Shown piece by piece: positions 1 through 46,679 of a DNA stretch of 46,679 nucleotides. Location: assembly GCF_001509585.1 (NCBI RefSeq), contig NZ_LNCI01000020.1, positions 1 through 46,679 of the forward strand, given 5' to 3'. The stretch is from Tropicimonas marinistellae (GTDB lineage Bacteria; Pseudomonadota; Alphaproteobacteria; Rhodobacterales; Rhodobacteraceae). A program made the position numbers and the translations under genes. The notes under the pieces were generated by a model. The model was not told where the DNA came from. It did no database searches and worked only from the letters and a program-made list of their open reading frames with translations. How positions within the stretch are numbered: position 1 is the first letter of the stretch; each line of letters starts with the position of its first letter.

Positions 1-124
1 TCCCGCGGCCAAGCTCAAGGGCGTCCTTGTGGCCGATGTTGAGGTAGTCGCCGACTTCGCCGGAATAGTCGCGGTTGGCCATACGGGCCAGTACTGGCGT
101 TGCGCCGGAGGGAAGAGTGGTCAT
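1..124 (-). CDS. Unidentified protein, N-terminal fragment cut by the window edge
   Basis: Reading the minus strand from an ATG at 124 gives 41 codons without a stop that run off the left edge (begins MTTLPSGATPVLARMANRDY). I do not recognise the family. The composition is ordinary for a soluble protein; there is no signal peptide or membrane segment in the visible part. No clear Shine-Dalgarno precedes the ATG. It would be divergent from mgsA across a roughly 490-base gap. The call rests only on an open frame with plausible codon use, so it is tentative. Confidence 0.4.
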   Translation of the reverse strand, partial: MTTLPSGATPVLARMANRDYSGEVGDYLNIGHKDALELGRG

Positions 125-610
125 TTTCTGGCCATCCGTTCGATCCTGTTCACGCCCCCGCAATCGGGCTTCGTCTCGCATCCAATGATGGAAAAAATGT
201 GGCAGTTTTGTTGCCCCGAAACGCGATATCTTGGGGGCTGGGCGGCAAAAAATACCAATTTCAGAACCTTAAAGCGCATACTTCTCGTCAAATTCGCGAA
301 ATCGGGGTGTGTTTGGCCCGGCAATTGCGGCGCGGATTATCTGGATGGAAGTCGCGATGCAGGGTCACTGTTGATCGGGCGGAAACCGCCCGCCACGGGA
401 CGCGGCTGGACGGCGGCGCAAGGCAGGCCGGCAAAATCCGGAAATGGCGGCGCTGATTGGCGGCTCGGGCTGGTCTTGGATCTTCAGCCGCTCACGGCGA
501 AAGCGGTTGCGGCGCGGTGCCTTCGGCGCGATATCATGGGGGCAGTAGCTGGCGGTGGCCCGCGGGGCCGCGCCGGTACCGATGGTATTGCGATCTCGAA
601 GGATGACCGA
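125..610. other. Intergenic region with no recognised gene
   Basis: This gap lies between the divergent left-edge gene and mgsA. The plus-strand frame of mgsA stays open upstream to position 29, but the residues encoded before 611 resemble no family, and the stretch about 190-320 is clearly less GC-rich than its surroundings, which fits a promoter region rather than coding sequence. I see no convincing small gene, RNA or -35/-10 pair. Confidence 0.5.
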
Positions 611-1042
611 ATGACCCGAATGGCCGCGCGAAAACGGATCGCGCTGGTGGCGCATGACGCCATGAAACCCGCATTGGTCGCCTGGGCGGCACGGAACCGC
701 GATGTGCTCGCCCGCCACGATCTCTGGGGCACGGGAACGACGGGCGGCAAGGTCGCCGAGGGCACGGGGCTCGAGGTGACGCGCCTCAAGAGCGGCCCGC
801 TGGGCGGGGATCAGCAGATCGGCGCAATGATCGCCGAAGGCGAGCTCGATATTCTCGTTTTCTTCAGCGATCCGCTGACCGCCATGCCTCACGACGTGGA
901 TGTGAAGGCGCTGCTGCGGATCTCCACGCTGGAACAGGTCGTCGTGGCCTGCAACGCGGCGACGGCGGATTTCGTGGTGGCCTCTGGGCTCTTGGAGGCG
1001 GCCTATTCGCCGGTCGAGAGCGAAGCCGCGCACGCCGGGTAA
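611..1042 (+). CDS. mgsA: Methylglyoxal synthase
   Basis: MgsA converts dihydroxyacetone phosphate to methylglyoxal and phosphate in the cytoplasm, a bypass that relieves phosphosugar overload. The 143-residue product is close to the usual 150. It shows the phosphate-binding stretch WGTGTTGGKV, the catalytic-loop segment SGPLGGDQQIG with the essential aspartate, SDPLTAMPHDVDV with the conserved histidine, and the family ending around CNAATADFV. The ATG at 611 begins MTRMAARKRIALVAHD, which matches where the family fold starts; the longer open frame upstream is ignored. A second ATG at 620 is also possible. The gene appears monocistronic: a long inverted repeat lies between it and lolC. Confidence 0.93.
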   Translation: MTRMAARKRIALVAHDAMKPALVAWAARNRDVLARHDLWGTGTTGGKVAEGTGLEVTRLKSGPLGGDQQIGAMIAEGELDILVFFSDPLTAMPHDVDVKALLRISTLEQVVVACNAATADFVVASGLLEAAYSPVESEAAHAG

Positions 1043-1140
1043 AGCGGTTCGCTCATCCGTGAATCGCCATTGCCTGCCTCGAATCCGCGTTTTGTGTACG
1101 ATTGGCGATCCGCGATGGCGCAAGTTCTTGGCGGGTCGGC

Positions 1141-1184
1141 GCTGCCGCCCGGCCTGAGCGGTTGACGCTCCGGGCGAAGGCAGC
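1141..1184. terminator. Long inverted repeat between mgsA and lolC
   Basis: Arms GCTGCCGCCCGG (1141-1152) and CCGGGC plus GGCAGC (1170-1175, 1179-1184) can pair with a small bulge. There is no T run, so it is only a possible terminator for mgsA or a leader structure for lolC. Confidence 0.3.
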
Positions 1185-1214
1185 CATTCAGAACGCAAAA
1201 CACCGGAGCAGACC

Positions 1215-2501
1215 TTGCCGCAGAGCCCACCGCCCTTTGCCGCCTTCGAGTGGATGATCGCCTGGCGCTACCTGCGCGCGCGCCGCGCGGAGGGCGGTGT
1301 CTCGGTGATGACCTGGATCAGCCTCGTCGGCATCACGCTGGCCGTTTTCGCGCTGATCGCCACGCTGGCGGTGCGATCCGGTTTCCGTGCCGAGTTCGTC
1401 GATACGATCCTTGGCGCCAATGCCCATGTCACCGTCTATCAATCGGCCGAGGTGTCGGAAACCGGGCAGGTCGACCGGACCATCGCCGATTACGCAAGCA
1501 TGGCGGAGCGCGTGCGGGCGGTGCCGGGCGTGACCCGGGCGGCGCCCCTCGTCAAGGGGCAGGTGATGGCCAGTTTCGGCGGCCGCAACGCCGGTGTCGA
1601 GGTCTTCGGGATCTCGGCGGAGGATCTCGCCACCATTCCCCGCATCGCCGCGCCCGAACGGCACAGCGGCGACCTTGCCCGGTTCGAGGCCGGTATCGCG
1701 GTCGGATGGGGTGTCGCCCAGCAGCTCGGCGCCAGCGTGGGCGACCGGATCAAGCTGATCTCGCCCGACGGGGTCAAGACGGCCTTCGGCACCTCGCCGC
1801 GCGTGAACGCCTACGAGGTGGTCTATGTCTTCCAGGCGGGCCGCTACGATATCGACCGAACGCGCGTCTACCTGCCCTTCGCGGAGGCGCAGAGCTTCTT
1901 CAACCGCGAAGGCGTCGCCGACGAGCTGGAGGTCATGGTGGCCGACCCCGAGGCCGTCCATGCCATGTCGGCGGACCTGATGCGCGCCGGGGGCGAGCGC
2001 ACGCTGCTCTGGACCTGGCACGACGCGTCCGGCGCCTTCCTGCGCGCCCTCGAGGTCGAGGACAACGTGATGTTCGTGATCCTGTCGATCCTCGTGCTGA
2101 TCGCGGCGATGAACATCATTTCCGGCCTCATCATGCTGGTGAAGAACAAGGGGCGCGACATCGGCATCCTGCGCACCATGGGGCTGACCGAAGGCTCGGT
2201 GATGCGCGTCTTCTTCATCTGCGGTGCCTCCGTGGGCACCATCGGCACCCTGGCGGGCGTGATCCTCGGCTGTCTCTTCGCGATCTACATCGACCCGATC
2301 TTCTCCTTCGTGAACTACATCGGCGGCGGCGGTGTCTGGGACCCGTCGATCCGCGGTATCTACAACCTGCCGGCGAAGCTGGAGCCGGGAGACGTGCTCT
2401 CGGCGGTCGTCCTGTCGCTGGGCCTGTCCTTCATCGTGACGATTTTTCCCGCCCGCCGTGCCGCCCGCATGAACCCGGTGGAGGCCCTGCGCTATGAGTG
2501 A
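1215..2501 (+). CDS. lolC: Lipoprotein-releasing ABC transporter permease, LolC/LolE family
   Basis: This is the inner-membrane permease of the LolCDE machine that extracts mature lipoproteins from the inner membrane and hands them to LolA. The 428-residue protein has the family plan: cytoplasmic N-terminus (FEWMIAWRYLRARR), a first membrane helix at about 29-52, a large periplasmic domain, then three helices at about 284-310, 332-356 and 394-412, with a C-terminal PARRAARMNPVEALRYE tail typical of MacB/LolC permeases. The start is a TTG at 1215 with GGAG 7 bases upstream (1205-1208); a later ATG at 1251 would cut off part of the conserved N-terminus. It overlaps lolD by 8 bases. Only one permease gene is present, so the complex would be a homodimer, as in other alphaproteobacteria. 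Confidence 0.92.
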   Translation: MPQSPPPFAAFEWMIAWRYLRARRAEGGVSVMTWISLVGITLAVFALIATLAVRSGFRAEFVDTILGANAHVTVYQSAEVSETGQVDRTIADYASMAERVRAVPGVTRAAPLVKGQVMASFGGRNAGVEVFGISAEDLATIPRIAAPERHSGDLARFEAGIAVGWGVAQQLGASVGDRIKLISPDGVKTAFGTSPRVNAYEVVYVFQAGRYDIDRTRVYLPFAEAQSFFNREGVADELEVMVADPEAVHAMSADLMRAGGERTLLWTWHDASGAFLRALEVEDNVMFVILSILVLIAAMNIISGLIMLVKNKGRDIGILRTMGLTEGSVMRVFFICGASVGTIGTLAGVILGCLFAIYIDPIFSFVNYIGGGGVWDPSIRGIYNLPAKLEPGDVLSAVVLSLGLSFIVTIFPARRAARMNPVEALRYE

Positions 2502-3177
2502 GGCCGCACTCGACCTGCGCGGGATCGCGAAAACCTACAATCCCGGCACGCCCGGCGCCGTGTCCGTGCTCGACGGCGTGGACCTGAGCGTGTCGCAGGG
2601 CGAGGTGGTGGCCCTCGTGGCCCCCTCGGGCGCGGGAAAGTCCACGCTTCTTCACATCGCCGGCCTGCTGGATACCGCGGACCGGGGGCAGGTGTTCCTC
2701 GGCGGGCAGGAGATGACCGGCAAGGCCGATGCCACGCGCACCCGCGCCCGGCGCCGGGAGGTGGGCTTCGTCTACCAGTTCCACCACCTGCTGCCCGAAT
2801 TCACCGCGGCCGAGAACATCGTGCTGCCGCAACTCGCGAACGCGGTTCCGGCGGCAACGGCGCGCGCGCGCGCAGGGGAACTCCTCGAAACCGTCGGTCT
2901 GACGGCCCGCGCAGACCATCGCCCCGCGCAGCTTTCCGGCGGCGAGCAGCAGCGCGTCGCCTTCTGCCGCGCGCTGGCCAACGCACCGCGCCTGCTCCTG
3001 GCCGACGAACCCACGGGCAACCTCGACCCGGGCACCTCCGATACCGTCTTCGCAGCGCTGATGGCCCTCGTCCGCGAAACCGGGATGGCCGCCGTGGTGG
3101 CGACGCACAACCTCGATCTCGCGGCGCGTATGGATCGCGTGGTCCGGCTGGAGGCGGGGCAGGTGGTGCCGCAATAG
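2494..3177 (+). CDS. lolD: Lipoprotein-releasing ABC transporter ATP-binding protein
   Basis: This is the ATPase that powers LolC for lipoprotein release. The 227-residue protein has Walker A APSGAGKST at about 43-51, a Q-loop in VYQFHHLLPEFTAAENI, the ABC signature LSGGEQQRV, Walker B LLLADEPTGNLD and the H-loop histidine in VATHNLD. QFHHLLPEFTA is characteristic of the LolD/MacB/FtsE-type subgroup. It starts inside the 3' end of lolC (8-base overlap), so the two are translationally coupled. The next gene is convergent and only 23 bases away. Confidence 0.94.
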   Translation: MSEAALDLRGIAKTYNPGTPGAVSVLDGVDLSVSQGEVVALVAPSGAGKSTLLHIAGLLDTADRGQVFLGGQEMTGKADATRTRARRREVGFVYQFHHLLPEFTAAENIVLPQLANAVPAATARARAGELLETVGLTARADHRPAQLSGGEQQRVAFCRALANAPRLLLADEPTGNLDPGTSDTVFAALMALVRETGMAAVVATHNLDLAARMDRVVRLEAGQVVPQ

Positions 3178-3200
3178 CGGTTCCGGGGGCGCCCGCCGCC

Positions 3201-3641
3201 TCACGCCCGTTGCGTGAGCACCACGCCAGCCGCCATCAGCGCGATACCAGCCCCTCGCATCAGCGATACCGGCCTCACCGGGGCACCGAACAATCCGAAC
3301 TGGTCGATGAGCGCCGCCGACGCGAGTTGTCCGATCAGGACGAAGAATACCGCGTTGCCGACGCCGAACCGCGGCGCGATCGCCGTGACGGACAGGACGT
3401 AGAATGCAATCAGCACACCGGCCAGAAACAGGTGCGGCGGGGCACCGGCGGCCCGCAGAACGGCGCGCGGCCCGGTGGCCCCTGCGGCACCAAGCGCCAC
3501 GCAGAGCGCGACACAGAACAGGATGACGGCGGCGGCGGCCGGCGAGCCGAGGCGCTGGCCAAGTGCGGCATTCAGCGCGGCGAGCACCGGAATGCCGATC
3601 CCGGCACAGAACATGACGGCGGCGTAGATCTGGGTCTGCAT
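3201..3641 (-). CDS. YdcZ-type small-multidrug/DMT family membrane protein (DUF606)
   Basis: The 146-residue, very hydrophobic protein has about five membrane helices (MQTQIYAAVMFCAGIGIPVLA at the start, ending GIALMAAGVVLTQRA). Length, hydropathy and the AALNAALGQRLGSPAAAAVI pattern fit the DUF606/YdcZ branch of the drug/metabolite transporter superfamily; members often occur as pairs, but only one is here. Substrate unknown. The ATG at 3641 was chosen over longer in-frame extensions because those would add an unrelated hydrophilic leader that overlaps the FNR-like box. It is divergent from the cytochrome c pair. Confidence 0.8.
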   Translation of the reverse strand: MQTQIYAAVMFCAGIGIPVLAALNAALGQRLGSPAAAAVILFCVALCVALGAAGATGPRAVLRAAGAPPHLFLAGVLIAFYVLSVTAIAPRFGVGNAVFFVLIGQLASAALIDQFGLFGAPVRPVSLMRGAGIALMAAGVVLTQRA

Positions 3642-3705
3642 GGGCGCTCCTGCGGTTCGACTGCGGCAGACTGAAAGATTGCCAGATCCTGAGCAAGTCC
3701 GGCGG

Positions 3706-3719
3706 TTGACCCGGATCAA
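3706..3719. promoter_or_regulatory. FNR/FnrL-type binding site
   Basis: TTGAC-CCGG-ATCAA fits the FNR-family consensus TTGAT-N4-ATCAA with a single C for T, a change commonly tolerated by alphaproteobacterial FnrL. It is in the divergent gap between the YdcZ-type gene and the two cytochromes c, 52 bases before the first cytochrome ATG. Confidence 0.6.
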
Positions 3720-3771
3720 TGACAGCGATTGGTTAAGGGAGGACCATCGGGCAGCCAGATTGGAGGCCGAA

Positions 3772-4185
3772 ATGACGCCATATGCCAGAGGGTGCGCCGT
3801 CCTCGTCGCCATGTCCTGTGCGGTTGCGGCACTGTCGGGTGCGGCGCGCGCCGAGCCTGCGCCGGAGAGCTACGTCGATGCCTGTGCCGGTTGCCACGGG
3901 CCGGATGCACGCGGCGGCGGGCCGAAAGCCGCAATGCTGAGTGTCACCGTTCCGGATCTCACCACCCTTGCCGCCAGAAACGGCGGTACTTTCGACGCGG
4001 TGCGCGTGATCCGCCTGATTGACGGGCGCGAAGGGTTGTCGGCGCATGGCGGGCCGATGCCAATGTTCGGCGGCTTGCTCACCGGCCGTTCGGCCGTGAT
4101 CGACGGTCCGGACGGCAGCCCGGTCATGACGACCGAACCGATCCTCGATATCGTGATGTGGCTCGAAATGCTCCAGGAGCCCTGA
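3772..4185 (+). CDS. Small periplasmic c-type cytochrome
   Basis: The 137-residue monoheme class I cytochrome c would be an electron carrier in the periplasm. An N-terminal signal peptide ends near SGAARAE (about residue 24). The heme motif CAGCH sits in the first part of the mature protein, and GGPMPMFGG, about 60 residues on, probably supplies the axial methionine. The ATG at 3772 has GGAGG 7 bases upstream. One base separates it from a second cytochrome of the same length and layout, so the pair arose by duplication. The upstream FNR-like box suggests induction when oxygen is low. Partner enzyme unknown. Confidence 0.85.
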   Translation: MTPYARGCAVLVAMSCAVAALSGAARAEPAPESYVDACAGCHGPDARGGGPKAAMLSVTVPDLTTLAARNGGTFDAVRVIRLIDGREGLSAHGGPMPMFGGLLTGRSAVIDGPDGSPVMTTEPILDIVMWLEMLQEP

Positions 4186-4186
4186 C

Positions 4187-4600
4187 ATGCGAACGGTTGC
4201 CAATGTCTTCGGGTGGTGCGCGGCGCCCCTCTTTGCGCTTTGTGCCCTACCGGCCGGCGCAACCGACACACAGGTCGGCGAAGCGCTCTTTTCGCGCTAC
4301 TGCGCCACATGCCACGGTCACGGTGCGGCGGGCGACGGAGCTTCGGCCAGCGCCCTCGACACAAGCCCCGAAAACCTGACGACGCTTGCGGCCGGCAACG
4401 GCGGGGTCTTTCCCGTGGCGCGCGTGGTGCGCCGGGTCGAGGGAACCGACCGCATGGGTGCCGACGGCAGCCCGATGCCCGTCTACGGCGCCTTTTTCGA
4501 AGGGGCTCCGACGGTGCAGATCGAAACGGAAGAGGGGCTGATGACGGCCAGCCTCCCGGTTCTTGAAATCGTCACCTATCTCAAGGGCCTGCAACGCTGA
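4187..4600 (+). CDS. Small periplasmic c-type cytochrome, second of a tandem pair
   Basis: The 137-residue monoheme cytochrome c has a signal peptide ending near LPAGAT, heme motif CATCH and candidate methionine ligand in SPMPVYGAFF. It shares with its upstream neighbour the segments (N/T)LTTLAA-NGG-F and a C-terminal LEIV-YL-GLQ or LDIV-WLEMLQ pattern, so the two are paralogues. It starts 1 base after the preceding stop with AGGAG upstream and must be co-transcribed. Cytochromes with this early CxxCH and a late MP motif often serve as electron donors to oxidases or reductases; which one cannot be told from this window. Confidence 0.85.
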   Translation: MRTVANVFGWCAAPLFALCALPAGATDTQVGEALFSRYCATCHGHGAAGDGASASALDTSPENLTTLAAGNGGVFPVARVVRRVEGTDRMGADGSPMPVYGAFFEGAPTVQIETEEGLMTASLPVLEIVTYLKGLQR

Positions 4601-4736
4601 TCGATGCGTTTGGGTCACGTGACAATTGAATGACAGTCGCGCGATGTCGATGCGCGCTCCCTTGCACGTATTCCGCTTCGGTTTACCTTGGTGCCAGTTG
4701 CCCCTGGGACCCGCTCGATTCGGGAGACGTCTTGAC

Positions 4737-5582
4737 ATGAAAACCCGTATCTTCGGCACAATCGGTGTGGCGATGCTCGCCCTCGCGGGGAGCGTGTCCG
4801 CGCAGGAGGTAACCGATCCCGTTGCCGCCGCGCCCGTTTCGGAGCAGCCGCTCGCACTTTCGCGGATCGACCCGAGCAAGAACGTCGTTCTCCGCTATGA
4901 CATTCGCGCTGGCGCCCAGGCACGCCCGGCCTATTTCGGGTCGGACGATTACACAATCGCACCTGATTTCGCGATCCGCTTCGACTACGCGAAAATCCGC
5001 GGACTGGGTGAGTACGGCGATGCCACGGGCTCGCGGCCGCCAAGTGCCCTTGGCCTGCGTGGCTCGCTGCGGTTCATCGGGAAGCGCGACAGCGGCGATC
5101 ATGACGAGTTGAAAGGGCTTGAGGATATCGACCCGACCCTGGAACTCGGTCTCGGTGTCGTTTACCGGCAGCGGAATTTCGAGGCCTTCGGCGACGTTCG
5201 ATATGGCGTGCTGGGCACGCAGGATTTCTTCGGCGAGGTCGGGCTCGATGCGATCAGCTATCCCAACGATCGCTGGGAACTGCGGGTCGGCCCGCGGTTC
5301 AGTTTCGGCGACAACGGCTTCACCGATACCTACTTCGGCGTGACCGACGCAGAGTCGGACGCAAGCGGGCTTGACGCGTTCGACCCCGATGGCGGTCTGC
5401 TCGGCGCAGGGATCGAGGCAACGGCCCGCTACCGGTTCAACGAGCTCTGGGGCCTTGAGGCGTCAGTGCGCGCCGACCGTCTGCTGAATGGCGCCGCGGA
5501 TTCTCCGATCACGGAGATGGGCAACGAAGACCAGTTCCGTGTCCGCGTCGGCGTGACCCGCGAACTCGTTCTGCAATTCTGA
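4737..5582 (+). CDS. MipA/OmpV family outer membrane protein
   Basis: The 281-residue outer membrane beta-barrel protein has a signal peptide to about residue 22 (VSAQ). The mature part has alternating aromatic strands, the family stretch RAGAQARPAYFGSDDY, a central GDVRYGVLG segment, FGDNGFTDTYFGV matching the MipA/OmpV signature, and a C-terminal phenylalanine (ELVLQF) as expected for barrel assembly by BamA. MipA was described in E. coli as a scaffold linking murein enzymes; many members are of unknown function. The ATG at 4737 follows GGGAGA. A perfect palindrome GTCACGTGAC (4614-4623) lies in the 136-base upstream gap. The upstream in-frame extension to 4626 lacks signal-peptide character and was not used. 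Confidence 0.83.
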   Translation: MKTRIFGTIGVAMLALAGSVSAQEVTDPVAAAPVSEQPLALSRIDPSKNVVLRYDIRAGAQARPAYFGSDDYTIAPDFAIRFDYAKIRGLGEYGDATGSRPPSALGLRGSLRFIGKRDSGDHDELKGLEDIDPTLELGLGVVYRQRNFEAFGDVRYGVLGTQDFFGEVGLDAISYPNDRWELRVGPRFSFGDNGFTDTYFGVTDAESDASGLDAFDPDGGLLGAGIEATARYRFNELWGLEASVRADRLLNGAADSPITEMGNEDQFRVRVGVTRELVLQF

Positions 5583-5610
5583 TCCACAGCGTTTCGTCTC
5601 AAACCTGAAC

Positions 5611-5642
5611 CGCCTTTCGCCGCCTCCCGGGCGCGAAAGGCG
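5611..5642. terminator. Perfect 10-bp hairpin downstream of the MipA gene
   Basis: CGCCTTTCGC (5611-5620) pairs exactly with GCGAAAGGCG (5633-5642) around a 12-base loop. It lies in the 226-base convergent gap between the MipA gene and lipA. There is no T run, so it is a possible bidirectional terminator or mRNA-end protecting structure. Confidence 0.4.
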
Positions 5643-5808
5643 CTGCGCGATACATCAGGGTGTCGCCCTGACGCCAAAGGTGCCGGGGCACCGCGTTGGA
5701 TTGCAGCCTGCCGGGCGGCGACGCGGTGCGATCTCCGGGTTTCCCGGCGATGTTCCGTTGTGGGTGTGCAGGCGGAACAGCCCCGCAGGGCCGTCCCGGC
5801 CAGTCCGT

Positions 5809-6759
5809 TCAGGCGCGTCCGAGCTTTCGCAGCCGCGCTTCCCGCAATTGCGCGAAGTCGTCTCCGGCGTGGTAGGAGGACCGCGTCAGCGGCGTTGCCG
5901 AGACCATCAGGAAGCCTTTGCCATAGGCCGCCTTCTCGTAGGACTTGAACTCCTCCGGCGTCACGAAGCGTTCCACCGCGTGATGCTTCGGCGTCGGCTG
6001 TAGGTATTGTCCGATGGTCAGGAAATCGACGTCCGCCGAGCGCATGTCGTCCATCACCTGCAATACGCCCTGCCGGTCCTCCCCGAGACCGACCATGATG
6101 CCGGACTTGGTGAACATCGTCGGGTCCAGCTCCTTCACCCGCTGCAACAGGCGCAGCGAGTGGAAATAGCGCGCCCCCGGCCGCACCGTGGGGTAGAGGC
6201 CCGGCACCGTTTCAAGGTTGTGGTTGAACACATCCGGTTTCGCCTCGACCACGGTTTCCAGCACCTCCGGGGTGCATTTCAGGAAATCCGGGGTCAGGAT
6301 CTCGATCGTGGACTCCGGCGCGCGATGCCGGATGGCGCGGATCGTCTGGGCGAAATGCTCCGCGCCGCCGTCCTCCAGATCGTCCCTGTCGACCGACGTG
6401 ACAACCACGTGGCGCAGCCCGAGCTTCTGCACCGCATGGGCCACGCGGCCCGGCTCGAAGGCGTCCAGATCCTGCGGCTTGCCGGTCGCCACGTTGCAGA
6501 AGGTGCAGCCGCGGGTACAGATCTCGCCCATGATCATCATCGTGGCGTGCCCCTGGCTCCAGCATTCGCCCACATTCGGGCAGCCGGCTTCCTCGCAGAC
6601 CGTGGACAGCCCCAGCTCCCGCATCAGCTTGTGCGTATCGTTGAACCCCTGGCCGCCGGGCGCCTTCACCCGGATCCAGGCGGGTTTCTTTGGCTGGGCG
6701 TTGTCGGGCCGGTGGGCCTTCTCAGGGTGGCGTTGATCGGGGATCTTCAGGTCGCGCAT
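5809..6759 (-). CDS. lipA: Lipoyl synthase
   Basis: This radical-SAM enzyme inserts two sulfurs into octanoyl groups on E2 and GcvH proteins to form lipoyl cofactors. The 316-residue protein has both cluster motifs: the auxiliary [12 protein letters not shown] and the radical-SAM CTRGCTFC, plus the C-terminal RSSYHA segment whose serine ligates the auxiliary cluster. The ATG at 6759 ([14 protein letters not shown]) is preceded by GAGGTG; an extension of 17 codons upstream is possible but not family-like. It stands alone between convergent and tandem neighbours. Confidence 0.96.
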
Positions 6760-6930
6760 CTCACACCTCGCAGTTCCCTGAGTCATATAGGGGCCGCCAT
6801 CTAAAACCAATCGCCATTTCCTACACGCAACCCAGCCATGCGGAAACGCGACGTGCCGTCGCCCGAACCGCCGCGAAGCCGGTGTCAGGCGGGTGCAACC
6901 GCGTTCGGAGCCCCGTGACGGGGATGCCGC

Positions 6931-7818
6931 CTACCGCGCCGGCGCAAGCCCCTTGAGATAGGCGGCTATCGCGTCCCGGTCGTCGTCGGGCAGCTGGCTG
7001 AGACCGGCGATGATGGATTCCATCTCCCGGCTCACCTCCTCGTGGTCCGGGCTAAAGCCGCTTTCCAGGTACCAGGCCATTTCGGCCGTGCTCCAGCTGA
7101 TCGCGGCCGGCGTGATGTTGGGCACGTCCCCGCGGCCGGCCGGATTTGCGGCACCCGCCATCCAGCGGCTTCGGTCGAGCCCGCCGAACCGGTCTCGCGG
7201 CGTGTGGCATTCGGCGCAATGGCCGAGCGCCTCGACGAGGTAGCGGCCGCGCTCGATCTGCGGGCTCGGCGCGGCGCCCACGAAAGCGTCCTTCAGATAG
7301 CGCTGCTTCCAGAAGCCGATCGCACCGCGGAAGGAATAGGGGAAGGGGATCTCGTTGGCCCCGCGTGGCGTCGAATCCTCGGGCAGTGTGTCCAGATAGG
7401 CCTTGAGGTCCGCCACATCCTGCAGCGCCATCCGGGTGTAGGTCGTGTAGGGCATCGCCGGGTAGAGGTGCCGGCCATCGGGCGTGACCCCGCGCTTCAA
7501 CACCCCTGCGAGGTCGGCGAGACTGTACCCGCCAATACCATGCGTCGGGTCCGGGGAGATATTCGGAACAACGAAGGTGCCGAACGCCGTGGGCAACCTG
7601 CGCCCGCCGGAGAGCAGCGGCGCCTCCTGCGCTTCGGCGCCACGGTCGGCATGGCAGGAGGCACAGCCCGCGGCGAGGAATACCTGCCGGCCGGCCGCCG
7701 CGTCGCCGCTGAAGCCGGCCACCGCGGTCTCCGGCAATGGGCGCGCCCGCGTCAGCCAGAAGCCGCCGGCCCCGAGCAGACCCACGATGAGAACGAGGAA
7801 TGTGAGAAAACGGCCCAT
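6931..7818 (-). CDS. Membrane-anchored diheme cytochrome c
   Basis: The 295-residue protein begins with one hydrophobic helix (FLTFLVLIVGLLGAGGFWL, about 4-22), probably an uncleaved anchor. Two cytochrome c domains follow, with heme motifs CASCH and CAECH, and with PNISPD and PNITPA segments as in the cytochrome subunits of PQQ-alcohol, aldehyde or gluconate dehydrogenases. No dehydrogenase gene is adjacent, so its partner is unknown. The start at 7818 has AAGGA upstream; a longer open frame upstream encodes arginine-rich, non-family sequence. A small inverted repeat (CCCC/GGGG, 6911-6923) lies just past its stop. Confidence 0.87.
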   Translation of the reverse strand: MGRFLTFLVLIVGLLGAGGFWLTRARPLPETAVAGFSGDAAAGRQVFLAAGCASCHADRGAEAQEAPLLSGGRRLPTAFGTFVVPNISPDPTHGIGGYSLADLAGVLKRGVTPDGRHLYPAMPYTTYTRMALQDVADLKAYLDTLPEDSTPRGANEIPFPYSFRGAIGFWKQRYLKDAFVGAAPSPQIERGRYLVEALGHCAECHTPRDRFGGLDRSRWMAGAANPAGRGDVPNITPAAISWSTAEMAWYLESGFSPDHEEVSREMESIIAGLSQLPDDDRDAIAAYLKGLAPAR

Positions 7819-8072
7819 ATGCTGTCCTTCCACGACCGGCGCCGCGCCACGGCGCAACGTCCCTTGGCGGCAGATTAGAAAGTTCCGCGCTGCAGCGCAA
7901 AGGCAGGAAGGCGGTCTTTCCGGGAGGGTTGCGTAACGGCACTGCGTCCTTGCCGAGCCTCCGCGCCAATCTGGCGCCTGTTCCCGGCGCGCGCCGCCGA
8001 CCCTCGGCCGCATCTTGCGCGCCGCCGGTCGCAGGGCGCCACGGGACGGCGCGCGAGATGATCAGCCGGTTC

Positions 8073-8091
8073 ACCCCGATCGCATCGGGGT
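8073..8091 (-). terminator. Hairpin immediately after the 63-residue membrane protein gene
   Basis: ACCCCGAT (8073-8080) pairs with ATCGGGGT (8084-8091) around a 3-base loop, directly adjoining the stop codon at 8092-8094 of the minus-strand gene. No T run follows in that direction, so termination is possible but unproven. Confidence 0.35.
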
Positions 8092-8283
8092 TTAGAAGCC
8101 CGACGGGCGCGGCACCCGGCCGGGCCGGTCGGCGGTCATCCAATCGGGCCAGTAGCCCGCCCGTTCGATGGCGACGATCAGCAGGCAGACGACCAGAACG
8201 CCAAGCACGAGCATCACGCGCTGCCCCGACGGCGGGTTCTGAACCCAGCGTTTCATTCGGAAGAACCAGTGGGGGCCGAGCAT
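8092..8283 (-). CDS. Small single-pass membrane protein of unknown function
   Basis: The 63-residue protein begins MLGPHWFFRMKRWVQNPPSG, then has one strongly hydrophobic helix (VMLVLGVLVVCLLIVAI, about 25-41) and a tryptophan/proline-rich tail GYWPDWMTADRPG. Positive residues before the helix suggest the N-terminus is cytoplasmic. Proteins of this look occur in Rhodobacterales genomes, from memory, but I know of no function. The ATG at 8283 has no strong Shine-Dalgarno; a longer frame to 8520 lacks membrane-protein logic. It diverges from ftsW across a 304-base gap. Confidence 0.65.
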   Translation of the reverse strand: MLGPHWFFRMKRWVQNPPSGQRVMLVLGVLVVCLLIVAIERAGYWPDWMTADRPGRVPRPSGF

Positions 8284-8587
8284 GGTGGTTTCGGTGTGTC
8301 CGGGGTCTGGAAGGGAACCGTTCCGCAGCGAACGGTCCAGAGCGGCGTCAGCTTGCGCCAAGCGCGACCCAGCGGCAAGGGGGCATCCGCGCACTGCCAA
8401 CGTTCCGAATGCGATCTGCCCGCGAGAGGCCGCCGACGGTTGGCGCAGGCGGCGCGGCTTCCCCGGCATTTGGGCTGCAACCTCCATGAAATTTACGTTT
8501 TTCCTAGCCGCATTGGCCAATTGGCGTTATTCTTCGGCGCATCAGACCCGGTCCACCGGGCGACAGAGGCAGTGTAGCGGTACTCCA
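8284..8587. other. Divergent gap upstream of ftsW
   Basis: These 304 bases separate the 63-residue membrane protein gene from ftsW. The ftsW frame stays open through most of the gap (an ATG at 8486 is in frame) but the encoded residues are not FtsW-like. The segment 8480-8550 is less GC-rich and probably contains the ftsW promoter; I could not assign a clear -35/-10 pair. Confidence 0.4.
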
Positions 8588-9754
8588 ATGACGGAAATGG
8601 TGTACGGGACCGCGCCCGCGCAATCGGGCGATCCGGTCCTTCCACGTTGGTGGCGGACGGTCGACAAGTGGTCGATTTCCGCCGTGCTCATGCTGTTCGG
8701 CATCGGGCTGTTGCTGGGGCTCGCGGCCTCGCCGCCCCTTGCCGCGCGGAACGGGCTGGACTCGTTCCACTACGTCGAACGTCAGATCTTTTTCGGCGGG
8801 TTGGCGCTGCTGACCATGCTCGTGGTGTCGATGATGTCGCCGGCACTGGTGCGCCGGCTGGCGGTGCTGGGCTTCCTCGCAGCCTTCGTGTCGCTGTTGC
8901 TGCTGCCGCTGTTCGGAACGGATTTCGGAAAGGGGGCGGTGCGCTGGTATTCCTTCGGTTTCGCCTCCGTGCAGCCGTCGGAGTTTCTCAAGCCCGCCTT
9001 CGTGGTGCTGGCAGGCTGGCTGATGGCCGCCAGCCACGATGTCGGCGGCCCGCCGGGCAAGGCCGTCTCCTTCGGCCTGGTCTGCGTGATTGTCGGCCTG
9101 CTGGCGATGCAGCCCGATTTCGGGCAGGCGGCGCTGATCCTGTTTGCCTGGGGCGTGATGTATTTCGTCGCCGGTGCGCCGATGCTGCTGCTTGTCGGCA
9201 TCGCCAGCGGCGTCGTCGGCTTCGGTGTCGTCGCCTACAATTCATCGGAGCACTTCGCCCGCCGCATCGACGGTTTCCTGTCGCCGGATGTCGATCCGCG
9301 CACGCAGCTGGGCTATGCCACGAACGCCATTCAGGAGGGCGGCTTCTTTGGCGTCGGCGTGGGAGAGGGGCAGGTGAAATGGTCGCTGCCGGACGCCCAC
9401 ACCGATTTCATCATCGCCGTGGCCGCGGAAGAATACGGGCTCATCCTCGTTCTGCTGATCCTTGCGCTCTACGGCACCGTCGTTGTCCGCTCGCTCTTCC
9501 GCCTGATGAAGGAACGCGACCCGTTCATTCGTCTCGCGGGCACCGGGCTCGCCTGCATGTTCGGCGTGCAGGCGATGATCAACATGGGGGTCGCGGTGCG
9601 GCTCCTGCCCGCCAAGGGCATGACGCTGCCCTTCGTTTCCTACGGGGGCTCGTCGCTGATCGCGGGCGGGATCGCGCTCGGCATGCTGCTGGCCTTCACG
9701 CGGCAGCGCCCGCAGGGCGAGATCGCCGACATCTTCCAGCGCAGGGGGCGGTAA
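8588..9754 (+). CDS. ftsW: Septal peptidoglycan polymerase FtsW
   Basis: FtsW is the SEDS-family glycosyltransferase that polymerises lipid II at the division site together with FtsI. The 388-residue protein has about ten membrane helices and the family landmarks: [39 protein letters not shown], the large periplasmic loop with [20 protein letters not shown] and [17 protein letters not shown], and the closing [14 protein letters not shown]. The ATG at 8588 (MTEMVYG) was chosen because the family begins there. Its stop overlaps the murG ATG by one base. It is the first dcw gene in the window; murD, mraY and ftsI do not precede it here. Confidence 0.95.
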
Positions 9755-10872
9755 TGGCCGCGCCCCTCGCCATCATCGCGGCAGGCGGCACCGGCGGGCA
9801 CATGTTCCCGGCGCAGGCCCTGGCCGAGGCCCTTCTGGCGCGCGGCTGGCGGGTCCGGCTTTCGACCGATGCGCGCGGTGCGCGCTATGCCGGCGGTTTC
9901 CCCGATGCGGTGGAGATCGTCGAGGTCGCCTCCGCCACCTTCGCGCGCGGCGGCGCGCTCGCCAAGGCCGTGGTGCCGTTCCGCATTGCCGCCGGTGTCA
10001 TCGGTGCCTGTGTCCGCATGTTGATCGAACGGCCCGCCATCGTGATTGGCTTCGGCGGCTATCCGACGATTCCAGCGATGTCCGCGGGCTGGCTGCTGCG
10101 CCGGCCGCGGATGATCCACGAACAGAATGGCGTGCTGGGGCGCGTCAACGAGGTTTTTGCCCGCCGTGTGAACGCGGTGGCTTGCGGAACATGGCCCACC
10201 AACCTGCCCACGGGGGTGGAGGGCCACTACACCGGGAACCCGGTGCGCTCGGCGGTGATGGAGCGGGCAGGCGCCCCGTTCATTCCGCCGGGCGACTACC
10301 CCATGTCGATCCTGGTGATCGGCGGCAGCCAGGGCGCGCGCATCCTGTCGGACATCGTGCCGCCCGCCATCGCCGCGCTTCCGCTGGACCTGCTCCGGCA
10401 CGTGCGGGTCGCGCATCAGGCCCGCGGCGAAGACGAGGCGCGCGTGACCGCCTATTATGCCGATCATGCCATCGACGCCGAGGTGCAGCCGTTCTTCGAC
10501 GACGTGCCGCGGCGCATGAGCGAGGCGCAGTTGGTGATCTCCCGCTCCGGCGCCTCGTCGGTGGCCGATATCTCCGCGATCGGCCGGCCCGCCATCCTGA
10601 TCCCCTTCGCTGCCGCATTGGGCGATCACCAGACCGCGAATGCGCGGGGATTGTCGGAGGCCGAGGCCGCCATCGTCATTCCCGAATCCCGACTTGATGT
10701 CGAAACCCTTTCGGAACACATAGGCGCGATCCTGACGCAGCCCGGGGCGGCGACACAGATGGCGCATAACGCGCTGGCCCAGGGGCGGCCGGATGCGACG
10801 GAAAGACTTGTCGAGATGGTGGAGTCGCTGTCCGGCACACAAACAACAATTACGGGGCCTGAGCAGAGATGA
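9754..10872 (+). CDS. murG: UDP-GlcNAc:lipid I N-acetylglucosaminyltransferase MurG
   Basis: MurG is the membrane-associated GT28 transferase that adds GlcNAc to lipid I to make lipid II, the substrate polymerised by FtsW. The 372-residue protein shows the G-loop [12 protein letters not shown], the second glycine loop [22 protein letters not shown], the C-domain [11 protein letters not shown] and the UDP-binding [23 protein letters not shown]. The ATG at 9754 overlaps the ftsW stop; the 3' end overlaps murC by 4 bases, so ftsW, murG and murC are translationally coupled. Confidence 0.96.
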
Positions 10873-12287
10873 TGGACGGAAGCACATTGATGAACGCGGT
10901 GACCAAACTGCCCACCGACGTGGGCGCCATCCACTTCGTCGGTATCGGCGGCATCGGCATGTCGGGTATCGCGGAGGTGCTGCTCACCCATGGCTACACG
11001 GTTCAGGGCTCCGACCTGAAAGCCACCAAGATAACCGACCGGCTGCAAAAGCTCGGCGCCACGGTCTTCATCGGCCAGACGGAGGAGAACCTCGACGAAG
11101 CCGCCGTCGTCGTCATCTCCTCGGCGATCAAGCCCGGCAACCCCGAACTCGACGGCGCCCGCGCCCGCGGCCTGCCGGTTGTGCGCCGCGCCGAGATGCT
11201 GGCCGAACTCATGCGGCTCAAGTCCAACGTCGCCATCGCCGGCACCCATGGCAAGACCACGACCACAACCATGGTCGCCACCCTGCTGGACGCCGGCGGC
11301 ATCGACCCCACCGTCATCAACGGCGGCATCATCCACGCCTATGGCTCCAACGCGCGCGCGGGGCAGGGCGAGTGGATGGTGGTGGAGGCCGACGAGAGCG
11401 ACGGCACCTTCAACCGCCTGCCCGCGACCATCGCCATCATCACCAATATCGACCCCGAGCACATGGAGCACTGGGGCACGATCGAGAACCTGCGCGCGGG
11501 CTTCAAGACCTTCGTGGAGAACATCCCCTTCTACGGCGTCGCGGTCTGCTGCACCGATCACCCGGAGGTGCAAGCGCTGGTCGGCAAGATCACCGACCGC
11601 AAGGTGATCACCTACGGCTTCAACGCCCAGGCCGACGTGCGCGCCACCAACCTCTCCTACAAGGCCGGCGTGGCGCATTTCGACGTCGCCCTGCGCGACG
11701 ACGACACGGTGATCGAGGGCTGCACCCTGCCGATGCCGGGCGACCACAATGTCTCCAACGCGCTCGCCGCCGTCGCCGTGGCGCGCCACCTCGGCATGAA
11801 GCGCGACGAGATCCGAAGCGCGCTTGCCAGTTTCGGCGGCGTGAACCGGCGCTTCACCAAGGTCGGCGAAGTGAATGGCGTCACGATCATCGACGACTAC
11901 GGCCATCACCCGGTGGAAATCGCGGCCGTGCTCAAGGCCGCGCGCCAGGCCACAGAGGGCCGCGTGATCGCCGTGCACCAGCCGCACCGCTACTCCCGCC
12001 TGCACAACCTGTTCGACGATTTCTGTGCCTGTTTCAACGAGGCCGATGTCGTGGCCATTGCCGAGGTCTTTGCCGCGGGCGAGGCCCCCATCGAAGGCGC
12101 GGACCGGGATTCGCTCGTCGCCGGGCTGATCCGCCACGGCCACCGCCACGCCCGTGCGCTTCTCAGCGAGGAAGATCTCGAGCGCCTCGTGCGCGAGCAG
12201 ACCCAGCCGGGCGACATGGTCGTCTGCCTCGGGGCCGGGACGATCTCCGCCTGGGCCAACAACCTGCCGGAGCGTCTGGGCAAGTAG
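10869..12287 (+). CDS. murC: UDP-N-acetylmuramate--L-alanine ligase
   Basis: MurC is the ATP-dependent cytoplasmic ligase that adds L-alanine to UDP-MurNAc. The 472-residue protein has the N-terminal UDP-binding [14 protein letters not shown], the P-loop [32 protein letters not shown], the NRRF motif and the C-terminal ligase segment [10 protein letters not shown]. It starts at 10869 with a 4-base overlap with murG; an alternative ATG at 10890 begins [12 protein letters not shown]. The C-terminal [12 protein letters not shown] is typical. Confidence 0.96.
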
Positions 12288-12343
12288 ACGCGATGGCTCC
12301 GGCCGGCCGCGAAGCCGCACCGGGGCAGGAAGGGAAGAGCGCG

Positions 12344-12631
12344 ATGAACGCACTCGTTTGGGGATGTCTCTGGGTCATGGCCGCGACCGCCGTCGCGATG
12401 CTGCCGATGAAATACCAGTATGTTCCCGGCCTCGGGCTGCTTCTGGCAGCGCCGTGGCTCATCTGGAATATCGGCGCCGCCTATGGCTGGGTGCCCCTGC
12501 TGATCGCCACCGCCGCCTTCGTGTCGATGTTCCGCAAACCGCTGCGGTACATGATCCTCCGCGCTGCCGGCCGGTCGCGCGAGGAGGCGATGGGCCGCGC
12601 GCGGAAGCGGGCCGGGGAGGGCGCGCAATGA
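12344..12631 (+). CDS. DUF2484 family small membrane protein
   Basis: The 95-residue protein has three hydrophobic segments (NALVWGCLWVMAATAVAML, GLGLLLAAPWLIWNIGAAYG, VPLLIATAAFVSMF) and a basic arginine-rich tail (RKPLRYMILRAAGRSREEAMGRARKRAG). This matches DUF2484, a family found between murC and murB in Rhodobacterales; function unknown. It starts 56 bases after murC with AGGAAGGGAAG upstream. It is followed, with a 4-base ATGA overlap, by a second member, so the two are probably a heteromeric pair. Confidence 0.8.
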   Translation: MNALVWGCLWVMAATAVAMLPMKYQYVPGLGLLLAAPWLIWNIGAAYGWVPLLIATAAFVSMFRKPLRYMILRAAGRSREEAMGRARKRAGEGAQ

Positions 12632-12921
12632 GCCTCTCGCTGACACTCGCCTGTCTCTGGGCGCTGGCCGCCACGTTCCTGGCGATGATCCCGTCGAAAC
12701 GCAGCCACTGGCCGCAGGCCTATGTGCTGATTGCCATCGGCATCCCGTTGCTCGGCTTTGTCACCTACGAAAACGGCCCCATGGCCGGGCTGCTGGTCTT
12801 CATCGCCGGCGCCTCGATCCTGCGCTGGCCGCTGATCTACCTCTGGCGCTGGATCAAGCGCCACACCGTCGGCAAGCCCGACAGGATGAAGGCAAACGAA
12901 AGCCAGGGCAAACCCTCCTGA
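12628..12921 (+). CDS. DUF2484 family small membrane protein, second copy
   Basis: The 97-residue protein has the same plan as its upstream neighbour: CLWALAATFLAMIPSK parallels CLWVMAATAVAMLPMK, followed by hydrophobic helices (YVLIAIGIPLLGFV, GLLVFIAGASILRWPLIYLW) and a basic tail (RWIKRHTVGKPDRMK). It is therefore a tandem duplicate of the previous gene. Translation is coupled to it by an ATGA overlap and preceded by GGGGAGGG. It is the last gene before the 1.5-kb interruption of the cluster. Confidence 0.8.
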   Translation: MSLSLTLACLWALAATFLAMIPSKRSHWPQAYVLIAIGIPLLGFVTYENGPMAGLLVFIAGASILRWPLIYLWRWIKRHTVGKPDRMKANESQGKPS

Positions 12922-12977
12922 TCCCTGCGGCGTTACGCTGCTGGCGCAGAACGAGGTGAGATCGACGCGCCGGGCCA

Positions 12978-13880
12978 AAACCGGTCCCTCATCAGGGCAC
13001 CCCGCGCGGAACACGGCCGAAGGCCGCCGCGCATCGCCGGTCCGCCCCGACGGGCCGGCGATCCCTCACCGCCAGCGCGACGATCTGACTTCGTTCAGCA
13101 CGGAGGGATAAAGCGCTGCCGTTCAGGGTGTCGTGCGCCGCCCCGCGGACCGGCGACGCCCGGCTCGCACAAGAAACCCCGATTGAGCCAGCCCCCGAGC
13201 GGTCCCACTCCCGGCCAAGCCGATCCCCGCGCGGAACAAGGCCGAAGGCCGCCGCGCATCGCCGGTCCGCCCCCACGGACCGGCGATACCTCACCGCCAC
13301 CGCGACGCTCTGACGTTGGTCGGGGCGGAGGGATAAAGCGCTGCCGTTCAGGGTGTCGTGCGCCGCTCCGCCGACCGGCGATCCCCGGCTCGCTCAACAA
13401 ACTCCCGATTGAGGCAGCCCCCGACCGGTCCCACTCCCGGCCACGCCGCACCCCGCGCGGAACAAGGCCGTCAGGCCGCCGCGCATCGCCGGTCCGCCCG
13501 CACGGGCCGGCGATCCCTATCCGCCACCGCGACGCTCTGACGTTGGTCGGGGCGGAGGAATAAAGCGCTGCCGTTCCGAGCGTCGTTAGTCGCCCCGCCG
13601 ACCGGCGCCGCCCGGTTCGCACAAGAAACCCCCGAATGAAGCAGCGCCCGACCGGCCCCAAACCCCGCCACGCCGGTCTCCGCGCGGAACAAGGCCGTCA
13701 GGCCGCCGCGCATCGCCGGTCCGCCCCAACGGGCCGGCGATCCCTATCCGTCACCGCGACGCTCTGACTTCGTTTGGAGCGGAGGGATAAAGCGCTGCCA
13801 TTCAAAGCGCTATTCGCCGCCCCGCGGACCGGCGATGCCCGGCTCGCACAAGAAAACCCCGGCTGAAGCAGCGCCCCAAC
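12978..13880. repeat. Tandem array, four copies of a 226-227 bp repeat
   Basis: The landmark CCCCGCGCGGAACA recurs at 13000, 13225, 13451 and (as CTCCGCGCGG) 13678; a second landmark, ATAAAGCGCTGCC, recurs at 13108, 13333, 13560 and 13787. Both give a period of 225-227 bp and about 4.0 copies. Copies differ by scattered substitutions and single-base indels. Each copy contains an inverted repeat ATCGCCGGTCCG / CGGACCGGCGAT around a 6-base loop; it is perfect in copy 2 (13258-13287) and has one mismatch in the others. The array lies between the DUF2484 pair and murB. Open frames exist on both strands but do not persist in one frame across copies with indels, so coding is unlikely. Confidence 0.9.
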
Positions 13881-14281
13881 CTGCGACTTGTGTGCTGTCG
13901 CCGTCGGGGCGGCGGCGTTGCATTCCGATTTCGCGCAACGACTTCAGGACGATGCACTTGCCAAGGCGCCATAGGTCTCGGTCGAGGTTTCCGGGCGATG
14001 CGGTTACATGTAGTTTCCACCCATTTGCTCGGGCGCCCAGCCTCAGCCGTGCCCAACCGGCCCGTGGTGCCGGAGGCGTGCGTCCAATCCGACCAGGGTG
14101 CATTGGCGCAGTTCTGCAATGGCGAGACGTGGTTCGGGACTCCGACACGAAACGTCCGGAGTGGGCATTGCGATGTACCCACCCCGTGTCGGCCGCGTCT
14201 CGTGGTGCTTTCGCCCTCCCCGGAACCCGCGCGAGGGGGCGTCTCCGGGCGGCCGGCCCCCCTCATTTTGTGGCTTGATCC
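13881..14281. other. Non-coding or degenerate sequence between repeat array and murB promoter
   Basis: No credible gene was found. A minus-strand frame (13810-14148) carries GWKLHVTASPGN and KCIVLKSLREIGMQRRR, which look more protein-like than random frames, but the frame runs into the repeat array and lacks family features. It may be a gene remnant. Confidence 0.4.
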
Positions 14282-14325
14282 TTAACGATTGGTGAATGCG
14301 CGCTCGTAACCCATTGAAATATAAT
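14282..14325 (+). promoter_or_regulatory. Predicted promoter for murB and downstream genes, with CtrA-like box
   Basis: A perfect -10 hexamer TATAAT is at 14320-14325, but no good -35 lies 16-18 bases upstream. TTAA-N7-TGAA at 14282-14296 is one base from the CtrA consensus TTAA-N7-TTAA and sits just above the -35 position, where an activator could compensate for the poor -35. murB begins 114 bases downstream of the -10. Confidence 0.45.
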
Positions 14326-14336
14326 GCCTCTGGAAA

Positions 14337-14353
14337 TGTCTCACCATGAGACA
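14337..14353. promoter_or_regulatory. Perfect 7-bp-arm palindrome, candidate operator
   Basis: TGTCTCA-CCA-TGAGACA is an exact inverted repeat just downstream of the TATAAT box, covering the expected transcription start and first transcribed bases. This is the right place for a repressor operator; the cognate regulator is unknown. Confidence 0.45.
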
Positions 14354-14438
14354 CCCTGAGGGCCGCGAAAACCGGTCTCGACAGCCGGCCCGCCGCTCCG
14401 CTATCAGGCCAACCCAGAGACTGGAAGGAACCCGCCCC

Positions 14439-15377
14439 ATGGCCCAGCCCGATCAGATCGAGGTCCGCGGTACGCTCACCCCGGGCCGCCCGCTCTCGTC
14501 GCTGACCTGGCTGCGGGTCGGCGGCCCGGCCCAGTGGCTGTTCCAGCCGGCCGACCGGGAGGACCTCCGTGCCTTCATGGAGCGGCTGGATCGGGAGGTC
14601 CCGGTCTTTCCCATCGGTGTCGGCTCCAACCTGATCGTCCGCGACGGCGGCATCCGCGGCGTCGTGATCCGGCTGGGCCGGGGGTTCAACGACATCGCCT
14701 GCGGCGAGCGCACAGTGACGGCCGGCGCCGCCGCGCTCGACGCCCATGTGGCCCGCAAGGCCGCGCAGGCGGGGCTCGACCTGACCTTCCTGCGCACCAT
14801 TCCCGGCGCCATCGGGGGCGCCGTGCGGATGAACGCGGGCTGCTACGGCTCCTACGTGGCCGATCACGTGGTCGAGGCCGAGGCGGTCACGCGCATGGGC
14901 AGCGTCGTGACCCTCACGCCGGAGGCGCTGCAATTCGCCTACCGTCAGACCAGCCTGCCGCGTGGGTGGGTGATTACCCGCGCGACCTTCCGGGCCGAAC
15001 CGGGCGACCCGGAGCAGCTCGCCGAGCGCATGGAGGCGCAGCTTGGTCGCCGTGACGCCACCCAGCCCACGAAGGAGCGTTCCGCCGGCTCCACCTTCCG
15101 CAATCCGGCGGGGTTCAGCTCCACCGGTCAGGCCGACGATACGCATGATCTCAAGGCCTGGAAGGTGATCGACGACGCCGGGATGCGCGGGGCGCGACTC
15201 GGTGGCGCGCGGATGTCGGAAAAGCACTCCAACTTCCTGATTAATGCCGAGAATGCCACGGCCGCCGACCTTGAGGGCCTGGGAGAGCTGGTGCGGAAAA
15301 AGGTTTACCGTGCGAGCGGAATTCAGCTAGAGTGGGAAATCATGAGGGTCGGTGAACAGACCCCGGATAATACATGA
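14439..15377 (+). CDS. murB: UDP-N-acetylenolpyruvoylglucosamine reductase
   Basis: MurB is the FAD-dependent enzyme that uses NADPH to reduce UDP-GlcNAc-enolpyruvate to UDP-MurNAc, supplying MurC. The 312-residue protein has [15 protein letters not shown] at the FAD-domain entry, [33 protein letters not shown], the active-site [11 protein letters not shown] (serine proton donor) and the closing EKHSNFLIN. The ATG at 14439 has GGAAGGA upstream (14422-14428); the longer frame from 14346 would begin inside the palindrome and encodes non-family sequence. Confidence 0.96.
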
Positions 15378-15470
15378 CCGCCGCAAGGTGGCAGGACAGG
15401 CGGTGAAGCCGCGCGCGGCGCGGATTTCACAAAACAAAAATGGGCCAATGGCCCGGTGAACGAGGCGGGC

Positions 15471-16385
15471 ATGTCGAGCAGGGCATCCCCTAGAGTGGCG
15501 GTTCTCATGGGAGGGCCATCGGCGGAGCGCGAGGTGTCGCTCTCGTCAGGGCGCGAATGCGCCGAGGCTCTCAGGGGCGAAGGTTTCGAGGTTGTTGAAC
15601 TGGACGCTGGGCCGGATCTTCCGGCGCGGCTGGCGGAAATCGTTCCCGATGTCGCCTTCAACGCGCTGCACGGCCGCTGGGGCGAGGATGGCTGTGTGCA
15701 GGGGCTGCTGGAATGGGTGCGTCTGCCCTATACGCATTCCGGCGTGCTGGCATCGGCATTGGCGATGGACAAGGAACGCAGCAAGGCGGCCTATCGCAGC
15801 GCCGGGCTTCCGGTTGTCGACAGTCGCCTTGCCTGCGCCGACGAGGTGCGTGCGCGGCACGTGATGGAGCCGCCCTATGTGGTGAAGCCCAACAACGAGG
15901 GCTCGTCGGTGGGTGTCTATCTGGTGCACGAGGCCGCCAATGGGCCACCCAAGCTTTCCGCCGATATGCCGGATGTCGTGATGGTCGAGCAATTCGCACC
16001 GGGGCGGGAGCTGACGACGACCGTCATGGGAAACAGGGCGCTTTCGGTCACCGACATTTACGCGGACGGTTGGTACGACTACGATGCAAAATACAAGCCG
16101 GGCGGATCGCGCCACGTGGTGCCGGCCAACATCCCGGCCGAGGTGTTCGAGGCCTGCCTGGATTACGCCCTGCGTGCCCATCGGGTGTTAGGATGCCGAG
16201 GGATTTCCCGAACTGATTTCCGGTGGGACGAGGGGCGCGGACTGGACGGGCTGGTGCTGCTTGAGACCAATACGCAGCCCGGAATGACGCCAACGTCGCT
16301 GGCGCCCGAACAAGCCGCTGCGGCGGGCTATGATTTCGGAGCATTCTGCCGCTGGATCGTGGAGGACGCCTCTTGCAATCGGTGA
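15471..16385 (+). CDS. ddl: D-alanine--D-alanine ligase
   Basis: This ATP-grasp enzyme makes D-Ala-D-Ala for the peptidoglycan stem peptide. The 304-residue protein shows [50 protein letters not shown], the ATP-grasp [13 protein letters not shown], and the metal-binding [15 protein letters not shown]. The ATG at 15471 has GAGG 5 bases upstream; a GTG at 15456 in the same frame is an alternative with no better ribosome site. GGGCC-AAT-GGCCC (15442-15454) forms a short hairpin just upstream. The 3' end overlaps ftsQ by 13 bases. Confidence 0.94.
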
Positions 16386-17251
16386 GCCGCCCTCAGCGCC
16401 ACGACCCCGCACCTTCGCGCTGGTCCTACCGGCTGAACAGGCTTTGGCTCACGCCGGGCTACCGGCGGATACTGCGGCTTGGGTTTCCGCTTTTTCTGAT
16501 GGCGGGTGCGGCGGCGTGGTACCTCTCAGATGCGCAGCGTCTGGAAGCTTTGCGTGACAGCTACGCCGAAGCCCGGCGGGCGATCGAGCAGCGTCCGGAG
16601 TTCATGGTGAACCTGCTGTCGGTGGAGGGCGCTTCGCCGGAGCTTGCCGAGGCCGTACGCGAGACCCTCGCCCTGCGCTTGCCCATGTCCTCCTTCGACA
16701 TGGACCTTGAATCCATGCGGCGCAATGTCATTGCCTTCAACGCAGTGGCCGACGCCGACCTGCGTGTGCGAACTGGCGGTGTCCTCTCGGTGCAGATCAC
16801 GGAGAGGGTTCCCGCCGTGTTGTGGCGTCATCCACGCGGACTGAGCCTGCTCGACGCCGATGGTCACATGGTCGCTGGCACCTCAGATCGCGGTGCATGG
16901 CCGGACTTGCCGCTGGTGGCGGGGGAGGGGGCCGAGGAGGCGATCCCCGAGGCGCTTTCATTGATCGCCGCCGCCGCGCCGCTGGAGGAGCGGTTGCGTG
17001 GGCTGGTACGGATGGGCGAACGCCGCTGGGATCTCGTGCTCGACCGCAACCAGCGCATCCTGCTGCCCGAGAAATACGCGGTCTCCACTCTGGAGCGACT
17101 GTTGGCACTCTCCAAGGGCCGCCAGATGCTGGAACGTGACGTGACCGTCGTGGATTTCCGCAACCCCCGCCGCCCCACCGTGCGGTTGAACCGAAACGCA
17201 GTCCTGGAACTGCGAAACATAAGAGACACGGATATCGGAGCCCCCCTGTAA
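16373..17251 (+). CDS. ftsQ: Cell division protein FtsQ
   Basis: FtsQ is a bitopic divisome protein that recruits FtsL/FtsB and links early and late division proteins. The 292-residue product has a basic cytoplasmic N-terminus, one membrane helix at about 35-51 ([17 protein letters not shown]), a POTRA domain from about 75 ([19 protein letters not shown]) and the FtsQ beta domain with [25 protein letters not shown]. The start is a TTG at 16373 with a strong GGAGG 7 bases upstream, inside the 3' end of ddl, so translation is coupled. The stop overlaps the ftsA ATG by one base. Confidence 0.92.
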
Positions 17252-18585
17252 TGACCGACCTCTACCAGTCTCAGCGCGCGATGCGCCGGATGCGCAAACA
17301 GGCAATGGACCGCGGTGTCATTGCCATTCTCGACGTGGGTACCTCCAAGATTGCGTGCCTCGTGCTGCGCTTCGACGGTGCCGACAAGTTCGAGGGCACT
17401 GACGGTGTCGGATCGCTGGCCGGACAATCGAGCTTCCGTGTCATCGGAGCGGCGACCACACGCTCGCGCGGCGTGGCCTTTGGCGAGATCAGCGCGATGC
17501 AGGAGACTGAGCGGGCTATTCGTACCGCGGTGCAGGGCGCACAGAAAATGGCCGGTGTACGTGTCGACCACGTGATCGCTTGTTTCGCCGGTGCGCGGCC
17601 GCGCAGCTATGGGCTCGACGGACGTATTGATCTGGCCGACAGCATCGTCTCCGAGGATGACGTGGCCCGCGTGCTGGCCTGCTGCGATGTGCCCGACTAT
17701 GGGTCCGACCGGGAGATGCTGCACGCTCAGCCGGTGAACTTCGCCATTGACCACCGCACGGGCCTCTCCGACCCGCGCGGGCAGATGGGCAATGCGCTGG
17801 CGGTGGACATGCACATGCTCACGGTCGATGCACGGTCCGTGCAAAACCTGCTCTATTGCATCAAGCGCTGCGATCTGGAACTCGCGGGCCTTGCCTCCTC
17901 GGCATATGTCTCCGGGATATCGGCGCTCGTCGAGGACGAGCAGGAGTTGGGTTCTGCCTGCATCGATCTCGGTGGCGGCGCCACCGGCCTGTCGATCTTC
18001 ATAAAGAAACACATGATCTATGCCGACAGTGTGCGGATCGGTGGCGATCACATTACGCAGGATATTTCCAAGGGCTTGAAAGTGCCGTTGAACACGGCGG
18101 AGAGAATCAAGACCTTCTATGGCGGTGTCATGGCGACCGGCATGGATGACCGGGAGATGATCGAGATCGGCGGCGACACCGGTGACTGGGAACACGACCG
18201 GCGCACCGTCAGCCGTGCAGAATTGATCGGCATCATGCGCCCGCGCGTCGAAGAAATCCTGGAAGAGGTGCGGGTGCGTCTGGACGCCTCCGGCTTCGAG
18301 CACCTGCCGGCGCGCCAGATCGTACTCACCGGAGGCGCCAGCCAGATCCCGGGTCTCGATCTGTTGGCCAACAAGATCCTCGGACAGCAGGTGCGCCTTG
18401 GCCGTCCACTCCGGGTTCAGGGACTGCCGCAGGCGGCCACGGGCCCAGCCTTCTCTTCTGCCGTAGGGCTATGCCTGTTTGCCGCGCATCCGCAGGACGA
18501 GTGGTGGGACTTCGATATCCCCGCCGATCGTTACCCGGCACGGTCGCTGAAGCGGGCCGTGAAATGGTTCCGCGACAACTGGTAG
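17251..18585 (+). CDS. ftsA: Cell division protein FtsA
   Basis: FtsA is an actin-like ATPase that tethers FtsZ filaments to the inner membrane. The 444-residue protein has phosphate-1 AILDVGTSKIACLVLRF, the SHS2/1C domain with GEISAMQETERAI, phosphate-2 SACIDLGGGATGLSIF and the adenosine motif VLTGGASQIPGL. It ends in an amphipathic membrane-targeting helix (LKRAVKWFRDNW). It overlaps ftsQ by one base and is followed by 500 non-coding bases before ftsZ, so ftsZ can be expressed on its own. Confidence 0.96.
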   Translation: MTDLYQSQRAMRRMRKQAMDRGVIAILDVGTSKIACLVLRFDGADKFEGTDGVGSLAGQSSFRVIGAATTRSRGVAFGEISAMQETERAIRTAVQGAQKMAGVRVDHVIACFAGARPRSYGLDGRIDLADSIVSEDDVARVLACCDVPDYGSDREMLHAQPVNFAIDHRTGLSDPRGQMGNALAVDMHMLTVDARSVQNLLYCIKRCDLELAGLASSAYVSGISALVEDEQELGSACIDLGGGATGLSIFIKKHMIYADSVRIGGDHITQDISKGLKVPLNTAERIKTFYGGVMATGMDDREMIEIGGDTGDWEHDRRTVSRAELIGIMRPRVEEILEEVRVRLDASGFEHLPARQIVLTGGASQIPGLDLLANKILGQQVRLGRPLRVQGLPQAATGPAFSSAVGLCLFAAHPQDEWWDFDIPADRYPARSLKRAVKWFRDNW

Positions 18586-19085
18586 GGGGACGGTTCAAGC
18601 AACGGAGTTGCAGTTCGCGCCTGCGGCAATTGCGATGGCGCGGCAGCGAAGCGGATTTCAGGGTGGGCGCGCGGATATTCGACAGTAGAAACTGAATAGT
18701 TACACTGGATTTTCAGTCCGTTGATCTGTACGCTTTTTTCCACAACAACGCGTCGGCTTTGAACCCGACGCACGGCAGGCCGAGCAGCCGCCCCGAAACG
18801 AAAAAGATCGCCGCACGTTGCGGTTTGGGCACGCGCAGTCCCCTCGGGCTCCGCGGTCTTTGTGCGTGAGGGGGCGGCAACCACCATATGCAGCCATTTC
18901 AGGTAGATGCAGGTGGTAAGGCAAAAAAACTTTCCATATTTTGTGGCATTTTTGCACTTTTTTGATGACGCGCCGTAGTCGTCCGCGTATTGTCGTCCCA
19001 ATCAATTTGGAATCCCCGGGTTTGCCCCGGTCAGGACAGGCAGCAACCGCTCGGCAACGGGGCGGCATAACAAGGCGGAGAAAAG
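18586..19085 (+). promoter_or_regulatory. ftsZ upstream regulatory region
   Basis: This 500-base non-coding stretch becomes AT-rich at about 18915-18965 (runs of A and T such as GCAAAAAAACTTTCC), which is unusual in this GC-rich window and probably holds the main ftsZ promoter. It contains one DnaA-box match (18736-18744) and one GANTC methylation site (GAATC, 19010-19014). The ribosome site AAGGCGGAG (19073-19081) immediately precedes ftsZ. Confidence 0.5.
18736..18744 (+). promoter_or_regulatory. DnaA-box match upstream of ftsZ
   Basis: TTTTCCACA fits the DnaA consensus TTWTNCACA at every position. It is 342 bases before the ftsZ start. A chance match in 500 bases on two strands is a few per cent at even base composition and lower in GC-rich DNA. 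Confidence 0.4.
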
Positions 19086-20708
19086 ATGGCATTGAATCTC
19101 ACCATGCCCGAGCAGGAAGAGCTCAAGCCGCGCATCACCGTTTTCGGTGTGGGCGGCGCCGGCGGGAATGCGGTCAACAACATGATCGAGAAGAACCTGG
19201 AAGGTGTGGATTTCGTCACCGCCAACACCGATGCCCAGGCCCTGCAGCAAAGCAATGCTCCCGCGCGCGTTCAGATGGGTGTGAAGGTCACCGAGGGGCT
19301 CGGCGCCGGTGCACGCCCGACGGTCGGTGCCGCTGCCGCTGAGGAAACCATCGAGGAAATCGTCGATCACCTGGCTGGCGCACATATGTGTTTCATCACC
19401 GCCGGTATGGGTGGCGGCACTGGGACGGGGGCCGCGCCGATTATCGCACAGGCTGCACGCGAACTCGGTGTGTTGACAGTTGGTGTTGTCACGAAGCCGT
19501 TCCAGTTCGAAGGCGCCAAGCGGATGCGTCAGGCCGAAGAGGGCGTGGACGCACTCCAAAAGGTCGTGGACACGCTGATCATCATCCCGAACCAGAACCT
19601 TTTCCGGCTCGCCAACGAGAAGACGACCTTTACCGAGGCGTTTTCGCTGGCAGACGATGTCCTTTACCAGGGCGTCAAGGGCGTGACGGACCTGATGGTT
19701 CGTCCGGGCCTGATCAACCTCGACTTCGCCGACGTGCGGTCGGTCATGGACGAGATGGGCAAGGCGATGATGGGCACGGGCGAGAGCGAGGGCGAGGATC
19801 GTGCGATCCAGGCCGCCGAGGCCGCCATTGCCAACCCGCTGCTAGACGAGATCTCGCTCAAGGGCGCCAAGGGCGTTCTGATCAATATCACCGGTGGCTA
19901 CGACCTGACCCTGTTCGAACTCGACGAAGCTGCCAACCGGATCCGCGAAGAGGTCGACCCGGACGCCAATATCATCGTTGGCTCGACCCTCGATACGGCG
20001 ATGGATGGCCACATGCGCGTATCCGTCGTGGCGACGGGGATCGATGCCTCCGCCGTGGTCCAGGATATTCCGCGCCCGGCCCGCAAGCTGCGCGATCCGG
20101 TCATGCCCGACGCCGAGGCGGCACCTGCACAGGTGGAAATGGAGCCGGAGCAGGTCGCCGCACGTCGATCCGCGCCGGTCGAGGCCTCGCAGCCCGTCGA
20201 AGAACCCAACCTGTTCGCCAGTGACTATTCGGCAGGCAATGAAATCGATGACGATTTCGCCGAAGACGACCTGCCCCCGCCGGCATATCGTCAACCGGCT
20301 GCGGAATCCCTGCAGATGGTCGAAGCCGCCGAGGACGCTGGTGAGGAGGGCTATGTCCCGCCGCAACCGCGACGCCCCGGTACGCCAAGCCCGGAAGCGC
20401 TGCAGCGTCTGCAAGCCGCAGTTCGCAAGTCCGCGCCGGTGTCTCCCGAACCGCGGCGTGAAGCGGCACCGGAGGTCGAGGCAGCTTCCGTTGAAAAGCG
20501 GAGCTTCGGTATCAGCACGTTGATCCACCGCATGTCCGGGCACAACGAAACAGCCGAACGACCCGCCGCTCACAACCCGCGCCAGCAGCCTCCGCAGCTG
20601 CGCCAACAGACAGGCCGGCCAAGCCAGGCCTATGACGATGACCCTGAGATGGATCCCGAGCAGGAGCGCATTGAGATCCCCGCATTCTTGCGGCGTCAGG
20701 CAAACTGA
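19086..20708 (+). CDS. ftsZ: Cell division GTPase FtsZ
   Basis: FtsZ is the tubulin-like GTPase that forms the division ring and organises septal wall synthesis. The 540-residue protein has [13 protein letters not shown] at about 21-33, the tubulin signature [12 protein letters not shown] at 107-118, the T7 loop NLDFADV, and then a long, acidic, proline-rich variable linker (about residues 335-520) ending in the conserved partner-binding peptide [12 protein letters not shown]. The linker makes it much longer than the roughly 385-residue E. coli protein, as usual in alphaproteobacteria. A strong intrinsic terminator follows 30 bases after the stop. Confidence 0.97.
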
Positions 20709-20737
20709 TAAAAAACTATCCCTCGTTAACCTCCTAT

Positions 20738-20771
20738 GGGGTCGGCTTGTCCGACCCCTTTTTCTTTTGTT
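20738..20771 (+). terminator. Rho-independent terminator after ftsZ
   Basis: GGGGTCGG (20738-20745), a 5-base loop and CCGACCCC (20751-20758) form a perfect 8-bp stem followed by TTTTTCTTTTGTTTT. This is the clearest intrinsic terminator in the window and closes the dcw transcript. Confidence 0.93.
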
Positions 20772-20933
20772 TTAAGGCGATTAGAGCGTGATCTTCTTGC
20801 ATCGGCGGGCTTCCGCCTACACGGGATGGATGGATGTTTCACGCGGTTACAATGTTTGAGTTGAGGAAAATGCGACCCATTCGTATCTGCTGAGTTGCCG
20901 GCTGGCTGTGCCGGTTTGAAGAAAGCCATTCAG

Positions 20934-21854
20934 TTGCAGACGACTCTGAAGACCACCGCGACGCTCATCGGCGAAGGCCTCCATTCCGGACGGCCGGCGC
21001 GCATTGCAATTGCGCCTGCCCCTGCCGACAGCGGCATTGTATTCCGGCGGACCGACGCGGTTGCCGGGAGCCCGGTGGTTCCAGCCCGTTGGGATGCAAC
21101 GCAACACGTGCCGCTCTGCACCCGGCTGGTGAATGCCGATGGGGTCAGCATCTCCACGGTGGAACATGTCATGGCCGCGCTGGCCGGACTCGGTGTGCAT
21201 AACGCGCGTATCGACGTAAGCGGGCCGGAAGTGCCGATCCTTGACGGGAGCGCGGCGCCGTTCGTTCGCGCCGTGCTGAAAGCGGGCCTTGCCCGCCTGG
21301 ATGCGCCCCTCAAGGTGTTGCGGGTTCTGAAACCCGTCGAGGTCCGTGAAGGTGAGGCGGTGGCCCGGTTGTCTCCGTGCCCCGAGTTGCGTCTCGATTT
21401 CGAGATAGATTTCGACGATTCCGCAATCGGTCATCAACGTCGCGTGCTGAAAATGGGCAATGGCGCTTTCGTTCGTGAGCTTTGCGACAGCCGTACATTT
21501 TGCCGTCTGGCCGACGTGGAGTACATGCAAGCCAACGGTCTGGCGCTTGGCGGCACGATGGAAAATGCGGTGGTGGTCGACGGCGCGAACGTGTTGACGC
21601 CGGGTGGACTGCGCCATGCCGACGAGCCGGTGCGTCACAAGATGCTCGATGCCCTCGGTGACCTGGCGCTCGCGGGCGGGCCGATTCTCGGAGAATACAC
21701 GGGCATCCGTGCTGGTCACACGCTGACGAACAAGCTCTTGCGCGCGCTCTTCGCCACGCCTGGGGCCGCCGAGTGGACTGTATGCGCGCCCGATGTGCAG
21801 GCCCGGCTGCCTGGAACGGGCGTCGGAATGGGAGACCTTGCAGCGGTCGCCTGA
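20934..21854 (+). CDS. lpxC: UDP-3-O-acyl-N-acetylglucosamine deacetylase
   Basis: LpxC is the zinc-dependent enzyme of the first committed step of lipid A synthesis. The 306-residue product has GEGLHSGRPARI, the first zinc ligand in STVEHVMAALAGLG, the other ligands in HKMLDALGDLALAG (HKxxDxxGD) and the catalytic GIRAGHTLTNKLL. The start is uncertain: there is no ATG. The TTG at 20934 begins MQTTLKTTATLIGEG, which matches the family N-terminus; TTG at 20916 or 20895 would add 6 or 13 residues. A terminator separates it from ftsZ, so it has its own promoter, probably around the TACAAT at 20848-20853. Confidence 0.93.
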   Translation: MQTTLKTTATLIGEGLHSGRPARIAIAPAPADSGIVFRRTDAVAGSPVVPARWDATQHVPLCTRLVNADGVSISTVEHVMAALAGLGVHNARIDVSGPEVPILDGSAAPFVRAVLKAGLARLDAPLKVLRVLKPVEVREGEAVARLSPCPELRLDFEIDFDDSAIGHQRRVLKMGNGAFVRELCDSRTFCRLADVEYMQANGLALGGTMENAVVVDGANVLTPGGLRHADEPVRHKMLDALGDLALAGGPILGEYTGIRAGHTLTNKLLRALFATPGAAEWTVCAPDVQARLPGTGVGMGDLAAVA

Positions 21855-21987
21855 TCACAGTGACTTCCCAAGTCGCGGAAATCCGGCGCAGACCCGTTTT
21901 GTGCCGGATTTTTCTGTGCTAGACGATGGCAAATCGCAGGCTCTCGAAGGAGGCCTGGGGCAGAAAAAACGGCAAGGGTCTCAAGGC

Positions 21988-22839
21988 ATGGCGTCGCGTG
22001 GCATGACAATCCGGCTGGTGGGAGCTTTGGCGATTCTCGGTGCGCTCGCGGGGTGTGGCTCCGGTCCGGGCTTGAAAGCTAGCCGCGGCGTTCCGCTGGA
22101 GACTTTCACGGCCGAGGAAATCTACAAGCGTGCCGAGTATGACCTGAATAACGGCGATCCGGACGATGCGGCCGAACTATTCGGCGAGATCGAGCGTCTC
22201 TATCCCTATTCCGAATGGGCCAAGCGGGCGTTGATCATGCAGGCCTTTTCCTATCACACGGATCGTGACTACGAGAATTCTCGCAGTTCCGCGCAGCGAT
22301 ATATCGACTTCTATCCGGCCGACGAGGATGCGGCCTATGCCCAATACCTTCTGGCACTGAGCTACTATGATCAGATCGACGAAGTGGGCCGCGACCAGGG
22401 GCTGACCTTTCAGGCGTTGCAAGCGCTGCGCGACGTGATCGAGCTTTACCCCGACAGCGAATACGCCCGTTCGGCAATTCTGAAATTCGACCTCGCCTTC
22501 GACCACCTCGCCGCGAAGGAGATGGAGATCGGTCGCTACTATCTGAAGCGGCAACACTACACGGCTGCGATCAACCGGTTCCGGGTGGTTGTAGAGGAGT
22601 TCCAGACAACGTCGCACACGGCCGAGGCGCTGCACCGGTTGGTCGAGGCCTATCTCTCGCTTGGTCTGGTCGACGAGGCGCAGACGGCTGGCGCGATTCT
22701 CGGACATAACTTCCGTTCGACCATCTGGTACCAGGACAGCTACCAACTTCTTGTCCAGCAGGGGCTCACGGCCCAGGCCAAGGGTGATAGCTGGCTCAAC
22801 CAGGTTTACCGCCAGATGGTCAAGGGCCAGTGGCTCTGA
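21988..22839 (+). CDS. bamD: Outer membrane protein assembly lipoprotein BamD
   Basis: BamD is the essential lipoprotein of the BAM complex that inserts beta-barrels into the outer membrane. The 283-residue protein has a lipoprotein signal (MTIRLVGALAILGALAGCGS, lipobox LAGC) and then tetratricopeptide repeats beginning TFTAEEIYKRAEYDLNNGDPDDAAELF. It keeps the hallmark YPYSEWAKRA and the later EIGRYYLKRQHYTAAINRF. The ATG at 21988 was preferred over the one at 22003 because AAGGG lies 9 bases before it. The gene stands 133 bases after lpxC. Confidence 0.93.
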   Translation: MASRGMTIRLVGALAILGALAGCGSGPGLKASRGVPLETFTAEEIYKRAEYDLNNGDPDDAAELFGEIERLYPYSEWAKRALIMQAFSYHTDRDYENSRSSAQRYIDFYPADEDAAYAQYLLALSYYDQIDEVGRDQGLTFQALQALRDVIELYPDSEYARSAILKFDLAFDHLAAKEMEIGRYYLKRQHYTAAINRFRVVVEEFQTTSHTAEALHRLVEAYLSLGLVDEAQTAGAILGHNFRSTIWYQDSYQLLVQQGLTAQAKGDSWLNQVYRQMVKGQWL

Positions 22840-22979
22840 TCTTCGGTCGGGCGCGGGGCGGCACAAGTCGTCTTCAACCGACCCAGATCCGCGTGGATCG
22901 CGAGCGATGGCAGCGACCACGCTGGCGTTCAGGCCGGGGACTGCCGTAGAACGGCTTCGGGGCGATGTGAGGTGGGACG

Positions 22980-24629
22980 ATGCTGCGCGGGCTAGACATC
23001 CGTGACATGCTGATCATCGACCGGCTGGAACTCGAGTTTCAGCCGGGTTTGAACGTGCTGACTGGCGAGACCGGGGCCGGAAAGTCGATCTTGCTGGATT
23101 CGCTCGGCTTTGTGCTCGGCTGGCGGGGCCGGGCGGAACTGGTTCGGACCGGCGCGGATCAGGGCGAGGTGACGGCGTGGTTCGATCTGCCGGAGGGACA
23201 CCCCGGTCGTGACGTGCTGCGTGAAGCCGGTCTTCCGGAAGATGATGAGTTGATCCTGCGGCGTGTGAACACCGCCGACGGACGGAAAACGGCCTGGATC
23301 AATGACCGCCGGACATCGGGAGAGGTTTTGCGGCAACTCTCCGCGACATTGGTGGAACTCCACGGTCAACACGATGACCGAGGGCTGCTCAACACGCGCG
23401 GTCACCGGGCGCTGCTGGACGAATTTGCCGGCGCGGCACCGGCGCTGGTGCAGGTGCGCAGTGCCTGGGACCAGCGCAATGCGGCGAAAGCTGCATTGGA
23501 AAGCGCCGAGGCACGGATAGCCAGTTTGAGGGAGGAAGAGGAATTCCTTCGGCACGCGGTTCAGGAGCTCGATACCCTTGCGCCGGAACCGGGAGAGGAA
23601 GCCGAGTTGGATTCTCGTCGTCGCCTGATGCAGGCGGCGGAGCGGATCGGGGAGGATATCGCGCGCGCACATGCAGCTGTGTCGGGCGAGGGAGCCGAGG
23701 GGAGTATCGCCGATGCGATCCGGTGGCTCGACGGGGCAGCGGCACAAGTTGAAGGGCAACTCGATGCAGCCACGGACGCACTTGCCCGCGCGATGGAAGC
23801 CCTGGGCGAAGCGGAGCAGGGGATTGCGGCTTGCCTGGAAGGTCTCGCTTTCGATCCGGCAGAACTGGAGCATGTGGCTGACCGTCTCTTCGCCATTCGA
23901 GAAATGGCGCGGAAGTACAAGGTTCTGCCTGATGAGTTGGCGGAGAAGGCCGAGGAGTTCCGGGAGAACCTGTCCGCGCTCGATGCGGGCGTCGGGGACA
24001 TTGCCGGGCTTGCGGCCGCACTGAGAGACGCCGAGACCGCCCACGCCGCCGCCTGTGACCGCCTGACGGCGCAACGCCGTGATGCCGCCGCCCGGCTCGA
24101 TGCGGCCATGGCAAGGGAACTGGCGCCGCTAAAAATGGAACGTGCGGTATTCACGACCGAGGTGAGCGCCGCCGATCCGGGCCCGGGAGGACAGGACGGG
24201 GTTCAGTTTACGGTTGCGACCAACCCCGGGGCACCGGCGGGCCAGTTGAACCGCATCGCTTCGGGGGGCGAGCTGTCTCGCTTCCTGCTCGCACTCAAGG
24301 TGTGCCTGTTGGGAGAGGCGCACGGGCTGACCATGATCTTCGACGAAATAGATCGCGGCGTGGGTGGCGCCACCGCGGATGCCGTCGGCCGGCGCCTGGC
24401 TACATTGGCCGCACGAGCGCAGATATTGGTTGTCACGCATTCGCCTCAGGTGGCAGCCCTTGGCGGGCACCACTGGCGGGTCGAAAAAAGGGTGTCGGAC
24501 AGCGTCACGCTCTCCACCGTTACGCCGCTCGGTTCGGAAGCGCGGGTCGACGAACTGGCCCGAATGCTGTCGGGAGATACCGTTACCGACGAGGCCCGGG
24601 CGGCGGCGAGGGCATTGCTCAACCATTGA
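22980..24629 (+). CDS. recN: DNA repair protein RecN
   Basis: RecN is an SMC-like ATPase that holds broken DNA ends during double-strand break repair. The 549-residue protein has the N-terminal Walker A in LNVLTGETGAGKSILLDSLGFVLG, coiled-coil arms in the middle (about 150-365, rich in A, E and R), the signature RIASGGELSRFLLALKV, Walker B TMIFDEIDRGVGGATADAVG and the H-loop VVTHSPQVAALG. The ATG at 22980 has AGGTGG upstream. It lies 140 bases after bamD; the bamD-recN order is common in alphaproteobacteria. Confidence 0.96.
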   Translation: MLRGLDIRDMLIIDRLELEFQPGLNVLTGETGAGKSILLDSLGFVLGWRGRAELVRTGADQGEVTAWFDLPEGHPGRDVLREAGLPEDDELILRRVNTADGRKTAWINDRRTSGEVLRQLSATLVELHGQHDDRGLLNTRGHRALLDEFAGAAPALVQVRSAWDQRNAAKAALESAEARIASLREEEEFLRHAVQELDTLAPEPGEEAELDSRRRLMQAAERIGEDIARAHAAVSGEGAEGSIADAIRWLDGAAAQVEGQLDAATDALARAMEALGEAEQGIAACLEGLAFDPAELEHVADRLFAIREMARKYKVLPDELAEKAEEFRENLSALDAGVGDIAGLAAALRDAETAHAAACDRLTAQRRDAAARLDAAMARELAPLKMERAVFTTEVSAADPGPGGQDGVQFTVATNPGAPAGQLNRIASGGELSRFLLALKVCLLGEAHGLTMIFDEIDRGVGGATADAVGRRLATLAARAQILVVTHSPQVAALGGHHWRVEKRVSDSVTLSTVTPLGSEARVDELARMLSGDTVTDEARAAARALLNH

Positions 24630-24644
24630 CCTCGCGGGAGCGAC

Positions 24645-25412
24645 ATGCGACGCGAATCCACGATTGCAAACAGGGATCCGCTCTTGAACGACGACGCGAA
24701 GCAGAAACTGCCATTCCTGATGGCGCCTGAAGGGGGCTACGTGTTCGTCGTCACCTACGGGCGTTCCGGATCGACTCTTCTTCAGAACCTTCTGAACGGC
24801 ATACACGGCTATTGCATTCGCGGCGAGAACAACGAGGTTGCTCTGCATCTCGGGAGTGCCTGGTGCGCGATGAAGGATTTTGCGCCAATGAGGGGCGTGC
24901 GCGGAAAGGGAGACCCGACCGAACCGTCACATCCATGGTACGGTGCAGAACTCACGGACCCCAATACGTTCGGTCGCGTTCTTGCAGATGCCTTCGTGCG
25001 CGAGATCCTGAAGCTCCCTCCGGGAACGCGCGTGGGCGGCTTCAAGGAGATCCGCTACCTCACGCCGAGGCGGGAGTTCATTCAGCAGATGCGCTTTCTG
25101 AAAACCGTCTTCCCAAATCCGCGCTTCGTCTTCAACACCCGCGACCACGAAGCCGTCGCCCGTTCCGGCTGGTGGTCCGAATGCGACCCGGCCGAAGTCA
25201 AAGAAACCCTGGCAAGAGCAGAGGACAACTGGGACATATTCATCGCCAATAACCCCGCGTGCTGTCTGAAGTTGCATTACGACGATTACATCGCGCATCC
25301 TGAGGCATTCGATGCGCTCTTCGATTTCCTGGGGGAAGACCGGGACCCAGCCCTCGTGGCACGCGTCCTGGGCACACGGTTGAATCATCTGAAGACCACG
25401 TCGACTACCTAG
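24645..25412 (+). CDS. PAPS-dependent sulfotransferase-like protein
   Basis: The 255-residue product carries the 5'-phosphosulfate-binding loop YGRSGSTLLQNLL after a beta strand (GGYVFVVT) and a 3'-phosphate segment in PNPRFVFNTRDHEAVARSGWW, the pattern of cytoplasmic-type sulfotransferases that move sulfate from PAPS to a sugar, lipid or small molecule. KLHYDDYIAHPEAFDALFDFLGE matches the usual C-terminal helix. The start at 24645 follows GGGAG; an ATG at 24720 would lose 25 non-conserved residues. It sits 15 bases after recN. A second, different sulfotransferase gene follows. Acceptor unknown. Confidence 0.8.
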   Translation: MRRESTIANRDPLLNDDAKQKLPFLMAPEGGYVFVVTYGRSGSTLLQNLLNGIHGYCIRGENNEVALHLGSAWCAMKDFAPMRGVRGKGDPTEPSHPWYGAELTDPNTFGRVLADAFVREILKLPPGTRVGGFKEIRYLTPRREFIQQMRFLKTVFPNPRFVFNTRDHEAVARSGWWSECDPAEVKETLARAEDNWDIFIANNPACCLKLHYDDYIAHPEAFDALFDFLGEDRDPALVARVLGTRLNHLKTTSTT

Positions 25413-25584
25413 CGCGGGGATCACCAACCGGATCGTGATGTGCGTTCGGTGGGGATTGCCAGTGCAGGTGCCTAGGGCGTGTCTACCGCGGCACAGTGAC
25501 TCCTGTCGGAAAGCGCGGCGCTCTTGGCATTGCGTCTGCCGCTTGGCCCGTGCAATGAGAATTCGAAGTCCACCAGGAGGCAGG

Positions 25585-26253
25585 ATGCAGATCGGAATTC
25601 GCAAACGGTTCGTCTTCGTGGCCAATACCAAGGCGGCCTCGACCTCGATCGAATTCGCGCTGGCGCCTCATGCCGAAATCCAGCGGAGCGGCACGCCGAA
25701 ACGCAAACACGTTTGGATGCGGGACGCCCTGCGGATCTATGACTTCGTTTTCTCTCAGGAGAAGTTCTCCCCCGGGACTTTTTTCCGCTTCGCGGTGATG
25801 CGGGAGCCATCGGACTGGATCGCTTCGTGGTATCGATATCGCTGCGGCAACGGAAAAATCGAGGCAAAGCTCCCGGCTGAGATTACTTTCGATGAGTTCT
25901 GGCGGAAGAACGACTGGAACATAACCCGTGCCGATGGGCGCCCAAACCTGCAGCGCGACCTGTTCTGCCGGCCCGACGGCGAGATGCTGATCGACTACAT
26001 CATACCCTACGAAACGCTCGATACCGAGTTCGCCCGGATCTGCGAAGGGCTGGGCGTCAAGGCGGCGCTGCCGAAATTGAACCGCAGCGCGATCACCGCG
26101 AGCGAGCGGGAAATACCGCGCGAACTCAGGGACGAGGTTCGGGCGCATCTGCAGCCGGACTACGAGATCTACGAGCGGCTGGAAAGCTTCAACGAGGCCG
26201 GGTGGGCGCGGCTGGAACAAACGCGCCGGTGGGCCGAGGACGGGCCGGTTTAA
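25585..26253 (+). CDS. Sulfotransferase family 2-like protein
   Basis: The 222-residue product begins MQIGIRKRFVFVANTKAASTSIEFAL, where NTKAASTS is the PAPS 5'-binding loop of the Sulfotransfer_2 type, and has a 3'-binding segment FRFAVMREPSDWIASWYRYR. LNRSAITASEREIP and the tail LQPDYEIYERLE are typical of the group, which includes carbohydrate sulfotransferases. The start at 25585 has a strong AGGAGG; the frame extends upstream to 25435 but with arginine/cysteine-rich noise. It is not closely similar to the preceding sulfotransferase. It converges on the dehydrogenase gene with 6 bases between. Confidence 0.78.
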   Translation: MQIGIRKRFVFVANTKAASTSIEFALAPHAEIQRSGTPKRKHVWMRDALRIYDFVFSQEKFSPGTFFRFAVMREPSDWIASWYRYRCGNGKIEAKLPAEITFDEFWRKNDWNITRADGRPNLQRDLFCRPDGEMLIDYIIPYETLDTEFARICEGLGVKAALPKLNRSAITASEREIPRELRDEVRAHLQPDYEIYERLESFNEAGWARLEQTRRWAEDGPV

Positions 26254-26259
26254 CGCGGT

Positions 26260-27636
26260 TCAATTCGATGGCGGAACGAGCTTGCCGGGATTGAGGATGC
26301 CGGTCGGGTCGAGCGCGCGCTTGATGTCTCCCATCGCCGCCCAGGTCTGCCCGTGTTCGGCTTCCATATAGTCGGTCTTTCCCATGCCGACGCCGTGTTC
26401 GCCCGTTGCCGTGCCACCTAAGCGCAAGGCGCGTTCCACCATGCGGTGCGACAGGGCTTTCGCGGCCGCGAGTTCGCCGGGCGCTTCATCGTTCACCATC
26501 AGGATGGCGTGGAAGTTGCCATCTCCCACATGGCCGATGATCGGGCCGGGGATTGGGCTTGCGGCTATATCGGCGCGTGTCTCTTCCACGGCCTCGGCCA
26601 ATCGTGAAATCGGCACGCATATATCGGTCACGACCGCCCGCGCGCCCTTTCGGCTCGCGAGAATCGCGTAGTACGCCTTGTGGCGCATTTCCCAAAGCGC
26701 GCTGCGGTCCTCGGCCTTCGGCGACCATCGGAATGGCCCTCCGCCCATCTCCTCGACCAGTTCGCCGAAGCGGGTCGCATCGTCCGCGACCGATTGCGGC
26801 GAGCCGTGGAACTCCACCAGCAGATGCGGCTTCAGCGGGAAATCCATCCCGGAATAGGCATTGACCGCAGCCGCGGTGTCGGCGTCGACGAACTCGATGC
26901 GTGCGACCGGGATCCCGAACTGGATCGTGGCGATTACCGTGTCGACGGCCGCGCCCATGTCATCGAAGGCGCAGACGCCGGCCGAAATCGCTTCCGGCTG
27001 GCCGTGCAGGCGAAGCGTCAGCTCCGTGATGAGCCCCAGTGTGCCCTCGGAACCCACGAAAAGCCGGGTCATGTCGTAGCCCGCTGCCGTCTTGCGCGCG
27101 CGCGTGCCGGTGCGGATCACCCGCCCGTCCGCAAGCACGACCTCAAGGCCGAGCACGTTGTCCGCCATTGTGCCATAGCGCACCGTCGTGGTGCCGCTGG
27201 CGCGGGTTGCCGCCATGCCACCGAGCGAGGCATTTGCGCCGGGATCGACAGGGAAGAACAGCCCCGTCGCCCGCAATTCCCGGTTCAGCGCCTCTCGCGT
27301 GAGCCCCGGTTGAACGGTCGCATCCATATCCGCGTCGTTGACCGAAAGCAGTTTGTCCATCCGGCTGAAATCCACGCAGATCCCGCCGCGAACGGCCAGC
27401 GCGTGACCTTCGAGCGAGGTGCCTGCGCCCCAACCGACCACCGGGCAGCCGTGTTCGGAACAGGCGGCGAGGATCCGGGAGACTTCTTCGGTGGTCTCCG
27501 GATAGGCGACGGCATCCGGCGGTGTGACCGGGAAATAGCTCTCCGAGATGCCGTGCGCCTTTCGGTCGGCGTCGGATCGTGTGAGCCTGTCTCCCAAGAT
27601 GCCGCTAACGGCGGTAATCGCGCGATCTACATTCAT
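26260..27636 (-). CDS. FAD-linked D-lactate/glycolate-type dehydrogenase
   Basis: The 458-residue flavoprotein belongs to the VAO/GlcD family and oxidises a 2-hydroxy acid, passing electrons to a quinone or cytochrome. FAD-binding features are VGWGAGTSLEGHA, DPGANASLGGMAATRASGTTTVRYG and GSEGTLGLITELTLRL; the C-terminal domain has HVGDGNFHAI and GGTATGEHGVGMGK, whose histidines bind metal and substrate. The uninterrupted order resembles mitochondrial-type D-lactate dehydrogenase (LDHD) more than GlcD of the three-subunit glycolate oxidase, whose partners are absent here. The ATG at 27636 has AGGAGA upstream and was preferred over 27669. Confidence 0.87.
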   Translation of the reverse strand: MNVDRAITAVSGILGDRLTRSDADRKAHGISESYFPVTPPDAVAYPETTEEVSRILAACSEHGCPVVGWGAGTSLEGHALAVRGGICVDFSRMDKLLSVNDADMDATVQPGLTREALNRELRATGLFFPVDPGANASLGGMAATRASGTTTVRYGTMADNVLGLEVVLADGRVIRTGTRARKTAAGYDMTRLFVGSEGTLGLITELTLRLHGQPEAISAGVCAFDDMGAAVDTVIATIQFGIPVARIEFVDADTAAAVNAYSGMDFPLKPHLLVEFHGSPQSVADDATRFGELVEEMGGGPFRWSPKAEDRSALWEMRHKAYYAILASRKGARAVVTDICVPISRLAEAVEETRADIAASPIPGPIIGHVGDGNFHAILMVNDEAPGELAAAKALSHRMVERALRLGGTATGEHGVGMGKTDYMEAEHGQTWAAMGDIKRALDPTGILNPGKLVPPSN

Positions 27637-27898
27637 CCGTTTCTCCTGCGCTGCGACCCTAGTGGTCATCCCGGAGATTGCAAAGCGTGGGCTATGCGTG
27701 GAAACCGAGCAATTTGCGCTGACCGAAGGGCACAGTGAGCGCCGTGCGCGCCGCGCGACCGGGTTCGGGCTTGGAGGTATGTGGGCAATCCCCTAGGAAC
27801 GATGGGAGTGTCCGGGTATCGCCCGGATAGCGGCATCGGCCGTTGCGGGCAGGCGGGCTCCCGGAGCGGTTTGGCCCCAGACCCGCAGAGGACTTGCC

Positions 27899-29587
27899 GT
27901 GAGCGAAAGCACCCGCGCGTTGATCCTGCAGCAAATCCGGGAAAGCCGGCAGGGCCTCGGCCAAGGCTGGCAACTCCTTTTGCGGCAAGGGCCAAGCCAG
28001 GTGCAGTTCTGGTTTATCGCGCTTGCCGTCGGCATTGCGTCTGGCTTTGCTGCAGTCGGATTTCGCGAGGGCATCACCTGGCTGCAGGGCACGCTCTACT
28101 CCGCGCCGGACGTCAATCAGATCCACAGCCACGCGCGCATGCTGCCGTGGTGGTGGCTCATGGCATTGCCGATCTGCGGCGGTCTGGTTGTAGGTGTCAT
28201 TCTGAACCACTTCACGCCGGACGGGCGGGTGCGTTCGGTCGCGGACGTGATCGAGGGCGCCGCGCTTCGCAAGGGCAGGGTGGAGCGCAAGGCCGGCCTC
28301 GCCTCGGCGATGGCATCGCTGATCACGCTGTCCTCTGGCGGCTCGTCTGGGCGCGAGGGGCCGGTGGTGCACCTTGCCGGCGTGATCGCGTCGTGGGTCA
28401 GCGAACATATCAGGGCGGACGGCATCACGGGGCGCGACCTCCTGGGGTGCGCGGTCGCCGCGGCCGTCTCCGCGTCTTTCAATGCGCCAATTGCCGGTGC
28501 CCTGTTTGCACTGGAAGTCGTCCTGCGCCATTTCGCCGTTCACGCGTTTGCGCCCATCGCGATCGCATCTGTCGCGGGCACCGTTATCAGCCGCCTGGAG
28601 TTTGGCGATGTCACGGAGTTCAACCTGACGCCCACGACCTCGCTCACGTTCTACGTCGAACTTCCGGCTTTCCTGTTGCTGGGTCTTTTGTCGGGACTCG
28701 TCGCCGTGCTTCTCATGCGCAGCATCTTCTTTGCCGACGACTTCGCCAGCCATCTACAGGAGAAATGGCGGGTGCCGCAGGTCCTGCGGCCGGCGATTGC
28801 GGGTGCGTTGCTGGGCGCGCTGGCCATCGGCTTTCCCCATATCATCGGTGTGGGCTACGAGACGACGTCGGCGGCCTTGCGTGGTGAGCTGCTGTTTCAC
28901 GAGGCATTTGTCTTTGCCGTCCTGAAAGTGGTTGCCGTCGCCATCACCGTGGCAGGTCGCATGGGCGGTGGTGTCTTTTCGCCCGCGCTCATGGTGGGGG
29001 CGCTGACGGGCCTCGCATTCGGATTTGTCGCCACCGGACTCATCCCGCAATACTCGGGCACAGGGGAGCTCTATGCGCTGGCCGGTATGGGGGCGGTCGC
29101 GGCGGCGGTGCTCGGTGCGCCCATTTCCACCACGCTGATCGTCTTCGAGTTGACCGGCGACTGGCAAACAGGGCTCGCCGTCATGGTGTCGGTCTCGCTG
29201 TCGACTGCGCTCGCCAGCCGACTGGTTGATCGCTCGTTCTTCCTAACCCAGCTGGAACACAAGGGCGTGCATCTCGCAGCGGGTCCGCAGGCCTATCTGC
29301 TTTCGATCTACTCGGCCGCGGTGATCATGCGATCCAAGGACAGCCCGCGCGCCGCGCCAGAAGAGGTGTGTATGGAGCTGATTGAAAAGGGTGTCTCCAT
29401 CGAACCCGATACGACCCTTGAAGTCGCCTTGCCCATGTTCGACGAAACCGGCCAGCCTTTCCTGCCGGTCGTCGCACCCGCAGCGGATGGCGCCGAGCCC
29501 GAGTTGATGGGCGCGCTTTTCCAGGTCGATGCTCTGAAGGCTTACAATCGTGCCCTCGCCGACACCGCCGCCGAGGAGCATTCCTGA
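27899..29587 (+). CDS. ClC-type chloride channel or Cl-/H+ antiporter
   Basis: The 562-residue membrane protein has the ClC fold: the anion selectivity motifs SSGGSSGREGPVVH (with the gating glutamate) and GGGVFSPALMVGA, plus GAPISTTLIVFELTGD. GREGP argues for chloride rather than the fluoride-specific subgroup. After the last helix a soluble tail of about 110 residues resembles a partial or degenerate CBS-domain pair (VSIEPDTTLEVALPMFDETGQPFLPVV). The start is a GTG at 27899 with AGAGGA about 7 bases upstream. It is divergent from the dehydrogenase gene; the gap has a hairpin TCCGGG/CCCGGA (27811-27827). Confidence 0.9.
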   Translation: MSESTRALILQQIRESRQGLGQGWQLLLRQGPSQVQFWFIALAVGIASGFAAVGFREGITWLQGTLYSAPDVNQIHSHARMLPWWWLMALPICGGLVVGVILNHFTPDGRVRSVADVIEGAALRKGRVERKAGLASAMASLITLSSGGSSGREGPVVHLAGVIASWVSEHIRADGITGRDLLGCAVAAAVSASFNAPIAGALFALEVVLRHFAVHAFAPIAIASVAGTVISRLEFGDVTEFNLTPTTSLTFYVELPAFLLLGLLSGLVAVLLMRSIFFADDFASHLQEKWRVPQVLRPAIAGALLGALAIGFPHIIGVGYETTSAALRGELLFHEAFVFAVLKVVAVAITVAGRMGGGVFSPALMVGALTGLAFGFVATGLIPQYSGTGELYALAGMGAVAAAVLGAPISTTLIVFELTGDWQTGLAVMVSVSLSTALASRLVDRSFFLTQLEHKGVHLAAGPQAYLLSIYSAAVIMRSKDSPRAAPEEVCMELIEKGVSIEPDTTLEVALPMFDETGQPFLPVVAPAADGAEPELMGALFQVDALKAYNRALADTAAEEHS

Positions 29588-29644
29588 GGCCGGGGCCGAT
29601 TTGGCCACCGACCGCAGGGCATTCCGCCGGTTTCCCTTAAGCGA

Positions 29645-29818
29645 TCAGCGGTTCCGAGTTCGCCAGATCGCGTAGCCTGAGACCAGAAGGGCCGCAAGCC
29701 CGACCGCAACGGCCTCCATGCCGTGAGGATGCGCGTGGACCTCGGCGAGGGAATGGGCTTCGTGTGCCACGGCTGGTAGCGCCGACAGGGCGAAGGTGAC
29801 AAGGGCAAGGCGCTTCAT
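29645..29818 (-). CDS. 57-residue His-containing secreted/membrane protein, last gene of guanidine operon
   Basis: This protein has a cleavable-looking signal peptide (MKRLALVTFALSALPAVA), then a short periplasmic stretch with five histidines (HEAHSLAEVHAHPHG), one membrane helix (EAVAVGLAALLVSGYAIW) and a basic end RTRNR. It is too short for most gene finders. Its ATG overlaps the stop of the upstream His-rich gene (ATGA), which strongly supports its reality. No family is recognised. Context suggests a role in metal (nickel) handling at the membrane for the guanidine hydrolase; that is inference. Confidence 0.7.
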   Translation of the reverse strand: MKRLALVTFALSALPAVAHEAHSLAEVHAHPHGMEAVAVGLAALLVSGYAIWRTRNR

Positions 29819-30309
29819 ATGGAGAACTCCGTTTTCTTGTTAGCCAGGAAATCCTTTACATCGGTCACGGTCTTCTCGTCCATCGATACATAGACGAAGG
29901 CCATGTTCGTGCGTTCGCTTACCATGCTGCCGGGGTAGGGCAGGTAACTCAGTTCGCGCGATCCGAAGGAGGGTGAGGCGGTGCCGACCTGCCATTCGGT
30001 CGTCAGTTCCACGTCCACCAGCTTCAGGGCCGTCTCGCCGCCGCGGCCAGGTTTTTCGAAGGGCACGCCGGCGAGGCGAAGATAGGCCGCCTTGTCGGCG
30101 GCGTTCACGAAACCGTCGATGAACTGCGTGGCGAGCACCTGGAGGTCGGCCGCTTCGTCGGCGTCGTGCATGTGCGAATGCAGGTGGTCTCCGTGGGCGT
30201 GGTTGTGCCCCGCGCCATGCGGCGCGGGGACTTGGTGGCGTCCGTGAGTGGTGTGGTCGCCGTCAACGTGGTTTTGATGGTGGGGATGGTACGGGTGGTC
30301 ATGTGGCAT
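29815..30309 (-). CDS. Histidine-rich protein, candidate nickel chaperone for the guanidine hydrolase
   Basis: The 164-residue cytoplasmic-looking protein has 17 histidines in its first 49 residues (MPHDHPYHPHHQNH at the start and HNHAHGDHLHSHMHD at the end of the tract). A domain of about 110 residues follows (AADLQVLATQFIDGFVNAADK to FLANKKTEFSI) with no cysteines and no motif I recognise. His tracts like this bind nickel in HypB, UreE and SlyD. It overlaps the enzyme gene by 11 bases and the next gene by 4, so all are co-translated. The ATG at 30309 has AGAGGTGG upstream; an ATG at 30339 is possible. A chaperone or storage role is inferred from composition and position; no GTPase motif is present, so it is not HypB itself. 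Confidence 0.8.
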   Translation of the reverse strand: MPHDHPYHPHHQNHVDGDHTTHGRHQVPAPHGAGHNHAHGDHLHSHMHDADEAADLQVLATQFIDGFVNAADKAAYLRLAGVPFEKPGRGGETALKLVDVELTTEWQVGTASPSFGSRELSYLPYPGSMVSERTNMAFVYVSMDEKTVTDVKDFLANKKTEFSI

Positions 30310-31543
30310 TGGACCACCTCTTGCCTTCGAAGTCGCCATGCGGAATTTCGACTGGCTTGTCGATGTGGGCTTTGTGCTTGCCGAGCGTGCCGTTCGAGAC
30401 CATCGCGCCCAAGACATCGACAATGACCCGCGTCCCCATGAGTGCCGTGATGTCGGAGGTGTCATAGGGCGGGGAGACCTCCACCAGCTCCATGCCGCAG
30501 ATCCCCTCTGCCGCGACCTTGGACGCCAGCGCCAGCGCCTCGCGCGGCAGGAAGCCGCCCGGCTCCGGCCAGCCCGTGCCCGGCACGAAGCCGCAATCGA
30601 TGCTGTCGATATCGAAGGACATGTAGACCATGTCCACCCCGTCCCACGCCATCTCCAGCGCCATCTCGGCCGTCTTGTCGACGCCCATCCGCTCCATGTC
30701 GGACATGGTGATGATGTTGGTCTCCCGCTCTCGGGCGACCTTCACCGCCTCCCGCGGGACCTGCCAGCCGCCAATGCCAACCTGCACGAGGTTCTTGGCC
30801 GGCACATTCGGCAGGTTGGTGGAGTGGAACCACGGCGTGGTGTGCATCCGCTCGTCGAGGTCCTTCTCCTGGATGTCGGCGTGGCGGTCGAAATGGACAA
30901 TGCCGATCTTCTTCGAGGTGCATTCGGCGATGCCGCGCACGCAGGGAAAGCCGATGGAATGGTCGCCGCCGATCATGATCGGCAGGCTGCCGGAGGAGAA
31001 GACGTGGGAAACCGCGCGGCTGATCTGGTCGAAGGACTTCTCGATATTGGCCGGGATGGTGAAGACGTCGCCCGCATCGCAAAGTGTCATCTGCTCCCGC
31101 AAGTCCACCCCGATCTCGTAGTTATAGGGTGTGTAGAGTGCGGAGATCTTGCGCACCCCCTGCGGCCCGAAGCGGGTACCGGGGCGATAAGTGGTGCCGC
31201 CGTCGAAGGGAATGCCGAGCACGGTGGCATCGTAGTTGGCCACTTCCAGCACATCCTCGGCATAGGGCGCCTTGAGGAAGGTGTTGATGCCGGCATAGTG
31301 CGGCAGCTCGCCCCGCGCGAAGGTGGGGATGGACTTGTCCTCGATGCTGTCCGCGCCCGTGAGTCCCATGCGCAGCGCCCACCGGCGCTCTTCGTCCCAG
31401 CGGCCCTCGGGTATTTCGCCTTCGGCCTGCATCGCCTTCCAGCCCTGAAGCTTTGTCAGGTCCGGGTGGTGGAAGCGGCGCGCGTCGTGTCGTGTGAGGC
31501 GTGGGTGATGCGGCCGCGAACGGTCACGCGGGGACTGGAACAT
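30299..31543 (-). CDS. gdmH: Ureohydrolase-family enzyme, probable Ni-dependent guanidine hydrolase
   Basis: The 414-residue member of the arginase/agmatinase family has all the dinuclear metal ligands: GGDHS (His195), HFDRHAD (Asp219, His221, Asp223) and SFDID (Asp311, Asp313). Ordinary agmatinases read GTGTP after the last ligands; this protein reads GTGWPEPGG with Trp325, a change I associate with the guanidine hydrolases described from Synechocystis (Sll1077). The N-terminal extension of about 90 residues is also longer than in agmatinases of about 310 residues. A guanidine-I riboswitch and an importer in the same operon support guanidine as substrate (products urea and ammonia). The ATG at 31543 has GGAGG and overlaps the ATPase gene by 20 bases. 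Confidence 0.85.
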   Translation of the reverse strand: MFQSPRDRSRPHHPRLTRHDARRFHHPDLTKLQGWKAMQAEGEIPEGRWDEERRWALRMGLTGADSIEDKSIPTFARGELPHYAGINTFLKAPYAEDVLEVANYDATVLGIPFDGGTTYRPGTRFGPQGVRKISALYTPYNYEIGVDLREQMTLCDAGDVFTIPANIEKSFDQISRAVSHVFSSGSLPIMIGGDHSIGFPCVRGIAECTSKKIGIVHFDRHADIQEKDLDERMHTTPWFHSTNLPNVPAKNLVQVGIGGWQVPREAVKVARERETNIITMSDMERMGVDKTAEMALEMAWDGVDMVYMSFDIDSIDCGFVPGTGWPEPGGFLPREALALASKVAAEGICGMELVEVSPPYDTSDITALMGTRVIVDVLGAMVSNGTLGKHKAHIDKPVEIPHGDFEGKRWSNAT

Positions 31544-32291
31544 GGGTTTCCTCCGTCAGTCTCTGGAAGGGGATGCCGCCATCGCGGGCATCGAAATCGT
31601 AGGTGATGGTGGCGCCGAAGGCCTCCGGATCGGTCGGGTCCCAGCGGGGCTTGTCGAAGACGAGCACCCGGTCGCCCAGCTTGAAGCCCTCGGTCAGGTC
31701 GTGGGTGACCATGAAGACGGTCATCTTCGTCTCGGCGCGCAATTCCATCAGGAAGTCATGCATCTGAAGGCGCGTGCCCGGGTCGAGCGCGCCGAAGGGC
31801 TCGTCGAGCAGCAGGATGCGCGGCTTGGCTGTGAGCGCCTGGCCGATGGCGAGGCGTTGCTGCATGCCGCCCGAAAGTGTCGAGGGGTATTGATCCGCCA
31901 CGTGGGCGAGGCCGATGCGCTCGAGCACTGTGTCGGCGCGGTCGCGGGCGGCGCGGCGGTCGGCGCCGAAGAAACGGCCAAGCGGTTGGGCGAAGCTCTC
32001 GCCGGCAACGACGTTCTCGCGGATCGTCATGTGCGGGAAGACCGAATATCGCTGGAAGACGACGCCGCGCTCCGGATTCGGCTCGACGGCGGGCGGGTTC
32101 CCGTCGATGGAGATCGTGCCTCGGGTGGGGGTCTCCTGCGCCAGCAGCAGGCGCAGAAAGGTGGACTTGCCGCAACCGGAGGCACCGACAATGGAGATGA
32201 ACTCGCCCTCATCCACCTCGACATTTACTCGTTCGAGGATCGGGCGCTTGCCATAGGACTGGAAGACGTCGCGGACGGAGACGAAGCTCAT
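31524..32291 (-). CDS. ABC transporter ATP-binding protein, NitT/TauT type (probable guanidine import)
   Basis: The 255-residue ATPase has Walker A GASGCGKST, Q-loop VVFQRYSVFPHMTIRENV, signature LSGGMQQRL, Walker B ILLLDEPFGALD and H-loop VTHDLTEG. This set is typical of SsuB/TauB/NrtD-like ATPases. After the core is a family tail of about 45 residues (KPRWDPTDPEAFGATITYDFD). The ATG at 32291 has GGAGG 7 bases upstream; the open frame continues upstream to 32414 without similarity. It lies between permease and enzyme genes in the riboswitch-led operon, so it most likely powers uptake of guanidine. Confidence 0.9.
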   Translation of the reverse strand: MSFVSVRDVFQSYGKRPILERVNVEVDEGEFISIVGASGCGKSTFLRLLLAQETPTRGTISIDGNPPAVEPNPERGVVFQRYSVFPHMTIRENVVAGESFAQPLGRFFGADRRAARDRADTVLERIGLAHVADQYPSTLSGGMQQRLAIGQALTAKPRILLLDEPFGALDPGTRLQMHDFLMELRAETKMTVFMVTHDLTEGFKLGDRVLVFDKPRWDPTDPEAFGATITYDFDARDGGIPFQRLTEETHVPVPA

Positions 32292-32454
32292 TGTGAGACC
32301 TCCGCATTGGGGACCTGCGCTTCGAGACAACGTCCCGACCGGCGTTTCCGCCGGACAGCGCCCGACCCGCTCCCCAGGGCGGGCGCTCTCTGCGTCTCCC
32401 TCCGGGCCGGGCACGGCCCTTCTCGCTCCGAATGGATGTCTGGATTATTGATCA

Positions 32455-33267
32455 TCACAACCCTTCCTCCATCCAGGGGAAGGCGCGCTTGGACAGCTTC
32501 TTCAGCAGGAAGTCGATCACGAAGGCGAGGAAGGTGATCCAGATGACATAGGTCAGGATTACGTCCATCGCGAGGTATCGACGCACGAGGAAGATCCGGT
32601 AGCCGAGCCCGAGATCGGAGGCGATGGCCTCGGCGGCGATTAGGAACAACCAGGCTGGCCCGAGCGAGAGTCGAACCGCCTGGATCAAACGCGGCAGAAC
32701 CTGCGGTAGCGCCACGCGCAGCGCGATCACGAACGAGGAGGCGCCGAGTGTTTCGGCCTTCACGATCTGCTCGCGCGGAATCTCGATGACGCGCTGCGAG
32801 AGGTCGCGGATCAGGAAGGGAGTGATGCCGATGACGATCAGCACGATCTTCGACAGTTCCCCGAGCCCGAAGACGATGAAGAGGATCGGCAACAGCGCCA
32901 GTGGCGGCACCATGGAGATCACGGCAATGAACCCGGCCAGCCCGGCCCGAATATGCGGGAACAGCCCGATCAGAAGCCCGGCGCCCAGACCGATGAATGC
33001 CGAGATGGCGACGCCGATCCCGAGCCTTTGCAGCGAGATCGCGGTGTCGTGCCAGAGCAGGATGCGGCCGGACCTCTTGTCGGGCTCGGAAAATAGGCGC
33101 TGCGCTGTGTCGACGATTGTCGAGGGGGCTGGCAGCAACTTGTCGGCGGGGTTCTCCGCCAGCCGCATCTCGGAGCCGATCATGTAGGCCACGAGCACCA
33201 GCGCGAAGGGTAGCAACGCCAGGAAGGTGGCCAGAACCGGCCCGGGTTTTCGGTTGATGTATCGCAT
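32455..33267 (-). CDS. ABC transporter permease, NitT/TauT type (probable guanidine import)
   Basis: The 270-residue inner-membrane protein has about six helices and the BPD_transp_1 EAA loop in IVKAETLGASSFVIALRVALPQVLPRLIQAVRLSLGPAW, as in SsuC/TauC. It has an N-terminal KPGPVLATFLALLPFALVLVAY helix and a periplasmic segment with NPADKLLPAPSTIVDT. It lies 61 bases after the binding-protein gene, with a strong hairpin between, and 163 bases before the ATPase gene. Substrate is inferred from the operon. Confidence 0.9.
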   Translation of the reverse strand: MRYINRKPGPVLATFLALLPFALVLVAYMIGSEMRLAENPADKLLPAPSTIVDTAQRLFSEPDKRSGRILLWHDTAISLQRLGIGVAISAFIGLGAGLLIGLFPHIRAGLAGFIAVISMVPPLALLPILFIVFGLGELSKIVLIVIGITPFLIRDLSQRVIEIPREQIVKAETLGASSFVIALRVALPQVLPRLIQAVRLSLGPAWLFLIAAEAIASDLGLGYRIFLVRRYLAMDVILTYVIWITFLAFVIDFLLKKLSKRAFPWMEEGL

Positions 33268-33282
33268 ACTGCAATCCAGGCA

Positions 33283-33310
33283 CGCCCCGCCACTGGAGGA
33301 CGGCGGGGCG
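33283..33310 (-). promoter_or_regulatory. Intercistronic hairpin between binding-protein and permease genes
   Basis: CGCCCCGCC (33283-33291) pairs perfectly with GGCGGGGCG (33302-33310) around a 10-base loop. Such structures in ABC operons commonly stabilise the upstream message or cause partial termination, giving more binding protein than permease. No T run follows. Confidence 0.5.
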
Positions 33311-33328
33311 CTTTCCCCGTGGTTGGGG

Positions 33329-34384
33329 TTACAGGCTGCCCTCGGCCGCCATCTTCATGAAGCTCGTGTCGTATCGGAACTTCACATTGTTCTCGTCGCC
33401 AGTCGTGCTGCCGTCCGGATAGGCCACGCCCACGAAGTCGGCCGAAGGCGCGCCTTCGCCGAGAATACCTTTGTCGAACAGGAACTCCGCAACGTTCACC
33501 ATTGTGGCCGGCAATTCCGCGCTTTCGGTGAAGGCAACGGCGTCGGCTGGAGTCCAGAACATCTTCGTCGAGTCGAGCTGCGCCTTGTAGCCGGCAAGAT
33601 CCGTACCCGAGGCTTCGGCCATGGCGCTCAGGGCTTCTTCGTCACCGGCAGCCATGAGATCCATCAACTCGTACCAAGCACCGACCAGGGCCTTGCCGAA
33701 GGCGGGGTTGTCGGCAAGCGTTTCGGTGTTCACCACCATCAGGTCGATAATCTCGCCCGGAATATCGGCGCTGTCGAAGAGCATGTTCGCACCGGGCGTC
33801 TCCAGGATGGAGGAGACCAACGGGTTCCAGGTGACGACGGCTTCGACATCGTCGGTCGCAAAGGCGGCAATCATGTCGGCGTCCGATGTGTTGATCACGC
33901 CGCCAAGGTCCGCCTCCGACAAGCCAACACTGTCGAGCGCGCGCGCGAGCAGGTAGTGGGAGACCGACAGTTCCACGAGGTTGACCGGCTTGCCGGCAAG
34001 GCTCGCTAGGTCGCCATCACCTTTCACGATCACCGCGTCATTGCCATTGGAGTAATCGCCCACGATCAGGGCTGTCGTATCGACACCGCCGCCCGAGGGA
34101 ATGGACAGCGTGTCCATATTGGTGGCCGAAACACCGTCGAAGGCGCCGGCGGTGTATTGATTGATGGATTCCACGTAATCGTTGATCTGAACGATCTCCA
34201 CGTCGATCCCGTACTTCTCGGCCCATTTGTCCATGATGCCGGAGGTCTCCAGGTATCCCCAGGGCATCCAGCCCACATAGATCGACCATGCGACCTTGAA
34301 TTCGGTTTTCTCCTCGGCCATCGCGGCAGGGGCGCTTAGCGCGGCGGCGAGTATGGTTGCGGACAGAATTGTCGACTTCAGCAT
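33329..34384 (-). CDS. Periplasmic substrate-binding protein, NitT/TauT type (probable guanidine binding)
   Basis: The 351-residue protein has a signal peptide ending AAMAEEK (about residue 23) and a mature domain of the NMT1/SsuA-like class: FKVAWSIYVGWMPWGYLETSGIMDKWAEKYG, a hinge region with YTAGAFDGVSATNMDTLSIPSGGGVDTTAL, and FATDDVEAVVTWNPLVS. It would deliver the ligand to the permease. As the first gene after the guanidine-I riboswitch it is the best candidate for a periplasmic guanidine receptor. The ATG at 34384 has AGGGAG upstream. An inverted repeat TTCCGCC/GGCGGAA (34402-34408, 34433-34439) in the leader may be part of the expression platform. Confidence 0.9.
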   Translation of the reverse strand: MLKSTILSATILAAALSAPAAMAEEKTEFKVAWSIYVGWMPWGYLETSGIMDKWAEKYGIDVEIVQINDYVESINQYTAGAFDGVSATNMDTLSIPSGGGVDTTALIVGDYSNGNDAVIVKGDGDLASLAGKPVNLVELSVSHYLLARALDSVGLSEADLGGVINTSDADMIAAFATDDVEAVVTWNPLVSSILETPGANMLFDSADIPGEIIDLMVVNTETLADNPAFGKALVGAWYELMDLMAAGDEEALSAMAEASGTDLAGYKAQLDSTKMFWTPADAVAFTESAELPATMVNVAEFLFDKGILGEGAPSADFVGVAYPDGSTTGDENNVKFRYDTSFMKMAAEGSL

Positions 34385-34468
34385 GTTTCAGCTCCCTGTC
34401 GTTCCGCCGGTGTTTCTGATTGTCGGTGCGCTGGCGGAACAAGGAGGATAGGGCGCGGGCGAACCGAC

Positions 34469-34582
34469 GCAGTACTCTCCCGGGATTTTGGCCCGCCGTG
34501 TACCGCGGGCGAATTTGCCCCCGCGGCGGCACTTCTCGGACCAGTCTCCGGCCTCAGCCGGACGGAACCCTAAGTACCCTGC
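34469..34582 (-). promoter_or_regulatory. Guanidine-I (ykkC) riboswitch
   Basis: Read on the minus strand, the leader of the transporter operon contains the conserved ykkC elements in order: TTAGGGTTCCG, a P1b hairpin TCCGGC-TGAG-GCCGGA (34547-34562), CTGGTCCGAGA (34534-34544), a second hairpin CCGCGGG/CCCGCGG (34503-34526), ACACGG, and CCAAAATCCCGGGAGAG. The closing P1 stem pairs GTACT (34573-34577) with AGTAC (34472-34476), extended by GCA/TGC. It ends 84 bases before the binding-protein ATG. The subtype-1 (guanidine) reading fits the genes below it; related subtypes bind ppGpp or PRPP. Without a terminator in the platform, translational or other control is likely. Confidence 0.9.
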
Positions 34583-35129
34583 GCCTCCAGCACAGCAAGC
34601 CGGCGGGAGTCGAGGCAAGTGCGGCGCATGGCAATCGTCGCCCGGATCGCGGCCTCAGGGGAGCAGCGCCGATTAATTGGGCGACTTGGGGTGAATTTGT
34701 GCGCCTTTGGGTTCCGATTGATGTCGATTCCCGTCCAAGCTGTCCGGTTTGGGAGGCCCGACGCAGCTCCAATCGGGGCGGATCACGCAATGCTTCGGAC
34801 GCCGTACGACGACTGTGCGACCGGCCGTCCACGTGGAAGAGCGACGATTTATAGCACCCAACGGCGAGCGTGACCGGGCGCCCCGCACCGCCCTTCGTAC
34901 CCGGAACGGGCCGTTTTGGGATGCAGGAGGGGAAATCGGGAATTGCCCGAGTTCGAATATTTCCCCAGGCCGCACAATTCGGAGCGATCTTTTCGCCGCC
35001 ATGACGAATCCGCCTGAGGCCATGCAACGCGCGCAATCCCGCCTCCGAATCGAATGTGGGCGCAAACGTGGCATTAAACTCGCGGTTGAAATCGTTTACA
35101 TTACCCTATGCTCAAAATTGGTGGACGAG
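34583..35129. other. Divergent intergenic region between guanidine operon and PFOR-like gene
   Basis: No gene is recognised; open frames here are short and inconsistent. It should contain the promoters of both transcripts. A nested inverted repeat at 34929-34966 has outer arms GGGGAAAT / ATTTCCCC and inner arms CGGG/CCCG. TTGAAA at 35086-35091 with TATGCT at 35107-35112 (15 bases apart) is a weak promoter candidate for the PFOR-like gene. Confidence 0.5.
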
Positions 35130-38100
35130 ATGAAAGACGTCGCTTCCAAGGTCCCGGAATATCCGGGGGTACCTGCCGTCATCCACGGTAACGGTGCCAT
35201 CGCCCAGGTCATGGGACAGGTCTGTGGCGGGGTGATCGGTTACCCGATCACGCCATCGACCGAAATCGCCGAACTCTACGAGGCCTTCCGTGCAAGCGGC
35301 GGCGTCAATATCTGGGGCAGGCACCCGTTCTTCTTCGAGCCAGAAGGCGAGCATTCCGCGCAATCCGGCGCGCTCGGCGCGGCGCTCACGGGCGGGCAGT
35401 ACATCTCGAACGCCTCGTCCAGCCAGGGAATTCTCTACGGCATCGAGTCCCACTACGTGACCGTCGGCAAGAAAGTCGGCGGTTTCGTCATGCAGGTGGC
35501 GGCGCGGTCCGTTTCGCGTCACTCGCTCAACGTGATGGCGGGCCACGATGACGTCTACGCGCTTCTCCCGTCCGGCTACACGATCCTCTTCGGGTCCAAC
35601 CCGCAGGAGGCCGCCGACCTTGCCGCGATCTCCTACAAGGTGAGCGCGATGTCGATGATCCCGGTCGCCAACGCGATGGACGGTTTCGTCACAAGCCACA
35701 TGATGAGCGAAGTCATGATGCCCGAGGATGACCTGCTGACGGCCTTTCTCGGTGATCCTGGCGAGCGGATCAAATGTCCGACCGTTGCGCAGGAAATGCT
35801 CTATGGCGCGAAGGGTCGGGTCTTCCAGCTCAAGCGCTATCTCGGCCGACACAGCTCCGATCTCGCAACCGAGGATTACGTGACGCTGGTCGACTACCTG
35901 GATGCCAATGCCGAAGCGGTCGAAATCGACAATGCGGGCGATCTCGTGGGCGAAACGCTCGCGCATCTGCCCGAAGAGTTGCATGCACAGTGGCGGCGGC
36001 AATGGGTCAACGCTTACGAGAAGGGCACACGGCAGCGCGTACCAGCGCAGGTTGACGTCCATAATCCCGGCCTCACCGGCGGGGTGCAAAACCAGCCCGA
36101 TTTCCAGGCCGGTGCCGTCGACCATCGCACCCACTTCGTGCGCGACGTGCCGCGTTTCGTTCGCGAGGCGATGGCGGAGTATTCCGAGCTTACCGGGCGG
36201 GACTATGCGCCCATCAAGACGTACCAATGCGAGGACGCCGAGACCGTTGTGGTTGGCCTGGGCTCGGTCACCGACGATGCCGAAGCCGTGGCAGCCTATC
36301 TGCGACGGCAGGGACGCAAGGTCGGTGTGATCTCGATCAAGATGCTGCAACCCTTCCCGGAGGCCGACGTGGTCGCGGCTCTGGCCGGCAAGCGAGCGGT
36401 GACGATCCTCGAACGTTCCGATGTGACCGCGCTCACCAGCATGGTCAACCAGGCGCTCCTGAAGGCCGTGGAAAACGCGGACGATCCGCGCTACCCCGAT
36501 ATTCCGGCGCTCACCAAGCTGCCGAAGCTCACCACGGCGATCTTCGGGCTTGGGGCGCATGACCTGCAGCCGCGCCACATGGTTGCGGCGTTCGACAACA
36601 TGGACAAGGGCAACGCGCCGCTCGTCTTCCTCGGCAGCCAGTTCTTCGACAAGAACCCCACCCCGCATGTTGCCGAATTGCAGGAGCGGTTGCGCGCTGC
36701 CTATCCGGAAACCGAGGTCATGGCGCTGGAGACGGGGCCGAACCCGCGGCTGCTGCCTGATGAGGCACTGCGCATCCGGTTCCACTCGGTGGGCGGCTAC
36801 GGCACCATCGCGACCGGCAAGCTGCTGACGGATATCCTCGCCAACGCGCTGAAGCTGCATTCCAAGGCCGCGCCGAAATACGGCTCCGAGAAGAGCGGCG
36901 CGCCGACGAATTACTACATCACCCTCAGCCCGGAGCCGGTGAAGCTGGCCAACGCGGATCTTGAGGATGTGGAAGTTGTGGTTTCGCCAGACCACAAGGT
37001 CTTCGCGCACAGCAATCCCTTGCGGGGCCTGATCGAAGGCGGCACGTTCATCCTCCAGTCGAGCCTCTCCCCGCTCGAGGTCTGGAAGGAAATGCCGGCG
37101 TCGATGCGTGACTACATCGTCTCCCGCAATATCCGCTTCTTCGTTCTGGATGGCTTCGCGATTGCCAAGAAGCACGCGCCGCGCCCGGAACTTGAAACCC
37201 GGATGATGGGGATCGCCTTCATCGGCGCGGTCTGCGGGCATGTGGAACGGATCACCCACGGCGCCGAGGAGGCGGCTGTGCTGGAGATGATCCGCAAGCA
37301 GATTGCCAAGAAATTCGGCGCCAAGGGTCAGGCGATTGTCGACGGCAACATGGCGGTGATCCGCGACGGGCTGAAGGCGGTGGTCGAGATCGACTACGCC
37401 GCGCCGGAATTTGTCGAGGTGACGAAGGCCGACAATCCGGAGATGGAGTTCACGTCCGCGATCTCGGCTTCCATGTGCCGCATCGCGCAGGACGCATCCC
37501 CCAACGGGCTCTTCGACCACGATTATTACGAGGAGACCGTGGCGGCCCCCTTCCGCGAGGGCCGCATCGGCGAGGCGCCGGTCTTGCCCGGCGTGGGCAT
37601 GTTCATGCCCACCGGCACGGCGGCGGCACGCGACAAGGGGCTTTTCCGGCGCGAGGTGCCGGTTCTGGAGCCCGATCTCTGCACCGGCTGTCTGGAATGC
37701 ACGATGGTCTGCCCCGATGCCGCGATACCGGCAACGGTGCTCGACATCGACGGGCTGCTTTCCACCGCGCTTAAGGAGGCCGACATGGCGCCGGCGCAAC
37801 GCGAGGCGGCGAAGGAATTCCTGCGTCCGCTGGGCGACGCCGTCCGGGCCGAGATCAACGCCGGTAAGGAAACCCGCCCATTCGGCGATCTGGTCGCAGA
37901 CGCAGTGGATGCGCTGGATGTCGAGAGCGCCGTCGTGCGGCGCAACCTTGGGCGTATGGCCGAAGCCGCGGCGCGGCTGCCGGTCTCGCGCACACGTCCG
38001 TTCTTCGATGCGATGGAAGCGGAACGTGGCGGCTCCGGCGGGCTATTCTCCGTCGTGGTCGACCCGTGGAAATGCTCGGGTTGCCTGGAATGCATCGACG

Positions 38101-40118
38101 TCTGCGGCCCGGGTGCGCTGTCCGTGGCCGAGCAGGATGGACCGCTGCTGGAAAAACTCCAGAACCAGTTCGAATTCCTGTCGAAAACGCCGAACACACC
38201 CGCACGGTTCATCGAAGATGCCTTCCAGCCGGGCGGCGATATCAAGCGGATGATGCTGGATCGCGATACCTATTACGCCACGACCGGCGGGCACGGCGCC
38301 TGCAGAGGTTGCGGCGAGGTCACGGCAATCCGACAGGTTGTCTCGGCCAGCCATGCCATTCACGACCGCCGCCGCAAACGTCACGTGCGGGAGTTGGAAC
38401 AACTCACCGACGCGCTTCTGGCCAAGCTGCCCGAGGTCGCGGAGGACGCAGCGCGGACGGCGCGTATCCGCAATGCGCTGGACGTGCTGGAGAAGCGGCT
38501 CTTCCTGATGGAAGGCGGCCCGACCGGCAACGGCCCGGCGGCGATGGTAGTGGCCAATGCCACTGGTTGTTCGTCGGTCTATGCCTCGACCTTCCCCTAC
38601 AATCCCTACAACGATCCCTGGGTGAACAGCCTGTTCCAGGACGGCCCGGCACTCAGCAAGGGGATTTTCGAGGGGCTGACGGCAACGGCGGCGGTGGATT
38701 TCAAGGCACTGCGGGTGGCACGCCTGGAGCTTGAGGATGCCTACGATCCGGCCACCGACGACGCCTTCTTCCGAAACTTCGAATGGCAGGCCTTCTCCGG
38801 GGAAGAGCGTGCGCTTCTGCCCACGGTGATCAACATCAGTGGCGACGGCGCGGCATACGACATCGGCTTTGGGGCCTTGTCGAGGCTGCTGGCGAGCACC
38901 ACACCGGTCAAGGTGATGGTGCTGAACTCCGGGGTCTATTCCAACACCGGCGGGCAGGCCTCAACGGCGAGCCTGTCGGGGCAGGACAGTGATCTCAGCC
39001 GCTTCGGTCCGGCCTCTCACGGGAAACAGGAGGATCGCAAGGAGCTCGGCCTAATTGCCGCGTTCCACCCCGACGTCTTCGTGGTGCAGAGCGCCACGGC
39101 CATGCCGGGGCACTTCCTGAAGAACATGATGGCTTATCTGGAGCACGATTCCTCTCCGGCCGTGCTGGATGTCTACACGCCCTGTCAGGCGGAGCACGGC
39201 ATTGCCGATGCCGCCGCGCACCAGCGGGCGAAGCTGGCCGTCGAGGCCCGTGTCAGCCCGGTGTTCGTCCACGATCCCAACGCCGGGGCTTCGCTCGAAG
39301 AACGCTTCTCGCTCGACGGCAACCCGGCGGTCGAAAAGGACTGGGCGACGACGACGCTGGAATATGTCGAGGACGGCGAGTTGAAGCTCATGGGCGTTGC
39401 GCTGACACCGGCGCATTTCGCCTTCGACGAGACTCGCTTCAAGAAGCAGTTCCGCCCACTGGCCGACGGTGCGGTCGGGGTGCCGATTGAGGCATATATT
39501 GACCTGCCGCTGGCAGAGCGGGTGGGCAAGGCGCCCTATGTTCTGGCGACCGACGAAGACAAGCACCTTGTCAAACTGGAAGTCGGGACCACGGTCGTGC
39601 ATCTGGTTGAGGAGCGGCGGAAAGCCTGGCGGACGCTACAGCACCTCGCCGGGCTCGATGTGGAGCAGATCGACGCCGTACACCACGCCGAGGTGGCGGC
39701 CTTGCAGAAGCGGTACGAGGAGGCCGTTGAGGCGCGGGAAACCACGATGGACAGCATCGCGACCGGCATGAGCGCGCTTGCTGCCGCTTCCAGCGCTCCG
39801 TCGGCCGTCGGTCTTGCAGGCGCGCTCGCGCCTGTGGCGGGTGGTGCGCCCGCAGCGGTCGCCGAGGCAACGCCTCCGTCAAGTAACGGGGAAATCCCGC
39901 ATATCCACGAGGAGGACGTTGCGCTCTGTTCCGACTGCAAGACTTGCTACCAGGAGATCCCGGAACTCTTCGAACTGACGAAGATCGTGGTGAACGGGCA
40001 GGCCAAGCAGGTCGCACGGACCATTCCGGGTGCGCTGGACACCGTTGAGATGACGGACGACCTGCGGGCGCGGCTCGCCAAGGTTGCCGCCAATTGTGAC
40101 TCGGAGATCATCCGATGA
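35130..40118 (+). CDS. Giant PFOR-type 2-oxoacid:acceptor oxidoreductase
   Basis: This 1662-residue, thiamine-diphosphate and Fe-S enzyme probably oxidatively decarboxylates a 2-oxoacid to an acyl-CoA. Domain order follows PFOR/NifJ: domain I with GGVIGYPITPSTE (about 33-45), domain II VVVGLGSVTDDAEAVAAYL, gamma domain FHSVGGYGTIATGKLLTDIL, a two-cluster ferredoxin domain (CTGCLECTMVC at 851, CSGCLECIDVC at 982), and the TPP domain with GGHGACRGCGE, ISGDGAAYDIGFG (1238) and LNSGVYSNTGGQ. Unlike the roughly 1200-residue standard enzyme it has insertions and a C-terminal extension: an alanine-rich linker, then CSDCKTCYQEIPELFE (Cys1600, 1603, 1606) and a late cysteine that could hold another cluster. 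The ATG at 35130 has only a weak ribosome site. A 4-base overlap joins it to the flavoprotein gene. Substrate not determinable here; pyruvate is the default. Confidence 0.85.
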   Translation: MKDVASKVPEYPGVPAVIHGNGAIAQVMGQVCGGVIGYPITPSTEIAELYEAFRASGGVNIWGRHPFFFEPEGEHSAQSGALGAALTGGQYISNASSSQGILYGIESHYVTVGKKVGGFVMQVAARSVSRHSLNVMAGHDDVYALLPSGYTILFGSNPQEAADLAAISYKVSAMSMIPVANAMDGFVTSHMMSEVMMPEDDLLTAFLGDPGERIKCPTVAQEMLYGAKGRVFQLKRYLGRHSSDLATEDYVTLVDYLDANAEAVEIDNAGDLVGETLAHLPEELHAQWRRQWVNAYEKGTRQRVPAQVDVHNPGLTGGVQNQPDFQAGAVDHRTHFVRDVPRFVREAMAEYSELTGRDYAPIKTYQCEDAETVVVGLGSVTDDAEAVAAYLRRQGRKVGVISIKMLQPFPEADVVAALAGKRAVTILERSDVTALTSMVNQALLKAVENADDPRYPDIPALTKLPKLTTAIFGLGAHDLQPRHMVAAFDNMDKGNAPLVFLGSQFFDKNPTPHVAELQERLRAAYPETEVMALETGPNPRLLPDEALRIRFHSVGGYGTIATGKLLTDILANALKLHSKAAPKYGSEKSGAPTNYYITLSPEPVKLANADLEDVEVVVSPDHKVFAHSNPLRGLIEGGTFILQSSLSPLEVWKEMPASMRDYIVSRNIRFFVLDGFAIAKKHAPRPELETRMMGIAFIGAVCGHVERITHGAEEAAVLEMIRKQIAKKFGAKGQAIVDGNMAVIRDGLKAVVEIDYAAPEFVEVTKADNPEMEFTSAISASMCRIAQDASPNGLFDHDYYEETVAAPFREGRIGEAPVLPGVGMFMPTGTAAARDKGLFRREVPVLEPDLCTGCLECTMVCPDAAIPATVLDIDGLLSTALKEADMAPAQREAAKEFLRPLGDAVRAEINAGKETRPFGDLVADAVDALDVESAVVRRNLGRMAEAAARLPVSRTRPFFDAMEAERGGSGGLFSVVVDPWKCSGCLECIDVCGPGALSVAEQDGPLLEKLQNQFEFLSKTPNTPARFIEDAFQPGGDIKRMMLDRDTYYATTGGHGACRGCGEVTAIRQVVSASHAIHDRRRKRHVRELEQLTDALLAKLPEVAEDAARTARIRNALDVLEKRLFLMEGGPTGNGPAAMVVANATGCSSVYASTFPYNPYNDPWVNSLFQDGPALSKGIFEGLTATAAVDFKALRVARLELEDAYDPATDDAFFRNFEWQAFSGEERALLPTVINISGDGAAYDIGFGALSRLLASTTPVKVMVLNSGVYSNTGGQASTASLSGQDSDLSRFGPASHGKQEDRKELGLIAAFHPDVFVVQSATAMPGHFLKNMMAYLEHDSSPAVLDVYTPCQAEHGIADAAAHQRAKLAVEARVSPVFVHDPNAGASLEERFSLDGNPAVEKDWATTTLEYVEDGELKLMGVALTPAHFAFDETRFKKQFRPLADGAVGVPIEAYIDLPLAERVGKAPYVLATDEDKHLVKLEVGTTVVHLVEERRKAWRTLQHLAGLDVEQIDAVHHAEVAALQKRYEEAVEARETTMDSIATGMSALAAASSAPSAVGLAGALAPVAGGAPAAVAEATPPSSNGEIPHIHEEDVALCSDCKTCYQEIPELFELTKIVVNGQAKQVARTIPGALDTVEMTDDLRARLAKVAANCDSEIIR

Positions 40119-42874
40119 ATGTCGATGTCGCCCAGAGTCAGGACGAGGTGCTGGAACAGCAGCTCGACGTCCTGCGAAAGCACCTGATCGCGGATCCGCG
40201 CAGTCTTCGCGACATCTTCGTCGCCGACGGCACGCAGGCCATGGCTTGGGAGTTCCGGCAAGAGGAGATCGGCGAGAAGTTCATCGGCGTGTTGTGGAAC
40301 CTGCTCCTGAAGGAAGACGACATGAGCATGGTCCTGCAGCGTTTCCTGTGGGACCTGCCGCTCAAGTACAAGCGCAAGTTCATCCGGGCGCTCGACCGTC
40401 ATCTGTCCGGACGCTACCCGATGTTCGCGGGGCTTTCCGACGGATGGCCCGCGGAAAACTACATCCCGCCGTATGTTCGGCCACCGGAGGATCGCAGCCA
40501 TGACTTCGAGCTAGTGAACACCGGCTACCTCGGGTATCGCGCGCTTGGGTACAGCCTGCGCGAGGTGGACCTCTTCGTCTGGCTCGAAGCCATGCGCGAC
40601 AAGCAATGCGAGGACCGGCCCTGTGAATTGGGCGTTCTCAAGGAGCGCATTCGCAAGAAGGAGGCTGAAAAGGTCGGCGGGTGCCCGGTTAAGATCCACA
40701 TTCCCGAAATGCTGGACCTGATCGGCAATGGCAAGATCCGGCAAGCTCTGGAACTGATCGAGAGTTGCAACCCGCTGCCAAACGTCACGGGCCGGGTATG
40801 CCCACAGGAAAACCAGTGCCAAGGCGTGTGCAAGCACACCAAACGGCCGATCGAGATCGGGCAACTGGAGTGGTACCTTCCGGAGCATGAGAAGCTCGCC
40901 GATCCCGACAGGCTCAAGCGGTTCGCAGGCATCGTCAGCCCGTGGGAGCGGGCGGAGAAGCCGCCCATTGCCGTGGTGGGCTCTGGCCCGTCGGGGCTCA
41001 TCAACGCCTATCTTCTGGCGGTCGAAGGCTTTCCTGTGACGGTCTTCGAGGCGTTCCATGAGCTTGGCGGCGTGTTGCGCTATGGCATTCCGGAGTTCCG
41101 CCTGCCCAACAGTCTGATCGACGACGTGGTGACCAAGATCGACTTGCTCGGCGGCAAGTTCGTGAAGAACTTCGTGGTTGGCAAGTCGGCCACGCTGGAT
41201 GACCTCAAGGCGGCTGGATTTTGGAAGATCTTCGTCGGCTCCGGCGCGGGTTTGCCGACCTTCATGAACGTGCCGGGCGAGCACCTGAACGGGGTGATGT
41301 CGGCCAACGAGTTCCTGACCCGCGTGAACCTCATGCGCGGGCGCAACCCGGAATTCGAAACGCCTCTGCCGGATGTCGAGGGCAAGAGCGTGCTGATCAT
41401 CGGCGGCGGCAACACCGCGATGGATGCCGCGCGTACGGCGAAGCGGTTGGGAGGCAACGTCACGATTGTCTATCGGCGCACCAAGGCCGAGATGCCGGCG
41501 CGGGTGGAAGAACTGCATCACGCGCTGGAGGAAGGCATCGAGGTGGCCGAACTGCGCGGCCCGCGCGAGTTCGTGGGCGACAGCCACAGCCATTTCGTGA
41601 CCCATGCCATCGTGGATATCAACGAGCTGGGCGAGCCGGATGCTTCCGGGCGCCGGCGCCCACAGCCCACCGGCGAGACCATCGAAATGCCGGCCGATCT
41701 GGTGATCATGGCGCTTGGCAACAAGTCCAACCCGATCATCCCGGAGGCGGAGCCGGACCTTAAGCTCAGCAAGTGGGGGACCATCGAGGTTGAGCAGGGG
41801 CAGGAGACATCTATCCCGGATGTCTACACCGGCGGCGACGCGGCCCGTGGCGGCTCTACGGCGATCCTTGCCGCGGGCGACGGGCAGGCGGCGGCGCGGC
41901 AGATCGTCGGCGACATCCCCTTCGGCGCGGACGAGATCCGCGACATGGTCGCCCGCGCGGCTCGCTACACCGACAAGGGACAGGCGCGGCAGGAGATCCT
42001 GAAGCACTCGCAACTGACCGCTGGAATTGTCGAGTTGACCATCCGAGCGCCCGTCGTGGCAAAGGCGGCACGCGCCGGGCAGTTTGTCCGGGTGCTTGCA
42101 AGTGACGACGGCGAGCTGATCCCGCTGACGCTGGCGGATTGGGATGCCGATGCCGGAACCATCGACCTGGTGATCCAGGGTATGGGCACGTCCACGAAGC
42201 TGATGAACGAGATGCACGTGGGCGACGCTTTCGCCGGTATCGCCGGGCCCCTCGGTCGACCAAGTGACGTGCATGCCTACGGTGCGGACGAGACGGTCGT
42301 TCTCACGGCCGGTGGCGTCGGCCTGCCGGCGATCCTGCCGATTGCCAAGGCGCATCTGGAGATGGGCAACCACGCAACGATGATCATCGGCTTCCGCTCC
42401 GCGGAGCATCTGTTCTGGACGGGTGAAGACGACCGGATGGGGCAGCTCAAGGCGACATACGGCGATCAGCTCGATGTGATCTACTGCTCCAACGACGGCA
42501 CCTTCGGCATGAAGGGCTTTGTCACCACGCCATTGGAAGCGATGCTGAAGGACGGCAAACGCTCCAAGGGCCGCAAGCTCGCCGAGGTCATCTCCGTTGG
42601 TCCGCCGATGATGATGCGCGCGGTCAGCGATCTGACCAAACCCTATGGCGTGCCGACCGTGGTCAGCCTCAACTCCATCATGGTGGATGCAACAGGTATG
42701 TGCGGCGCCTGCATGGTGCCGGTGATCGAAGGTGACAGGAACGTGCGGAAACACGCATGTATCGACGGCCCGGAGTTCGACGCCCATACAGTTGAATGGG
42801 ACAAGTTCATGCCGCGCTTTGCGCAGTTCAAGGCGCAGGAGGTCCGGAGCCTGGAACGCCACGGTCTTGCCTGA
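40115..42874 (+). CDS. Multidomain flavoprotein: GltD/NfnB-like fused to NfnA/PyrK-like module
   Basis: The 919-residue product is coupled by an ATGA overlap to the PFOR-like gene. Residues 1 to about 170 form a domain I do not recognise, rich in helices and aromatic residues. A Fer4_20-type cysteine region follows (NPLPNVTGRVCPQENQCQGVC), then a GltD/NfnB-like part with FAD motif VVGSGPSG (about 287-294) and NAD(P) motif IIGGGNTAMDAARTAK. After about 640 comes an FNR/PyrK-like module with GQFVRVLA, TAGGVGLPAILPIAK and a [2Fe-2S]-type MCGACMV (Cys863, 866) with a later HACIDGPEFD. NfnA and NfnB are normally separate subunits of ferredoxin:NADP+ transhydrogenases; here they are one chain. It probably passes electrons from the PFOR-like enzyme to NAD(P)+. 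Confidence 0.85.
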   Translation: MNVDVAQSQDEVLEQQLDVLRKHLIADPRSLRDIFVADGTQAMAWEFRQEEIGEKFIGVLWNLLLKEDDMSMVLQRFLWDLPLKYKRKFIRALDRHLSGRYPMFAGLSDGWPAENYIPPYVRPPEDRSHDFELVNTGYLGYRALGYSLREVDLFVWLEAMRDKQCEDRPCELGVLKERIRKKEAEKVGGCPVKIHIPEMLDLIGNGKIRQALELIESCNPLPNVTGRVCPQENQCQGVCKHTKRPIEIGQLEWYLPEHEKLADPDRLKRFAGIVSPWERAEKPPIAVVGSGPSGLINAYLLAVEGFPVTVFEAFHELGGVLRYGIPEFRLPNSLIDDVVTKIDLLGGKFVKNFVVGKSATLDDLKAAGFWKIFVGSGAGLPTFMNVPGEHLNGVMSANEFLTRVNLMRGRNPEFETPLPDVEGKSVLIIGGGNTAMDAARTAKRLGGNVTIVYRRTKAEMPARVEELHHALEEGIEVAELRGPREFVGDSHSHFVTHAIVDINELGEPDASGRRRPQPTGETIEMPADLVIMALGNKSNPIIPEAEPDLKLSKWGTIEVEQGQETSIPDVYTGGDAARGGSTAILAAGDGQAAARQIVGDIPFGADEIRDMVARAARYTDKGQARQEILKHSQLTAGIVELTIRAPVVAKAARAGQFVRVLASDDGELIPLTLADWDADAGTIDLVIQGMGTSTKLMNEMHVGDAFAGIAGPLGRPSDVHAYGADETVVLTAGGVGLPAILPIAKAHLEMGNHATMIIGFRSAEHLFWTGEDDRMGQLKATYGDQLDVIYCSNDGTFGMKGFVTTPLEAMLKDGKRSKGRKLAEVISVGPPMMMRAVSDLTKPYGVPTVVSLNSIMVDATGMCGACMVPVIEGDRNVRKHACIDGPEFDAHTVEWDKFMPRFAQFKAQEVRSLERHGLA

Positions 42875-42892
42875 CACGGACGTCATTGCGGT

Positions 42893-42912
42893 GGGCGGCC
42901 TCCACGCCGCCC
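42893..42912. terminator. Hairpin between convergent flavoprotein and cobD genes
   Basis: GGGCGGC (42893-42899) and GCCGCCC (42906-42912) form a perfect 7-bp stem with a 6-base loop, placed between stops at 42874 (+) and 42914 (-). Likely a shared terminator, though no T run is present. Confidence 0.45.
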
Positions 42913-42913
42913 G

Positions 42914-43858
42914 CTACCACGTGAGCATCGCAAGCACCGCCAGAACACCACCCAAACCCAGCATTGACCGCAGATAGAGCCGCAGGCCCCGGCTGAGATC
43001 TTCGGGCGTCGGGTCTGGGCATGTACCGTTGAGCCAGGGCTCCTCGCTCGTTTCCGTTCCATAGACGCGCGGGCCTGAGAGCCGGATGCCGAGCCCGCCG
43101 GCCATCGCGGCCTCGGGCCAGCCCGCATTCGGAGACCGATGCGCACGGGCATCGCGCCGCATCACCCGAAACGCCGTGCGGGGGTTTCTTGCGGCGACGC
43201 AAAACAAGAGGCCGGTCAGCCGCGCCGGAATGAGGTTGACCAGATCGTCCAGCCTTGCGGCGCTTCGCCCGAAGTACAGGTATCGGTCGCTGCGATGTCC
43301 GATCATGCTGTCCAGCGTGTTGATCGCCTTGTAGCCTGCGATGCCGGGTAGGCCGAAAACTCCCCCCCAGAAGATCGGCGCGACGACCCCGTCGGAGGTA
43401 TTCTCGGCCAGGCTTTCAAGGGCTGCGCGAGCGATGGCGGAGGTGTCGAGCTGTGCCGGATCGCGGCCGACGATCATGGCCACGGCGCGCCGCGCGCCCT
43501 CCAGATCGCCCTTCGTGAGTGGCGTTGCCACGGCAGCGACGTGATCGTACAGGCTGCGAGTCGCCACCAAAGACGCTGCAAGGAGTCCGGTCAGCAGGAC
43601 ACCTGCGTAGCCCTCTGGAAGAAGCGAGGCGACCACCCATGCCATCGAGACGGTTGCGCCAACGCAGATCACGACCGTCAAAGTGCCCATCGCGAGGCGC
43701 GTGCCACTGGAGTACGCCGTGCGGTTCCCGTGCTTCTCCAGCACGGAAATCAACGCGCCGAGCCATGTCACCGGATGACCGATTCTGGAGTACACCCAAT
43801 TCGGCCATCCGATTGCCCCATCGATTGCTATGGCCACGAGCATTGCAGCTGCGGTCAT
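42914..43858 (-). CDS. cobD: Adenosylcobinamide-phosphate synthase
   Basis: CobD (CbiB) is an inner-membrane protein that attaches aminopropanol phosphate to adenosylcobyric acid late in cobalamin synthesis. The 314-residue protein has about five hydrophobic segments and the family motifs IDGAIGWPNWVYSRIGHPVTWLG, the cytoplasmic loop IVGRDPAQLDTSAIARAALESLAENTSDGVVAP, YKAINTLDSMIGH, and HRSPNAGWPEAAMAGGLG. The ATG at 43858 has AGAGGGA upstream. A 12-bp palindrome GCCCACGTGGGC (43880-43891) lies 21 bases before the start. It is divergent from cobP. Confidence 0.94.
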   Translation of the reverse strand: MTAAAMLVAIAIDGAIGWPNWVYSRIGHPVTWLGALISVLEKHGNRTAYSSGTRLAMGTLTVVICVGATVSMAWVVASLLPEGYAGVLLTGLLAASLVATRSLYDHVAAVATPLTKGDLEGARRAVAMIVGRDPAQLDTSAIARAALESLAENTSDGVVAPIFWGGVFGLPGIAGYKAINTLDSMIGHRSDRYLYFGRSAARLDDLVNLIPARLTGLLFCVAARNPRTAFRVMRRDARAHRSPNAGWPEAAMAGGLGIRLSGPRVYGTETSEEPWLNGTCPDPTPEDLSRGLRLYLRSMLGLGGVLAVLAMLTW

Positions 43859-44048
43859 GGCATCATCCCTCTCGCTGCGGCCCACGTGGGCGCAGTAGGG
43901 GAGCGGCTTGCAATCCAAAGATGTCGAAAGGTCCGGAGACGGTGGGAATTCGGTGGCATGGGCATCGGGGCTGATCGTATCCGCGATTGAATGGCATTCC
44001 CGGCCACGCTATGCAACGGCGCCGCAGTCGCGTTTCGGAGTTTGGCGA

Positions 44049-44558
44049 TTGACCAGAGTGATCCTCATCACCGGTGGCGCCCGGTCGGGCAAGAGCCGCC
44101 ATGCCGAATGCCGGGCGCGTGCGCTGCCCGGCGGACGTGTCTATATCGCGACAGCCGAGGCACATGACGACGAGATGCGCGGACGCATCGCCAAGCATCG
44201 GGCACAACGGGCAGGCGATGGCTGGACCACGGTGGAAGCGCCGCTGGACCTCGTCGCGGTTCTTGCGCGAACGGATGGTGAGGGCGTCAGGCTCGTGGAT
44301 TGCCTGACTCTATGGCTTTCCAACCTATTGTTGGCCGAACGGGATTGGGAACCGGAAGCCGCCCGTCTGGTGGAGGCCCTGCGGCGCCAATCCGACCCGG
44401 TCGTTCTCGTTTCGAACGAGGTCGGCATGGGGATCGTGCCGGAGAACGCGCTGGCCCGCTCCTTCCGAGATGCTCAGGGTTGGTTGAACCAGCGTGTCGC
44501 AGACGTGGCCGATGAGGTTGAATTCGTCGTCGCAGGCCTGCCACTGCGAGTAAAGTGA
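44049..44558 (+). CDS. cobP: Adenosylcobinamide kinase / GTP:adenosylcobinamide-phosphate guanylyltransferase
   Basis: CobP (CobU) is the bifunctional enzyme that activates adenosylcobinamide with GTP before nucleotide-loop attachment. The 169-residue protein has Walker A ITGGARSGKSRHAE, the guanylylation region YIATAEAHDDEMRGRIAKHRAQR with the active-site histidine, Walker B VRLVDCLTLWLSNLL and VSNEVGMGIVPENALARSFRDAQGWLNQRVA. The start is a TTG at 44049 (MTRVILITGG) with GGAG 8 bases upstream; there is no nearby ATG in frame. It converges with cobF, 4 bases apart. Confidence 0.94.
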   Translation: MTRVILITGGARSGKSRHAECRARALPGGRVYIATAEAHDDEMRGRIAKHRAQRAGDGWTTVEAPLDLVAVLARTDGEGVRLVDCLTLWLSNLLLAERDWEPEAARLVEALRRQSDPVVLVSNEVGMGIVPENALARSFRDAQGWLNQRVADVADEVEFVVAGLPLRVK

Positions 44559-44562
44559 GCGC

Positions 44563-45312
44563 TTACGCCGGGCGCCTGCGCAGCAAGTACGTGTCCATGA
44601 TCCAGCCGTGTCGCGCCCGCGCTTCAGCGCGTGTTTTCAGAATCCGTGGTGCGGCGTCCGCCAGGGTGCCTGCAACGATCAGTTCCTCGGCCATGCCCAG
44701 ATAGGCGCCCCACCAGATGGTGATTCCGTCGGGAGCGAGGTTTTGGAATGCACAGGCGGAATCGAGCATCACTGCGACTGTCTCTACATCCTCAGGCCAC
44801 CCGCCCTCCCGCAACCGCCGGCCGGTGGTAACGATAAAGGGTGCTCCCGTTTCGTTGAGCGGGATGCGATGGGCTGCGCAGAGTGCCTGTACAGCGGTGA
44901 TGCCCGGCACCACGGAAACCTGGGGGGCCGGTGACAGGCGCTCGACCACGCGGAGCGCGCTGTCGAACAGGCAAGGATCGCCCCAGATCAGCAGAGCGAT
45001 CTTGTGCGCATTCGGGACTTCAGAGGCGGTGTCTGTCCATGCCTTCGCCACGGCATCGTGCCAGGCGGCGACGCCGTCCAGGTAGTCTCCGGCCGAATCT
45101 CGCGTCGGCATGTCGAACTCGGCAATCCGGCTTCGGGCGTCGGAACCCAGAACTCGGGCGCAAATCTGGTAACGCAGGTCGGCGAGCTCCGACTTTTCCT
45201 CGCCCTTTCGCGGGATCAGGATCAGATCAGCCCCGCGGATTGCGGCGACGCCCTGGCTCGTGAGATGATCCGGGTTTCCCGTGCCGATACCGATCAGTGC
45301 CAGTTCACGCAT
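44563..45312 (-). CDS. cobF: Precorrin-6A synthase (deacetylating)
   Basis: CobF is the SAM-dependent methyltransferase of the oxygen-dependent cobalamin pathway that methylates precorrin-5 at C-1 with loss of acetate. The 249-residue protein begins MRELALIGIGTGNPDHLTSQGVAAI, the tetrapyrrole-methylase N-terminus with its glycine loop, and has ALLIWGDPCLFDSALRVVERL and VVPGITAVQALCAAHRIPLNETG. The WGDP variant and length are typical of CobF. Its presence marks aerobic B12 synthesis; other cob genes must lie elsewhere. No cobalamin riboswitch was seen nearby. Confidence 0.93.
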   Translation of the reverse strand: MRELALIGIGTGNPDHLTSQGVAAIRGADLILIPRKGEEKSELADLRYQICARVLGSDARSRIAEFDMPTRDSAGDYLDGVAAWHDAVAKAWTDTASEVPNAHKIALLIWGDPCLFDSALRVVERLSPAPQVSVVPGITAVQALCAAHRIPLNETGAPFIVTTGRRLREGGWPEDVETVAVMLDSACAFQNLAPDGITIWWGAYLGMAEELIVAGTLADAAPRILKTRAEARARHGWIMDTYLLRRRPA

Positions 45313-45577
45313 GACCGGTACACTTAGTCAAACTGCAATCGTCCAGGTGCCGGTCGCGCGCTTTGTGTCTCTGCAAGCCCATGGGCGTCATATCCCTCAT
45401 TCCATCAGCAGGGCCTGCGCCGCCAATCACGGAATGTCAACGTCAGGATAATTTCGCACATTGGATCAAGAAATTGGCCATTTTGGTGCATTGGAGAACA
45501 TAGGCTGCGCGGCGAGTGGGATTTGCAGTGACCGCCGCTCAACCTACTTTTCAAAGGCAACTGTCAGGAGATAGCAG

Positions 45578-46516
45578 ATGAGCTGGAACCCAGCACTCGA
45601 CGCCGACATCCCGACCGGAGACGGTGTCGATTCCATTGAAACGCTGATCGTCCCGCGCGCGCGGGATATCGGTGGATTCGAGGTACGGCGCGCCCTGCCG
45701 GCGCCGCGCCGGCAGATGGTGGGACCGTTCATTTTCTTCGACCAGATGGGGCCGGCCGAGTTCCTGACGGGGCAGGGGATCGACGTGCGCCCGCACCCGC
45801 ACATCGGGCTGTCGACCGTGACCTATCTTTTCAAGGGGCGGATGCATCACCGCGACAGCCTGGGCGTGGACCGCTGGATCGAGCCGGGCGCCGTGAATCT
45901 CATGACTGCGGGACACGGCATCACTCATTCCGAACGGACCGATGGCGAGATGCGCAGGGCGCCGTTTGAAATGTTCGGCATACAGACCTGGCTCGCGTTG
46001 CCGGCCGGGGCTGAGGATGACGCTCCAGCATTCGAACACGCCGGCAAACAGGAGCTTCCGGATCTGGAGGGCGAGGGCAAACAGGTGCGGCTGATCCTCG
46101 GCTCCGCCTGGGGCGCGGCCGCGCCGCTGAAGACGGCAACCGAGCTGTTCTACGCCGATGCGGTTCTTGAACCGGGCGCGGCGATACCGCTTCCCAACGA
46201 CCACGAGGATCGGGGGGCCTACGTGATCGCAGGGACGGTCGAAATCGGCGGCCAGGTCCACGAGGCGGGGCGGATGATGGTGTTTCGTCCGGGGGATCGG
46301 GTCTCCATGAAAGCCGGGCCGGAGGGCGCGCGAGTAATGCTCCTGGGCGGCGAGACGCTGGAGGGGCCGCGGTACATCTGGTGGAATTTCGTCGCCTCCT
46401 CCAAGGAGCGGATCGAGGCGGCGAAGGAAGCCTGGCGCGCGGGGGATTGGGAGCACGGGCGGTTCCAGCTCCCGCCCGGTGACGACGCGGAGTTCATCCC
46501 CCTGCCGGATCGGTAG
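45578..46516 (+). CDS. Pirin family protein
   Basis: This is a 312-residue bicupin metalloprotein. The N-terminal cupin has the pirin signature FIFFDQMGPAEFLTGQGIDVRPHPHIGLSTVTYLFKGRMHHRDSLG, with metal-binding HPH and H residues, then GAVNLMTAGHGITHSER. The second cupin is more degenerate (IPLPNDHEDRGAYVIAGTVEIGGQV). The tail FVASSKERIEAAKEAWRAGDW is also typical. Some pirins are quercetin dioxygenases or regulate central metabolism; the role here is unknown. The ATG at 45578 has CAGGAG upstream. It stands alone, 265 bases from cobF. Confidence 0.92.
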   Translation: MSWNPALDADIPTGDGVDSIETLIVPRARDIGGFEVRRALPAPRRQMVGPFIFFDQMGPAEFLTGQGIDVRPHPHIGLSTVTYLFKGRMHHRDSLGVDRWIEPGAVNLMTAGHGITHSERTDGEMRRAPFEMFGIQTWLALPAGAEDDAPAFEHAGKQELPDLEGEGKQVRLILGSAWGAAAPLKTATELFYADAVLEPGAAIPLPNDHEDRGAYVIAGTVEIGGQVHEAGRMMVFRPGDRVSMKAGPEGARVMLLGGETLEGPRYIWWNFVASSKERIEAAKEAWRAGDWEHGRFQLPPGDDAEFIPLPDR

Positions 46517-46581
46517 GATCCGGGCTGGAAGGACGTGCGGTCGTCGCGAGGCCGGCTCGCAAAAAAGGCTGCATTGGCTGC

Positions 46582-46610
46582 TTGACGCGGCCCTCGGCGC
46601 GGCCTAGAAC
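46582..46610 (+). promoter_or_regulatory. Sigma-70-type promoter for the tRNA gene
   Basis: TTGACG (46582-46587) and TAGAAC (46605-46610) are separated by 17 bases, the optimal spacing, and precede the tRNA by 44 bases. Confidence 0.75.
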
Positions 46611-46654
46611 GCCGCTCACGCCGCGCGATGAGAGATGTCGCGGGCGGGCAGCGG

Positions 46655-46679
46655 GCGGTTGTAGCTCAGTTGGTTAGAG
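46655..46679 (+). tRNA. tRNA gene, 5' part only (probably tRNA-Asp)
   Basis: The last 25 bases match a tRNA start: acceptor strand GCGGTTG, T8-A9, the D-stem GCTC, D-loop AGTTGGTTA and the return GAG, cut off by the window end. The anticodon is outside. The acceptor sequence reminds me of alphaproteobacterial tRNA-Asp, but that identity is a guess. Confidence 0.75.

Follow-up and report, generated by a model that had tools for sequence, protein, structure and literature searches.

On the minus strand of the window (the whole stretch of 46,679 nucleotides of Tropicimonas marinistellae that was analyzed), positions 29645 to 34584 hold a riboswitch followed by six genes, which encode, in this order, a substrate-binding protein, a permease, an ATPase, a ureohydrolase, a His-rich protein (here named HisR), and a small membrane protein. 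An earlier note on this DNA had read this succession as a guanidine import and hydrolysis operon, and coordinates and family matches together confirmed the order that it gave. It also stated correctly that the last four genes are joined by overlaps, since gaps of 61 nt (binding protein to permease) and 163 nt (permease to ATPase) part the preceding genes, and the coordinates give overlaps of 20 nt between ATPase and enzyme, 11 nt between enzyme and HisR, and 4 nt (ATGA) between HisR and the small gene. We compared the locus with 80 related loci, the best 80 of at least 567, which therefore cover only the close end of its relatives. In 76 of them, the genes from the binding protein to HisR stand in this order too, which is therefore not due to chance. 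As for the four exceptions, L071 and L089 end at a contig end, L118 has no binding-protein gene, and L132 consists of the enzyme and HisR genes alone.

The guanidine-I riboswitch aptamer (RF00442, 34475 to 34584, minus strand) was recovered by cmscan over the complete model (1 to 107 of 107) with 89.6 bits and an E value of 6.6e-15; the gathering score is 63, and the riboswitch proposed earlier thus passed the covariance-model check well above the cut-off. It was the single element of this family found in a search of the window genome. The riboswitch is present in full in 77 of the 80 related loci (best 80 of at least 567). Besides the window genome, the genus and class samples include 14 genomes that carry both GdmH and HisR, and 10 of these have an element above the gathering score. 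In all, 4 of 15 such genomes had no riboswitch over the Rfam score, one of them being cut by a contig end. The ligand would be guanidine rather than ppGpp or PRPP, and the content of the operon agrees with this. Between aptamer and first gene, sequence and fold indicate a leader hairpin, GTTCCGCC...GGCGGAAC (34401 to 34440, minus strand), where no T-run terminator was found and which possibly acts as the expression platform.

The three transporter genes follow on the same minus strand. The binding protein (33329 to 34384) matched TIGR03427 with 525 bits against a cut-off of 333.9, which supports the import part of the original claim, and its ligand is probably guanidine. The permease (32455 to 33267) matched PF00528 with 70 bits (cut-off 26.4) and the ATPase (31524 to 32291) PF00005 with 120.8 bits.

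The ureohydrolase superfamily enzyme (30299 to 31543, minus strand; PF00491, 256.9 bits) scored 550 bits (7esr/7oi1) and 539 bits (9fek) against the solved guanidinases and 175 against the next enzyme, and the agmatinase model TIGR01230 remained below its cut-off (169.1 versus 174.3 bits). In the tree, it fell into a clade with both solved guanidinases (support 98/97), and the GdmHs accompanied by HisR formed one clade (98/96); two other ureohydrolases of the same genome sat on branches of 8 and 9 and were not placeable, and a third was left out. Scores, agmatinase model, and tree all agree with the earlier assignment to the guanidine hydrolase type rather than to the agmatinases. Residues H195, D219, H221, D223, D311, and D313, which we take to be the di-metal ligands of ureohydrolases, are invariant in a seven-sequence alignment. 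T118 and W325 correspond to the Thr and Trp for guanidine specificity (T97 and W305 in Synechocystis, a numbering that presumably differs from the chain index by 2), and T118, H234, W325, and E355 are all kept and match, with an offset taken from the alignment, the guanidine-specificity residues named in the consulted part of PMC11410670. Judged by sequence, the enzyme is a putative guanidine hydrolase (GdmH/Sll1077) and would be nickel dependent. Further members of the superfamily hydrolyze other guanidino compounds, according to database molecule names, and the operon could serve such a substrate, for instance methylguanidine or agmatine, as the main one of its enzyme. However, with the specificity residues kept, the motif PGTGWPEPGG present in 89 of 93 GdmH-like loci scanned, the agmatinase models under cut-off, and a guanidine-I riboswitch in front of the operon, we regard this as very improbable.

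A riboswitch combined with an ABC importer and GdmH has already been published; the unusual part of the operon is the two genes downstream of the enzyme, to which the earlier note gave little weight. HisR (29815 to 30309, minus strand) consists of a His-rich N-terminal tail and a conserved domain. It begins with MPHD at 30309, and the longest ORF in this frame starts ahead of it, at 30465; the same MPHD start appears in 78 of 79 HisRs, a count that is partly circular because the motif M-x-H-D/E itself served to locate the starts. Tails in the related loci (best 80 of at least 567) contain 5 to 28 His with a median of 16; three members outside this set, L052, L053, and L054, have short tails with 4, 3, and 1 His. 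No Pfam or NCBIfam family matched HisR, hence neither a HypA nor a GTPase domain was seen in it, and no Pfam family was found among 72 members of its domain. The predicted model of the domain has a pLDDT of 92.0, structural comparison with the PDB gave no clear match to a solved fold, and the alignments contain no invariant His or Cys in the domain. The last gene (29645 to 29818, minus strand) encodes a small protein, predicted to be exported and membrane anchored, which contains the motif HPHG and has a His directly following an A-x-A-like motif. It may belong to DUF6732, with 28.3 bits against a cut-off of 27 that none of seven chosen relatives reached; a literature search found no papers on DUF6732 or PF20506. 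A similar small ORF overlaps HisR by ATGA in 44 of 79 loci (best 80 of at least 567) with a pattern that makes no demand for His, which we preferred to the one demanding it (45 of 79).

HisR travels with GdmH. It lies downstream of the enzyme in 79 of the 80 related loci (best 80 of at least 567), the one miss being a contig end. Among nine species of the genus, five have both genes and four have neither; in the class sample, HisR accompanied all 11 GdmHs of at least 73% identity, and in the phylum sample, all 7, although these two samples are not independent because two positives, G000 and G115, are common to both. Two of 13 in the class sample had HisR without GdmH: G133, a fragment with an internal stop, and G373, which has the riboswitch, HisR, and the initial part of the binding protein but no permease, ATPase, or enzyme. 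In our view, both are either remnants or joins made in assembly. Conversely, 2 of 13 had a GdmH-like enzyme without HisR (G072 and G087, 52 and 55% identity); a contig end interrupts the first locus, and the second enzyme lacks the specificity Trp. A match in G602 (34 positions, E 2e-4) was treated as chance. Four records of actinobacterial plasmids contain GdmH-like enzymes for which neither HisR nor a HypA/HypB match lies within 6 kb. Among the papers listed by a literature search, none dealt with a His-rich partner of GdmH or with such a gene pair behind the enzyme, though supplements may list the gene. HisR and the small protein could also serve import, either as regulators of the ABC transporter or as parts of it that depend on metal; they share the operon with it, and the small protein is apparently exported. 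Yet HisR, starting with MPHD, has no apparent signal peptide and follows the enzyme even where the three ABC genes do not adjoin it (L132 and L159), which makes such a role highly unlikely.

HypA and HypB are the nickel chaperones of the cyanobacterial guanidinase system. Their genes were found beside gdmH in none of the 80 related loci (best 80 of at least 567), nor in the operon of the window. Among 15 genomes with HisR and GdmH, HypA over cut-off was missing from 8 (and from 3 of 5 further ones), HypB from 9, and both from 8; two hypA-hypB pairs occur in the genome of the window. Urease alpha, on the other hand, was over cut-off in all 15 genomes tested, in the window genome on another contig (G000:C23:338411-340105). 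The operon is thus not the self-contained unit that had been proposed, because an enzyme of the GdmH type releases urea while urease is encoded elsewhere. Nor is urease a special partner of the operon, since four species of the same genus without the operon also have urease alpha. These data bear on another reading, in which HisR would store or buffer nickel, or stabilize GdmH as a subunit, and accessory proteins that the cell already has for urease or hydrogenase would do the loading. It draws on the urease found throughout and on HypB-family matches, present in each of the 15 genomes, that stay below the HypB cut-off and may be UreG (in G104, both such a match and urease lie on the contig of the operon), as well as on the three HisRs with few tail His and on GdmHs elsewhere that cope without such a neighbor. 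However, urease is equally present in the four operon-less genomes and so does not explain the tie between HisR and GdmH, and a plain store need not follow one enzyme clade. We consider this reading rather unlikely.

HypB and UreE are examples of His-rich nickel chaperones. The reading that we favor, and hold to be reasonably probable, is a guanidine-inducible import-and-hydrolysis operon in which HisR is the nickel-delivery partner of the alphaproteobacterial GdmH. Guanidine would bind the aptamer and turn expression on, the ABC transporter would bring guanidine in, GdmH as a nickel enzyme would split it into ammonium and urea, and the urease encoded elsewhere would split the latter. The overlap of the HisR start with the GdmH stop suggests that both proteins are made together; the His-rich tail may bind nickel and the conserved domain dock on GdmH, helping metal loading, a job equivalent to that of the HypA/HypB-like GhaA/GhaB in cyanobacteria. 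On the outer side of the inner membrane, the small exported protein may present a cluster of His that binds metal. More tentatively, and with doubts that slightly prevail, HisR could be the founder of a new nickel metallochaperone family, perhaps of an unsolved fold, dedicated to alphaproteobacterial GdmH and replacing HypA/HypB; together with the mini membrane protein, whose exported end would start at a metal-binding His, it would give the riboswitch-controlled operon its own two-step nickel relay.

Several observations speak against the favored reading: the HisR domain without invariant His or Cys, the short tails of L052 to L054, the two hypA-hypB pairs of the window genome, the 4 of 15 genomes without a riboswitch over the Rfam score, and two reports, as far as the consulted parts of them go. 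According to the first, Sll1077 functions on its own in Synechococcus 7942 (PMC8390497); in the second, metformin hydrolase in cell extracts was not significantly affected by MetAB, which are related chaperones, even though a knockout failed to grow (PMC11271267). A dedicated loader is not universal, because the actinobacterial plasmid enzymes have neither HisR nor HypA/HypB nearby and comammox genomes were reported without chaperones in the portion consulted of PMC11410670. According to that portion, it is unclear how the comammox GdmH is loaded with nickel, and the genome contains no chaperones of this kind. HisR goes with a single clade of GdmH and occurs in genomes that lack HypA/HypB, which makes the nickel-loading question testable, and many marine Rhodobacterales and rhizobia such as Sinorhizobium fredii are likely users of guanidine nitrogen.

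To HypA/HypB, GhaA/GhaB, and MetA/MetB, the likeness of HisR is only one of how they would work, with a His-rich segment on a conserved domain and a gene by a nickel ureohydrolase; unlike them, HisR matches no family in Pfam or NCBIfam. The guanidinase operon of the comammox bacterium Nitrospira inopinata has in common with that of the window the guanidine-I riboswitch and an enzyme of the GdmH type (its structure, 9fek, is the one matched with 539 bits), but it has an APC permease and, in the consulted part of PMC11410670, no reported nickel chaperone, whereas the window operon has an ABC importer and HisR. Synechocystis sll1077-sll1082 (GdmH, the HypA/HypB-like GhaA/GhaB, and an ABC transporter), as far as described in the consulted parts of PMC8390497 and PMC12186494, shares with it the guanidine-I riboswitch, the ABC importer, and GdmH. 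In contrast to Synechocystis, the window operon has HisR and the small exported protein instead of adjoining hypA/hypB, and its order is transporter first, then enzyme.

The best-supported reading of the locus is an operon in which guanidine would switch on its own import and hydrolysis, and in which the His-rich protein encoded directly behind the guanidine hydrolase (HisR and GdmH, respectively) would help to insert nickel into the enzyme. The riboswitch and six genes were recovered on the minus strand between 34584 and 29645, in agreement with the coordinates and gene list of the earlier note. The order after the riboswitch is binding protein (TIGR03427, 525 bits against a cut-off of 333.9 in a family-model search), permease, ATPase, ureohydrolase, HisR (164 aa), and a small protein (57 aa), and gene coordinates bear out the claimed overlaps among the last four genes (20, 11, and 4 nt). 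The RNA belongs to the guanidine-I class, as that note had proposed, with a full-length match to the covariance model (89.6 bits; gathering score, 63), and its ligand would be guanidine. It was the single such riboswitch detected across the 5.4-Mb genome. At 35052 to 42874, the window encodes a very long pyruvate:ferredoxin oxidoreductase (read as 1,688 aa) and, after it, a pyridine-nucleotide oxidoreductase of 919 aa that has iron-sulfur domains.

Conservation of the riboswitch was followed in the 80 best of at least 567 GdmH relatives, which represent the close end of the family and are mostly titled Rhodobacterales. Using a model built in this analysis, the element was complete in 77 of these loci and cut in one, the misses being L089, at a contig edge, and L132, where upstream room is present and the element absent. 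In the genus and class samples, 11 of the 15 genomes with HisR and GdmH carried it above the Rfam score; it was missing from loci L048, L049, and L056, and the L052 sequence leaves 54 bases ahead of its first gene. The leader hairpin GTTCCGCC/GGCGGAAC (34401 to 34440), located between the aptamer and the binding-protein gene, is a possible terminator-less expression platform; folding of 12 relatives showed GTTCCGCC-like elements in many of them. At L118 (5047 to 8867), the riboswitch precedes the permease, followed by ATPase, GdmH, HisR, and the small gene; the binding-protein gene is absent, and this importer may use a different one.

The enzyme falls within the guanidinase family. Its top PDB sequence matches were both solved guanidinases, from Synechocystis (7esr/7oi1, 550 bits) and Nitrospira inopinata (9fek, 539 bits), followed by proclavaminate amidinohydrolase at 175 bits. 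In a 23-row tree, it grouped at 98/97 with the two guanidinases of known structure and an actinobacterial sequence. The agmatinase model scored below its cut-off. Counterparts of the residues tied to guanidine specificity in the available part of PMC11410670 are all present (T118, H234, W325, and E355, by an inferred numbering offset) and invariant across seven aligned relatives. Judging from sequence, the window enzyme likely hydrolyzes guanidine. A GdmH-like enzyme about 55% identical (L059, genome G087, 9028 to 10428) has Thr in place of the specificity Trp; it also carries, close to the HTTPW motif, a loop insertion that includes HHDHSHMHD, and it possibly acts on a different substrate.

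HisR has no NCBIfam or Pfam family (Pfam matches for 0/72 domain members), and its pairing with GdmH was followed in four surveys. Five of nine genomes in the genus survey encode HisR, and the same five encode GdmH. Among 385 genomes of the class, HisR and GdmH-like matches were found in 13 each, 11 common to both; these 11 are the GdmHs of ≥73% identity, and each has HisR directly behind it. The exceptions were two remnants of HisR and two GdmH-like genes that are more distant. In the phylum sample (398 genomes), the seven with GdmH also had HisR, adjoining by coordinates, and there was one additional weak HisR match of 34 positions. HisR lies behind GdmH in 79 of the 80 close relatives, the sole miss ending at a contig edge. 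Since L132 and L159 keep HisR beside the enzyme with no adjacent ABC genes, this distribution speaks for HisR as a partner of the enzyme rather than a part of the transporter. HisR-bearing enzymes in the tree form one clade (98/96), which fits a one-time gain of HisR at its base. At locus L055 (G373, 12018 to 13034), which is either a remnant or an assembly join, HisR comes after a guanidine-I riboswitch and an initial segment of the binding-protein gene, and the genes for permease, ATPase, and enzyme are missing.

Available parts of the literature report accessory nickel proteins as necessary for the cyanobacterial enzyme (PMC12186494), name them GhaAB (PMC11271267), and describe Sll1077 by itself as functional in Synechococcus 7942 (PMC8390497). 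A BLAST search with the HypA and HypB of the window genome found no homologues in the 80 loci, up to 7 kb on each side. The main rival explanation is that HisR is a nickel store or a GdmH stabilizer, and that urease or hydrogenase helpers do the loading. The window genome has two hypA-hypB pairs, each in its own gene cluster (contig C34, 406164 to 407287; contig C12, 474245 to 475325), and we take these clusters to be for hydrogenase maturation. Urease alpha was above the cut-off in 15/15 HisR and GdmH genomes tested, but equally in 4/4 species of the genus without the operon. HypA above the cut-off was missing from 8 of these 15 genomes and from three of five further ones (11/20 in total, scoring partial matches in G132 and G006 as present), and HypB from 9 of the 15. 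Both were missing in eight (G002, G104, G115, G134, G205, which is one contig, G298, G324, and G343); therefore, the GdmH of these species, if it needs loading, is loaded without HypA/HypB. HisR, presumably by docking on the enzyme, is the obvious candidate for nickel loader there.

The small gene behind HisR is optional, because it is missing at that place in about 30 of the 79 loci. A start codon lies in a 4-nt overlap with the end of HisR in 50/79 loci, and three further starts lie at +3 or +4. Sorted by eye, 6 of the 50 were not secreted-like and 44 were short ORFs with a hydrophobic start; in all 44, also by eye, His directly follows an A-x-A-like motif, as in the window copy (29645 to 29818). 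If cut at this motif, the exported part would have His as its first residue, in many cases with HxHPHG or a similar motif behind it. By analogy with copper proteins that have N-terminal His sites, this residue could be a metal site. DUF6732 fitted the window protein marginally and none of seven relatives tried.

The earlier note had also called the unit self-contained, which does not hold because the product urea requires urease, sited apart on contig C23. A plasmid of Rubrobacter indicoceani (L151, 5986 to 12714) carries a GdmH-like gene with sodium:solute symporter, formamidase, and urease genes and no HisR or HypA/HypB match at the locus, which suggests an alternative layout for guanidine use. 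No HisR-type neighbor accompanies the plasmid-borne GdmH-like enzymes of Rubrobacter, Nonomuraea, and Embleya, and the Embleya enzyme is without the specificity Trp. Our literature searches, whose coverage of primary papers was incomplete, found no published description of the variant with HisR and the small gene. Unlike the window GdmH with HisR beside it, the comammox GdmH has no such neighbor reported in the available part of PMC11410670. The operon type is already known: the accessible portions of PMC8390497 and PMC12186494 describe riboswitch, ABC genes, and GdmH together in Synechocystis and, by bioinformatics, in many microbes, where hypA and hypB frequently accompany them.
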